Positions 1 to 64,000 of a stretch of 64,000 nt of DNA are shown in pieces. Numbering within the stretch: the stretch's first letter is position 1; the number at the start of each line of letters is the position of its first letter. The notes under the pieces are model-generated. The model was not told where the DNA came from and searched no databases. It saw only the letters and a program-made list of their open reading frames with translations. Source of the DNA: Polytrichum commune (lineage: Eukaryota; Streptophyta; Polytrichopsida; Polytrichales; Polytrichaceae); assembly GCA_950295325.1 (NCBI GenBank), contig OX485804.1, positions 5,582,001 through 5,646,000 of the forward strand, in the 5' to 3' direction. The position numbers and the translations under genes are program-made.

Positions 1-122
1 TGTGCCCTGTGGTTCAGGGATTCAAATTGTGGTAGCCTTCCAATTGTTGACCTTTTCATTGGTGCCTCTTATCAGTACCAACTTCTGTAATGTTCTGAAA
101 GCACAAAAAGAAGGAGACTTAC

Positions 123-272
123 TTTATTTTTGCTCTTCTGACTGCCAAATGTTTCTGTCAACATTTTTCGTTTCAATAACGCTGCCTCTTTTGTCTCCTC
201 TGCAATCTCTTCCTCGTCACTGGCATTGAGGTCATAGTTCACACCCCTAACTTTTGGCTCCATTCTGAGAAT
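123..272 (-). CDS. RPA49: RPA49 (RNA polymerase I subunit A49) exon 2, partial gene
   Basis: This 50-codon exon continues the protein of the exon at 1936-2322 and reads ILRMEPKVRG...NLNASDEEE-like acidic residues, then TFGSQKSKNK. The acceptor is CTAG at 276-273 and the donor is GTAAGT starting at 122. Both ends are phase 0, so it joins exon 1 without a shift. RPA49 proteins continue after the KLVP block with a hydrophobic-R-[LM]-EP-[KR]-V-[RK]-G segment, which is what is seen. The rest of the gene lies beyond the left edge. I am confident of the exon structure and fairly confident of the family. Confidence 0.72.
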
Positions 273-1935
273 CTAGACCAAATTTCAGTTAGACCAAATT
301 TCCCTCCTAAATTCCATGAAGACTCTTGCACAACTTCTCCCTCAGAGACAAGAAACCAAGGGAGGAAAATTAAGTTCATCATTCAGCTCCAGAGAATACT
401 CCTCCACCAACAAATAAATGTAAAGCATGTATAAGTCAGATTGTCATGAGTTTCCAGATTTAGAAAGTGTGTCAAAGCTGATTAACAATTGTGAGAGGAA
501 ATGAGATAAGAGTTGATAGTTTCCAGATGTCCAGTGTAGATGCTGCAAATGGACAACCTAATCATCAGATGAAGTGCTTACTTATCACAAGAAAAAAATG
601 CAGAGTAATTATGCTCTCCAAGATAAAGACATCTCATCCACACCGATTGCAGCAGGGTGAACAATAGATTACTCCTGAGGCTCAACAAATTCCGATTAGG
701 ACTACACTAACGCATCCAAGTGAGATCATTAATTTGCATATCAGAATGGCATCCATTCATGTCACTATGGTTTTCAATAAGTTGCCATTTTGAGCTGCTT
801 GCTCAGTCCCGAAGAGGAACAGCTGATTTTCAGATCTCCAATGCAGATGCTGTAAATACATAACCTAATCATCTGACGAAGTGCTTTCTTATGAGACGAT
901 GAAAATGCAGAGTAAGCACACTCTCAGAGGTTAAAAAAATTCCATCCACATCATTTGCAACAGGATGACCAAGAGAGAAATTGATGCATTTGCATTACTA
1001 CAGGGGCTGAAAGATATGCTGGCAGGACTGTACTAACACATCCAAGTGAGATCAATTACTTGATCATCAGAATGGCATCCTTTCATGCAAATATGGTTTT
1101 CAATCAGATGACATTTTGATATTCTGGCTCAATCCGGAAGAATCTAGAAAGACCTTCAACCTCGTTACATGTGCATAAAAGGTAGCTACAACTAAACTTG
1201 CACACAGCATTTTCAACATCCCGGTGTAAATGCTGCAAGTGCAGAACTTAATCATATGACGAAGCACTTTCTCATCACAAGAAGAAAATGCAGTGTAATC
1301 ACAGTCTCTAAGGTGCAGATATTTCATCAACATCTTTCCGACGGGATGACCAAGAGATAAAACGATGCATTTGATATTGTAGGACTGTACTGACGCAAGT
1401 AACTGAGATCATTTACTTGAACATCGGAATGACAACCATTCCTGTGCATATGGTTTTCATTAGCTGAAATTCAAGCTTTCTGGCTCAGTCCCGCAGAGTT
1501 TAGGAAAGCCTTCAACCTCGCTATGTGCACATTTAAGTGAGATGCAATTAAACTTGCACAAAGCAGATTCAAGCCTATCATAGAAAGTGGTACTTTTCTC
1601 CCACAAGCGGAACAATACATGGATAAATGGCATAACTACAGGGGTTTAAGAGATATGCTGGTAGGACTGTACTAACGCATCCAAGTGAGATCATTAACTT
1701 GAACATCAGAATGACATCCATTCATGTGATTATGGTCTTTAATTAACTGACATTTTAGTGCTTCTGGACCAGGCCCGACTTAAGAAAAACCTTCGACCTC
1801 GCCATGTGTGCATCCAAGTAAGATCATTAACTTGAACACCAGAATGATATCCATATATGTGAATATGGTGTTCGCTATATGTGTATTTGAGTGAGATAAA
1901 ATTACACTTGCGTGAAGCAAGATAGAGAATGGTAC
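273..1935 (-). repeat. RPA49 intron 1 filled with degenerate tandem repeats
   Basis: The 1.66-kb intron contains about five copies of a degenerate unit. Copies begin near 713, 1034, 1393, 1675 and 1808, so spacing is about 321, 359, 282 and 133 bp, and the last copy is truncated. Each copy (plus strand) carries a recognisable core: GATCATTAACTTGAACATC, then CAGAATGRCATCCATTCATG, TATGGTTTTCAATTA and CTGGCTCAGTCCCG. A second shared block, CCTTCAACCTCG followed by ACTTGCACAAAGCA, lies between cores. No coding potential is apparent in these copies. Confidence 0.7.
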
Positions 1936-2322
1936 CTTCTCTCCCGCAAGCGGAACGAGCTTGAGAGTACCCTTCTCCTTATCGTAAACTCCCAAAGCAT
2001 AGCTGCAAGGCTGCCAAGCTGCTGCTTCTCCTGCGTAATTTAGTCCTACAAAATCCACCTGCCCATGTGTGGACGCCACTAGCTGCGTATGCCTCGCCTT
2101 CATTTTGTCCGCCCCTTGGAACCACTTAACCCCTGCCAACCCCGTGCCATCGATGCCATTCTCTGCAGCTGCCACGGGATCATAGCCTGTTGGAAAGTAG
2201 GCGACAAATGGTCGAGCTCGCCCTTCCTTCGACGGCACGTAGTCCATCTTGATGTCCTCGTGCTCCTTCCGTCTCTTCTTCTTCTTCTTCTCCTTCTCCT
2301 TATCCTGCGATGTTGAGTCCAT
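1936..2322 (-). CDS. RPA49: RPA49 (RNA polymerase I subunit A49) exon 1
   Basis: This first coding exon has 129 codons and starts at the ATG at 2322 (MDSTSQDKEK). A lysine-rich segment (KEKKKKKRRKE) is followed by the A49 N-terminal domain: RPFVAYFPTGYDP, then KARHTQLVAST, VDFVGLNY and SYALGVYDKEKGTLKLVPLAGEK. In the RNA polymerase I A49/A34.5 heterodimer this region forms the dimerisation barrel. The exon ends at AAG with donor GTACCA at 1935, phase 0. The upstream TTG-initiated extension of three codons is not needed. Intron 1 runs 1935-273. The promoter has a telo-box and site II motifs, as is usual for plant ribosome-biogenesis genes. Confidence 0.78.
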
Positions 2323-2465
2323 AATTCGCAATTCTTTTCGTATAATCAGTCACAACACCAGCACGGTCTTCTTCTAGTGCACGAGAGTCGAGCAAGACGA
2401 TGCGAGTAGAAGACTTGGCGAGAACATGGCGAAGATAGGAGGAGAGAAAGACACACAAACTGAAA

Positions 2466-2670
2466 TTAGGGTTCGGGGCTCATAAAACCCTAAACCCTAA
2501 ACTCTAGCCTCGGGTTTCTTTCCTTTCATATCCAAAGCCCAGGTTCTCAGAAGCATCATCCAAGGGCCACTTTGACACAGAAGACTGAAGGCCCGTGACC
2601 ATTGCATTCTAAGATCTCTCATTGGTGGAAAAGGCCGAGACCGTCCAAGTTCACTTCAGGCCCAAAGAAA
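2466..2670 (-). promoter_or_regulatory. RPA49 promoter: telo-box and site II elements
   Basis: The plus strand shows AAACCCTAAACCCTAAAC at 2485-2502 (a telo-box array). It also shows GCCCA/GGCCCA (the complement of TGGGCY, site II) at 2537-2541 and 2659-2664. These lie 160-340 bp upstream of the RPA49 ATG. Telo-box plus site II is a well-known signature of plant translation and ribosome-biogenesis promoters (site II is bound by TCP factors). No TATA box is evident. Confidence 0.6.
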
Positions 2671-2759
2671 TTATCGTGATGAAAAGTCTACATGAATTCT
2701 TATGGGGATCGCTATTTCCACACCTTTTTGCCGGTTCGGTTGCCGTGTCACTGAGGCGC

Positions 2760-3088
2760 TATATATGAGATTCTTCATGGTGCATCCGGACCGTTGATCC
2801 ACCAAGGCCCATCCAAGGGCCTCAATGATCCTAGGTGGCGGTGGGGTGGGAGGCGGGGGTGGTGCTTGCCACCAAGGCGGGTGGGGCCGTGGGCCTCATG
2901 TCTTTTTTGGGGAGGCCGGATCTAAGGTGGTGTCGGGCCTAGTGGCTAGGCGGGCCCAGTGGCTAGGCCTACTTATTATATAACTAGTTGGTTAGCCTTA
3001 CTCTACTTACTAAATAACTTGTCCCGGAATTGATGGGAACTCGTACCTGTTAATGTAGATGGGTCTTAAATGGTTAATTTTCAAACTA
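2760..3088. other. Intergenic stretch left of the LINE
   Basis: A G-rich tract at about 2830-2940 (GGTGGCGGTGGGGTGGGAGG and similar) is followed by ordinary AT-rich sequence. No gene is seen. The 5' end of the LINE cannot be fixed. TTAATTTTCAAACT at about 3074-3087 resembles TTAATTTTTGCAAACT at the LINE 3' end (14193-14208), so a start near 3089 is a weak candidate. Confidence 0.3.
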
Positions 3089-3234
3089 GCCTACTTATGG
3101 CATGATATGAAACAAGTAGGTTAGTACGAGATGGTTAGCAAATCCAAATCAAAATTTAGGAGCTCATATGAATATCTTAGTCTATAAACTTACTTAATGG
3201 CATCAGACCCTTTATCCTCACCCTTGATGAGGTA

Positions 3235-4224
3235 ATGACTGTAGGAAAAGTTTGCAAGAGCTACAATACCATAGCTAGAAACAACTTACTCTCAGTGAAG
3301 ATCAACAGCCCCTCACTAGAGAATATAACAGGCCATGGGTTGTTTAAAGAGGTACTTGAAGAAAGCTTTAAACGCGGGCAAGAACTGGAGATCACGGGAG
3401 TCCAGAAAAACATCACGGAGACCTGGGCATGGTTGGTTGCACCAACCCCCGCACAAGCCGAGAAGATTGTGAAATTCAAGGCCACCTTTCGCAACGAAAT
3501 CATCCCAACCACAATCAAAACTGATGAGAGACTCTCCCTAGCTCAACTCGCCAAAAAAAATTGCCTAATGCTTGTGTTGCAAGGGTTGAAGCTAACCAAA
3601 ACCATAGAGGAAACACTACATGAAATCAAAGAAATCATGGGAGCTAGGAATGTCTCATCTAGCTTTTTCCCAAAACAAAGGGAAAACCTCCATAGTGGGT
3701 CAGTCAACATAGAGTGCCTCAACCCCACCGTCTACCACCAATTTGTCAACAAAACACTCAAAATTCATAACTCACATGTCTCCTTCACCCCACATCCTAA
3801 GAGCCTAGGAGGAGCATTACCACCCACCGAGGAACAACGGAAACAGTTCGGATTCTGCGACATCAACTCAGCTCTAGTAAATACCATAGAGGCCATCCAA
3901 AACGCACCAAACAACCAAAAAATGAAAACAAGAGCCGAAAATGAAGACATCAAGGAGCTCAAACTCGTTCTCAAATCCGAGTTAAAGAGGGAATTAAAAG
4001 AGGAACTCACAACCGACTTCAAAGAAGAACTAGCAAACCAAAGAGAAGACATTATCATCACCGCCAACACTTATGCAAAGAGACTCAACTCCAACCTACA
4101 AGAAGTGGTGAGAAAACAAATGGCGGAATTCTCTAAAATAATTTCGATGACACTCACAGGAAACGACGAAGAACCCGGACTCCTAGCACTCCCATCCTCA
4201 TCAAGCAACCCGCCAAACATGTGA
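3235..4224 (+). CDS. LINE ORF1 protein (RRM-like fold plus C-terminal coiled coil)
   Basis: This is an intact 329-residue ORF from ATG 3235. Residues ~50-100 (ELEITGVQ...ETWAWLVAPTPAQAEKIVKF) and ~110-190 (LMLVLQGLKL...VNIECLNP...VSFTPHPKS) both look like beta-alpha-beta RRM-type segments. Residues ~230-310 are charged and helical (ELKLVLKSELKRELKEEL...), suiting a coiled coil. RRM plus coiled coil is the usual design of LINE ORF1 RNA-binding proteins that trimerise and coat the element RNA. Its codon composition is less A/C-skewed than the linker that follows. The role is inferred from position and fold; no strict motif proves it. Confidence 0.7.
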   Translation: MTVGKVCKSYNTIARNNLLSVKINSPSLENITGHGLFKEVLEESFKRGQELEITGVQKNITETWAWLVAPTPAQAEKIVKFKATFRNEIIPTTIKTDERLSLAQLAKKNCLMLVLQGLKLTKTIEETLHEIKEIMGARNVSSSFFPKQRENLHSGSVNIECLNPTVYHQFVNKTLKIHNSHVSFTPHPKSLGGALPPTEEQRKQFGFCDINSALVNTIEAIQNAPNNQKMKTRAENEDIKELKLVLKSELKRELKEELTTDFKEELANQREDIIITANTYAKRLNSNLQEVVRKQMAEFSKIISMTLTGNDEEPGLLALPSSSSNPPNM

Positions 4225-4276
4225 AGGAAAACAACCCCGCAACAAAACCACCTAACCTAAGCACCCCCACATCAAA

Positions 4277-4383
4277 AGCATTCATAAATGCTCACAATAA
4301 AGAGAAAAAAAACAATAAGTAATAATAAAGCATTCCTAAATGCTCACAACAACAAAGAAAAAAATAAAGCATTCCTAAATGCT
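4277..4383 (+). repeat. Three tandem AGCATT...AATGCT hairpins after LINE ORF1
   Basis: Three copies of a 16-nt perfect hairpin sit just after the ORF1 stop: AGCATTCATAAATGCT at 4277-4292, and AGCATTCCTAAATGCT at 4329-4344 and 4368-4383. The stem is AGCATT/AATGCT in each and the loop changes by one base between copies. Flanks (AATAAAG..., CTCACAAYAA) are also repeated. They could act as RNA structures between ORF1 and ORF2, but no function is shown. Confidence 0.75.
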
Positions 4384-4597
4384 ACCACACATAAACAGAA
4401 CAAAAATAAACATACAAACCAAACATACACAAAACCACACAAAACCAAAACCAAAACCACAAACACAAAACCCACCAAAACTAACATAAAAACAATAATA
4501 CCCACCAACAGTCACAAGAAGATTAAAAACAAACAACAAACCAAACCAATAAGAATAAATTTTAAACACAACAACAACAAAACAAAAAACCTAAAAC

Positions 4598-6574
4598 GAG
4601 CTCGGCCTACCGGCCTCGCCCAATCAAAAAACAATCATAACCAAAAAAATGAATGGATTAGAAACCTAAAAACAAAAAAGAAAAGCATAAAAAGTAACAT
4701 TTCAACAAACAACCAAAAAATAACAAAGCAAAATAAAAACAAGCTACATAGAAGCAAATTTTATCACATAATACAACCAACACCGCTAATTAGGGCAAGA
4801 ATAGACAAAGAAACCAAAACAACACTAGCCACAAGGACACATAAGGAACTATCCTACACAACACCTCCGCAACCCAATAAACACCAACGCATACAACTAC
4901 ATAACACACATCACAACAAAAACACTAGACCCCATTTTAAACCCAACCTAACTGAAGAACTAGAATGGGCAAACAAACACATAACCTACCCTAAAAAAAA
5001 GGTGGGTATACACACAAAAAGAAAGGAAAGGAAGACAAAGAAATAAGAACAACCCAACAAACCAACCTACATACACAAAACATAACAAAACTATCAAACC
5101 TAACATAATCCCAAACATAACTAAACACACACATAAACACAAAACAATAAACACCAAAAATCTAAACACACCCCAAACAAACTCTAAAGATCACTTCAAA
5201 CACATACATAAAAAAGACAAAAAAATCATATCAATACTAATGGCGCGGCCTACTAGCCTCACCCAAAACCAAGCAAAACAAGTACAACTTAGTAACTTAA
5301 ACACTATAAAAATCAATACACAATGCAAAACCACAAGAAAAACAACACCCAATCAAAAACATAATACTAAAACACCAACCATAATAATTACAATCCAAAA
5401 AATAAATAAGCACTCTTCCTATCTCAAAACATACCCCGCAGATCTTCGTAGACTATACAAATACAATAATATCAATACAACAAAACAACTATCCAACCAC
5501 AATAAAACAAACACCATACCACCCTCAAAACCCACCAAATATCCAAACGCAATCACTCAACAAATAAAACCGCATATGAACCTCACAACTAATAGAATAA
5601 TAATAATAACAATAATGAGCAAAAACCTCAAAAAAGCTCGACCTACCGGCCTCGCCCTAAACCATAATAATAGAAACTCCGGTCCCTATTTCAGGGGCCC
5701 AGCCCTAAACCAACGTAAAACTAAACAAAACAAGAACAAGCCCACACACCTAAAATCCATAAAGCAATACACGAACTCAAACAAAACAACATCACAACAC
5801 AAAAGAAATAAAAAAGTAAAAATCCAAACACAAAACATCAACCATAAACATAAAAATTCCTACTTCAATGTAAACCTCCCACAACTCCCTGTCACACAAA
5901 GCAAAAACAAAATAATATACCAAAATACACAGAGAACAAACACACACCTAAAAACACACAAGACCAAACCCACTTACGACAAAAACAACAAAACTAACAA
6001 ACCTAACTCAATACCCAACATAACTAAAAACACAAAACAACAACCACCAAACACCTAGACACACTCCAAACAAAATCTATAAAAAACTTCAAAACCATGC
6101 ACAAAAATAATAAAATAATAAAAATAAACAAAACAAATAACATCAAATGGTCTCGGCATACAATTGACCCCACCCAAAACCAAGGAAAACACAAACATAG
6201 TAAGCTTAGAAACATAAACACCACAAAAATATATTACACAAGCAACATAACGCCCAATCAAAATAACAACAAAATAATAACTACAACCCAAAAAATAAAA
6301 CCAAACAATAACTCCCCTTATCCCAAAATATACTCCACACATAAAACATATAAAACATATAAATACGATAAAACCTATACAACAAAACAACTAACTAACC
6401 ACAAAACAACAACCACCACACCACCCCCAAACCCCACCAAACATCAAAACGAAGGCCCTCACCCAACAACAACACATCAGAACCTCGTAATTCATAATAA
6501 ATATAAAATAATGAAAAATAATGAAAAACAAAAAACAATACTCCTCAAAAGAGCTCGGCCTACCGGCCTCGCCC
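4598..6574 (+). repeat. LINE linker: degenerate ~0.9-1.0-kb tandem repeat with five GCTCGGCC-type boxes
   Basis: Boxes resembling GCTCGGCCTACCGGCCTCGC occur at 4598-4621, 5243-5264, 5635-5657, 6149-6175 (degenerate) and 6551-6574. The first and last are identical over 24 nt. The sequence between them is duplicated: 5092-5200 matches 6003-6100, 5240-5520 matches 6150-6430, and box 3 to box 5 repeats with a ~910-bp step. The box includes the self-complementary GGCC-TACC-GGCC. It is read as (R)ARPTGLAQ in three overlapping open frames. Long open frames here (4288-5046, 5240-6058) are largely a product of the A/C-rich composition, which makes stops rare. Confidence 0.7.
5664..5701 (-). mobile_element. 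Tiny (38-bp) 5'-truncated LINE 3'-end insertion inside the LINE linker
   Basis: Positions 5668-5699 are the exact reverse complement of the LINE's own 3' end (14152-14183), including its hairpin and the start of its tail. The insert is flanked by a 10-bp direct repeat, GCCCTAAACC, at 5654-5663 and 5702-5711, as expected for target-primed reverse transcription. The tail side reads ATAATAATAG, so the insert is antisense. It shows that a copy of this family jumped into this element (or its progenitor) and was cut to its last ~35 bases. Confidence 0.8.
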
Positions 6575-8907
6575 AAAATCAAGTGAAACAAACATCCCAA
6601 CAAAAAAAGAATAAAAGACAAAAAACCAAAGCACAAAACACAAACTATAAGCAAAAAAAATCTTATTCCAAATCCTACTCAACTAAACTCCTACTTATGC
6701 TAAGTGGAGACATTGAATCTAACCCGGGACCCATGCCAAACCTATTACAAAACCACCCAAATACACATAAAAATAGGTGCAAATTGTACTTTATTTCATG
6801 CACAATCAAGCTACAACCAGAATACCAACACTTAGCAAAACAATTTTCACCTAACATAAACGTGACACACCCAAACCACAACGACGCAACCACCAAATAC
6901 CCACACCTCTCAAACTACATATACCAAAACCTACACCACCCACCCCCAAGAATACTATTTGCACTCATCACTACCATCAGCCCTGCCCTCGAAACATGTA
7001 ACATTCTAATATCACAATCCCCAACACCGGACTGGACTACAACACTACTAGAACAAATGGCAACACTACAAAACCCACCAGAAAGACACATTCAAAACAC
7101 ACATCCATACACACTATTTACACAAACAAACCAAAAAATTATTAACCCCCCAAACTCTATACACAAAGAAATATACGACTTCATAGAAGAAAACAATCAA
7201 AACATTAACTTAGAAACATTAACAAACAAATTCCCATTCTTACCTGAAAAACTACTCAAGGAAACACTAAAACATAAAGAACCAATAAATGAATACTCGC
7301 ACCCCCCACAACTCTCCAATAAACCCCCACCACAAACACAAGATATCAACATAGCAAATCACAACACACATATCATCACCTGGAATGCCGCATCACTAAA
7401 TACAGCCCTACCAAACCTACACCTACTTATAGCACAAAAACCAGCTATTATCACAATACAGGAAACCAAAGTAACGGCAACTAAATCCACAAAATACATA
7501 CAAAACCTATTTCCAAGCTATAAACTAATATTCAACAATACACACACACTAACCAATTGTATGCAACAAAGAAGGCAGTACACACCCACAAGGGGAGGAT
7601 TACTTACACTCATAAATAAAGACTACGCATACCCTGGAAATATCGCCAAAATTCCTACCCCCGCAGATATCTCACCATACTTGCAAATAATCACAATAAA
7701 AAATCAACCTTTGCACCCTTGGCTAATAATGCACATGTATATGCCAACGCATACCGAAGATATAAGATACATCCCAATAATAAAACAAACTATAACACAA
7801 CAAATCGCAACACATCCAAACTACACACACATTCTATGCGGTGACTTTAACAGAGATATAGCCCTAATTGGAAGACAAAATGACTATATCATCACACCAC
7901 CACAACCAGAAGACATAGAATGGAGAACATTTACAGACTCCATCCACCTCACATACATCCCCACAACCAGTAATTACTCTAGGCAAGGAGGTCAAAATTA
8001 CACCCAAACAAGCCTAATAGATGGATATTATATAAAATCACCCGACAATACTCTGTACACATCCACCACAAATAATGACCATAACCTAAATTCGGACCAT
8101 TCGCCAGTAACTCTACACATACCACCAAACAACCTACTAACTCACCAAGCACCACCAACAACAAATGACACAACGAGAATTTTAAACCCTCTCCCACAAG
8201 AAAACATTGAAAAATTCAAAACAAAATTTTACGAAGAAAACACACTACAAATAAACGAGCTCACAAATACATTACTAAACGACCAACTAAATAGCACCCA
8301 ATGGCAAACATCATGCACCATACTAGACCAAATAATACAAGAAATATCAAACAAAATACAAGAAACTTGTAGAGCACCCTCCCTACCAACTCTCACAAAC
8401 CACACATCACAACAAGGAGGATTTCTGCCTAGAAAAAGCCAAAAGCAATGGAAAAAACACCTCACCACATACCACCTAATTAGGAAAACAATTTACCTCG
8501 CAAAACATACTATACACTGGCAAACGCACCCCATAATAGAAAAACTTATAAACCATAAACATGCTACCATACCACCCCTACCCAACCAAGAACTCCTCCA
8601 ACAAGAATGGCTCATAACAATAGCAGTTATTGCTAAAACAGCAAACACTCAGGCCCGTACAATTACCACAAAATTCACTCGGGATTGTGTAAAAAAAGCC
8701 ATATCCAAATATAGGCAACTATACGAAAAAAATCCAAAACGAATACATAAAAAAATCTTTAATAACCAAGAAACACCACCACTAGATTGTATAACAGACA
8801 GACATAACAACATACTCACAAACCCATTAGACATAGCCAACGAAATCCATACCCAACAATCTATCAGTAATAGTCCCACAGTCCCAACATGCTACCATCA
8901 ACCATAA
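6097..8907 (+). pseudogene. LINE ORF2, first part: 2A-like peptide and APE endonuclease
   Basis: This reading frame is 936 codons and ends at a premature TAA (8905-8907). Residues 1-190 are low complexity (K/N/T/Q), with RARPTGLAQ near 153. A 2A-like motif follows: LLLMLSGDIESNPGP, with Asp 205 and the final Pro 212. Residues 213-420 are unassigned, with a winged-helix-like stretch (YDFIEENNQNINLETL). The APE domain at ~420-675 has all key motifs: TWNAAS (Asn), QETK (Glu), MHMYMP (Tyr), GDFNRD (583-585), LIDGYY (Asp) and SDHSP (666-669). APE nicks the target DNA for priming. The frame continues after the stop without a shift. Confidence 0.85.
6670..6732 (+). other. 2A-like ribosome-skipping peptide in a plant LINE
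   Basis: Codons read TKLLLMLSGDIESNPGP. This meets the 2A consensus D-[VI]-E-x-N-P-G-P with the typical Leu-rich upstream helix. In 2A peptides the ribosome fails to join the last Gly and Pro, releasing the upstream peptide and continuing. Here skipping would separate a ~211-residue low-complexity leader from the APE/RT polyprotein. 2A-like sequences are known in some animal and trypanosome non-LTR elements. Activity is inferred from the motif. Confidence 0.8.
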
Positions 8908-8949
8908 CACACACCAGAATGCACATGCGGAGTAAGACAATACCCATGA

Positions 8950-11031
8950 CACGACTTAGATGGACTCGTCCTAGATAAAAGAGGAAATCCACAGACCCCA
9001 CTACACAAATATTTCGATAAAGAAACATATGACATATGCCTAAGGAACTTAGCAAACAATAAAGCACCCGGCCCGGACAAAATTCCTAATATAATCCTAA
9101 AAAATATGCCAGAAGACTTCCACAAATTACTCTTCCTATTTTTCTCTCACTGCTATAAACAACAACAAATACCATCATCTTGGAAAATAAGCCTAACTAT
9201 ACTACTATATAAGAAAGGAGACCCATCTCAACTAACAAACCACAGACCAATAACACTTGCAAATACAATATACAAATTTTTTACCAGCACCCTAACATTT
9301 ATACTATCAGCATATGGGGAAAAACACCAAATCCTACACGACAGCCAAGAGGGATTCCGCGCAGAAAGAAACACTTCGAGACAACTACAACTACTTATCG
9401 CCACACTAGAAGATGCAAGATTTACAAATCAGGACATATACATACTATACATTGACTTTAAAAATGCATTCGGCTCTCTAGACCATGCAAGATTACTTGC
9501 CGTGATAAAAGACCTAGGATACCCGGAACAAGCAGTGACTTTAATAGGAAACATCTACGCACAGTCTAACACCATATTTATTGGAGAACACTTTGGAAGA
9601 ACAAAACCAATACCCATACAAAGAGGCACCATACAAGGTGACACACTCAGCCCCTACCTATTCCTAATATTTTTAGAACCTTTACTGAGATGGCTACAAA
9701 GGGGGAGAAATGGTTACACACTCGGTACTTCCAAACTAACCATAAGCTCGGCAGCATACGCAGATGATTTAGCAGTTATCACAAACAACCTTCAATCGAT
9801 ACAAACCCAACTCAACAAACTCGACAAATATTGTGAATGGGCAGGAATGGACCTTGGGGTCCTAAAATGTGCTATCACCGGTTGCCCAAACAAATCAAAC
9901 ACAAGACCGAATACTTTTAAAGCAAAAATCCAAGCACAAAACATCACATATAGAAACCAACTCATACCGATACTACACCAAAACGAACCATACGTCTACC
10001 TAGGCATCCAATTAGTACCCTCCCTAAAATGGCAACTTCAAACACACATCACTACAACCAAAATAATCACCCAATGCAAACAACTAAGTACATGTCCGGC
10101 AACAATCAAACAGAAAATTAAGATGGTAGACACCGTTATCAGAGCTGGAATAGCATACAGCTTCTACGCAGTACCATACTCTCTACCGTCCATTATAAAA
10201 CTAGACAAAAAAATTATTGGTATCCAAAAAACAATATGCGGTCTACCAAAATGCACCGCAAATGTCATAACTCAACTACCTCACGATCTATTCGGCTTAG
10301 AAGCCTTTTCACTAAAAAACGCCTACCTAAGATGTATTAGTGAACAACTTAGAAATGCCCTAAACGACAAAGGAAGACTCGGGATAATATATAAAGGACT
10401 CGTACAACATATCTTATCCAAACACGGAGGCGCTAAAGATATACCTAGAATAAAATATCAAAACTGTATTAGATCCCCAATCACACGAACATTATTCCTT
10501 ATGAAAATTGAAGGTGGAGTTCATCTCAAAAGTATAGAAGCAAACTTCCACCTTCACCAAACAGAATTAGAAAAAGAGTGGAAAACCGCAACCGAAATAC
10601 CCCACCTAAACCCCAAATTATCACTCAAACTACTCCATAAACTTATAACACTCAACATACACACAATAAAACAAATCTCCCTTCCCAACGGTACAAATTT
10701 AATGTCACCAGAAGAATTTAAAATATACTACAAATGCCCAACCAAATTAGAAATAAGTGCACTAAAAATAGCCACACAATTATTTTGTAACCTAACCTGT
10801 AATCAAAACTGTCCCACCCTATGCCCCAACCACATCCAAACAAGAACACTCAAAACACGATACATTTCAGAAAATAGAGAACTACATCCCATAATAGTAG
10901 AAAGACCAATACACCATACACCACCACAACAACCCCAACACCCATCTCCACCTACAAATATAATAAACAACCCAAGCAAATTCCCAATAGAAACCATAAT
11001 CAGCCACAAACTTAAAGAAACAAAAGATTAA
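8950..11031 (+). pseudogene. LINE ORF2, middle part: reverse transcriptase
   Basis: This is the same frame as 6097-8907, resuming after a second stop (TGA 8947-8949). It opens HDLDGLVLDKRGNPQ and then NNKAPGPDKIPN (RT block 0/1). It continues with HRPITL, EGFRAERNT, YIDFKNAFGSLDH (catalytic Asp at 9454), QGDTLSPYLF, and AAYADDLAV (Asp pair at 9763-9768). The thumb and a long connector follow. RT copies the element RNA at the nicked target. The frame ends at TAA 11029-11031, and the coding pattern resumes at once downstream (WTLRDHTIYNKWMPQRELF). All catalytic residues are present although the frame is broken. Confidence 0.85.
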
Positions 11032-11385
11032 AATAAAATAACAAAAAACTTTAACACATACCTATGCCAATGGACATTACGGGATCATACCATATATAAT
11101 AAATGGATGCCACAAAGGGAACTCTTCCAATTTAACTTGCCTCTTATAATCAAACACAACATCAACCTTCTAACAGAATACTATACGAAATACCAGCACA
11201 GATACTACAAAAACATCCTTGACACACACTTCACCGCCATACAAAACAAAGACACAAGATCTATACCACCGCCCGAAATAATCCCATATACCCAAATTAA
11301 CATAACAGAATGTAACCCAGAAAAAGACATAAACACCATAAAAAAATACAATACAAACACAAAACGAAGTATCCCACCTATATGA
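11032..11385 (+). pseudogene. LINE ORF2 connector segment before the frameshift
   Basis: This stretch is in the same frame as the RT segment and contains QWTLRDHTIYNKWMPQRELFQFNLPLI..., ending at TGA 11383. The related decayed copy at ~17.15 kb has the same order of words (the plus-strand CTATGCC...GG[AT]GG[AT]CA-type start and CAACGAGAATTG-like text). That comparison shows the true frame changes at the seven-A run 11340-11346. After it the coding frame is +1 (LYEDTGRHLTT...). So one extra A most likely caused the shift. Confidence 0.65.
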
Positions 11386-13726
11386 AGATACTGGAAGACA
11401 CCTCACCACCATCACAACCACCAGATTAAAATGGCTCTGGCAACAATACCACGCAAACGCCCCTAACATACATGATCTAGTTCCCCCAATACAACCTTTC
11501 GAAACAGAATTAATATGGTTATATCAAAGATACAAAAATAAAACCAACAAAAAAGACCCCCTTAAATCAACGCACTACACTATCCCACTGAATATCCTAG
11601 ACACTCTTACAACAACACTCAACATCTCCCAATCATATTTCTCGTCACCACTAACATGCCCAACACAAATTACCCAATTCTACTCACCTCACACTAGGGA
11701 TAAAATCTTCGGATCACTAGGAACTGCCCTCCAATACAAATGGAAGGGCATTGGATACGCACACCCACACAACGAAGAGTTAGCCCAGCAAGCAATACAT
11801 TGGGCTCGACTGTCAGCCAAATATGACCCAACCACAATCACTATACTAGTAATACCAGATATTAACTGGTACCACAACAAAACACCATTTACAGGGCCAT
11901 TTCCTGACACACATGTCATTGCCCACTTTGCCGCAGACACTATAACATATGACGAACCAACATCCCCCAAGGGCACACCCATACCACAAACAGAACCACT
12001 AGCCATACACATACTATGTATACACCACCAAAACCACAGCTTTGGCACAACCAACCAAATAGACACAATAAAAGCAACAATTGAAAACATGCATATACCA
12101 CAATACTACATACAAAAATCCCCACCTACGCCTCCTAACACAACAATAAATAAAAACATCAAATGGAACAAAACAACATACCCACCACATAACAACAACA
12201 CTAATGTAAACATACCTACACTACCAAACTTTGAAGTGAACACCACACTAAAATTCCCACCACAACACAGCTACTATACAGACGGATCCTTCATTCCGCC
12301 CAAAAAAACCAGAGATGGACATTGGAAAAAAGAAAAAGCGGGTTACGGAATATATAACCCAACAAAACCAGAAATACAAATATCAAAAAGACTCCCAGGT
12401 TTACAAACCATTTTTAGAGTTGAACTAATGGCCATACACAAAACAATAAAAATAATTACTACCAAATACCCTCACGAACCAGCCCACATCTTTACTGACT
12501 GCCTAAATTGTCTATATGTCATTAACACACAAATAAAACACCCAACAAAGCAGAATAATCATGCTGACAAAACCATCCTCACAGACATGGTTAGAATGTT
12601 AAAAACCCGCACACAACCTACTACTATCTACAAAGTCAAAGCACACATCAACATTGATGGAAATGAACAAGCAGACATACTTGCCAAAAACGGCACCAAA
12701 AAACGATACAAATTTGCATCAAAACCACATGAATTCGCACACACCACACCATACTACTTCCACAAAGACACATGGCCAGGCCCAACTAAAAGACCCGACA
12801 AAGGCCCTGTTAGATGTCTAGAAACATACATCCAAAAACACGATCGCGAAAAAAATCTAGAAGTAATGGCACAAAAATTCCCAAACATTTCCAAATGGAC
12901 AATGAACCCTGATATAGATAACGAATTATCCAACAAATTTTGGTCAAACCCTACAATATCAGACGCCCAAAAAATAACCCTCTTGAAATTCCGCACTGGC
13001 CAATATATGGGTAATGCCAGAAAACAATTATTCTTTGGCATCCAAAGATTCCCATCAAGAACATCCCCAATATGTAATTCCCTAGACGCCGACACATGGC
13101 TCCACGTACTTCTAAAATGTAACCAACACCACATACATGCGCTTAGAGTTAAAAGACATAACAAAGCAGTATGGGAAATAAGAAAACTTATACTATCATC
13201 ACAAAAATCAAGATGCTATATCCTAATGAATGCAGGAACATTCAACAACAACCCACAAGAAAACACAGTCCCCCCATGGTTACTACCATGCACATGTGGA
13301 CAACAAAGATGCCACTGCAATGCTAGACTTAAGCCCGACCTACTTTGCATTAAGGGATTCCCATACCAAAACAACCCACCACCATCCCCAACAGACAACC
13401 TCACAGTCCAATTTATCGAATTCACATACACCAATGACAAATTCTCCCAAGAAACAATAAACAACAAAACCCAAAAATACCAACCACTCATGGATAACAT
13501 CATGGAACAAGGTTGGAAAGTAGACCCGCTCATGGTTATCACGGCAGGCGCTAGAGGCACAACCCATGCCCCGTCAATGCAACAAATTATTACAACATTC
13601 CAACTACCTGTAAACACCGTCAAACACACATTTGAAGCAATCAACACCTCTGCCATATACCATGCCGGGTCAATCCTACTTCACAAAAGAAGAATCGAGA
13701 ACAACCAAGCAATCCCAACTGAATAA
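11342..13726 (+). pseudogene. LINE ORF2, last part: RNase H and REL-like C-terminal endonuclease domain
   Basis: This frame is open from the A-run at 11340 to TAA 13724-13726. FGSLGTALQYKWKGIGYAHPHNE is shared with the relic at 17.8 kb. The RNase H domain has its four acidic residues: YTDGSF (12281), VELMAIH (12422), IFTDCLN (12497) and GNEQADILA (12674). Next comes CNSLDADTWLHVLLKC, like the zinc-binding end of many LINEs, then CTCGQQRCHC. Then KPD (13331-13339) is followed by FIEFTYT (Glu 13418) and KTQKYQPL. KPD-x(n)-[DE]-x-T-...-K-x2-KY is the layout of the R2-type restriction-like endonuclease (REL). RNase H is a firm call; REL is probable. Confidence 0.75.
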
Positions 13727-14200
13727 AAGTTGGGGTAATAATGTTGACCACCATTTATTTAATAAACATCAATAAGCTCAAGAGGAGGGATCAGTGCCGG
13801 TTGGTTGATACAAATTTCTTGCCTTAACTCACCAGCAGCACCAAGTCATGTATTACATTGTATACGATCAAATGGACTCAACAGGAACCAAACCTGGACC
13901 ATCTTAATACTAACATCCTCCCTCAACCAACCAAGGAAACATGACTTAGCGTACACCTACACAAACAAACCGCAACTTATACTATTACCAACAAACATTA
14001 TCGCTGGCTAATAAGCTGCGAGGGGCTACCCTTATTTTTTCTGGTTACTATAGTGTCCATCCTCGAAAGGGGAGAGTAGTTTTGTCCCAACTTCCCCCTG
14101 TCCTGTGGGCATCGGGTCGTTGGCATTTCGAACGGACACTTTATTCACGCCGGCCCCTGAAATAGGGACCGGAGTTTCTATTAATTAATTAATTAATTTT
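13727..14200 (+). other. LINE 3' UTR with terminal stem-loop and TTAA tail
   Basis: After the ORF2 stop the strand bias disappears and composition becomes ordinary. The end carries a stem-loop, GGCCCCT-GAAAT-AGGGACC (14152-14170; one C-A mismatch), then GGAGTTTC and a TTAA microsatellite tail (14178-14200). A 3'-terminal stem-loop followed by short tandem repeats instead of poly(A) is common in LINE clades whose RT recognises its own 3' end. The same 33 nt were mobilised into 5664-5701. Confidence 0.7.
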
Positions 14201-15663
14201 TGCAAACTTATCAAAACATATTGCAAAGCTAAAGAACTCAAATCATCCTAGAACTTGAGGTCATAGGTGTTCTTGTTCTCACTATAGAATTATGATGCAA
14301 CAACACGCATTCCAAAAACTGTCTAAAGGCATACAAACGCACCAATCATTCATCAATAGCAAAGATTGATTAGATTTGGTTATAGCCAAGGCCCAACATA
14401 TTATAGAGTTTTATGCTAAGTGCCTGGTGAAGAATGAAAAGTTGCACACACTACCATGGTTAGTTCTAGGTTCAAGAAACATGTCATGAATTGAAAGAAT
14501 TAGAATGTGGATATATGTAATCACCATGGTTTGAAATCACCAAGGCAAATAAATGCATATTTCTACAATGCAGGTTGTATGTTAATGAAATTTCTATTAA
14601 TTATGTATATGATACATTATTTGTGTATTCTCCCTTTGTCTTTATTATTTGTGTAAGTCTTGATGTTGAAGGAAACTTACAAAGAAAGGTAACTGATAAA
14701 TCATATGATAAGAATAAAGTGAGATAGTAAATTCAAAGCATTTAAAATTATATACTCAATGTAAAGCAATCCAAATCAAGCGAGCAATCAAAAACTACAA
14801 TGAAATAGAAAACAAATCACACAGGCGGCAAGGCCAACCATTTTAAACGGGCCATGCGCAACAATTCGCTTGGAAGAAACCACTTCTCATGACAACACTA
14901 ATGACTTCATCAGTACATGACTGAAAGATGGATCCTTGTGTTGAGTTCGAGCTTGTAACAAAAGTGGCATTATTGATTAATTTCAACATTGTATTTTGTT
15001 GTGAAAATATGGGTAGAGAGACATCTCTTCTTCATGGTCTTGTATGAGTATCCAATATTGGACAACGCTTATAAGAAGTGTGAACACAGGCCATTACCTA
15101 GAGCAGTTCTATCAATGATATCACAATGAAGAAGAATGCATACGATTTTCTCCATCATTAATGATGGTAAAATGATCCCAATGAGTAATATGGAAAGCTC
15201 TTCATGATCTGTTCCTTGAAAATTCATCTCCATGCACACTTATAGATACAACATGTGCATATAACCAGACATACCGCTATATAACAATTTTAGGAACATG
15301 TTCATGTATCAAGTATAATCCTACAAGACTTACAATGCATCGCTAGAGTACTCTCAATTTCGCAATCGTAAGCTTTCTTGTGCACACTTCCATCTCATTA
15401 TAGTGCACAGCTGGATGTTACAACATATTTGCCAATTAGTAGTTTTGCATCAAGTCGAATCATCTATCATACATTGTCAATCACTTAGGTAATGGCTCCT
15501 TGTGAAATCTTCCTATGTTTTTAGCGTGATTTCAGCAACGTGCAAATCATTTTTTGGTCACACGGAGCTCTCAAATAGCTCAAAGCATTTAAGTATTCCT
15601 TCATGGGCGTAATTTTATGTTGTGTAGTACACATACAAAGTGCAAACCATGCATCAGATAATC
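14201..15663. other. No gene seen
   Basis: AT-rich unique-looking sequence. No open frame with recognisable protein content, no hairpin array and no clear transposon end was found. Confidence 0.4.
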
Positions 15664-15850
15664 AAGGTGGTCTTATAACCCACCCACATTTATTGGTGTG
15701 GGTTAGCAGTGAACAATGAGTACCGTCATTGGTTAGATCTAGTGGTTCTCATTGGTTAAACCAACTCTAAAAGTGGCCCTTGCTGATAGGAACCATTCAC
15801 TAGTGGCCCGCATTAGTAAGTGTGGGTGGGTTTATAATCAAACTTACCTT
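15664..15850. mobile_element. MITE-like inverted-repeat element (~187 bp)
   Basis: The ends form an imperfect inverted repeat of about 35-40 bp. The left end is AAGGTGGTCTTATAACCCAC with CCACATTTATTGG following. The right end, read on the minus strand, is AAGGTAAGTTTGATTATAAA with CCCACCCACACTTACTAATG following. The interior is non-coding. Size and structure fit a MITE. I could not see a convincing target-site duplication, so the superfamily is open. Confidence 0.5.
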
Positions 15851-16090
15851 GTGTTGCATATGAGTTTTAAATGAAGCAATTAATGAATAATAAATGTTCT
15901 CCACGACCTTAGTATGACAAGTTGTATTTGTTGCTTTGAAGACCAGAAACAAGGACCAAGAAGCTACAACTATGTCCAAAAGTAGCAGAAGAAAGCATAA
16001 CATATAATGCAAGTGGGTTTGCACATAGATCAACGAGCACACAAGCACATTTGTCTTGGACATACACAACCAATTATGCATTGATTATGG

Positions 16091-16279
16091 TTTTTTTTTT
16101 TTTTTTTTTTTGACAGAAGACCGACATGCCAAAGCCAAAGCACAAGAGGGAGTTGATCACTTGGCATGTTTTTTGTCAAGTAGAGAGGAGATTTAACAGC
16201 CGGGAACCGAACCACCAACCTCTTCCTTGAGATTTGGGTATCTCTCCACCATCATCCAGTACTTTAGAGTTGTCTTGGA
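16091..16279 (-). mobile_element. tRNA-derived SINE with poly(A) and ~20-bp target-site duplications
   Basis: Read on the minus strand, the element has a pol III B-box, GGTTCGGTTCC (16213-16203), near an A-box-like TGGTGGAGAGATACC, and ends in 21 A (16111-16091). Flanking direct repeats of 20 bp are at 16070-16089 and 16280-16299. Both begin CCAATT and contain TTGATTA, with 16 of 20 bases matching. Internal pol III promoter, A-tail and TSDs together identify a SINE, retroposed by a LINE enzyme. The diverged TSDs indicate an old insertion. Confidence 0.75.
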
Positions 16280-16689
16280 CCAATTCTACGTTGATTACGA
16301 GGTGCAAGTTTCAAATAGTGAATCACAAAGTCAATGCAAAAACAAAATGAGATCCTAAAGATCAAAAGAAAGTTGTGCCAATGAATTTGAACAAATATAG
16401 TGAATAACTTAATAGCGATCAGAGAATCTGAATATTTCAGTTATAGCTGAAATTAGAGAGGGCTCACGGATGTACTAGAGAATATGTTGGAAGGTATGCA
16501 ATGCATAGATCAAGAAGAAGTTGATACAAAGGTGTTGTTCCATAGCCGCCACTTTGATCTTGTAAAATCACAAACTGAGTATGACGTTAATAGCAACAGT
16601 AATTATCATAAAAATAAAACATTCAAATAGATAGAAGGAATCATGATAACATTGAGTGATCCACCATACGATATACAAAGTTACGTAAG

Positions 16690-18350
16690 GGGTACTTAAA
16701 ACACATGTATGAAAACAAACTACTCTTAGAAAACATGTATGACATAAAACAACTCACTTTAAGGAATGGCACACACTTGATGTCCTATGTTGAATATATA
16801 AAATATTACAAAAAACCAACACATATGATAAAAACAATAACTAAAAATAGTATAACAACTATTTTGCCACCCAAGATGCAATGAAAATTGTCAAGAGCTA
16901 TGCCAAAACCATTACCCACCATGCACACTAAAACAAGAATACATTATAACATAACATAATTTAGAACCTCTAAATAATGATATCCACACACACCCACCAA
17001 CCTTAAAACATCTAATACACCCGCCCACACCAACACACATAGTAAACAACCCAATAAAATACCCTATACACTCAATAACAAACCATTATATGATACCAAC
17101 CAAAAATAAACATAAAATTATAAAAAAAATAGTATACATACCTATGCCGATGGATACTACCCAACGATACAACTTATAACAAAAAAAAACTCCCACAAAG
17201 AGAATTGTTTCCCTATAACATCCCAATAGTCATACAACACAATACAAATATAATACTCACATACTTTACCAAGAAACAACATACACTATACGAAAATATC
17301 ATATGAAAAAATATTTTTTCTACCCAAAACAAAGACCCAAGGCACGTATCCCTGCCCCTAAACATCCCCCTCGTAAAAGTTTCAACACACGAATGCAATC
17401 TTGAAAAATGTGTCAATACTAACACAAACAAAATTCAAGTACAAGATGACAACGCCCACATATATGATGAACATGCAAACACCTTATAACCATTCCTTAT
17501 AATAAATTTGCATGGCTATGGACCCAATATAACCAAATGCTACACCAACCACACGACCTAATACCCCCCACCCAAACATTTGAAATAGAAATAACCTAGC
17601 TATATCCAAAGATATAAACATAAAATCCCAAAAAATGATCCACTCAAAATCTCACACCACGCCCTACCCAAAGTACTATTAGATTACATCACAACATCCT
17701 TTAATATTACCCATTCCTACTTCTCTTCACCAATTACATGCTCCACTCGACTAACAAAATTATTTTTGCCATTTCCCAAAGATAAATTTTTTGGATCTCT
17801 TGGTACTACATTCTCACACAGATGGCAAGGAATAGGTTATGCTCACCCTCACAATGAAAATGAAGCCCAAACAACCATTCATTGGGCTAGATTAGTAACT
17901 AAACACAACCCATATACCATCACAATACTCACCATCCCAGATTTAAAATGATATCAAAATCTCACCCCATATATAGGCCCCTTTCCAGACACACATGTAA
18001 TCACTAATATACCAATAGATACCACTAAATACAAAAAACCAACTAAACCTCCCGAACTCAATGAGCCACATATGGAACCACCTGCAATAAGAATCCTCTG
18101 CATACACCACCAAAATAATAACATCGGTACCATAGAACAAATGGCCACGATAAAAAAAAATTATGTAATAACCTTAACATAAATTGCACAACCACACAAA
18201 TTGCTCCTCCTACCCCGCAAAATATAAAAATTAACAAAAACAATACACGGAATGCCCTCACTTAAGTCCAAACACACACTATCATAACACAATCCCACCA
18301 ATCCCAAACTACAAGAATGAAACATCCCTTAAATTCTCTCATTGCAACCA
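16690..18350 (+). mobile_element. Decayed internal fragment of a second copy of the 2A-LINE family
   Basis: This region aligns by eye with LINE positions ~10640-12240 (connector between RT and RNase H). The best preserved part is 17766-17951: FGSLGTTFSHRWQGIGYAHPHNE...TIHWARL...TILTIPDLK, against FGSLGTALQYKWKGIGYAHPHNE...AIHWARL...TILVIPDIN in the first copy. It is followed by GPFPDTHVI in both. The A/C-rich sense bias is retained. Many stops and shifts are present and both ends are missing, so it is an internal relic rather than a simple 5' truncation. It is useful because it reveals the original frame of the first copy at 11340. Confidence 0.8.
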
Positions 18351-18834
18351 TACTTGCAAACGACGATCGTCGTCCCAGACCATGAATATTTTGCCACATA
18401 AAACTTTGATGTTCTCATCATTTTGCAATATTTTCTCAAAGGCAACATTTGCCCACACCCAGTTGTCACTTCATGATTCAATTATAACATTAATATTATC
18501 TATTATATTTCCTTCATTGTTGTCCAAGGCCACGTAAAAATAACCTTCGATATAACCATAAGTAACAAAATGTAATGTCAATTTCATAACATCATTTTTC
18601 AAAAAAATACCTAACAACTGGCTATGAACCATTCGACATAGTGGAATATTGAATTTTGAATGTGCCCTTGGTTGATACCTCGACCGTTTAAGAAGGAAAG
18701 ATGTATTTATAATTTCATTCTTAAAAAATACATGCAATTGCAACTTCAATTGATCTTCAAAAAGAGATAAAACTTTCATATTTAAAGCACAAAAAATGCC
18801 ACCCATATGAAAAAAGGAAAAAATTATAATAGGA
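18351..18834. other. Stretch with a perfect 14-bp palindrome; no gene recognised
   Basis: ACGACGATCGTCGT (18360-18373) is a perfect palindrome right at the end of the LINE relic. A minus open frame of 111 codons (18471-18806) has no recognisable motif and is AT-rich. I do not call it a gene. Confidence 0.35.
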
Positions 18835-19672
18835 GTATTTCCATATGAAAGAATTCACTTATGTAAAGTAAAATGAAATGAAAAATAGGGTGGCTGTTAA
18901 GAACCACCCTTATTGAAGAATTTAAAAAAAATGAGTGCATACATTTGTAAGAAATCACATATACAAAGTAGAATGAAATCTAAAAACAATGGCTGTTAAT
19001 GACCACACTTATAAAAAGAGAAAAAAATGATGAATGTGAGTGTTCAAATGTGAAAGATAGTACATATCCAAAATAAATTGAAATGCAAATAAAGACAATA
19101 AAAATGATTAATGTCAATGGTTACATGTAGAAGAAACCATATATGCGAAAGAAACAAAATTGAAAAAAAAACAAAAAAACCGTGAACAACCACTTTTATC
19201 AAATGAATTTTTTTTTATGAAAGTGAGTGTATATATGTGGAAGAAACCACATATATAGAACAAAGAAAAATGAAAAAGGATAGTTGTTAACGGCCACCCT
19301 TAAGAAGAAGAAAAATTGAATAAGTGAGTGTGTACTTGTGGAAGAAATCACATATGCAAAATAAAGTGAAATGAAAGAAGGGTGGCCGTTAATAGCCACC
19401 CGTATGAAAGGATTTTTTTTTTAATGAAAGTGAATGTTTATATGTAGAATAAAACCACACATGTAAAATAATTTGAAATGAAAAAAGTGGTCGTTAACGA
19501 CCATTCTCATGAAAATAAATAAAATTATTCATTTGTGTAATTTTATTTCAAAAAAATCATGATGTTAAATGAAAATTGAAACATTAAAAGGGGAGGCTGT
19601 CAACGGCCGCCCTAAACGAGAATACAAAAATTGAAATAAAAAAAGGTTGGGCGTTAACAATCACCTTTTTGG
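18835..19672. repeat. ~100-bp satellite array, each unit with two hairpins
   Basis: About eight diverged units with a ~100-104 bp step. Hairpin A is of the type GGTGGCCGTTAATAGCCACC, at about 18889, 18991, 19180, 19279, 19382, 19486, 19588 and 19646. Hairpin B is of the type ATATGTGG-AAGAA-ACCACATAT, at about 18940, 19046, 19123, 19232, 19334 and 19440. In A the two arms vary together in places (for example GGTCGTTAACGACC), so pairing looks maintained. Intervening DNA is A-rich. No protein coding is apparent. Confidence 0.75.
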
Positions 19673-20705
19673 AAGAGAGAAAAAAAATGAAGTGCACCTT
19701 GATCGCTATAGATTTTTAAAATTTTCATATTTATTTCAACAAATTACATTTATACATTATATCTTTTACATTAATTACAATTTTTTTTTGAAATTTTTGG
19801 ACATAAATTCAATTTTACATAAATTGCAAAATTCTACTAAAATTAAAACGGTTAGATTTCCTCCAAAAATCTTAAATTTATAAAGATTTCGGGTCAGTTT
19901 CTAAGATGTTGAGATTGTTTTTTTAGCTCTTAAATACACAAAATATAATAATTTTTTGTACTATGTACCAATGGCATCGTATTTTCAGTGTGCACAATAC
20001 GATGTACATCATATACCTTCAAATTTATTATCATTTCACAATTATTTTCTTACCATTTTGTTCGTACTTCTTGCCTCCATCTCTGGCTCAGATGGTTGTT
20101 ATTCCTCTTCATCTTGTGTCGTTTTCTCTCCGTTCATGTCTTTGTCATCATCTTCTTCCTCTTCATCCTCCTCATTGCATCCAGAGACAATATGTGGTTG
20201 AACTTCACATGCAGTGGTTTCATGTTCGAAGATATCTTTCTTTATGATTTCACATGCTATAATATCTTCGTACTTCAAATTTCTTTTTGTGCCTGATAGG
20301 TCCACTTCTATAATTTGAAAAACACATCTATTCATTCCAACCCTTGACAATTGTCTCATACTTGAAAAACAAAAGCTACTTCTTTTCCTACTTTTTTTTC
20401 CTACCCTCCATTGGAGTGACCACTACTAACAATGGACAAATGACGTTTTCTTGCATCTAAACACATTTAGCTTCCCTCTCCACTACATCAACCACTCTCA
20501 ATAACATGCATTTCTCTATACAACTTCACTTCCGTTTGTGAATTTTTATGTTATATGATGGTGTTCATCACTAGCCACCTCGTTGCATGATTAATGGTTG
20601 TAAAAGTGTAGCCGTTAATGACTATACTTAGTTTATTTAATACTTTCAAGTTATATGCATATATACATGTACATATTGAATCAACGTGCATCACAAACTC
20701 TTACT
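19673..20705. other. No firm gene; acidic open frame on the minus strand
   Basis: A minus frame at 20099-20359 ends with EEDEEEEDDDKD. It comes from a simple TCTTCCTCTTCATCC-type run, so it is probably low complexity rather than a gene. The rest is AT-rich sequence. Confidence 0.3.
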
Positions 20706-20970
20706 ATTACTTGTAATAATATGAGTTTAATAATGCCAAGTGTAATAGTGCAAGCTCTAATAGTACAAGTTATAATAGTACCACTTTTAATATTGCCAGT
20801 TGTAATAGTGTCAGTTGTGATAGTGCCAGTTTTAATAAAACCGGTTCTAATATGACCAGTTGTAATATTGCCAGTTGCCAATTTCAATAGTACTTGTTCT
20901 AATAGTGTCATTTGTAATATTTCCATTTGTAATGGTGCCAATTGTAATATTGTCAATTAAAATAGTGCTA
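20706..20970. repeat. 15-bp minisatellite (consensus TAATAGTGCCAGTTG)
   Basis: About 17 diverged tandem copies. Because the unit is 15 nt, each open frame yields a five-residue repeat. On the minus strand this reads TGNIT-TGHIR-TGFIK-TGTIT..., and on the plus strand VIVQA-LIVQV-type words. This superficially resembles a pentapeptide-repeat protein, but no flanking coding sequence, start context or conserved Leu/Phe ladder supports a real gene. Confidence 0.7.
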
Positions 20971-21349
20971 CTTATGATACTTATCAGTGTTAATTATAAA
21001 TCTTGCATAAATTAATAACTTCCATAATATACAAACTATGACATATCCCTCGTTTGGCCCACTACTTGCAAATGAAATGTTGTACACTGTGATGATTACA
21101 ACCATTATATTTTGTTAATATTTCTTCACGCTACATAACTTCTATTTTCAAATGACATTAAAATATTTTCTTCTATACCAAATATTTTATATCATAGAAC
21201 TTCCTTTCGTTTGGTTCAACCCCTCTAATTTCTCATTCTTTATATTCACAACCTTTCTATTCGCCAATACTGTCATTTGCGTCTTCTCATGTCTTTGTGT
21301 TCTTGTGACTTGTCCATAGTTTTCTACTATCTCTTTTAAACCTTTCCCT
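20971..21349. other. No gene seen
   Basis: AT-rich sequence between the minisatellite and the decayed SWIM-type region. Confidence 0.4.
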
Positions 21350-22695
21350 ATGGCTACTATTGTTGCGATAAGTCATGAGGTCCCATTCGTTTTACCATTG
21401 GGTGTCAAAGGCTTTGTATATGTGCATGCCCATGTCTTTCATGTCTATTTTGGATTCTCCCTTCCTCCTATTATTGTAGAGGAAGAAGTGTCAATCACTC
21501 TGGTGTTCTTAAATAATCTATCTTCTAATCAAGATATAATGATCATGAAAGCTTCTACTAGCTTCTTCATGCATGACGCTTTAGAGTTTATGGTATCTCC
21601 TCACAACTCTTTGCAACTTCGATTGAAACACTAACTTCAGTTTCTCATATGTCTAGTATTAAATACCCATTGTTACATCCAGTACGAGTGAAATCTCCAT
21701 CAAGTGCCCGTTCCGATAATAATATCCTCATCAATGTCCAAGGTATTAAACGTGAGTCCCTAGAATTTCTAATAAAGTTATCATCCACTGATTATGAAGG
21801 TATCCAAATTGTGGTGGAAACAGATTGTGATACATCGGAATGGCACATAGCAAGAATCTTACACAAATCAAAGAAATGATGTCACACCATTCAAAAATAC
21901 ACACAAGCCAAATGCAAGTTGTTGGTTGTTAGGCATGGGAAATCCACTATTGCCCTTACTTACAAAGGGCAAAAACATGAGTATAAGGGCATAACAATTG
22001 AAATCAAGAAGTTTTGGTTTTGTCTAGACCAAATTGCACGTTGCGTCATGGGACCTAAGCGTTCCCATGTTCTTACACTACTCAAAAACCCTGAAGTTTG
22101 GCATGTTCTTACTAGTACCAACCTTACCCGTACTGAAGTCATTGAGCTTGAAGAAGCTAGGTTGTGCTTACAATCTAGCGTGTCCATTTTCCCTTGATGA
22201 CTTCTCTCCTCGTTTAAGGTATTTTAGCATGTTTTGTGGACTCATCCTCGACCAACACATGCCGAAAGAATCTATTCTCTTTGGAATGGCAAACAAATTC
22301 GTCAAAGTTGTAAAGCACCCACCGAAAATCATTGCAATCAGTGGGAGAGTGCAAGGAATGTAATTGGAATTATTACCGGGGTGAACCTCTTTCCTTACCT
22401 TGGACTTGGTGTTATTATCGCGCTTTCGTCCAAGACTGCTTCTAATGAAAAAATATATTACATCACACTTTGTGAATTTTCATCTTGTACTTGTTCCCAT
22501 TATGAAAACATGAACGGCACATCCATTGGAAAGCGTGGCATGTACATAAATTGCAAATACCTCTATTACATCTTCCGTTACTTGTGCAAATTGGATTACA
22601 ATAAAACAGGTTCATCCACGCTCCTACCCTCAGTTGGGATGAAGTTAAGCAAGAGCTTGTTGCTGTTGGAATCATCAAGACGTGTGAGTGAGCAA
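21350..22695 (+). pseudogene. Decayed gene with a SWIM-type zinc-finger-like segment
   Basis: Coding traces run through several frames: KSTIALTYKGQKHEYKG, then HPRPTHAERIYSLWNGKQIR (22236-22295), then NLFPYLGLGVIIALSS, and YYITLCEFSSCTCSHYENM...GKRGMYINCKYLYYIFRYLCKLDYN (~22458-22605). The last has the CxCx(n)CxH-like SWIM spacing, with Tyr where His is expected. After 22610 the frame shifts and reads RFIHAPTLSWDEVKQELVAVGIIKTCE. SWIM fingers occur in plant FAR1/MULE-related and other proteins. Frame breaks and the altered ligand suggest a pseudogene. Whether the open stretches at 21350-21880 belong to it is unsure. Confidence 0.45.
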
Positions 22696-22699
22696 GTTA

Positions 22700-23782
22700 G
22701 TTGATAGATATTAGATTGCTATCAAGTAGATTTATCATACCGATATATTATATTCAAATACCTAAATTCCTATAGCCAAATATTATATTTATAGTCCAAT
22801 ATATATCCCTTGCTATAATATAATAATTTTTTTATTATGAATACGATGTTCCACATCCTATGGTGTTTTCACAACGTTTGCTCCCTCTCATCCTCAAAAT
22901 TGCCTTCAAATTATTTGTACTTTGACTTGTTCAACCCACTTTGGGATGGCCTCCCTAAACATGATATAAATTTTAAAACGTGCAATAGCATCACCTTGTA
23001 AGGTTAATTTAATCTAAAATCCATGGTCATGGGTTATGTGGTAATAGGTATTTTAAATAAATATAGCATTTTTAAAGTTGAAAAAACGTTGATCTTTGAT
23101 TTGTTAACCAAAATTTTTAGAAATTACATCATTTTGAAAATTTTGAGGTTGTGGGCTCACACAATCCCTGCTCACCGCTCTTAGGCTCACGCTCACATGC
23201 TCACATCCTAGCACTGTTGCACACATGATAAACCAAAATAAAACAACGGTTGTGAGCGTTCGGAGTGCATGGTCTCCCGGTTTAGGGTTAGGTGGTTTTT
23301 GAAAATAGTCCAAGTGACCATGAAACATGATCCATTTGATGCCATGTAGGAATACGTGTAGACTTTACATTTATCTTGCATTCACATACTTTGTTGATCC
23401 CTCAAGTGTAGTGTGAAGCAAACTTGGATTAGTTCTGCCTTTTCCACCAATGAGTGTGCTTGAAGTGTAATGGTCACGGGTTACCAGTCTCATGTTTGAA
23501 GTGGCCCTTAGAGCATCACCACATGGTATTTACTTATTCACTTTTGACAACTTGTAGTGCATGGCAAAGGTGGGACGTTAAACCTCCCCCTACGAGCTTC
23601 TAGGGTGAAGTGGACAGGGGCCCCCAAAAAATACAAATTGAGATACTTTTGAACCCAACTAAAAATTGTTGCCCATCCCGCCCAACTTCAAAAACATTGT
23701 CCTTGCATTCTTTGAAGCTGCTTGTCCACAAATCTCATATTGAGTGCACTTCATCTTCAAGGCCTTAAATCTAATATATATG
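22700..23782. other. No gene seen
   Basis: Non-coding. A block at 23513-23543 (GCATCACCACATGGTATTTA...) recurs as a direct repeat at about 24920-24950 (GCATCACAGCATGGTATCTA...), so the two flank the foldback element. Confidence 0.4.
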
Positions 23783-24898
23783 TGCACTTCCACTTAGTAA
23801 ATAAGCATCTGATTAGGATTTCATTCCCGGAGTGAAACCGTCAATAATTAACTTGGAAGTGGAAAACATTATGGACGCTACCTCACTCCGTCACTCTAGA
23901 GAATTAGTTGATTTGAAACCATCATGATTTACTTTCAGTCTCCTTAACCTTTTCGGGTTCCAAAACTTTAAAATCAATTTCATTTTCTTACAAAAATCCT
24001 TAAGAGCATTGAGGTTATAATTTTCACGACTTACCATTTGAAAAGGATCATTGTCATTCTGAAATGAAAGTTGAATTAGTGCGCTGACTTTAGTATGTAA
24101 TTTTTATAATACTTTAGGTGATGCCTTCTGCTTTCACAAGTTTTCAGACGCATTCAAACTAATTGAGTGTGATTAGATGTAATCAAGCATATTTAGCCTA
24201 ATTGAGCTTGATGAACCTATGAAGCCTACTCAAATCAGATACTATGCTTACCTAACTAATTAAGCCTAATTAATTTTCAAAATGTGCATACTTGAATTAA
24301 GTATGATTTAATTCAGAGGTGCAAAATTAATGTGCTTCAGTTCACTTGTTTAGGCTTCATTATTCTCAATTAGGTTTAATGTGCTTACTCGCACTTAACT
24401 AGGCTTAAATAGTTTTAAATGTGTATGAATACCCGTAAAAACTTAGGCCTTGCTCTCGGTTATGTTCAATTACAGTTGTTTACGCTTGATTACATTTAAT
24501 CACAGTTAATTAGTTCTAATGCATATGAAAACTTGTGAAAGTAGAAGGCATCACCTAAACTATTATCAAATGTACATACTAAAGTCAAGCACCCTAATTT
24601 AAGTTTCATTTTAGAATGACAAAGAATCTTTTCAAATGGTAAGTCACAAAAATTATATCCTCAATGCTAATGAGGATTTTGCAATGAAGTGAAATTGATT
24701 TAAAAGTCCAGGACGTGGAAAAGACTAAGGAGACTAAAAGTGCATCATGATAGTTCCAAATCAACGATTTCTCTAGAGTGATGGAGTGCAGTAGCCTCTG
24801 TAATGTCTTTAACTTCCAAGTTAAATTATATGCATTATTGACGGTTTAACTTCGGGAATGAAAACCCAATCAATCGCTTCTTTACCAAGTGGAATGCA
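23783..24898. mobile_element. Foldback element (~1.1 kb) with ~400-bp inverted arms
   Basis: The left arm, from GCACTTCCACTTAGTAAATA at 23783, is the diverged reverse complement of the right arm ending at 24898. Matching landmarks include TTTCATTCCCGG/CGGGAATGAAAA, TCACTCTAGAGAA/TTCTCTAGAGTGA, TTACCATTTGAAAAG/CTTTTCAAATGGTAA and AGGTGATGCCTTCTGCTTTC/AAGTAGAAGGCATCACCT. The centre repeats YTAATTGAGTGTGATTAGAT-like words. No transposase is present, so it is non-autonomous. A partial relative is at 43885-44005. Confidence 0.65.
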
Positions 24899-25717
24899 AA
24901 GCCTGAAACCATTGTAAATCAGGGCATCACAGCATGGTATCTACTTATTGACATTGCAATACTAAAGTCAAAGTATTGAGCAGACACCAACCTGTGAGGC
25001 TCATCTTGAAAATGTATTGCAAAGGCAGTAATAATGAAAAATTTATTTGGCAGGAATAACGCCAATCTTAGGGAAGGTTTTTGTGCACAGTCGGTCGAGA
25101 TCCTAGTGTTTCCAAGATCAACTAATTACGTGTTGGCATCTTTTGGTTTTTCTTCATGGCAATTGATGAATATTATGTAGATTAATCTAAATGGATCGGT
25201 CATTTTCGTGAAGTCTCGAATTTGAAGCGGTTGTCTCTCATACTCAAAATAAAGCCCGACTTTCGAAGGCTTTCAATAATGTTGGTTTCACACCCATCCT
25301 CATGAGATAGGTCATCTTGTCATCATGGCTTCTTAGCCAAAGAAAAGAAAAGAAAAAATAACGCCCGTACACGGTACCGGCATGAATATGAGCCCGTTAT
25401 CCAAATACTTAATATGGCTTCTTAGCCACAGTAGCCGCACTTTCAGTTTAGTGGCTTCATGTATATTGGTTGTTGGAGAGAGGGAATTTTCATGTATGAG
25501 CATCTATCCAAACATAAAACTTATGGTTTATTCATCTCCAAGGACTTGAACTAGACTAATTGGGGTTTTAAAGCTATTTTTATAGTCTACTCAACTCCAA
25601 AAAACAATCTTCGGATTACAGACTATCTTAAGACTTCCATGTTGGATGAATGAAAGGTAAGCTCCTATGCCATAATTCCTTCTCTCCTCGGTTGTTCAAG
25701 TGTGAGGTTACTTTGGT
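24899..25717. other. No gene seen
   Basis: Non-coding AT-rich sequence. A short A/G-rich simple run lies at 25333-25356. Confidence 0.4.
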
Positions 25718-26474
25718 ACTACACTAAATATTGTATTTAGTGTTATATGGTATTTTGTATCACCGTGGTATCTTTTCTAATGACACCACTTATGAATAAG
25801 TTCACAAGTATGGGCATCCCAACTTACTATTTCGCTAAATGTGATATGCACTGTCTCCTATTCTAATTGTCTTGCTCAATACTAATTGTAAACCGTGGTA
25901 TAGTGTCACCAACACTAAATCTTAATCCAATATTATTTGTCATTCCTTGTAGATTGATTGGGGGATTATAGATTTACACTATTGCAATTACTGTCACTTA
26001 CGAAGTGATTTTTCGTTCACAACAATATTTCATCACCTGTTGATGACAACAGAAGGTAGGGTTTTGGCCAATGGATGAACTCATCTATCCTCCATGACGA
26101 TATTTGTTCACTTATTCATATTAAGTGTCATCTGAGAAGTTACTATAGTGACATAAAATATAATGATTTAGTGTATTTAGTTCATATTTAGTGTAGTTCA
26201 TCGACCGCCCAATTCATGATACAAACTTTGCTGTATTTGCATCCTTACGTTTGTGTAATGAATCATTGTCAATGGAGGATTGAAATTTGAACGAAAAAAA
26301 CAATAACTAAATGACAATAGTTGCAACAAGGTAGTCTACAATGCCCAAATTCTTCTACAAGGAATGACTAATAAATATACGTTTACACTTAGGGTTGGTG
26401 ATGCTACATGGGCAATCAATTTTGAGCAAGACAAATAGAATCGGTGACAACTAAATACATTAATTGGTGTAGTG
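25718..26474. mobile_element. Long-TIR non-autonomous element, copy 1 (CACTA-like ends)
   Basis: The ends are ACTACACTAAATATTGTATT on the left and, read on the minus strand, CACTACACCAATTAATGTAT on the right. The TIRs extend ~250 bp inwards and share GTCTTGCTCAATACTAATTG, GTGTCACCAACACTAA and GTCATTCCTTGTAGA. Relatives are at ~29440-29830 and ~35331-35665. A CACTAC start is typical of plant CACTA (CMC) elements, but I do not see a clean 3-bp duplication, so the superfamily is tentative. Confidence 0.55.
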
Positions 26475-26807
26475 ACATGATTCAATATGCTTCGTTATGT
26501 TGTCACTCGATTTTTTGGGTTCGATGACCGTCTTTGGTCCAGTCACCTTTAAGCATGAGTCTTTGTTGATGTCTTAGTTGTGACTATTTCCAAAACAACC
26601 TCACCATGTTTTGCAAATCGAATCAAAACCACGGACGGCATTTTTAAGCTTCCTGTATCGGTTATAGGTGATTTTGAAAACAATTGCATTGCATTACCTA
26701 AACACATTTTTTTGCTTTTAGGTTTATACTTGGGGCCATGGATGTACACCATGTGAATTTTTTTGTGTTATAGTTGAATTATAAACCATTGGATTGGCAT
26801 TGCAGGA
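26475..26807. other. Stretch upstream of the DUF7869-like pseudogene; possible intron end
   Basis: An acceptor-like GGCATTGCAG ends at about 26806, just before the open frame, so an upstream exon may exist. I could not identify it. Confidence 0.3.
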
Positions 26808-28290
26808 ATGATTGCACATGGACATGGTGATGTCAAGTATGCTCATTATGCTCTTGATTTGTATCCGGTGGATTCAAACCACACGATAGGGTCATTTGCA
26901 AAACTTTTACGTGATTTGGAGAAACTGCCGTCCTATTCATCAAGACTGTTATTTGAAAACTCGGGATCAACACATCTATATGAAGCGGTCTTGGATGGAA
27001 AAGATGTATGTCTGCACTCGTTGCAGGAGCCATTAAGTGAAGATATGATTGCCAGGAATTTGCCTCAAACTCTGCGTGTCCAATTGGACAATTGTGCCAA
27101 GGACAATAAAAGTAGATATGTTTTTGCATATTGGTCGTTGTTGGTTGCGAAAGGCATTTTCAAGGAGGTTTTTGTGTCCTTCTTGTTGGTAGGCCACATG
27201 CACGATGATATTGATGCATCTTTTGGGCGGTGGAGCATGAAGTTGCGCGAGGAGGATTTTCCAACAATTCCATTGTTGATGAAGTCGTACATGGATTTGG
27301 AGAACATTCCCGTCATCCCCCATATGATCGAGGAGGTTCCCGACTTCAAGGCATTTATAGAACCGTATATTTGAAGCGGAGCTCACCGATTGATTGGGCA
27401 TACGAAGGCACAACAATTTCGGTTCTACGTGCGTGACGATGGTGTCCCCGCCATGCAATACAAGTTGTTGTGTACGTCACAAGACTAGAGCCCACCAGAG
27501 GGTCTCCTTGTATGGCGCGTTGATGGGGAGGGAAGGACGATGTTGCCAGACGGAGAGCCTAAGCCTTGCAAACCAATACCCATGAAGAATTTGGAGGATA
27601 TTGGTAAAGGCATATCAGGCTTTATACAATATTGGGAGAGTTTGAGGGTAGCGGATGTTGGTGGATCGTGTTGGCTTCGTTACGGAAGTTTGATACAATA
27701 TTGGACACGTGTTCGTGGCGCCTTGGCAAACCTTCACCAAGATACACCCCTTAATTTGAGGCATGGATTTTGGCCACAAACACGTGTCAATGTACAAGCT
27801 TCGGAGGCTAGTCTTTTGGGAAATGGAGAGGTTCGAGAGGAGTTTGATGTGGACGACCATTACGTGGGGCCTGCTAGTAGTCGTCTGCCACCATCTTTCC
27901 GCATTGCAGTGGATTGTCATGAAGGTTATATGCTCATTTTGCGTCCTGGAGATGAGACATATGCAAAACCAATGTGGGTGGCAAAAGCTTTGTCCAAACC
28001 AAATTTTGTAACTTCCAGCCCTCATTTTCGACAAATACAAGTAGAGTACTACCGACCGACAACACGGAATGAAGATGTTGTTCGGCATTATACAAGTTGG
28101 GATACAAACCAATACTTTCGGTGGAAGGTGGATTCTGAGCACGGTCCTTCTTGAGTAGATACAGATTCCATTTTCATAGCATGGAAACCACGGAAAAATC
28201 ATAGTGGATCGGTGTCCATCCCTCAAAAGTACATAACTTTTGCAAAAGACAACCTTGCTCGGATCGCAGAAGAAGCAACCCACGTTGAAT
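26808..28290 (+). pseudogene. DUF7869-like protein pseudogene with three in-frame stops
   Basis: One frame runs through three stops: TGA 27372, TAG 27486 and TGA 28152. There is no frameshift, and the final stop is at 28288. Residues include HGDVKYAHYALDLYPVDSN, LRVQLDNCAKDNKSRYVFAYWSLLVAKGIFKEV and FLLVGHMHDDIDASFGRWS. The D-N-C-x-D-N-K and G-H-x-H-x-D-I-D words mark a DUF7869-like family, which may have an RNase H-like fold (inference). The C-terminal part has MQYKLLCTSQD, KGISGFIQYWE, PMWVAKAL and VDTDSIFIAWKPRK. The function is unknown. Each stop can be explained by one C-to-T or G-to-A change (CGA or TGG codons), as methylated DNA tends to decay. Confidence 0.6.
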
Positions 28291-29180
28291 GAGAAGTTGG
28301 TAGGATTGTGTTAGCATGATTATAGTTTAATATGTAATTCTACCAATATATATTACTAATATGTGTGCTCTTCCAAATTGGGGCAGAGTTTGGGTAGAAC
28401 TTGCGAATGCTATATTGTTTGGGGTTGGATGAATATCCATTTACTATATTTCAATACAAATGTGAAGTTCATCTTTTTATTAAGTTTGGGACTAAATTGT
28501 CCATTGAAGAAATATGTATTTATTACATGCACTTTGTATGTTGCAATGTCAATATTTTATTAACCATGTTAATAATAGAAATAATTTTATATGCTTTTTG
28601 GGTGAAACTAGTTTGGAGTGCTCTACCTAATGTGTTTTTGTTGATGAAGTTGGTGTTGAGTGCTCTACCATATATGCTTATGTCCACACATCATAGATTT
28701 GGGATATTAGAACATATAATATATTTGAGATTGTTGACAATATAGTTTCGGGACACGGAATGTTGTTTGATCCATATATTAATTTGAGACTAGAGAAAGT
28801 CTCAATTTAACGAATATAGTGTTCTTTGGTACAATGACAATCCATTTGTTTTGAGATACTTAATGAAATGAACGAGTCAATTGTTATCTTTACTTTCGAA
28901 TCAACGATTGGCTTTTCATTGCAATGCTTTGGTTATACTTCTATAAATCTACTTGAAAGAAGTGTTCATGACATATAAGTGAAGAGTGAGTTGTCAAAAG
29001 CTTTGTTGTAAAATCAACAAGTTTTGAAACTCGACTATGACTGTGACACTAGCAAGATAAGTTACCAAGCAGAGTTCCGTGTTAGTATAATGTTTCATTG
29101 AGAATATGTTCATTTCCCCCCCCCCCCAAAAAAAGTCAAAAAGCTAATATGCACATCATTAAATTGGAAATAGGTTAGTT
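28291..29180. other. No gene seen
   Basis: AT-rich non-coding sequence, with a C13-type homopolymer at about 29115-29129. Confidence 0.4.
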
Positions 29181-29830
29181 TTGTAGAAAATAATATTCTT
29201 GATGAAATGTCGTCTAGCAACGTGTACCTACGATAATGATCCAATACGCTAATAGGACACATCAATGTAGTTGTCCAAACTTCCAAGTCATTGCAGGTGT
29301 AACTCCAAATAGTAAGTGACACTAAGTACAATATTTAGTGTAGGAATAAGATTTGACGTGAATTGAAAAATGATGTGGTCACATTAACCATGGTTACAAG
29401 AATTTAGTGTGAGTTCTAGAGAGTTGCTATGGCCCAGACTAGTAAGACTATACTGAATATTGTATTTAGTGTCCTTAAGTCTATTTTCCTCGGTCAATAC
29501 TAATTGTAAACTGTCCATGGAATGTCACCGACAGTAAATCAAAACCTAACATTACTTGTCATTCCTTGTAAACAAAGCTGGGCATTCTAGATTTACAATG
29601 TTGCAATTATTGTCACTCACTAGGTGATTTTTCATCCAAATTTCAATCATCCATGACAATATTTCAATACAAAATTGTGAAGATGCAAAATATAGCAAAC
29701 TTGGTTTCAATAATTGGCATGCATTTCATCCAAATTTCGATCATGCATGACAATACTTGTAAACTTATTCATTAGAGGTGTCATTAGAGAAGTTATTACG
29801 GTGTAACAAGTGTGGTTTGAGGAACCCCAT
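29181..29830. mobile_element. Long-TIR element family, copy 2 (rearranged)
   Basis: 29440-29830 begins with CTATACTGAATATTGTATTT and repeats the family's inner words (CGGTCAATACTAATTGTAAA, GTCATTCCTTGTAAA, TTACAATGTTGCAATTATTG). At 29200-29336 an opposite-strand half ends in AGTACAATATTTAGTGTAGG. The two halves face each other but do not form a simple element, so this is a nested or rearranged pair. Confidence 0.5.
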
Positions 29831-31260
29831 ACAAGTTAGGAATTTCAAAGCTTGCGGCCGATGAGAGCAAGAGGCAATAAGGGGTATGGAGCTAAGGATG
29901 AAGCTTGTAGACTTTTATGTCATCTGCGCTTTTCTTGGACTATCATGACAATGAAGATCAAACTAAAAGATGTATTGAACAAGCAAGTGTGTCAATGCAT
30001 TTATTACTCATGTTCATTACACTACATCTAATATATCGTACCCCATATTATTCATCATCCACCCAAGCAAAGGATCTTGCAATAATTGGATGAGAACAAA
30101 CGGAGGTCCCATGGGACAATTATTGCTAAACGACAACTTATGGAGGCCACTCAAATCAAGGATTTGACACATCAATGTAAATGCCACACGAAATCAAATT
30201 TATATTGGAGTAGTTGCATGCATCTATGGTTATGGCTTGAAAAAACGAGAGTCGTAATCTCAAAATGTACTAGAGCTACTTGAACACAATATATATGAGG
30301 GCAAGAGTGCACCTAAAGATACATCACAAAGCAAGCAAGGGAATGAGAGTGGGAGAGGATTACAAGCAAGGAGGGGATGGAGGATAATGAGATCTACATA
30401 ACTCTCTTCTTTGAAATATTCATGGGATATTGTTATGGGGAGTCCACTAGTATAGGGCTATTAGATAGAACCAAAGGTAAATTAAGTAAGGGTAAAAAAG
30501 TACATATGGGTATTGGTTAAAAGTATCACAAATGCTATCACTCAACCGCTCAAATGATCTAGTGTGGATAGCCTATAATAAGTTGCAATGGAGTGTCACT
30601 TTGAAGTTGTTCTTTAAGCCTTCATGGTAATGTTGTAAACTCTTCATTGATATATGTGTATTCCATGAAGAAGGTACAACTTCAACCAAGTTAATTGCAA
30701 TTTCAAGATAGGTCGCACTTGAACCCCCACTACGGGTGGGGTATGAGCCCAAAATGGTTGCTCATATTTGTTTTATGTTTAGAATTTACTTGAGTTGCAT
30801 TTGAAGTTGTTATTGAAACAATCAAAAGTATAAAAAGAGTGAAGCTTGGTGTGGATTTATGTTTTAGGCCTTAAGCCTATTTTATGTGGTTAATTAGAAG
30901 CTTAGTTGCATTAGGGAGTGTTTTGGTTAAGTGTGTAGTGTTTGATGAAGCAAGGGGAAGGGCCTTGGATTTAAATGTTTGATTTAGAACATGTTCTTGT
31001 TGGTTTAGGGGGTGAGGGTTTAGTGGATAGGATAAGGTCCTACTAAGTAGGAGAAGGTTAAGGGGTTTGTGGTTTTGGGTGCCCTCTCCTCCTCTTCTTT
31101 TCTCTCTTCTTTCTTCTTCTTCCTCTCCTCTCCTCTCTCTCCCTCTTCTCTAGGAATTTGAGCTCTTAGAGCTAGAAAATATGTGGGAATTAGGTAGGGG
31201 CTTAGTGGAATTAGGTAGATAATTAGTTAGGCTGCCGGGATTTGAGACTAAGGTAGCTCT
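29831..31260. other. No gene seen; pyrimidine-rich tract
   Basis: 31087-31152 is a strong CT tract (CTCCTCCTCTTCTTTTCTCT and on). No coding region is recognised. Confidence 0.4.
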
Positions 31261-31709
31261 CGGCTACTGAATTGGAGCACTAACTGCTGGAGCAGGGCAA
31301 TCTCAACTACTGAAATGGGGTATTAGCTGCAGGAGTAAGGCAACTTTCGGCTACTGAATTGGAGCACTAGCTGCTGGAGCAGGGCAGTCTCAGCTACTGA
31401 AATGGGGTATTAGCTGTTGGGATTAAGGCAGTCTCGGCTACTGGATTGGGGCCTTAGTTCCTGGGTTAAGGCAGCTCTCGACTACTGAATTGGAGCACTA
31501 GCTGCTGGAGCAGGGCAGTCTCAGCTACTAAAATGGGTTATTAGATGTTGGGGTTAAGGCATCTCTCAGCTACTGAAATGGGGTATTAGCTGCTGGGATT
31601 AAGGCAGTCTCGGCTACTGGATTGGGGCCTTAGATCCTGGGTTAAGGCGGTTCTCGGCTACTGAGTTGAGGCACTAGCTGCTGGAGTAAGGCAACTCTCG
31701 GCTACTAAT
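31261..31709. repeat. 44-bp minisatellite, ten units in three subtypes
   Basis: Units start CGGCTACTG or CAGCTACTG. They alternate between ATTGGAGCACTAGCTGCTGG, AATGGGGTATTAGCTG and GATTGGGGCCTTAGTTCCTG types, all ending in a ...AAGGCAGTCT-like phrase. The order of subtypes (A-B-A-B-C-A-B-B-C-A) implies duplication of multi-unit blocks. It is non-coding in all frames that I checked. Confidence 0.75.
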
Positions 31710-32167
31710 GTACGGTTGATACCCGGAGGGGATTCCGGGTATGGGACGGTTATAAGACCGGGTACGAGTCGGGTATATGCCGGGTAGGGCCAAAGGCAAA
31801 GGGCATAAGGGGGATGTTGGCTTCACAATTAGAGGATGGTCTAGGGGGAGTAGCTTTTAGTAGAGAGTAAGGGTTGGTGTGTAAATTAGTGTAGGGAGAA
31901 AGGGATAGATAGGGAAGAGCATTTTTCAATGCTTGTACTCTTATTATGAAATAAATTGGTGTGCAAAAGTTGATGGGAATCGAAATGGATTTTCACAAAG
32001 TTGGTAAGACGGAGTTATGTGAACATGAATGTGATACCCATGCCCTCACCCGGACTAGGACGCTTAAGGGTGGGCGGTTTGGCCTCACATGGGGGGGGGG
32101 GGGGGGATTTCATGTTGTGTCTCAATAAGCTTGCAAAACCACATCTAATTAGGCTAATGCTTCTTAG
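31710..32167. other. Repeat-associated non-coding DNA with a long G run
   Basis: CCGGGTA words recur (31733-31790: ACCCGGAGGGGATTCCGGGT, GACCGGGTACGAGTCGGGTA). A G17-type run lies at about 32091-32107. An AATAAA-like ATGAAATAAATTGG is at 31946. It could be part of an LTR or TRIM, but no terminal repeat pair was found. Confidence 0.3.
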
Positions 32168-32169
32168 TA

Positions 32170-33327
32170 CCGTACGTTAAGGGCAGCTTCGGCACAAAAT
32201 AATTCTAAAAATAGATGCCGAAAATTTTGGAAAATTATTGACATTTTTTGCCGAATATAAAATTAATTAATTTTCAAAATTGCCGAAAAGTAAGAAATTT
32301 TAACTTCTCACTAGAATTTTACTTACACTGGAAGCATATATGAATTCTGAAGGAGAGAAGGTGCTCCTTTTGTAATCAAGCTCACTTACATTAGTCCACA
32401 AAGAATATGGGTCAAGAAGTAGCAAGACTCTAAGTGAGGCTTTTCAAATGTGTTGTACACAATTTTTTGGAGCCCAATTGAGCATAGAAGATGAAGTTTT
32501 ATAGAATTTTGTCCGACTAACAAAAGTTGAGAAATCAAGTAATCTTCCACCTCCAACAAGTTTTGTGTCAAAATAAGTCTTTATGCGAAAGATATGGACA
32601 AAACATTGCAGCCGTGTAAAGATCAAAAAATTAAAATGCGTTCATAACAGTTTTTCAGAGCTCATTTGTGCATAGAAGATCAACATTTTTGGAATTTTGT
32701 TGCTCTAAGAAAAGTTTAGAAATCAAGTAATCTTCCACCTCCAACAAGTTTTGTGTCAAAATAAGTCTTTATGCGAAAGATATGGACAAAACATTGCAGC
32801 CGTGTAAAGATCAAAAAATTAAAATGCGTTCATAACAGTTTTTCGGAGCTCATTTGTGCATAGAAGATCAACTTTTTTGGAATTTTGTTGCTCTAACAAA
32901 AGTTTAGAAATCAAGTAATCTTCCACCTCCAACAAATTTTATGTCATTTGAAGACTCTATGCAAAAGTTATGCGTGTTATAAAAATGAAGTCTAACTAGG
33001 TGCTTCACCTCAAACTTTACATATCCCATATGCATTGTTGAACACAACTCCACTCTACTTGTATAAAGCACAGAGCATTCTCAACTCTTCACAAAATCGT
33101 GAAAGATTTATATCTTTTGTAAAACTCTTCACACAAATTGTGAAATCGTGAATGAACATCCTTGTTTACTGTTAGATAATAACTTCTTGGATGTGTACCG
33201 AAATTGCATTATTAAACTATTTAAAATGCTGAAATTTTTAGTAATTTTTTTTTGGCCGCCGAACACTGTTTTTTTACTTTTAATAATTATTCGGCAAGAG
33301 AGCGCCGAAGCTGCCCTTAACGTACGG
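32170..33327. mobile_element. TIR transposon (~1.16 kb) flanked by TA, no transposase
   Basis: The 24-bp ends are perfect inverted repeats: CCGTACGTTAAGGGCAGCTT followed by CGGC on the left, and its complement at 33304-33327 on the right. TA dinucleotides (32168-32169 and 33328-33329) flank both, as in TA-targeting superfamilies. Subterminal GCCGAA/TTCGGC words recur at both ends. The interior lacks coding sequence and contains the 188-bp tandem repeat. It is a non-autonomous element of unassigned superfamily. Confidence 0.75.
32458..32985. repeat. 188-bp tandem repeat (2.8 units) inside the TIR element
   Basis: The phrase GAAATCAAGTAATCTTCCAC begins at 32531, 32719 and 32907, exactly 188 bp apart. 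Units 2 and 3 are nearly identical. Unit 1 is diverged upstream and unit 3 is diverged downstream. Internal amplification inside a transposon is unusual enough to note. Confidence 0.8.
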
Positions 33328-33329
33328 TA

Positions 33330-35330
33330 GGTAACGGGTCTTGGGCGCAAATATGTAGAATTTCATATGATAACATTTGAGAGAGATATCCTTATGTACA
33401 CATACATGTCTCTCGAAAATAGGCAAGTTTTTCTCTCATGAGGAGATTATACGAACAAGACATGGAAGTCAAGCACCCACATAGGCTTCTACCAACAGTT
33501 CTCCAAAGACCACCTTGGTTGTAGCATTGGAATTAACATCATGGCCACAAGGTTGTTTGACGAACGTTGTGGGTCATTCCTTTGCAATATAGAAGGTAAA
33601 ATGACTCAAGGTGTAACATCATGTAAATTTACAATCGCTTTGGGAATACCGTGTCTCATAAATATGCTCGGTTTGTACTTCTTTTATAAATTATTAGCCT
33701 CTTGTTCTCCTTTTGATTTGAATATGGTTTCTTGGAGTTAAAACAATCTCAATATTAATTATCTTCCTTTGCAATGTAAGGCTCATTCATCGTGATATTA
33801 GCTAAGATAAGGGGAATGTTTAGAGGTTTATCAATATCTTAAAGTTCCATCCTTATTAGTCAAAATTCAATCGTAATTATTAGTTGTTGACGGCTTTAGA
33901 AGATTTTATCCGATAATTTAAATTAAGTTCCTCGAAGAAAGTCACTACTTAAAGTTTACTTTCCTATATGACAATCAATTAAGTTGACTTCAAGTGTACT
34001 TGATGAGAAAAAAAAATCACTTGATCAAAACTATATGAAGTCATTGATAAAAATAAAAGTTAATCTAATGACACTTTATCTTTCAAAGTTTCGATTCTTC
34101 TCTTGAGTGCTTAATTCACATCCTCACACTAGTCTTTTTGAGTGTTTGCTCGAAAGAGTTCCTCTCTCAATATCAACTTATTCAAATTTCACGACATCCA
34201 ACTACTCACAAAGTAAATTAAGAGAGAGGGAAGTTCCAATTTTGAGTAGGAAAAAGTTGTAGTATATTTATAAATGTGTCTCAAAGAGAGGAGATGCAAG
34301 GTAAAGCTCAAGTGTTTTTGATACTCAATCTTAAGATAACTTCGTTGCTATGAAATGAGGTGCTTGCTCCTAGAAACTTCTCGCTCTATATAATTTTTCT
34401 TCTCTAATCCTAAATTCATATTTTTAGTGTTTGTCATTTCCACCTTCCTAGATATCTACCTATTTATGACATTTGTGGATGATGCTTATCGCAAACGGAT
34501 ATAACCATCAAACTACTTAAATGTCCATATTCTAAGTTTTTGCTCATATCTATATGGTGGCTACATGATATGTTGGAGAAACATTCTTGAGAATTAAACC
34601 AATTCTTCCAACACAATTCTAGTGATATAATCAAAATGATTTGAGTTGATAATGAAAATTTCACATTGGATGCTAATTATTAGTCCTATATTCTATGTCC
34701 TATAATATCCCTATAAGCAATTCTACTTAATTTCTAGTACTAATAATCCTAATTGCCCTTGCAATTTAATGATTTCCTTCATTGAACCCACTGCCTATCC
34801 TATCTTTGTGGTTAGCCCTCCTATTACCGTGCTTCTTCCTCATAATTCCGTGGCAGAGTACCTATTTCCGTGGCCGAGTACTTATTCTCGTAGCCACTTC
34901 CCGCTTCGACCTCGTTCTGTTTTTCTTGTAGTCTTCTCTTCCTTTAGCATGCTAACTCTCTCCTGATTCATCTTAGTTGTAGAGCAAATGTGTATCTCAT
35001 CATAGTCAAGAAATGATATGTGATCGTACTTCAAAACATAGTTGGTTTCATTAAGTTCCTCTCAAATGCCCTCTTGCCAAGCATCATGTACCTCCTAGCG
35101 AAATAACAAATCATGAAGTTCGTTAGAAGCAATTTAAGTGATTTATTAACAACTGGTCTACACAAGAGAAATGTTACGCTAGGGATTTGTTGCTCATTTA
35201 CTAACTTGAACACTGACAAGAAACCTAGTCCTTGGATAGATTTACTACCTAGCAAATTGATTACACAGGTACTAGAGCAAGCTATCAAAGTCCCTAACAC
35301 AACACATCAAGTTCATTACAATAAATCGCC
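33330..35330. other. No gene seen
   Basis: AT-rich sequence with scattered short open frames lacking recognisable motifs. A local repeat, TCCGTGGC[AC]GAGTAC at 34846-34882, is the only pattern seen. Confidence 0.4.
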
Positions 35331-35665
35331 GTATTTAGTGTCACTTGTGTCAGTGTGCTAACTCTTGTTAGGACACCTCTTCTATATAAGTTTACGAATA
35401 CTGTCATCCCAACTTAATTCTAGTTCATCCACTTTTGATATATTCTGCATCCTAATGTTTCTATAATGGAATAGTCTCATGAATGATTGAAATTCGGACA
35501 ATAATTGCAACATTGTAAATCTATAATACCCGAATTGTTACAAGGAACGAAAAAAAAATGTTAGGTTTACATTAAGTGTTGGTGACACTACACGGGCGGT
35601 AAACACTTGGTATTGCGCAAGACAAATAGAGTTGGTGACACTAAATACAATATCTAGTGTAGTAA
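35331..35665. mobile_element. Long-TIR element family, copy 3
   Basis: It starts with GTATTTAGTGTCACTTG and ends ACTAAATACAATATCTAGTG with TAG following. The right half carries the family's GTTGGTGACACTA, AAGACAAATAGAGTTGGTGA and TTGCAACATTGTAAATC words in reverse orientation. It is shorter than copy 1, so it is an internally deleted member. Confidence 0.55.
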
Positions 35666-36907
35666 CGAGAGTGCACAAAATTTCATGTTAATATGCTCAT
35701 GTGGAGGGGGAATAATCAACGGAGTCGTCTTCTGCATCCTGATTCATTCTGTAGCATTTTGGTTTAGCTCTTGACCTTCAAATAATATCTTAGCATTATG
35801 ATCTCTTTGTTTGATCCTCAGAATGCATAATATATTCTAGACTTTGGTTGCAGTAATTAACCAACATTGAAGTCAAAAGAACTACTTTTGTTAAAATTAA
35901 TTATAATTTGTGAGCCTTCTTCTCCCACCAACATGGGCCTTTGGGCCTACTGGCTCATTTAAACATGTGTCTAAATGATGTTAAATTGTCTCTTCATCCT
36001 CACCTATCATATATAGGTGTTTGATTAAGAATAAATAACCGAATAACACCCACATACCTTAGATCGATGTGCCGGTGATAGGGGAACAATGACACATCAT
36101 ACATTTGCTTTATTGGAAACTCCAATTTGCTTATACATGAAAAATGGCTACAAATAAAGATAAAGTTTATTTGCGGCTACGTGTAAAGAAATTGAATTGT
36201 TTAGGCACCCCTGAATGGAAGCATTGAGAACATCACGACACATTGTACACCAAGCACATTGCACTAAGGGGCATTAAATTGGAGTTAAAATTTAGTTAAA
36301 AGGAGAGGTGGCCCTCTCTATATGTTCTAGACATTCACTCAATATGGGCACTTTAAGTTGTAGGTGCCATGATTGAGATAATATGAACTCCACATAGAAA
36401 GAGTTGACATTGAGATTCTATTTGGCCAAATATTGATATTGATATGTTATTCTCTAATAGAGGTCAAGGAATTCCTTCCTACCATAAGATGCGTATTCGA
36501 AGGGGCCGGAGAATTTGTTGGGGAGGGAATGCCTCTAAGTTGGTGATAATAAGAACACTCCGATGCCTACTCTCATAAAGTTCACCATCAAATTGGCGAT
36601 ACGAGTTTAGAGGGGTTTGTAATGGGAACACGTGGTCTTGCTCTAACTTAGGGGGCATGCATAGAGTACGTTGTCCCACCATCTTGATTTGTACTTCGTT
36701 TGGTGCAAAGAAGACTTGGCATTTGGAAGAGTAAATACTGGATGTTAGAAAATATGAATGTTAGAAAAACATCACCATCTAGTCAAACTTGAGGAAGATT
36801 GACGATAGTAAATAGATAGAAGAAATAATTTTGAATCATCCATATTTCTAACATGGTCAAAACAAACTTTAGAAGATATTTTTTTAGAAAGCGGCAAAGT
36901 GAAGATG
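35666..36907. other. No gene recognised
   Basis: A minus open frame at 36479-36682 (MPPKLEQDHVFPLQTPLNSY in part) has ordinary codon-like content but no recognised family. The rest is AT-rich and non-coding. Confidence 0.3.
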
Positions 36908-36963
36908 TGTTGTGCACCAACTTTTGCCAATATTGAGAATATCATGAATCCCCACACCAAAAC
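36908..36963 (-). pseudogene. 55-bp duplicated scrap of the ROCO exon 3
   Basis: GTGCACCAACTTTTGCCAAT and on to CCCCACACCAAAA matches the plus-strand text at 37740-37793 with about 90% identity. On the minus strand it gives VWGFMIFSILAKVGA, against VWGLRIFTILAKVGA in the gene. It is followed by a G14-type run. It is a partial local duplication about 430 bp beyond the gene's stop codon. Confidence 0.7.
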
Positions 36964-37400
36964 TTGGGGGGGGGGGGGGCACTAGAGAAAATCCTAGGAA
37001 CAATGTGCGATGAAAACTAGGGTATAATATGTTCATTGTAGACAAATTTTGTAAAAAAAACGTACATATAATGTAAGGGGTTCTAAAATTGTAAACATAT
37101 TGTTGCCTTGGAACATTTGTAACCAAGAAACCATGATCTAATATTTTTACTTACGTGTGAATATTTGATCATGTCACAAGGCAACAAATTGAATGATGAC
37201 TTCAAGCTTACAATTAACAAATTTGAAGCAAAATGGGAAGAGTGGCAACTTGAAATAAAGTAAACATACATTGCTTGTTGAGTGCTTTTCATGGCCATGA
37301 AATTCTACACCTATGGCCTAAACTTTGGTTGGATCACATGTGCAATGTGATTCACTTGCGCAAGTTGGAAATCACTAATTTTGTGTTTTCAAATTATGTA

Positions 37401-38789
37401 CTAGGAAGGAAGCAAAACTAACGAAGAGCTATCCTCACCTTCCTTAATGTGGTCATGGCAAAGCCATGCAATGGTTCCGTCACACCCTCCCACATTATTT
37501 TTGTACATAGCCTTTCGCAAAGAGAAAGAACCATACAAATTCTTCCCTTTTAAGAAATTGATCAACCATTGTTCAGCTATACGTTTATCGTCATCCGTGA
37601 TTGTCAATCTTTGAAGTTTATGGTCAATGGTTTCATCTACATAAGGCGATTCCCAACCATCAAGCAAGCCCGGCGTGTCAACGACCAACATGAAATCCTT
37701 TGCTAGATCTGGAATCATTGTTCCCATACCTGTTGTCAAATGTGCACCAACTTTTGCCAATATAGTGAATATCCTCAATCCCCACACCAAAATCGTTCGA
37801 AACACTCTTGTTGCGTCCGTGCCGAATGCCACATCACAGCCTTTTTGATCATCTACAATGTGAAAACCTCCACGATTTTCACACATAAAGTGCATTTTCA
37901 AATTCGTAAGGCCGGGCATCATCCGTGTCACAATACGTTTCAAACTCTTATTGGAAGTAGTAGCAAAGTACACAAGCCGTGGTACTTGAGATTGTTGCAA
38001 TTCAACTGAGAATGTCATCAACTTGTCGATATTCTCACATATCTTTGGTAGCATGTATTTTTCCATAGAAATGATGTGGTTCAATTTCATGGTTATTCGC
38101 CTCTCCATATCATCCAACCTCTTCACTACGTTGGTTTCACTTTCTTCTATCTTGTGATACAACCTTCGTCCCCATCGTTCAACCAATTTTTGCACATCTG
38201 CACCTTGGACATCATCACCATCGTCCATCCATTGTGGTTGGGTAGCCATCAACTCTTCATGTTTCGTGTCACAAGGGAGCACCTTCTGTAGCTTTTGCAA
38301 GTCTCGGAGATGTCTATTTAGTATATTCTCCCATGCCTTCTTGCCCAACAATGTTTTTGCATCATCATGACCTGTTTGCAATGGACCGTCTTCTTTCCAA
38401 TTGTGCTCATAAGAAAAATCACAAGTTGCCAAAATAATAGATTGGAGATCCTCAACCAAAACAACTTGATGTTCCCTGTGGATCCGTGGAATCAAACGTT
38501 CCACACATGTAGGACGTAAAATTCCCTCAACAAGTTTCACTCCTTGGCAACCCAAAACAGGATGAGCACAAAGATCATAAATGGGTTTGATAACATTTGT
38601 ATGTAGGAACTCTAACATAACATCTTTGTCGATCTTTGAAGAGCGTACCATGATATCAATGTCAAAACCGATTTGACCACTACTCTCCATGATGACTTCC
38701 ATCCCACTCGTGTAGAATAATATCATGTTTTTGGCGAGCTTGTAGCTATTTTTGCCATTGTCTCTTCCAAAAAGCTTTTGAAATACCAC
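37401..38789 (-). CDS. ROCO exon 3: C-terminal region
   Basis: The acceptor TTGTAG ends at 38790 and the exon is phase 0. It has 462 codons from VVFQKLFGRD to the TAG at 37401. Visible features are ILFYTSGMEVIMES, QGVKLVEGILRPTCVERLIPR, a charged helical segment (VQKLVERWGRRLYHKIEESE...KRLDDMERRITMKLN), a VPRLVYF motif and GGCDGTIAWLCHDH near the end. It has no enzyme motif that I recognise. In this family the region follows COR. A 55-bp copy of part of it lies at 36908-36963. Confidence 0.7.
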   Translation of the reverse strand: MVFQKLFGRDNGKNSYKLAKNMILFYTSGMEVIMESSGQIGFDIDIMVRSSKIDKDVMLEFLHTNVIKPIYDLCAHPVLGCQGVKLVEGILRPTCVERLIPRIHREHQVVLVEDLQSIILATCDFSYEHNWKEDGPLQTGHDDAKTLLGKKAWENILNRHLRDLQKLQKVLPCDTKHEELMATQPQWMDDGDDVQGADVQKLVERWGRRLYHKIEESETNVVKRLDDMERRITMKLNHIISMEKYMLPKICENIDKLMTFSVELQQSQVPRLVYFATTSNKSLKRIVTRMMPGLTNLKMHFMCENRGGFHIVDDQKGCDVAFGTDATRVFRTILVWGLRIFTILAKVGAHLTTGMGTMIPDLAKDFMLVVDTPGLLDGWESPYVDETIDHKLQRLTITDDDKRIAEQWLINFLKGKNLYGSFSLRKAMYKNNVGGCDGTIAWLCHDHIKEGEDSSSLVLLPS

Positions 38790-39302
38790 CTACAATGAAG
38801 GACAATTTGATTAAAACGTGGCTATGTTTGACGTGTTCATGCTTTATCTTTTAATACAATCATACAAAAGATTTTTTCAAAAGATTTTTTTATGATACTA
38901 TTTCATGCACAAGTGCAAGATAGGAAATATCATAAGCAAGTTTTATAGTCTGTATACATGAGAGGGAACCCCAACACAAAAGATGTCACAATGAAGAATT
39001 GCATTGCCGTTACTTTCTTGACCACCATATAGTGTGCAACAAAGGAAAATTCAATGACATGTATTATACCAAGATGGAAAATTGCTACTTATAGTTTCTT
39101 CCTTACATATTTGTGATGCTCACATGTTCAAAACCAATAAATTCGATCAATGAGGACATACATGACCTATTTCATAACCAAGGATTTTGTTATCAATCCT
39201 TCAATATTCAAATAAAATGGGAGAATCCATACGCAAACCAATAAAAACATTGTAAGTTTCTTATGGTCACCATTGGCCGTTGGTATCATTCAATTTTTAT
39301 AC

Positions 39303-40592
39303 CTGTAATCGTGGGAAGAACCCAAGAGTGAGGATGGTTCGAACTTTATCGTCGCATAACATCCTCCGACCCACATACTGCCAATTTGAATGGTTTTCTT
39401 GGGAAGGCCAATGCAATTGTCGCTTTCCCAAACTAGATAGATCGTTGTCATCTTGGAGCAAGGTTGGAATCAACACCGTATCATCATCATGATCATAACA
39501 AAACTCCAACTTTATCATCATTTGCAACAAGTCTTCAAAACTAAATCCTCGTAGGTTGGGTTGGAGTGACGCGTTTACAATATGCTTGAAATCAACCTTG
39601 GTCATGGTACCATTTGTGATTCCATCCAAGCTATGAAGCTCTTTGCATTTCAACACACGTCCGATGATATCATGACAAAACCAATGAGGATTCAAGACCA
39701 CAAAATCCAGCTCGTCATTGTACATCAAGTGGCCGCTATCATGTAAAGAAATTGCCACAACTTCTTTTTTTCTTTTCACAACCTCCGGACCAAGCCCCTC
39801 GTGAGATTTCAACTCTTCCACATTGTCACACAACTCTGAAAACTCGTTCCACCGTACAAGGGGTTGGTTGGGGTGCTCACGGTTCCAATTGGCAATAAGA
39901 ACTTGCATCCTTGAACAAGCCTCAAAAACATGTGGCAACTTTTCCAATAGCAATTTCAAGTGCACCTTCATTGTTTGGAGCAACATATTGATGGAGTCTA
40001 CTGACAAGGCATTGATTGCAAACACTTGTACATCAATCTCAAGAATATCTTGGAATAGGTTTCTGAGCCTTTCAACCTTATCTCTAATTCTTGGCAAACT
40101 GATACTTTGATAGTTGGGACCTACCATGTCAAGGTTTGTCAATGCAATCATCACATGTGGCTTATATGCTGTTGATATTCTTGAATTTGAAGCAATGAAC
40201 CGCAACCAATATAACAATTCATCTCCAATTACTTGGATACTCTTGAGGCGACGCGTTCCAAGTTGGAGTGGATTGCACACGAGTAAGAAGGAACAAGAAC
40301 TCCCAGAGTTGCCCGTAAGATTTGGAATAACAAGGTCATGGAAAGAATGATAATCATCTTGACCTGCCATATCGATCCCAAATGGTGACCATGATATCAT
40401 CAAATGACATACCATGTACTTCAATGCCCCGCGTTCGTGGTGTTACTCCTCTTGTATCATCATTCGATTTGCCCTTACGGAACATGCTTGATAGAAATCT
40501 TGTAGATGCATGTTGTTTTTTACGTTTAGACATTTCATTAGGGTCTGAGGGTTTGACTGCTTTCATTATGGTTTGACGAAGAGTTGTCTTGC
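39303..40592 (-). CDS. ROCO exon 2: Roc GTPase and COR domain (contains frameshift)
   Basis: It begins GC-AAG-ACA, completing Walker A as GYPLAGKTT. It continues TLRQTIMKAVKPSDP, a basic segment, GIEVHGMSFDDIMVTIWD, then in the next frame MAGQDDYHSFHDLVIPN (G3, DxxGQ). Between TGG and ATG there are seven bases (GATCGAT) where three are expected. Next are FLLVCNPLQLG, ALTNLDMVG (TNLD in place of NKxD), and COR: WNEFSELCDNV, AISLHDSGHLMYNDELDFVVLNPHWFCHDIIG. The exon ends FFPRLQ with donor GTATAA at 39302 (phase 0). Confidence 0.75.
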
Positions 40593-41525
40593 CTGCTCAA
40601 GAATCGCACAAGTACACATGAGTATCATGACACCAACCTAACATGCTAAAGTCCGATATTGGTTGCAGAAATTAAGAAAACCTTACATTTGAAGCAAACT
40701 CTTAAGAGCAAAAGAGATGGCACCACCTTTGAATTTGAAAAACACGTAATTTCAAACCACCATTGAAATATGTTCGGTTTATTTCTACCAAAAAAATGAA
40801 ATGATCAATTTGGCTAGGTTGAGAATTGTCCCTGAAACAATTTGCATGTGAACAATTCCCCATTATTGTTTTTCCAGGTCATATTCATCAAACTATTTTC
40901 CACAAGTTGAACTTGAAAGTTCAACAGAAATTTGAGTCAAATTAAAGAGTTATCATGGATTTTATTTGTTTGGAAAAATCCACATGTAGTCTTGATATGC
41001 ATATATGACTCTACATGAGGCTCTGATTTGTGATTGAAAGTGTACATGTGTAAGTATCAAAGATCATTCCAATGCAACTACACCAAAGTACTTAAGCATC
41101 CCCTAAGTGGCAAGAATGATACATCATAGATTAACCAAACTTAATAAGTTACTTCAAATACCTAAAAGACAAGCAATCTAATCAACATCAAACAAATATT
41201 AGAGTTGGTTGTAAAAGTATGGGATTGAGGTGGGGTCAAAATCTTCTAATTTGGCCCTTTTTTGAGTATAACAACACAATCTTAAGAGGACCACTTTGAG
41301 TTTTAGGCGCCCATTTGTTTCATCTTGATATAGCTTATAATATTATCATTTTTTTGCAGAATCAAATATGCACATGTCTTATTTAGGACCTTCTTGCGCA
41401 GCTCACACTTGTCCACACCTCAAATAGAATCGAACTCACAAATATAAAGCACAAAAGTTTCTCAAAGTTTTCTTTATCCTAGAAGGAGAAGCACAAGGAG
41501 TTTTGGTTCCTGAAATTGGGGTCAC

Positions 41526-43095
41526 CTGCCAAGGGGTAGCCACAGAGGAAGATTCTGGCGGAATTGGGTCTGGCAGTGGCCATGGCCTGCAACACCTCCC
41601 ACATGTTGAGCTTGGCCTTCTGCTCCAGCACCGCCTTCACCATCTCCGCCCCTCCATCTCTTGCTAGAGGTGTTTCCTCCAGATCGAGCTTTTTAAGATG
41701 ATGATTCACATCCAGTAGATCGAATATTGTCCCCAACACCCTCCGCCCAACCACGCCGGCACAATTCCATAAGGAGACGTCCTCCAAGCACTGGTTGCTT
41801 TTGAGGGCCTCTAGCAGTCGGATCACGTTGTCTGCAACTCGCAATAAGTTTGAGGACTCCAAATTCAATATCAGCAAGGAAGTATTTTTTCGTACGAGGG
41901 TCTCCAAGAGCTCCACGTCCTCTATCCCTAAGTCACCCGCGATAGCAAGATGTGTAAGAGACGAATTGGGTTGAAGGTCACAGTCCATGTTGTGGGTCAG
42001 AGATGCAACCAGAGCCTTCAGTCCCGCTGCACCGATGTTGTTGCCACCTATGTTCAGTTGTTGAAGCGTATTATTGGAGCATAGTGCCTCTGCAATGCAC
42101 ACCGCACCCTGTGGCCAGATACTGATATCCGAGAGACGTATGCATGTAAGGGAATTGTTGTGCCGCAACATGGACGCAACTACCCCTGCCCTTTCATCGT
42201 CGATTCCTGTGTCGTTTAGATCCAGTTCTTTTAAACCTTGGTAGGACCCTTTCCCACCTATCATGAGGGGTTTAAGGAACAATTTAAGCCCCTCCGTGTC
42301 AAAAAAATCCCCCGTTCCATTGTAAATGCTAAAACGCGTAAGGGTCGAATTCCTGCGGAGACCGGATACTAAGCTTTCAATTGCAGCTCGTTCGAGTGGA
42401 AGTCCATCTCTTCCATAATTAGCCAGGTAAACAGATTGCAAGCTCGGGTTCTCCAGGATCACTAGAATCATGTTCATCACAAGTGTTCTGAAACGTGTTA
42501 CAAGTGTGCTATCAGGTGTTGTCACGTAAATAGTTCGAACATCTACCCTTTTAATCCTTTGGTTGGAGCGTATGGCATTCGCAAACTCTTCCATGAACAT
42601 AACTGGAATTTCTTCCTCCACACAAGAATTTCCCGTGAAGTTGAGGATGACCCTGCAATGAGAGGGTTCGGAACTTCGGGAAATGTCGATGCACAAATTC
42701 CGATCATTCGAAACCCTTTTCACAATAGTCTTCCTCCATACATCGGGATTTATAGGGCTAGGCGCATCAACTTCGCCGGAAGATTCATAATCAACCTTGA
42801 AAGTCAGTTCCTCATCCGGGGAGATCGCAGAGAGAATCGGCTCCAGACCAAAATCCGGTGCATCATGTGCATCATGTGACCTCCATGATGTCGAATCCAA
42901 AGCATCCACAACCACCGTGCCCTGAACAAGCTGGTCCTCACCAGGATGCGGTGCTGAGCCGCCCGCCTGTCCAAGGACACAGCTGGTATCCTCAGATTGG
43001 GGCTTCCATGAAATTGAAGGGCAGTGCGACTTCAACCAAACCGCAACTCTCACCAACACCAACAGAGAAATGAAAGCAATCCACAACTGCATCAT
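41526..43095 (-). CDS. ROCO exon 1: membrane anchor and leucine-rich repeats
   Basis: The start is ATG 43095 (MMQLWIAFISLLVLVRVAVW), a hydrophobic anchor or signal-like helix. The earlier TTG codon is not needed. From about residue 220 there are RI-type LRRs: GLKELDLNDTGIDDERAG, SLTCIRLSDI, LQQLNIGGNNIGAAGLKAL, LLILNLESSNL and LKKLDLEETPLARDGGAEM. The end reads ARIFLCGYPLAG, the first half of the Walker A motif, with donor GTGACC at 41525 (phase 1). Reading on into the intron gives a stop at 41479, so the exon must be spliced. Confidence 0.75.
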
Positions 43096-43131
43096 GACCC
43101 TTGTGTCGGTGGTTTGCAACAACGATAACAA

Positions 43132-43884
43132 TATTAGTGTGTGCTACAAAACTAGTGCACTTCTGAGGAAGCACCAAAAGCTTCCCTTCCCAGGCTAGTT
43201 CCTACGAGTCCCACGCATGTTCTCTCCACGCCCAAGTTTGGAGGAAGAAATTAGAGGATCCACACTCCCCATCCACCAGCACAACAGTTCCCTCTACAAC
43301 TGCGTTGTATGCAGGTCTTCATACACGGATCGTGGCAAGAGTGAGCTAAAACTTTTTCTCGCTCAAGTTCTCCGATTCTAACAATCCCACTGCTCAGTGC
43401 AATTTCCTCTCTCTTTGATATATGTCCCACGGAAAAGCTGTCTCCGGGAAGAAGGAGTGCGAGCACAGAATAGGTTGAAGGGCACACGCTACCAACGAGG
43501 CACTGCACGAGGCCGCCTAGAAATCCCCCGTCCCCATCTAAACTCCACGGATTCGGAAGGTTGTCCGTCGTCAACAGAACCATGGTTGCACCGGAGATCC
43601 TGAAGCTCCACAATACTGCATGGATTCTGAATGAAAATAAACGGTGTGCGGTATATCATATTCAGAATATTGAGGTAGCAATTGGGCAGCACCAACATCA
43701 GGCGGATGTTAAGTCCCCCCACGAACTTTTCGGGGGAGGAATAATATTTGGGCAGGGGCAGCCGCCCGTCAGATTTTTTGGACCCGACCAAAAACTGTTG
43801 CTCGCTTACAAAAATTGCTTACAATTGAAAGGGTCTTTGTCTTTCTAGAATGGAACTAGAATTAATGATTTATTTTTAATATCT
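43132..43884. other. Region upstream of the ROCO gene; no second gene recognised
   Basis: GC-richer than its neighbours, with overlapping short open frames on both strands and no family match that I can name. It may hold the ROCO 5' UTR and promoter. Confidence 0.35.
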
Positions 43885-44005
43885 TAATACCTTCTACTTT
43901 CACAAAGTATTCATATGCATTTAAATTAATTAAGTGTGATTGAATGCAACTAAGTCTAATAAATTTTGATTAATCCTGATTAATTCTAATTGGGATTAAA
44001 TGTGC
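43885..44005. repeat. Partial relative of the 23.8-kb foldback element
   Basis: CCTTCTACTTTCACAAAGTA and ATTAAGTGTGATTGAATGCA match the central arm words of the foldback at 23783-24898 (CCTTCTGCTTTCACAAG, ATTGAGTGTGATTAGATG). Only one arm is present. Confidence 0.55.
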
Positions 44006-44251
44006 TCAAAGAAATAATATTTCATGCAATCGGCCTCAAGGGGAATTGGCACGGCCTCTCGGTGTAAAGCGGCCCTAAGTAGCCATGTGGTCACACATGG
44101 AGTGATGCAGCCAGTCTTTGTTTGTTGTGTGGTTTTGTGCTTTGGGATGCGCTACAAGTTGTCGTTGAAGACTTTGTCATTTCCTTCAAACCCCGATGCC
44201 TCAACTCTCCGCGTTCAAGGACGGTACTGAATCTTTGTCCTTTAAATTCTA

Positions 44252-44718
44252 AAGGCACGGCACGAAGGTGGTTTATTAGTGACTTGGCATATACACTAAA
44301 CATTTGTCAAGGAGTAGCCCAAGGCCTTCATTATCTACATACTTTAGTCAATTCATTCATGGGGATGTCAAAGCAGGCAATATTTTGTTCGACAAAAATT
44401 TGGAAGCATTGAGGGCAAATTTTGGTTTAGTGTTGTTGTTTCCAAATGAATAAACTCACATGATGACGATGCACATTGTTGGCACAAAGTAAGTACATAC
44501 GCATTGGATTTCATGGTTTTTTTTTTGAGCATTTCTTGATCTTAAACATAACTTGCTTCCAATAGACTAATCAAGCCATTTTAATCTACCCAAGTTTGTA
44601 AACCATTTAGCAAATGAGTATGTTTCAAATGGGTCATCTAAGTGAGAAAGATTGATGTTTATAGCTATGGGGTTCTTGTTGTTGAGCTCATAAGTGGAAG
44701 GAAAAAATTAAACTCATA
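44252..44718 (+). pseudogene. Receptor-like protein kinase relic (subdomains VIb-IX)
   Basis: Coding traces in shifting frames spell NICQGVAQGLHYLH, then FIHGDVKAGNILFDKNLEALRANFGLVLLFPNE (44365-44445), then, after a non-coding gap, EYVSNG and DVYSYGVLVVELISGRKKLN (44650-44715). These are subdomains VIb, VII and IX of plant receptor-like cytoplasmic or LRR kinases. The activation motif is NFG instead of DFG, and frame breaks plus stops show the gene is dead. The gap 44456-44590 may be an old intron. Confidence 0.7.
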
Positions 44719-46295
44719 ATTGTTATTGGATAAAGTACTGTAGTTCTCTAGCACTTTGAGCATCTTTTTGTCTAATAATTAACTAAATTGGAAAAGTAAG
44801 TTAGGTAGCCCAAAAAATAATAATCTAAAATTGAACATATTCAAAAGTAATTTAAAATAATCTAGACATTCACTTCCGTTTGCTTGTCTCATTCCCATTT
44901 TTATGGTAGTGAGTCAACATGACTTGTGGAGCATATTCATGCTTGTATTGTTAACATAATATGAGTGAGATGAAGACACTGTTGAAGTTATTTGGTACTA
45001 CTTTGTTGGATTCCAATGAATGTCACTTGCATTATTATGATTTTAGGCACTCTTTGAATGTTTTTTTGTGACACTAAGCAAAAATTCTCTCTCAAAAATT
45101 TGGGCACCTTGAAAATGAATCATTCTATGAATAAGCTGCCAGAGAGCTACGGTTTACCTTCCATCATGGGTGAGAATTCCTCGTCGTCAAATATAAACTG
45201 TACATTCTCTTCTTTCCTAAAATATTGACAATATATTGAAAAATGGCATGCAAATGGATTTTTTGAGAACGTGCTCACCGAACTTTAAGTTCAAATCTAA
45301 ATACATATGTACCCATTGTCTAACCTTTGGACAATATAAACTTTATTCATGCTAGTTTTCTTAATCCCTAATGTCCTATGCAACCATAAAATGGTCGTGA
45401 CAAGTTCACTATGACCCCTTTGACACTAGTTTGGATGGTTATGGGACTGTTTCAACTACTCCTCTTGTGCATCTTCGGGTCTGTTATGTCCTATCACGTG
45501 GATAATTTTGATTCATTCTTTCAAATATGGTAGCAAGCTCCCAATATGTTTATAATGGAATGGCTCCACGAATGCTAGCTTGACATTTGTCACCTTTGCG
45601 GTTTAGGGCAACATATCTCAAACATGTAGTTTGTTGATCCCCACGTGCAAATGATTCCCAATTACTCTAAAAAGTTGCATGACATTCAAACCCAACATAT
45701 CCTAAACATCTACTATTGGAATTTTTAATTCAACATGTGTTGGTGGATGTAAATCCGTGTTGAAGGTGAGCAGATATGCCACCGCTGCCTCAAATTGTAA
45801 AGCTTCCCATAATTTCACAAAACGATGGTTTCAAGATTTGTGTGTTGACTTGAATAGATATATTGCCCCTCTTTTGAATAAGGGAAACATTTTGTCATTT
45901 CGAGATGATTTGAGTGAAGATACGATTAGGGAACCCACTCCACTTTAAGTTCTCAACTTCTACCCCTCAAGACCATTATTGACATTTTTATTATAATCTC
46001 CTACATAACAAAACTTCAACATTTAAAATGTCGACTATGAATAGCCACCTTTAACTTGCAAACATCTATACAGTTGGGTTTGTCAAAAAAACTTTAGATC
46101 TACGACTACATTTGTTGAAATTGAGGTCACATTTTCTCGGCAAATTTGAGGAAAATTGGGCATGGGAAGTTAGGGTTGAAGAAAGGAACATTTTGTAGAC
46201 GGATATATGTACAATGTGCCGGGACATATTTCATAGATGGATTTAACGTGCCAATGAGAAATCCTTACATATGAATTGAATCCCGGGTCAAGCCA
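44719..46295. other. No gene recognised
   Basis: AT-rich sequence. A short plus open frame at 45757-45948 (LNRYIAPLLNKGNILSFRDD) has no recognised family and may be a decayed exon. Confidence 0.35.
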
Positions 46296-46470
46296 ACCCA
46301 TATGCCCATGCAACACTATGTCCCTATGCCCATATGCCCATATGCCCATGTCCATATGCCCCCATGCATATGTGTACCCACCATATGCATGTATGCACAT
46401 GCCCATGTTCATAAGCTCCCCGTGACCCACCCTCTTGCCCATGACATGACATGCCATGCCATGCCCGCCA
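46296..46470. repeat. CATATG/CCCATG simple-repeat tract
   Basis: Variants of ATGCCCATATGCCCATGTCC recur. The open frames through it on both strands (for example YGHGHMGIWAYGH) are products of the repeat. Confidence 0.7.
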
Positions 46471-49157
46471 CCTCCGCCAAGTTCCCCCACCATATCCATT
46501 TTTTGCAATTGTAGTTCCCTCACTTTTCCATTCTTGTTCCTTTTTTTTGGTCACATGTTTGTTTTGGGGAGAAATATATGATGCATCCTTCTTTTCTTCA
46601 ATTTTGTTTTGTTTTGTAGAAAGGTAATAGTGGGAACGGCCTAACCGCCATCACCACGGCGTGTTTTGTTCTATATAAATTTGCAACCAAATGACACCAA
46701 CAAGTTTTGGAGTGGTCATTCAACATGCCTAGAAATCATGTGAGCTTTGCCTATGTAAGTTTGTATCCTACCAAGCACAAAGAAACAAACCACAGGTGCA
46801 ATCATGTACATAGCCATTGCAAACTAATCAATTATTCAAATTTTCAAGTTATAAAGGGCTCAAAATATTTGTACATAAATTTACGGGATAGTTTTAAACT
46901 TTAATTAGCATGTTTTGACTTGGCTAGCATAGGTAGGATACATTTCTATTGCGGCAAATATGTTTTCATTTAGATAGATTATGCATTCATCATGAGTGGC
47001 CATAGGTAATTCAGTTAGAGGTTGAGAAATAATATTTTGAACACCCTGCATAAGTATATATGTCTAAAAAGAATGTACGGAATGGAAAGTGATGGTTGCT
47101 TTCCGAGGTTTAGTGTCAAGGTTGCATGTAGTTCCTTCATCAAATCTTCTCGAAGCACGCATGCTACATTGTACATTACAAATGAACCATGATCATGCTT
47201 AATTTTCAATGGTGTGGAGTTCATATCACTTTATTTAATGTCCACTTTTATATATATATATATAACAAGAATTTTAGCTAACATCCACACTAAATAAAGT
47301 GGACCAAAAATAACAAGAACAAGTAACGTCCAAGTGTGAACGCAAAGTTGTTAAGAAATTTGCTCTTGAAACGAAGAAGTCGATGCATAGTCTTTGTCCT
47401 ACAAACAGAGCCAATAAATATCAAGACTACTTTAGGAAGGACGTGCATTTTAGGCCCCACACGCCTTACTTTTACTTGAAGGGCCTTCCAGAGACGACTC
47501 GCTAGCACGTGTGTTGAAACCACGGACACATTTGGCCTTAAATGCATCAAATGTGTCGATACACGAGCTGTGCGACATCACCTCGTAGAATCTGTGTTTT
47601 TTTAACTGGCTATCTAGCTCTGTTTTTCAAAATCTTAAATAGACAATGAAGTTTCTGCAATTTTTCAATGATTTCCTATGCACAAAATAGTCTTAAAATC
47701 CCTTAAAAACAGAAAGCAACAAAAAAAAAACACTAGATGAAGTTGCCAACTTTTGAATTGATGTGCAAACATTTGGACGAAAAGTTATACAATCCTCCAT
47801 ATGTGGCTTCGCCATTCCAATGGTTGTAGTGAATGTACCTCTCTTGAATATTTGAAATAAAACTCACTGCATCCACGTACCAAACCTAAGGTAAATGCAC
47901 CTATTTTGAACATTTTGAGCATTTCAACATATGTAGGATTTTGTTTACAAATAACTGTGCTAAGACTACATGCAATTATGACAACGGAGATTGTATGGTA
48001 ATATGACGTATAATAATGTCATATTCATATTAAGGGAGAGCTATTCTTCTTGAAATTGGGATTGATGTCAATCAAGATTTGGTGAAAGTTGAAACCAATG
48101 TATGATTTTCTAATCTTTGTGTTTTTAAGTTCAAGAGGTGAATAATCATTATGAATTTCACCAACAATCTTGTGAGTAATTTATTGTGGGATGTTAGAAG
48201 ATATTCATTTGGTGCTTGCTTCCGATTGCTCAAGAACACTATATTAAACACTTCGGGGCTTTCGGGAGTCCCAAAATGTGAAAAATGTTTGTATTGTGCA
48301 TGTGGGCACAAATTTTTGCACACATGAACATATTACGGGCTTGTGGGAATGTGGGAACATTGAAGTCAAACCACATGAATGCGAGCTGCTCACATGGGAA
48401 TGTCGACATGTGAACATGGGAATGACTATATAGGAACATGGGAACAATATGGGAATGTTGGAACAACATATGGGAAGGACAACATGGGATGGCAAACAAA
48501 CATTATAGCAAGGTATCGTGGGAACTATACAGTCTTCCACGTTGGCCTGCTCAATACGCACCGTGTCCACCTCTTCCTAGTACTACATATAGAACTTGAA
48601 ATATCAACTTGAAGTTTAATATACAGCACTTCACATTGGATAGGTCAACAAACCCTCAAAATTATTTTAAGCCTTCCATTAAGTTGTCACGAGTACACCA
48701 TGTCGACAATATTGGTACAATTAGCATGTAAAGTATTGAAATCAACGAAAATAAATCCCACTAACCTTGAGAGGTTGTGATGGTCTCCCATGGACGAGCC
48801 ACCCAAAAATATTTAGTACCAATGGTAGTATTTGTTGTATTGGCTCACACTATCAACGAAGGCACATGCAAGAAGCAATTCTAATGTGTCACTTCCAGGG
48901 TTGTCTATCGCGACGTCATGACGGTGTCGTGCCGTCATGTCAGGTCGTGTCGTGACGGACCCCTCCGCCACGACACAATAGGGTCCACGTAGGGTCAACA
49001 TAGGGGGAATGGACTAGGGTGGGTAAAATACTTACCTTCTTGCCAAGGTGGCGTCCTATGTGGCAGAAAACGCCGACGTGGATGTGCATATTTCCCTTGC
49101 CAAGTAAACCAGTTTGCCATTGTGTTTAGGGTTCTGTTAAAATCAAAGTAGAAAAAT
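46471..49157. other. Non-coding stretch with small repeats
   Basis: 47228-47305 is a small inverted repeat (CACTTTATTTAATGT and CACACTAAATAAAGTG) around a TA run, possibly a tiny MITE. 48345-48490 repeats ACATGGGAATG-like words. 48900-48975 repeats GTCGTG/CGTCATG words. No gene is recognised. Confidence 0.45.
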
Positions 49158-49640
49158 ATGACTAAGGAGGGTGTGGGGCGGCCGGGGTGGACGGGGTGGA
49201 GCGGACGGGGGTGGGGCGGACGGAGGGGGGTGGAGCGGACGGGGGTGGAGCGGACGGGGGAGGGGGTGGAGCGGATGGGGGTGGGGTGGACGGAGGGGGG
49301 TGGAGCGGACGGGGGAGGGGGGTGGAGCGGACGGGGGAGGGGGTGGGGCGGACGGGGGTGGGGCGGAAGGGGGTTGGGAACGGGGGGGAGAACGCTGGAG
49401 CGGACGGGGGAACGCGGGGGCGGACGGGGGGAACGCGGAGGGCTCCGTCCGCCCCAAGTTCCCTCACGTCCGCCCCACGTTCCCCCGCCGTGCGTTCACG
49501 TTCCCACCCGTTTCCTAACGTCCGCACCCGTTCCCTACCACGTTCCCCCCAGTCCGCACCCGTTCCCTCCCGTCCGCGCCCGTTCCCCCCCAGTCCGCAC
49601 CCGTTCCCTTCCCGTCCGCCCACGTTCCCTCCTGTCCTGT
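49158..49640. repeat. GC-rich ~15-22-bp minisatellite, inverted (G-rich half then C-rich half)
   Basis: 49180-49440 repeats GGAGCGGACGGGGGT-like units, and 49441-49640 is built of the complement (CGTCCGCCCCACGTTCCC). The switch is at GCGGAGGGCTCCGTCCGC, so the whole could fold into a very long imperfect hairpin. Long open frames on both strands here come from the repeat. Same family as the arrays at 50592, 53518 and 59886. Confidence 0.8.
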
Positions 49641-50591
49641 CGCGCACCTCTCCATGAGGAGTGCCCGAAACACCATGGGCACAAGGGGGACCCCGGAGTG
49701 ACACCCGGGACTTGTGGCGCCGTTGGTGAGAGGGCCCAAGTGATCCTAGTGTGGGTGAGGGCGTTGGGAACGCCTCCCACCCACGGAGACTAGGAGGCAC
49801 AAGGGTAAGGCCATGAGCTATGCGTAGCTCATGGCGTGGTGATTCTAGAATGCTCAAGAACACCTCAATCGGAGGTGTGAGCTAGGAGTTATGGCCATTT
49901 GAGTGGGGCGCTGTCCCGGGACAGCGCCCTGGTGCAGCAGTGCCTGGGAGTGACTCCCGGGACTGCCAATGTTCAAAGAGGCATAACGTCCTCATAACTT
50001 GCCCAAATGGGGCAAGTGAGGAGTCCATCGGCATCTACGTAAAACGTAGATGAAGATGGAGTGGTTGGTTGCTAGCCTCGGACATCATACAAGGAAGTTA
50101 TGATGGTCTGAAGCTGCGAGAGGCTTCTTAGCCCAGCGGCTAAGGGAGAATGTCCACTTGGCCCCAACTCTTGGTGGAGAGACAAGAGGTTGGTTGACGG
50201 TGGGGTAGGGGCCCCGCGTAGAGTCCTAGAGGCTTATATGGGTGAGGTGGTGTGGCCTCACCCACCCGAGGCCGAACGGCACGGCCTCCATGGGCATTGG
50301 CCCATTGTGAGGCCATAGTTGCCTAGTATGGTTCGGGTTGTTGTAGTGTTGCTCCGGCAACGCGATGATCAACATAGGATTGGACTTCCATGCATGGAAG
50401 TCCACATCAAAGAAATGGGTTACCGATTAAGGGGTGAGTCCCGAAAGCAAAGTAGGAGGGTTGGTTCCCCTCCTTTGAATTAATGGTCCGGGGTAAGAGG
50501 AGCTAACCATTAGCATGGCGGTATGCGAAGGGTTAGCGCTCGTAACCTTTGCTAGAAAAGAAAATTGGCAAGATTGCTAAGGGGGCTAGCA
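49641..50591. other. Hairpin-dense non-coding block
   Basis: At least ten perfect or near-perfect hairpins occur within 950 bp. Examples: GGCGTT/AACGCC (49760-49774), CCATGAGCTA/TAGCTCATGG (49811-49834), CACCTC/GAGGTG (49861-49877), GGGCGCTGTCCC with its complement (49906-49929), ACTTGCCC/GGGCAAGT (49997-50017), ATCTACGT/ACGTAGAT (50033-50051), CTTAGCC/GGCTAAG (50127-50144), GGGTGAGG/CCTCACCC (50240-50263), GTTGC/GCAAC (50348-50361) and TGGACTTCCATG with its complement (50381-50404). No protein frame fits. It may encode a structured RNA or be part of an undescribed element. Confidence 0.6.
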
Positions 50592-50690
50592 AGGGTTGCG
50601 ACACGTCCACCCACGTTCCCTCCCGTCCGCCCCACGTTCCCTCCCGTCCGCCCCATGTTCCCTCCCGTCCGCGCTACGTTCTGTGGTACT
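50592..50690. repeat. Short copy of the ~22-bp GC-rich minisatellite
   Basis: Four to five units of CCACGTTCCCTCCCGTCCGC in the C-rich orientation. It closes the hairpin block on its right side and is followed by a further hairpin, GCCTGCA/TGCAGGC (50751-50766). Confidence 0.75.
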
Positions 50691-51894
50691 TTTGGGCCAC
50701 CCCCTTTCGAGGGAGCCTAAAAGTATCACACAAGCCCTTCGGTGAAGGTGGCCTGCATTTGCAGGCGCCCAAGCCGAACCCGGATGATAGGTGTATAACG
50801 TGAGTAGTTAGATTTTTAAGGGAGATTAAATATGCGTCGTAGTACCTCCGGAAGTTGGGCCTTAGTTTTTTACTAGTGTCGCTTTAAATTCCACTAACCA
50901 ATTTCATATCTAGGTCTAACCTTAACCTACAACCTATTCTACGCGCAGACGCACCAGCCTTGAAACCAAGGCAATCCTAATTTGTGAATTGGGATGGTTC
51001 TCATACACCCAACCGGGTGTGACTCATACCACCCTAACTCAACGAACGGAATAACGACAATTTGATGGACCATTCAATTCTTCCTATTTCTTTATTTAGT
51101 TCTATTTAGTTTTCTAAGCGGGGGAACTTGGCCTAAGTCCCACCCTTCACACAAATTCCTTCTTAATTACTTATTTTTGTTTGCACGTCCTAACTCACTA
51201 CATTAACATATTAGGCATCACCCCTTACCTCGGGTCTCTTGCCAACAAGGGTTTACGATTTATTTTGTATGTTTTGATTGTTAAATGTGTTTACACTGGA
51301 TAGACCACGAAATGCAACTCAATGGGACCAGGGTGACGGACAACCTGTAGGTTCAACATGTTGCGCAATCTTCATAAATTGGGGCCATTACTCCCAATCT
51401 ATGGGGCCAACAACATAATAGTGGATTCGCGGGTCATTAACCCCACCTTTCCACCAACAACATTCAGAGTGGTCGTGTCGGTGATTAATCCGACTTACCA
51501 CACACGAAACTTGCTAATAAATGAAGCTACTACCACAAAACATACCAAGGGCCCCGAAAACAATGGAGTTGGGTATTCCCTTGGCGGTCAAGTGGTCAAG
51601 CCACTTGACCTTACGAGATAGGTGAGTGGGTTTATAGATGCGTACCTTAGCCGCGCTCCTTCCAATCCTAAATGGAAGGCTAGCGTTAGTAAATTTACCT
51701 CAATTCTCCTCGGTTGATTTGGGCTCGATGTAGGCCGAGCCGCTATCTCCTTCCTTGCTCCACTTCCCTAGCGTCGACCTTGCCTCCTTCTTTGTAACTA
51801 GTTTGGTAGTAAGCGTACCTTAGTTAATAATTAAAATATAAAGTATTTATTCTGCACTGTAATTTAATCCTAAGAATAATATTTATACTTAGTG
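50691..51894. other. Continuation of the hairpin-bearing region; no firm gene
   Basis: Hairpins include GCCTGCA/TGCAGGC (50751-50766) and the perfect 10-bp GGTCAAGTGG/CCACTTGACC (51586-51610). A plus open frame at 51358-51621 (NPTFPPTTFRVVVSVINPTY) has no recognised family and overlaps the hairpin, so I do not call it. Confidence 0.4.
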
Positions 51895-52690
51895 CAGCTA
51901 ATTATCTTTCCAATGATCAAAAAATCACTTGAATCGGATAAGAAATGCAAAAGTTATAAGGGTTGGAAGTGTGAGGTCGATTCAACCGACCCTTCCAACC
52001 CACCTATCTAACTTCTAACTTCAAAAATTCATAGCACCTTCCTTACTACTTGGATCTAGGCTTTCCTTATACCATTGGAAAGCTATGAACAAGCTCTAAC
52101 TAGAAAAATTATGACATCAGCAGGTTAAGCTAATAAAAATTCAGCAGACTCCTTGTAACACAGCAGTCAATCAAGAAGACTTAAACTATGTATTTCACCT
52201 TCAACAATTCATATCTAATTCAAATCTTAGTCAAATCAAACGTTCTATATGACCCTGGAGAGATATTAAAAAGATGTATTTGATAAAAATATGTGATTAG
52301 AAAGGTAAGCCGAATAGAACCCAGCAAGTCCTCTGTAATGCAGCAGTCAACCAAAAGCTCTCAAACTATGTGTCCCATCTTGCACAATTCATATCTAATT
52401 CAAATCATGCTCAAATCAAATGTTCTAAGCCATTTTGGAAAGCTACACAAAAGTTCTACTTGGAAAAAATATAACTTCTTGGAATTAAAATTCTTATTGG
52501 GCTCGCAGGTCTGATCCAGCAGCCGCTACCCACAAGACCACCTAGTTTTTTCTACTCCATCTTTGAAAATTCATAACTAATTGTCATCTTAACCAAATCA
52601 CAAATGGGAAACGGCTATGGATAGCTATAGGAAATCTCTCTAAGAGAAAAATGATAAGTATCTTTTTCTAGCTTCTGAACTAAGCCTTCA
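51895..52690. repeat. ~180-bp degenerate tandem repeat (about four units)
   Basis: Units share AATTCATATCTAATTCAAAT, then CAAATCAAAxGTTCTA, then GGAAAGCTAT...AAGTTCTACTTGGAAAAA. The clearest pair is TGTAACACAGCAGTCAATCA (52154) and TGTAATGCAGCAGTCAACCA (52333), 179 bp apart. Outer units at ~51990 and ~52560 are more diverged. Non-coding. Confidence 0.65.
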
Positions 52691-53517
52691 GGGCATTGGC
52701 AGATGAGGTCTACAATGCCTCTACTCAAAACTCTACCATCCAACCTACCTCTACAAAAGAAGGAATCATTTTGTTGGTGTGTTAATAAACACACATTCTA
52801 ACTAGGAGAGAGAGTAGAGGAGGTTCTCAAGCCTTTCTTTTAGGCCATTGAGAATGCATGCTAAAGGATTTTTTCCTAACTACATTGAAGCAGGGCTTTG
52901 CCCAAAAACTAGAGAAAGAGAGAGAGCTACAAGGTGGAAGGAGGGGTTTTTAAACCCTCTCACAAAAGGGTTGGACCCCTCCTCCACCGGATCCATTTTT
53001 CAAACCCTTTCCCAAAATTTTGGCTCGGGGGTTTTCCCGGTTGAGGTTGCCACCCTCTCGCCGAGGTGGCTCCGACAAAAAACCTTTAGAAATCTTTCTA
53101 ATTTTTCCGCCATCGAGTTGGCAAGGGGGCAAGTGGGCAAGTGGGCAAGTAGCCCCCTTGCTCTCTTTCTTTTTTTCTTCAAAAGTCTTCAAGCCGATTT
53201 TATCTTCTTACCTAAAACACCTCCAATAGTCTTGTGTGCCTCACACTAACTAATAAACTAACACTTGCTTAGCTAGCATTTACTAACATTTGCTTAATAG
53301 CTAGCATCTACTAATATTTGCTTAGCTAGTTGTTTTTACTAGCTAGTACATTTTTTCTACTTTGCTATCTTCTAGCACTACTTAGTTTCATTTTGATCTT
53401 CCTTCTTCTAGGCTAAATGCTAAATGAACTAATTTTTCCTAAATTCCCTATCAATTCTAACTTTTAATGCTAATATTCTAACTAAAAGTGATCCCGCAGA
53501 GTGGTGGACCACTCAAA
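52691..53517. other. Non-coding with short local repeats
   Basis: GTGGGCAA is repeated at 53124-53150 and flanked by GGGGGC/GCCCCC. ACTAACATTTGCTTA[AG]-type words recur at 53250-53345. No gene seen. Confidence 0.4.
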
Positions 53518-53690
53518 GGGTTCACACGTTCCCCTCCCGTCCGCCCGCGTTCCCCTCCAGTCCGCCCTACGTTCCCCTCCCGTCCGCGCTCCGTTCCCTT
53601 CCGTCCGCCCGAGTTCCCCTACGTCCGCCCCCTCGTTCCCTCCGTCCGCCCCCGCGTTCCCACGTTCCCCATACGTCCTTTTCGTGCCCC
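53518..53690 (+). repeat. ~22-bp GC-rich minisatellite upstream of the kinase-like gene
   Basis: About seven units of GTTCCCCTCCCGTCCGCCC (C-rich orientation), ending ~48 bp before the TATA box at 53738. Same family as the arrays at 49158, 50592 and 59886. Its position in the promoter suggests a regulatory role, but this is inference. Confidence 0.75.
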
Positions 53691-53737
53691 ATGTCAAATC
53701 CGACCGGGATCCCATAATGATTGTGCTCCCCTTTGCC

Positions 53738-53746
53738 TATATAAAG
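53738..53746 (+). promoter_or_regulatory. TATA box of the kinase-like gene
   Basis: TATATAAAG lies 225 bp upstream of the ATG at 53971. It is followed by a CT-rich stretch (CACTTTCTTCTCCTCCCACC) suitable for transcription start. Confidence 0.6.
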
Positions 53747-53970
53747 CCGTGGGGTTTTAGTTCCCCTCACTTTCTTCTCCTCCCACCACAAAGGGACCCG
53801 AGACCTTGTTGCCGTCCCAAAGACAGCGGCACCGCGCGGGTCTCAGGGGGTTTGGGAGGGCAGGGCAAATTGTGGGGGAACCCTCGCAATTTTTTTTCCA
53901 GATTCACGCACTCATTTCTACATTCACTCACTCCTTTCTACATTCACTCACTCACGCGGTTTTTTTCACG

Positions 53971-55869
53971 ATGGAGGGGGAGGACATTGCTCCTTACCAA
54001 GACGAGGATACGAGGCTGCACCGTGCTTGGGTCCAAAGCACTGCACTTGCGCATACTGGAGAGGGTACGGGAAGCGAGGCCGGAAGTGGAAGCACTGCAG
54101 CACGTCCCCCACGTCCAGATCCTTTTCGGTTTGACGAAGAGTTCTTTGCAGTTGGCCATTCAGGAGGCAACCAAACACGTGGGAGTAGGGGAAACAATGG
54201 ACATAGAGGGAGAACAGGAAGGGGACCAAGCTCAGGCAGTTCCACCGATATAAATGCAGCCACTCATGGAGAGTCCGTGCCACCACGATCTCCGACACGG
54301 CGGACATCAAGACCGGAGAGCCCTGCACGTGATGTACCTCAGGGTTCGGAGCATGGTGAAAGACGGGGACAAAAACGCCTAGCAATTTCGGAAGGGACGG
54401 AGGAGGGGTCCGGGGTTTCAGGTTCGCAATCGAGGAAAAGGAAAAATAGAGGCAAACGCGACCCGCGGATCGATGAGGCTCGAAACCATTGTAGGGTCGT
54501 GCTGTTGGAGTGGTTAAGAAATAACAGCATGGTTTATTTGGAAAAAAAATACCTCAATGATGGTACAAAGGGGTTGGATTTGGTGAGGAACGATTTGATT
54601 CTTATTCTTACGGAAGCCACGGCTGGAGCGGAGTTTGAAGATGCTAGGGGCATGAGCGATTGGGGCACCTGGATTGAACAACAAGCCGTGGAAGCAATCT
54701 ACAATCCAACAATGGCATATGATGTTGTGCATCCTAGCGAGGGAAGTAGTAGTGGCAGGAAGTCCGAGCTGTACATGAAGCTAGAGAATTGGAAAAGAGG
54801 CGTAATAGCAGCAAAAGGAACATCCGCCCGCAACCTTCCCATTTTTATTGACAGGCAGATGGCAGACAACATTGCCACTCAAGGCCGGCAGGGTGTCATA
54901 TGGTTGCCTAGGAATGCGGAGATCAAAGCCTTGGATAAGGAAATCTTCCAAGGGACCTTCGGAGTGGTGCGGAAAGTCGCAATTCATGGAGCATCATTCA
55001 TCCCTAGCTGGTTAGAGTGGGCTGGGAAGACCATGAAGGCCACGAATAGTTTGGAGAATCGAAATGAACGTTCAGTTGAAGCATTGGCGTGTCCAGTAGA
55101 TCATCTTGGGGTAATCAAGCTACAATACCTCAATATGAAAACATACGAATCCTATTCGATGTGGTGGAATGGAGGCTCCTTGAAAAATATGAGGATCTAT
55201 GACTTCAGCGTTCCGGAAACCCACGAGCGTACAATCCTTCACATGCATGGGCCAGACTTTGAAGCACGGAAACGGTTGGTTGTATATCGAAGGCATCGAG
55301 CTTATTTGGCATGGGCTCTAATGTGCATTGTTGATGTAGTGCACAAGCATGACGTGTTGCACAATGACCTTAATCCCAACAATGTCATGCTGCATTTCTC
55401 ACAAGACCGTGAGAACACGGTTTACATTGGTGTGTGTGATTGGGGCATGGCATCCTGGGGAGGTGAAGACGCACCCTCCAACTATGGAAAAGATTCAGTG
55501 GATGAGATGAACAAGCACAAAGCAAAATACAACTGTGCTGGTCCAGAATTATTCCATGTACGAGGGCAGCGTGGAACATCCACCTCTCCGGTGAGGATGG
55601 CTCGGAAACATAGGCACACGTTTCTATTGGAGTCCTTCTCAGTGGGTGCTTTGGCAAAGAAGATTTATGCCAAGGATGCGACTTCCCCCTTGTTTCAGCT
55701 AAACAGTGATCCAAATGGCTTGAATATGCGGTTTGAATTAGCATTGGATTCATTGACGAAGAGCAATCCAGCGGAAAGGTCAACCATCACACACGTAGTG
55801 AACATTTTGAAGTCCCCTCCATACAACATGGTTAACCCGACAATGTGCTTCCGTGACACTGCAAAATAG
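53971..55869 (+). CDS. Kinase-like protein with HNDLNPNN loop, intact
   Basis: This intact single-exon ORF has 632 residues from ATG 53971; the frame is open upstream, but the TATA box and this first ATG set the start. Residues 1-160 are disordered and end in a basic cluster (RKRKNRGKR), a possible nuclear signal. The kinase fold starts near GTFGVV (~328). It has VIKLQYL, a WWNGGSL segment, HNDLNPNN (Asp 466, Asn 471 in the HxDxxxxN layout) and VCDWGMA, where DWG (Asp 490) replaces DFG. CAGPELF marks the activation end. The non-standard loops make either a divergent active kinase or a pseudokinase possible. AATAAA at 55933 is a likely poly(A) signal. Confidence 0.7.
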   Translation: MEGEDIAPYQDEDTRLHRAWVQSTALAHTGEGTGSEAGSGSTAARPPRPDPFRFDEEFFAVGHSGGNQTRGSRGNNGHRGRTGRGPSSGSSTDINAATHGESVPPRSPTRRTSRPESPARDVPQGSEHGERRGQKRLAISEGTEEGSGVSGSQSRKRKNRGKRDPRIDEARNHCRVVLLEWLRNNSMVYLEKKYLNDGTKGLDLVRNDLILILTEATAGAEFEDARGMSDWGTWIEQQAVEAIYNPTMAYDVVHPSEGSSSGRKSELYMKLENWKRGVIAAKGTSARNLPIFIDRQMADNIATQGRQGVIWLPRNAEIKALDKEIFQGTFGVVRKVAIHGASFIPSWLEWAGKTMKATNSLENRNERSVEALACPVDHLGVIKLQYLNMKTYESYSMWWNGGSLKNMRIYDFSVPETHERTILHMHGPDFEARKRLVVYRRHRAYLAWALMCIVDVVHKHDVLHNDLNPNNVMLHFSQDRENTVYIGVCDWGMASWGGEDAPSNYGKDSVDEMNKHKAKYNCAGPELFHVRGQRGTSTSPVRMARKHRHTFLLESFSVGALAKKIYAKDATSPLFQLNSDPNGLNMRFELALDSLTKSNPAERSTITHVVNILKSPPYNMVNPTMCFRDTAK

Positions 55870-55932
55870 ATTTTTTTTGTTTTTTTTGCAGCAATTTTGA
55901 ATCATACCAATTTTGTAACCGTTGGAGATGTA

Positions 55933-55938
55933 AATAAA
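55933..55938 (+). terminator. Poly(A) signal of the kinase-like gene
   Basis: AATAAA lies 64 bp after the stop codon, followed by a T-rich stretch. Confidence 0.5.
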
Positions 55939-56007
55939 GCCATCATTTTTTCATACAAAACTTGTATATTGTATGAGGTTTATGGATCTTAGTGCAATGT
56001 TCATACT

Positions 56008-56231
56008 CACTAGAAGAAATCTTGTCCATTTCAACCGAGGCCATCGCGACTCGTGCACCCAAAAATGCATAAACAAATCAATTTGTTGGCACCCGGAAGG
56101 TACCCGTGGTGTACCCATGGAGGGTGCCCCCCCGGTTGCCAACCAAATTGATTTGTTTATGTATTTTTTGGGTGCGAGTTGTGATGGCCTAGTCGCAAGG
56201 CCGGTTGAAATGGACAAGATTTCTTCTAGTG
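56008..56231. mobile_element. CACTA MITE, 224 bp, TSD ACT
   Basis: It begins CACTAGAAGAAATCTTGTCC and ends with the exact complement. The arms of about 100 bp pair almost throughout, sharing ATTTCAACCG, GCACCCAAAAA and AAACAAATCAATTTG. The 3-bp duplication ACT flanks both sides (56005-56007 and 56232-56234). CACTA ends plus a 3-bp TSD define the CACTA (CMC/EnSpm) superfamily. High arm similarity and a perfect TSD indicate a fairly recent insertion 3' of the kinase-like gene. Confidence 0.9.
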
Positions 56232-58295
56232 ACTCCATGAGGCCTTTGCTCCATAATCGAGAAGAAGTCTATGGGAGGCTAACCAAGGTTCTCGCCTCTC
56301 GTGAGGCCACATCCTTCTTTTACATCGTTGTTATCACATCCATGTGCTAAGTTCAAGTTAATTATAGTTGTTTGTGATATGTCTTGAAAAAATGCAGTTA
56401 CCTATATTTATTCTAATTTTGGTATGCCACAAAATGTAGTCAACTATAGTTATATCTAGTTAACTAAAGTTGAGCACAATATTGCAATAGTTATATCGGT
56501 TGTACACGTGATCCAAAACATCTCTAAATGTTATCTTTCTTCTACTCCCCACATATTGCACACTATAAATGTTAAACGTGTTAACAATTAACAAAATGGT
56601 ACTCCCTTCTTTGTAAATCTGACTCTATAAACGTTAACGGATGAAATACAACCATAATATGGATGATAAAAACTACACATCCAGTTACATTGATTCATAT
56701 TCACTCGTGATTTGTAAACTTGATATTGAATAAAGTTTTGATTGGGTGTGCAATTTTATGAATGGTATTCTCTCACAAGGAATCTTCACAATTGCTTATA
56801 TTTATATTTATATAATTCATAATCACTTTTTTTTGGAAGTTTGGACATATTCTTGGCCGTCCAAGTTGAGAGGCCGTGCGATTGAGTGGCCCAACTTTGT
56901 TGATAGTCCAAAGAAATGAACTGAAAATATCCAAGAAAATATAGTAAGGGTAGCCTTAGTTGGGCATAGTGTGAAGCCTCCAAAGGCCAATCCCAAAGTC
57001 CAAACTCAAAGGAGCATGCCACTTTATTCCTTGCTCAAAATAACCCCTCCAATCTAACGGCCAAGATCTTGTCAATGATTGATTATTTTAATGAAAAAAA
57101 AGTTCGGCCTCTCGACGGAAGTTTGGGTTGAGTATTTTGCTATACCCAATCTTTGCTCCAGAGGCCGAACTCTTGGCGCCATAACTTCCTAAAAGTGTTG
57201 CCACCTAGGCTCTTTTGGAGGCCACGTCCTTTGGACTTCGGCCTCTAGTGTGAAGGCCGAGAGGACGGACTTTGGGCATTTCAGCATTTTCATTGGTCCA
57301 AATGTTGAACCTCTCAAAGTTTGGCCATATTGTGACCCGGCCCTTATATTTGCAATACATGTCTTATTCTTTTTTTGGCACAAATTGAAAATTCAAATTC
57401 AAAATACAACCAACCCAGCCGAAACAGCGCAGCCTAAGTGGAAATCTAGAAATAATGCTCATTTGAGGCCTATCCTTCCAAGTAGGGACTAAGTTGCTAC
57501 GGGTCACAATAAGACCTTTGACCCCCCAAATCAAATCAAATTGTTAAGAATGTCATGGTAGGCCACGTCCGGGGCTTTTTCCAAGTCCCTAAGCATCTGT
57601 TTCCATTCAATCCTCCCATACTCTGATTTGTAATACATGTCATAAAAGCTAATGCAATTATTGTTTTGAAGTCTACCATCAAATGATATGTAAGATCGTA
57701 TATTCACTTGTGGTTGGTTCTTTTTATGTACTAGTTTAAGCCAATACTAAAATAAAATAAACCTTATTCTATAAAATCTAGTGACACTACCATACAAGTT
57801 AGTAGAGATGTTGTATATTTTTAAAAATTATTCTATATATTTACATAACTACAACTTATAATTTTGTGAAGAATAATACATAATACAACAAAGTTCAAAT
57901 CAATATGTCTTTTGTGCACTCACATATACTCATACGGATTTAGTATAGTGCACCCCCCCCCAAATGATCACTAATGTTGGTAAGATATCTTTATGAAGCC
58001 TATAGGAACTCGGGGGATGCACTCTACATTATGTTTGAGAATCACGTGCGTTCACGACCCCTTCTAAAAACCCCAATGTATACCATAAGTTATATGTCTA
58101 AGTAGAGATTGTGCCAACTTGAAGTAGTCCTCGCGATTTGCGAACGTTTAACTTTCGTTGTAGGCATCGTAAAAAAAAGCGGGTGGGTTCGTTGGAAAGC
58201 TGGGAACCTAAACCCTCAAACCATGTATGGAAACACTTCTACATGAGTGTGAGAACAAAACAACGGCACATATGTGGTAGCAATTTGGAATGACG
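56232..58295. other. No gene recognised
   Basis: Non-coding AT-rich sequence with a C11-type homopolymer (about 57952-57962). Short frames at 56786-57022 and 57189-57492 lack recognisable motifs. Confidence 0.4.
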
Positions 58296-58325
58296 TAGGG
58301 TTTAGGGTTTAGGGGTTTAGGGTTT
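58296..58325. repeat. Interstitial TTTAGGG telomere-like repeat
   Basis: TAGGGTTTAGGGTTTAGGGG then TTTAGGGTTTATG gives about four TTTAGGG units, the plant-type telomere repeat. Confidence 0.75.
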
Positions 58326-58625
58326 ATGAACCACAAAGGTTGAAGCACAAATATGTGAATTGTCGAATGAAAGGGCAAGGGGATGTGTGTGGGTTGTGAA
58401 ACCATACGAACCACTAAGGTTGAAGTTCAAATATGTGAATTGTTGAATGAAGATGGCATTCGGATGCCTAATATGCGTTGTGAAACCATATGGACCACAA
58501 AGGTTGAAGCACAAATATGTACTTTGTTAAATTAATATGACATTCGAATGCGTGTGGGTTATGAAACCATACGAACCACTAAGGTTGAAGCTCAAATATG
58601 TGAATTGTTGAATGAAAGGACAACC
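58320..58625. repeat. ~82-bp tandem repeat, four units
   Basis: Units begin GAACCAC[AT]AAGGTTGAAG and contain CAAATATGTGAATTGT, at about 58328, 58410, 58493 and 58573 (steps of 80-84 bp). Each unit ends TTGTGAAACCATA[CT]G. It adjoins the telomere-like repeat and ends ~250 bp before the next gene. Confidence 0.75.
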
Positions 58626-58820
58626 CATCAAATATAGAAGCTTCAAAGAGGTTTCCAATGCGGGTGTCGGGGGACTTTTTCAAAAAGTGCAACTTTTTGA
58701 CTTCACCAACTTTCTTTTTATTCCTATTGTGTTGTCTTTATCCTACCAACGAGAATTTGGATCCTCTACATCTTGGATTACATCAAATATTATATATTTC
58801 ATAAAGTCATTTGAGCTCAA

Positions 58821-58828
58821 TATATAAG
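58821..58828 (+). promoter_or_regulatory. TATA box of the 58870 gene
   Basis: TATATAAG lies 42 bp before the ATG at 58870. This implies a very short 5' UTR. Confidence 0.5.
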
Positions 58829-58869
58829 TAGAGCATTTAAACTGATACATATAACGAGGGTAGAATATC

Positions 58870-59430
58870 ATGGATAGGATGGGAGAGAAGAGAGACATGT
58901 TTGAGGATCTAGGATGTGATGAGGAGATAGAAAATTTAGGTGAACCCGATATTCCATTCAATCCATCAACCGAGCGTGAGAGAGATGAGAGATGTGCTAG
59001 GGATCGATTTTGTGATGAGTATGTCATGACTCCCTTCTTACAATCTACACAAGCTTGGAGGATGAGGGCGGAGGAGGACCAACGACGATATGCGGACAAC
59101 TTTGAGATCGATGCGGTGGAAAGTGACAACACACAATGCGTGGGTGGAGATCTAAATGATCTGATTGATTTGTGTGCGGATATTTTGGAGAAGCCCGGGA
59201 ATGTGGATGTGGAGGAGACTTCAATCCACATTGAAGATGTCAAGGTAGCGGGAGAATCTTCAAGGACTTTGCCTTTTCGTAAGAAGAGGAGAGGATTATC
59301 GCCTCATCGGCTACCATTGAAGGAACGGATGAAAGACCGAACGATTAGCTATGTTGATTTACTTCGACCGAATCCTCTCCAAAAAATGGATCCTCGACGG
59401 AAGCCACAAGCATCTACGAGGTTGCCATGA
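58870..59430 (+). CDS. Small gene of unknown function, intact
   Basis: An intact 186-residue ORF from ATG 58870. It is acidic and charged in its first two thirds (MFEDLGCDEEIENLGEP..., ERERDERCARDRF). A Leu/Asp-rich segment follows (GDLNDLIDLCADILEKPG). The C-terminus is basic (PFRKKRRGLSPHRLPLKERMK), a possible nuclear signal. No family is recognised. TATATAAG upstream and AATAAA at 59527-59532 suggest a complete transcription unit. Confidence 0.5.
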   Translation: MDRMGEKRDMFEDLGCDEEIENLGEPDIPFNPSTERERDERCARDRFCDEYVMTPFLQSTQAWRMRAEEDQRRYADNFEIDAVESDNTQCVGGDLNDLIDLCADILEKPGNVDVEETSIHIEDVKVAGESSRTLPFRKKRRGLSPHRLPLKERMKDRTISYVDLLRPNPLQKMDPRRKPQASTRLP

Positions 59431-59526
59431 CGGAAGTCAAGTTGACGGAATGAAGTGGAATATTAAATCGTGCATGGTTTGTTCATGTATGTGATTTATA
59501 AAGGGCATTTGTACCGTCATCGCAAT

Positions 59527-59532
59527 AATAAA
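59527..59532 (+). terminator. Poly(A) signal of the 58870 gene
   Basis: AATAAA lies about 97 bp after the stop codon. Confidence 0.45.
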
Positions 59533-59885
59533 GTCATTACTTGTACATCGTTGTCTCCATAGGGGTGATAATTTTTTGGTCATCATACTACATTGGTTAG
59601 TTTGTTGCTTGAGGGATCCTCCATTAGTTTTGTGTGGATAAGTACACCGGTAATGATATTTAGTGTCACATATATTATTTGCGAAGGGCCTAAGTTAGAT
59701 GGGGTGCGGATGGGGGGACGCGGGAATGTGTAGTAGAAATATTATTGCATATTCATGTAGAGGACTTCATTACCTATCCATGGATACCAAGAACTCATTT
59801 TTTGGACTTCATATGAATTTTTGAGAGCCAAAAAACCGAGACTATGTCCAAACTTCCAAAAAAAGTTAAAAAGTGCAGATTCAAA

Positions 59886-60460
59886 GGAACTCGGGAGCGG
59901 ACGTATGGGAACGCTAGAGCGGACGCAGGGGAACTCTAAAGCGGACGTAGGGGAACATGGGGCGGACTTATAGGAACGTTGGAGCGGACGTAAGGGAACA
60001 TGGAGCGAACGGGGGGGAGCGGAAGGGGGGGGGAGCGGACGGGGGGAACGCGGGAACGGACTGAGGGAAGCGGACGTAGGGAACGAGGGGGCGGACGTAG
60101 GGAACGAGAGGGCGGACGTTTGGGAACGGGTACGGACGGGGCGGGAACGGGTGCGGACTGGGGGGGAACGGGCGCGGACGGGAGGGAACAGGTGCGGACT
60201 GGGGGGAACGTGGGCGCGGACGTAGGGGAACGGGTGCGGACTGTCGGGGAACGTGCGCGGACGGGAGGGAACGGGTGCGGACTGGGGGGAGCGCGGGGTG
60301 GCGGACGTAGGGAACGGGTGCGGACTGGCGGGGAACGGGCGCGGACTGGGAGGGGAACGGGCGCGGACTGGGAGGGGAACGGGCGCGGACTGGGAGGGGA
60401 ACGGGCGCGGATGGGAGGGAACGGGTGCGAACAGGGTGGGAACGGGGAGCGGATGGAGGG
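59886..60460 (+). repeat. ~22-23-bp GC-rich minisatellite upstream of the RING-type gene
   Basis: About 25 units in the G-rich orientation. The consensus is close to GCGGACGTAGGGGAACG. Three consecutive units of 23 bp (GGGCGCGGACTGGGAGGGGA...) at 60325-60400 are nearly identical, showing recent expansion. The array ends one or two bases before the TATA box at 60462. Confidence 0.8.
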
Positions 60461-60461
60461 G

Positions 60462-60469
60462 TATATAAG
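60462..60469 (+). promoter_or_regulatory. TATA box of the RING-type gene
   Basis: TATATAAG is directly abutted by the minisatellite on its left and is followed by a CCACTCCACTCC-rich leader. The first ATG in the coding frame is about 460 bp downstream. Confidence 0.55.
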
Positions 60470-60925
60470 TGGAGGGGACCACTTACATACCCCACTCCAC
60501 TCCTTGTGGGTGCCTGGACGACCCTCCTCTACTACAGAGTGCGGGGTTTAGCGGGGTGCTCGGAGGAGTTAAGGATCCCTTTTTTGGGATCATTTTATAC
60601 TTTTTTTACTGACCTGTTTGTGGGTGTGATCCACGTGGACCCGTTCCCTTGTGACGTGGCATATTGCCTTTTTGGCATATTCCTTGTAACGCGCCCAGTC
60701 AACTGGCCTCTGCGTGAGCGCTGGTAGCGGGGTGCGCTGAACTTTTGTACTTTAATTTTTAACGACAATTTTGAACTAATTCCACAGCAACACTATTTTG
60801 AAGTGTATGCTTGGATGTTTTGTAGCACTATTATGAAGTGCAATTAGTAATTTAAAAATTAGAGTTCTAGATTAGAATTAGAAACTACAATTTGGGTGGA
60901 TCCGGCAAGTGAAGGATTTCCAGAC

Positions 60926-63197
60926 ATGGCAAGTGGAGGATCTGGAGACATGGCAAGTGGGGGATCAGGTTGTCACAGATCACATGTACGCAAGGCCGCT
61001 GGGTTGGAGTGGGATGTTTATGATGACAACACCCAAAAAGCCAGGGCGGGTTGGGAGAATGTACCACAACCGTGGTCAGTGAAGACTGCAATGCAGTACG
61101 TGGGCTTCCCTCACTTTGATCGGTTGTGGCCAAGACCTTGTCACGAGCGACATTGCAAGGCCATCAGTGCGAGTTATATGCAGCTTGATGACGTGGAGGC
61201 AAAATGGAGATTCCTAACGATACTTAGAAGTATCTCCAATTTGGATAGATGGCCCAAGAGTGCAATTCCAAAGTCGGTGGCGTGTATGATGTATGCGGAG
61301 CACGTGTTGCGAGTTAGGGTGGATTGGTCAAGTTTGGCTACCCTGCATGGTCAAAAATTTGGGGGTATTGGAATTGCATTCACTAAATGCACAGTTCCAG
61401 ATATTCCATACACTCCCCTTCCGGAGTGGTTCAGGAGGAATCCTCGACTAGTGGACGAGCCTGGGCCCCAATTCCAGAGGGTCGGGAACCAAAAAAGCCA
61501 CGTAATCGTAATCGACCAGCCAATGACGTGGAGATGGCCATCGAGGAGGCGTTTGAGCATATGGATGAGGGCATGGAGGCAAATGTCGAGGTCAACAACC
61601 TGATCAACGACGTGGTTAACGAGGTCCTAGACAAGGTAAACCTTGGTGAACATGGAGCGGACCCGACGGAGAGCAGAATGGAGGAATTGCGTAAGCAACA
61701 TGCGTTGGAAATTCGTGAGTATAAAACGATGATTTTCGAGTTGGAAAATCGAGTTGCAACACTTACGATGGGGGAGGCTAGCAGTTCAAGTAGTATACCA
61801 ATTAACCTTCAGTCTTTAGAAGCAGAGAGGGACACAGCTTTACAGAAGGCCAAGATTGCAAAGTCACAAGCTCTGGAGGTATGTATGAGGAATGAAGTAA
61901 TGCGAGGAAAAATGGAGGCTTTGCAAAATGAGGTGGTGGACATGCAACAACAACTTCAAGTAGTCAATGAAGTGGTTGTTGATCACGAAGCCAAGATTGG
62001 CGGACTGGAGGAGCAGAATGCAAGTTTGAAGAAATTTCTGTTGGGTGCGATTGTGGAGCGCAAAAATATGAGGACAAGCACATTGCTTGCTATGGCCAAG
62101 GCTCATCAATTTGAAGCTGAGTTTGAGAGCATCCAAAAAGAATGGAACCGCAATCAGAGAATGTGGAATGTGATGCTCACGTCATGGCCAGAAGATGAGC
62201 AGATGTACCTTAGTAGGTGGGATAGGGATAATGAGTGGACAATGCCAAGCGGGAGCATCGATTGGCGTCAAGTGACCGACCCAGATTACCATTAGGATGT
62301 GACCCAAGTGCATGAATATGCATTCCGCATGAGGGGTGAGTTGTTATGGCCAAATCCACATACAATGGTCTTCGACGGAACCGCATGTGCGATTTGCCAA
62401 TGTCCATTTGGCCCAGAGGGATGCTATCAAGTTGGATCATGTGGGGCCCAATTCCATCCACAATGTCTAATAGGGAATATGATCAAGAAACGCCAATGTC
62501 CTCATTGCAGATCATCCTTCCACCCTCGTTTGTACCTCCAATTTGGCCTTCGGGATTACATGCCTAACGACTGGGTATTAAAGCCATGGGACTTTCCCTT
62601 CGATCTTCAAGAGTTTGATGGGGAGAATGTTGAATGGAGTTGGTTATACAATTGTGCCAAGGTTGAGCTATGGCACGAGAACAGAGATGGCGACTGGACA
62701 CGGAATGCACGTCAAATTTTGTATGTTGCAGACGAGTTGTATCCCAACAAGCCCCCGATCATGGCTTGAAAAGATTTTTGTACCAAATTCTTGAATGACA
62801 TTGGGATTCAACCAGCAGACAATTAAAGAGAGGCATTCATCCTCCTTGGTACAATGCAGCAGGTCTCGAATCAGTATCGGAGCATGATTTGGAAGAAGAT
62901 GCAGATGACATGCCTAAGGAACGGGATCCGAGATATGAATTGCAGTTAGAGGTGGGGTACCACAAAAACAGGCTGCAGTTGGCTGCAATTGATGCACTCT
63001 TGCATAGAGTTGCGGATGATGCGGTATTGAGATGGCTAAATGGTGGGCCTAGACCACGTAATGTCGTTCCATTGTCTCCTGGTAGTCGTCCATACCTCAC
63101 CCGTGGAACAACGCGAAGCATGGAAGCGGGGGAATCATCACGAGCACGACGAGGATCTACTTCAGCTAGAATAGACCTTGATTCAGATTCGGATTAG
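60926..63197 (+). pseudogene. RING-type zinc-finger gene of unknown family, broken by stops and frameshifts
   Basis: Coding runs in frame 2 from ATG 60926 (MASGGSGDMASGG) to about 61470. It then moves to the next frame near GGGCCCCAATTCC, continuing REPKKPRNRNRPANDVEMAIEEAF. A coiled coil follows (ALEIREYKTMIFELENRV...). TAG 62293 interrupts at DPDYH and the frame goes on DVTQVHEYAFRMRGELLWP. The RING-like finger is CAICQCPFG...SCGAQFHPQC...CPHC (62387-62515). TGA 62767 (probably TGG before) and a shift near 62824 precede an acidic tail ending LDSDSD (63197). RING fingers commonly mark E3 ubiquitin ligases; here the usual first His is Ala. The function is inferred only from the finger. Confidence 0.55.
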
Positions 63198-63896
63198 GCA
63201 TTTTTGTACCATGTTTAGGAAGTTGTATAGGAACGGATGAAGACTTTGGACACAATGAACATATTTCATGTTCAAAGCATATGTAATATAAAGAGGATTT
63301 ACCGACAAGTTGTCATTTCTAAGATCGTGTAAAAGATAACATATGGATGCCACATGTTTTAATGTTATTCGAAACTTTTAAAAACTTACTTGAATATTAG
63401 TAATTCATATGATAGTCTAACCAAAAGTACTATTGACTACATAGTCAATATTGAATACTACATAAAGATATAATTATATAAAATGGATAGAAAGGTCCTC
63501 AAAAAGAGGATGTCACCAACGAAGCATGTACAATCGAGCAATAGGGGATTGCAATATTTATAAAAGCATATTCTTTAAGAAGCTCAATAAATAAACATAA
63601 AACTCCATTCACAGTAAGAATTATACAAAATAGTAATTAATAAAGGCATAACATGTTATTGGAGATTAATTGCAATGCTAAGTTGACAACCATATTGTAT
63701 TTTAAAAATTTTAAAAAACATGCAATAAATAATTTTATTACTATAATAAAATGTTACAACTTCGAAGGTAACGTTCGCTTTGTGGTCTAAATGTCTTACC
63801 GAAGGCCCTAAGGTTGTAACTTGTATCAATTTTGACGTAAGTAATAAATTATGGGAGTACGTGGGAGCATCGAAATACCACATTTGTACAAAACCA
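63198..63896. other. No gene seen
   Basis: AT-rich 3' flank of the RING-type pseudogene. Confidence 0.4.
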
Positions 63897-64000
63897 TTAC
63901 GTTCGAATCCGTACTGTGGGATCATTTGCTTCGACATATCTTGGGTCCTCTTCAGACTCGTCTGTGCTGCAATCATCATCCATTTGGGGAGTCGCGCTCC
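63897..64000 (-). CDS. Possible 3' end of a minus-strand gene running off the window
   Basis: From the right edge the minus strand reads SATPQMDDDCSTDESEEDPRYVEANDP... and stops at TAA (63899-63897). An acidic DES/EEDP tail with PRYVE is similar in style to C-termini of plant hAT-type transposases, but the fragment is too short to assign. Confidence 0.3.
   Translation of the reverse strand, partial: SATPQMDDDCSTDESEEDPRYVEANDPTVRIRT

Follow-up and report, generated by a model that had tools for sequence, protein, structure and literature searches.

A decayed copy of an abundant and very probably dual-endonuclease LINE with Dualen-like architecture in the land plant Polytrichum commune

A 64,000-nt stretch of Polytrichum commune DNA (contig OX485804.1), referred to below as the window, carries on its forward strand a non-LTR retrotransposon with the order ORF1, 2A, APE, reverse transcriptase (RT), PCIF1-like domain, RNase H and RLE (restriction-like endonuclease) (Table 1). 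It is very probably a decayed copy of an abundant dual-endonuclease LINE of Dualen-like architecture residing in a land-plant genome. Matches by sequence or by fold place 2A, APE, RT, the PCIF1-like domain, RNase H and the R2-type RLE in one ORF2 polypeptide; Pfam families followed one another in the window ORF2 as Exo_endo_phos (E = 6e-4), RVT_1, PCIF1_WW and RNase_H (E values of the last three in Table 1). The original prediction of a LINE with an N-terminal APE, a C-terminal REL-like domain and RNase H was thereby supported, the APE and RNase H by Pfam and the RLE by fold. The stretch reported with it, 12260-13726, lies within an open frame of 794 aa (11342-13726) that forms the final part of ORF2, and the PCIF1-like domain, the 5′ truncation and the broken state of the copy had been overlooked. 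Copies with open frames were found elsewhere in the genome.

Table 1. Positions of the features identified in the window
Feature	Position	Strand	Evidence
Element copy, 5′-truncated and decayed	3190..14199	+	ORF1 homology start; conserved 3′ end and tail
ORF1, C-terminal part only	3190..4224	+	Protein homology to L013 ORF1
A+C-rich spacer	4225..6675	+	
2A (StopGo) peptide GDIESNPGP	6706..6732	+	Motif
APE-type endonuclease (WN, QETK, YMP, GDFN, IDG, SDH)	7363..8136	+	PF14529, E = 9.6e-7
Two stop codons in ORF2	8905-8907, 8947-8949	+	Frame reading
Reverse transcriptase; YADDL at 9757-9771	9010..10300	+	RVT_1, E = 3.4e-27; PDB matches
Stop codon and frameshift	Stop 11029-11031; frameshift between 11338 and 11347	+	
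PCIF1-like domain; NPPF position reads HPHN (11762-11773)	11486..11857	+	PF12237, E = 8.2e-10
RNase H; D-E-D-H-D read by eye	12269..12697	+	PF00075, E = 2.2e-14
Predicted R2-type RLE with Cys/His linker	12896..13711	+	Alignment, AlphaFold model, fold search
RLE residues D, E, K, K	D 13337-13339, E 13418-13420, K 13466-13468, K 13475-13477	+	
3′-terminal hairpin	14148..14173	+	
3′ tail, (TTAA)n	14178..14199	+	
Further fragment from a related element, more decayed; runs from the last part of the RT to the PCIF1-like region	16717..18336	+	

The 5′ limit of the window copy was set by the start of ORF1 homology at about 3181-3190, and the N-terminal part of ORF1 is missing. Because of this loss, the stop codons and frameshift listed in Table 1, and the replacement by Ser of the first Cys of the RLE CxxC, a residue retained in all other aligned copies (27/27), the window copy is taken as inactive, judging from its sequence. 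The sense strand between 4001 and 14000 is strongly rich in A and C (GC skew -0.38 to -0.57, AT skew +0.35 to +0.58). Elsewhere in the window, two minus-strand ORFs at 39297-43140 showed COR-A domain and LRR matches, possibly representing a ROCO/LRR protein, and GC-rich low-complexity repeats with several frames open on both strands were observed at 48995-49881 and 59742-60727.

The genome searched was a 408-Mb assembly with seven contigs of 42-78 Mb and a further contig carrying plastid rbcL and an ORF that resembles accD by eye. The rbcL scored 1082 bits with PDB entry 9chz, 1062 with 4hhh (pea) and 1027 with 1gk8 (Chlamydomonas), which supports a land-plant host, perhaps a bryophyte. At least 124 matches were found with the RLE region of the window (family A), at least 122 with that of a second family (family B), and at least 150 with the PCIF1-like domain. 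Identical loci were merged in the counts of distinct copies (L001 with the window copy, L006 and L019 with L013, and L011 with L021). Five long copies, L013, L014, L042, L043 and L044, were picked for their long frames. Both nucleases were present in one open frame in four of the five (L013, 2,919 aa; L014, 2,924 aa; L042, 2,422 aa; L043, 2,305 aa), and L044 is broken ahead of RNase H. The RT of L042 has lost sequence behind YADDL, and L043 has its 2A in a frame different from that of ORF2, so that every part lies in one frame only in L013 and L014. The breaks in several places of the window copy might suggest an artefact, in which two elements were joined by insertion or misassembly. This explanation is hardly credible, since single frames of 2,305-2,924 aa with both nucleases occur at four separate loci, the same order is kept in two diverged families, and the RLE matches of the two families number at least 124 and at least 122.

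Ratios of dN/dS (Nei-Gojobori), given for the pairs L013/L014 and L042/L043, respectively, were 0.11 and 0.16 for the APE, 0.04 and 0.05 for the RT, 0.10 and 0.15 for the PCIF1-like domain, 0.16 and 0.10 for RNase H, and 0.11 and 0.12 for the RLE, with synonymous sites near saturation in L013/L014. The constraint on both nucleases is thus similar in strength to that on RNase H, and this speaks against either of them being vestigial.

ORF1 of L013 is 555 aa long. The window ORF1 is 36-43% identical to it, compared with about 75% for ORF2, and either faster change or exchange between subfamilies is suggested for this lower identity. No Pfam match above the cut-off was obtained for ORF1. When window positions 1-6800 were compared as DNA with the sequences upstream in L013, L014 and L042, no match was obtained, and the ORF1 homology was visible at the protein level only. 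In the spacer, for which L013 and L014 share 28% identity, the peptide ARPTGL/ARPTSL recurs four times ahead of 2A in the window, at 4600, 5243, 5636 and 6553, in two frames.

The 2A core has been given as (D/G/C/N)(V/I)ExNPGP (PMC12846837). The window peptide and those of three of the five other copies, L013 (GDIETNPGP), L042 (GDIELNPGP) and L044 (GDIELNPGP and GDIEINPGP), agree with this core; L014 (GDIKPNPGP) and L043 (GDVKPNPGP) have Lys for Glu and deviate from it (2/6 copies). L044 carries two 2A motifs, at 710 and 1511. Counted by motif alone, back-translated GDIExNPGP had 255 matches genome-wide, and the reversed pattern, used as a control, had 0; the synonymous codons varied among the first 100 places listed. 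The 2A named in the prediction is real.

The N-terminal nuclease has the full APE set that had been predicted. All six copies examined matched both PF14529 (Exo_endo_phos_2) and PF03372, and the catalytic residues (motifs in Table 1) were invariant in 6/6 copies. Searched against the PDB, the APE profile matched exodeoxyribonuclease III with an E value of 1.8e-4; human L1 endonuclease reached only 0.44.

Among solved structures, the best matches of the RT were two R2 proteins. The window RT scored 116 bits with the best R2, 72 with silkmoth R2 and 69 with L1, and the family-B RT scored 109, 67 and 71 bits, respectively, so that the preference for R2 in bit score is limited to turtle and zebra-finch R2. 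RT trees of 17 and 16 rows were built with these elements, five L1 rows taken from this genome, three animal R2 rows and three group II introns as the outgroup; a single RTE row (RTE_L073) was present in the first tree and dropped from the second for its long branch, and L042 was excluded for its RT deletion. The record behind L073 (NZ_CP104070.1) is that of a bacterial plasmid with only two annotated features; it holds a LINE fragment of plant RTE type by eye and is probably eukaryotic contamination. In both trees, these elements formed a clade of their own (99/99 and 97/97), and the three R2 rows formed another without them (96/96 and 96/95). Branching tests rejected neither a grouping of the elements with R2 (p-AU 0.471) nor one with L1 (p-AU 0.129), the free tree joined R2 and L1 with 52/27, and long-branch warnings were issued. 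Among the rows sampled, the RT stands in a clade separate from both L1 and R2.

The element could also be read as a common plant L1 whose C-terminus is unusual, since RNase H is reported from plant L1 (PMC4640811), and the clade of these elements with L1 was not rejected (p-AU above). This reading is nevertheless very unlikely. The five L1 rows fell in a separate clade (100/100) without these elements; an L1 from the same genome scored 175 bits with human L1 and 63 with R2, whereas the element scored 69 with L1 and 116 with R2; and in RNase H, read by eye, a His was found where the archaeal type has Arg, following the rule given in PMC4640811. With respect to the original prediction, in which grouping of the RT with the L1/I clades was taken to speak against it, the RT thus lay outside the sampled L1 rows in its own clade, but an affinity to L1 was not rejected by the branching test. 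RNase H itself was confirmed within the stretch first predicted.

The domain between RT and RNase H matched PF12237 in 13/13 aligned copies over about 130 residues. Against the PDB, PCIF1 chains were the only hits, with E values of 0.012 and 0.35, and the kinship to PCIF1 is therefore taken from Pfam. When the domain was checked for methyltransferase features, the NPPF catalytic motif was found to be absent: the position reads HPHN, HPPN, HPHT or HPHS in 21/21 distinct family-A copies read (L039 not among them), FPTD in L042 and L043, and HPKD in L044. The match in every aligned copy and the low dN/dS of the domain (0.10 and 0.15) would fit a methyltransferase that is still active despite its changed motif and acts on the element's own RNA, but with NPPF replaced in all of these copies, such activity is improbable. 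Purifying selection together with the loss of NPPF suggests that the domain most likely binds RNA or the cap without catalysis. Compared with the cap methyltransferase PCIF1/CAPAM, it shares the PF12237 match and the PCIF1 chains as sole PDB hits and differs in the lost NPPF and in being embedded in a LINE polyprotein. Viral contigs scanned with the PCIF1-like and RLE alignments yielded no relative.

The C-terminal domain was examined in an alignment of 28 genomic copies, of which 13, including the window copy, belong to family A and 15 to family B, the two families being 38-41% identical. Residues are numbered by the translation of window positions 12722-13723, and conservation was counted over the 28 copies. 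The layout CxxC..H..C, RHN, KPD, IEFT and KTQKY was found in the window sequence. Twelve residues, C118, H128, R145, H146, C190, C192, C197, C199, E233, K249, K252 and Y253, were present in 28/28 copies, C115, C133 and D206 in 27/28, and N147 and P205 in 26/28. The KPD...IEFT...KTQKY arrangement behind RNase H, which had been noticed in the prediction, is present in the sequence.

Searches by sequence, namely phmmer, a PDB profile search and Pfam, revealed no nuclease for this domain. The profile hit a single PDB entry, a terpene synthase (E = 0.57), and with Pfam the window member matched no family, a chance hit (E = 0.22) being obtained for 1 of 17 members. The RLE was identified by its motif layout and a fold search. 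An AlphaFold model from 17 family-A rows (mean pLDDT 51.9) placed R2 at Foldseek ranks 1-4 with E values of 1.8e-3 to 3.4e-2, without a match at E ≤ 0.001, and a second model including family B (28 copies) was used. Its confidence was middling, at a mean pLDDT of 67.9, with the core blocks mostly at 70-94 and two loops at 45 and 55. Among 350,542 chains, R2 chains took ranks 1-6 in Foldseek (E values 1.3e-5 to 2.3e-3, probability 1.00), followed by BstEII (E = 0.06) and then mostly by viral cap-snatching nucleases. VIA gave seven R2 rows with Z values of 10.9-13.3, the best being R2Tg with 13.3 over 204 residues; the next was the Ebinur Lake virus cap-snatching nuclease, which has a PD-(D/E)XK fold, at 8.0, values of 7-8 being common without kinship. 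The best structural alignment with R2 spans model residues 59-330 and includes the linker. These results support a predicted R2-type RLE of PD-(D/E)XK fold with a Cys/His linker. PD-(D/E)XK similarity in the C-terminal domain, on which the original prediction depended, was thus found, as an R2-type fold, by both Foldseek and VIA.

In the model, D206 directly precedes a strand (207-211), E233 lies within strand 228-236, and K249 and K252 are on helix 243-262. To judge from the fold and the R2 motif, these four residues presumably form a putative metal site. If the element were an APE-type LINE that kept its C-terminal domain only as an RLE remnant, binding RNA or DNA without cutting, this would account for the lack of a nuclease match at the sequence level and for the departure from a literal (D/E)xK triad, in which FT comes after E233 and the conserved lysines stand 16 and 19 residues on. 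R2, however, is an active nuclease with a likewise displaced lysine. The near-invariance of D206 (27/28) and the invariance of E233, K249 and K252 (28/28), across families about 40% identical, as well as the modeled positions of these residues on two strands and the helix after them, also make a remnant unlikely, and a predicted nuclease is preferred.

At the 3′ end, the hairpin folded in 5/5 ends tried (3 of family A and 2 of family B). Tails were of the CTAT type in 11 of 13 distinct family-A copies, the exceptions being the window copy and L005 with (CAT)n, and poly(A) was absent from all 13 distinct family-A copy ends read. The open-frame copy L013 is flanked on both sides by a 14-bp target-site duplication, TATGTAGATGAAGG, which on the 3′ side comes after a (CTAT)n tail; its length falls to 11 bp if the shared TAT is counted to the tail. 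The 5′ end of L013, defined solely by this duplication, gives an element of about 13.5 kb. Insertion into microsatellites, considered since the tails vary among copies, was set aside because L013 duplicated a site that has no microsatellite character. A 7-bp repeat was seen around the window copy, too short to be claimed as a target-site duplication.

R2 is not known to carry an APE or an RNase H, and it inserts into 28S rDNA. The element resembles R2 in its C-terminal linker and RLE fold and in the R2 structures matched best by its RT, and differs in that the 3′ flanks of its copies vary. With plant L1 it shares the APE, RT and RNase H modules and is separated from it by RT clade; we know of no plant L1 with an RLE, 2A or PCIF1-like domain. 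A 2A-like peptide in APE-type LINEs was reportedly described by Odon et al. in 2013, and the element is similar to these in carrying such a peptide.

Dualen is described in PMC4640811 as a group with both APE and RLE, RNase H being reported as well. Dualen/RandI is reported in Chlamydomonas and relatives (PMC8226300) and listed for green algae only in PMC4438587. In the literature consulted, the two nucleases are described together from green algae alone. RandI tails are (ATT)n or (CTATTT)n, with poly(A) lacking from 8/8 families in table 3 of PMC3747384. The element and Dualen/RandI have in common that APE and RLE occur together, the RNase H and a short-repeat tail without poly(A); the land-plant host sets the element apart, and 2A and the PCIF1-like domain may do so as well. 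By architecture, the element is Dualen-like. No report of Dualen in land plants or of PCIF1 with LINEs was found in the literature searched, which left out most subscription journals. Within this limited literature, the land-plant host, the 2A and the PCIF1-like domain lacking NPPF are apparently new; the predicted novelty of a plant member carrying 2A has the same basis, its host being a land plant and its 2A real.

During retrotransposition, ORF2 would be split co-translationally at 2A, and the replicase may recognize the 3′ hairpin. One nuclease would nick the first strand and so prime reverse transcription, RNase H would remove the template, and the other nuclease could cut the second strand. 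Tentatively, and with considerable doubt, a land-plant LINE lineage without described counterpart can be pictured, in which APE and RLE would cut separate strands, 2A would divide the polyprotein, and a captured cap-methyltransferase domain, catalytically dead, would bind the element's own capped or nascent RNA, thereby joining template and replicase.

In PMC4640811, Dualen is cited as the link for the replacement of RLE by APE in LINE evolution. With many open-frame copies in a land plant, the question of which nuclease serves which strand would become testable in a multicellular plant. No evidence of StopGo was found in plant viruses according to PMC12846837; the 2A found here is likely a natural plant use of StopGo. 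Finally, conservation of the PCIF1-like domain despite the loss of its catalytic motif suggests a role in RNA recognition that is undescribed for LINEs in the literature searched.
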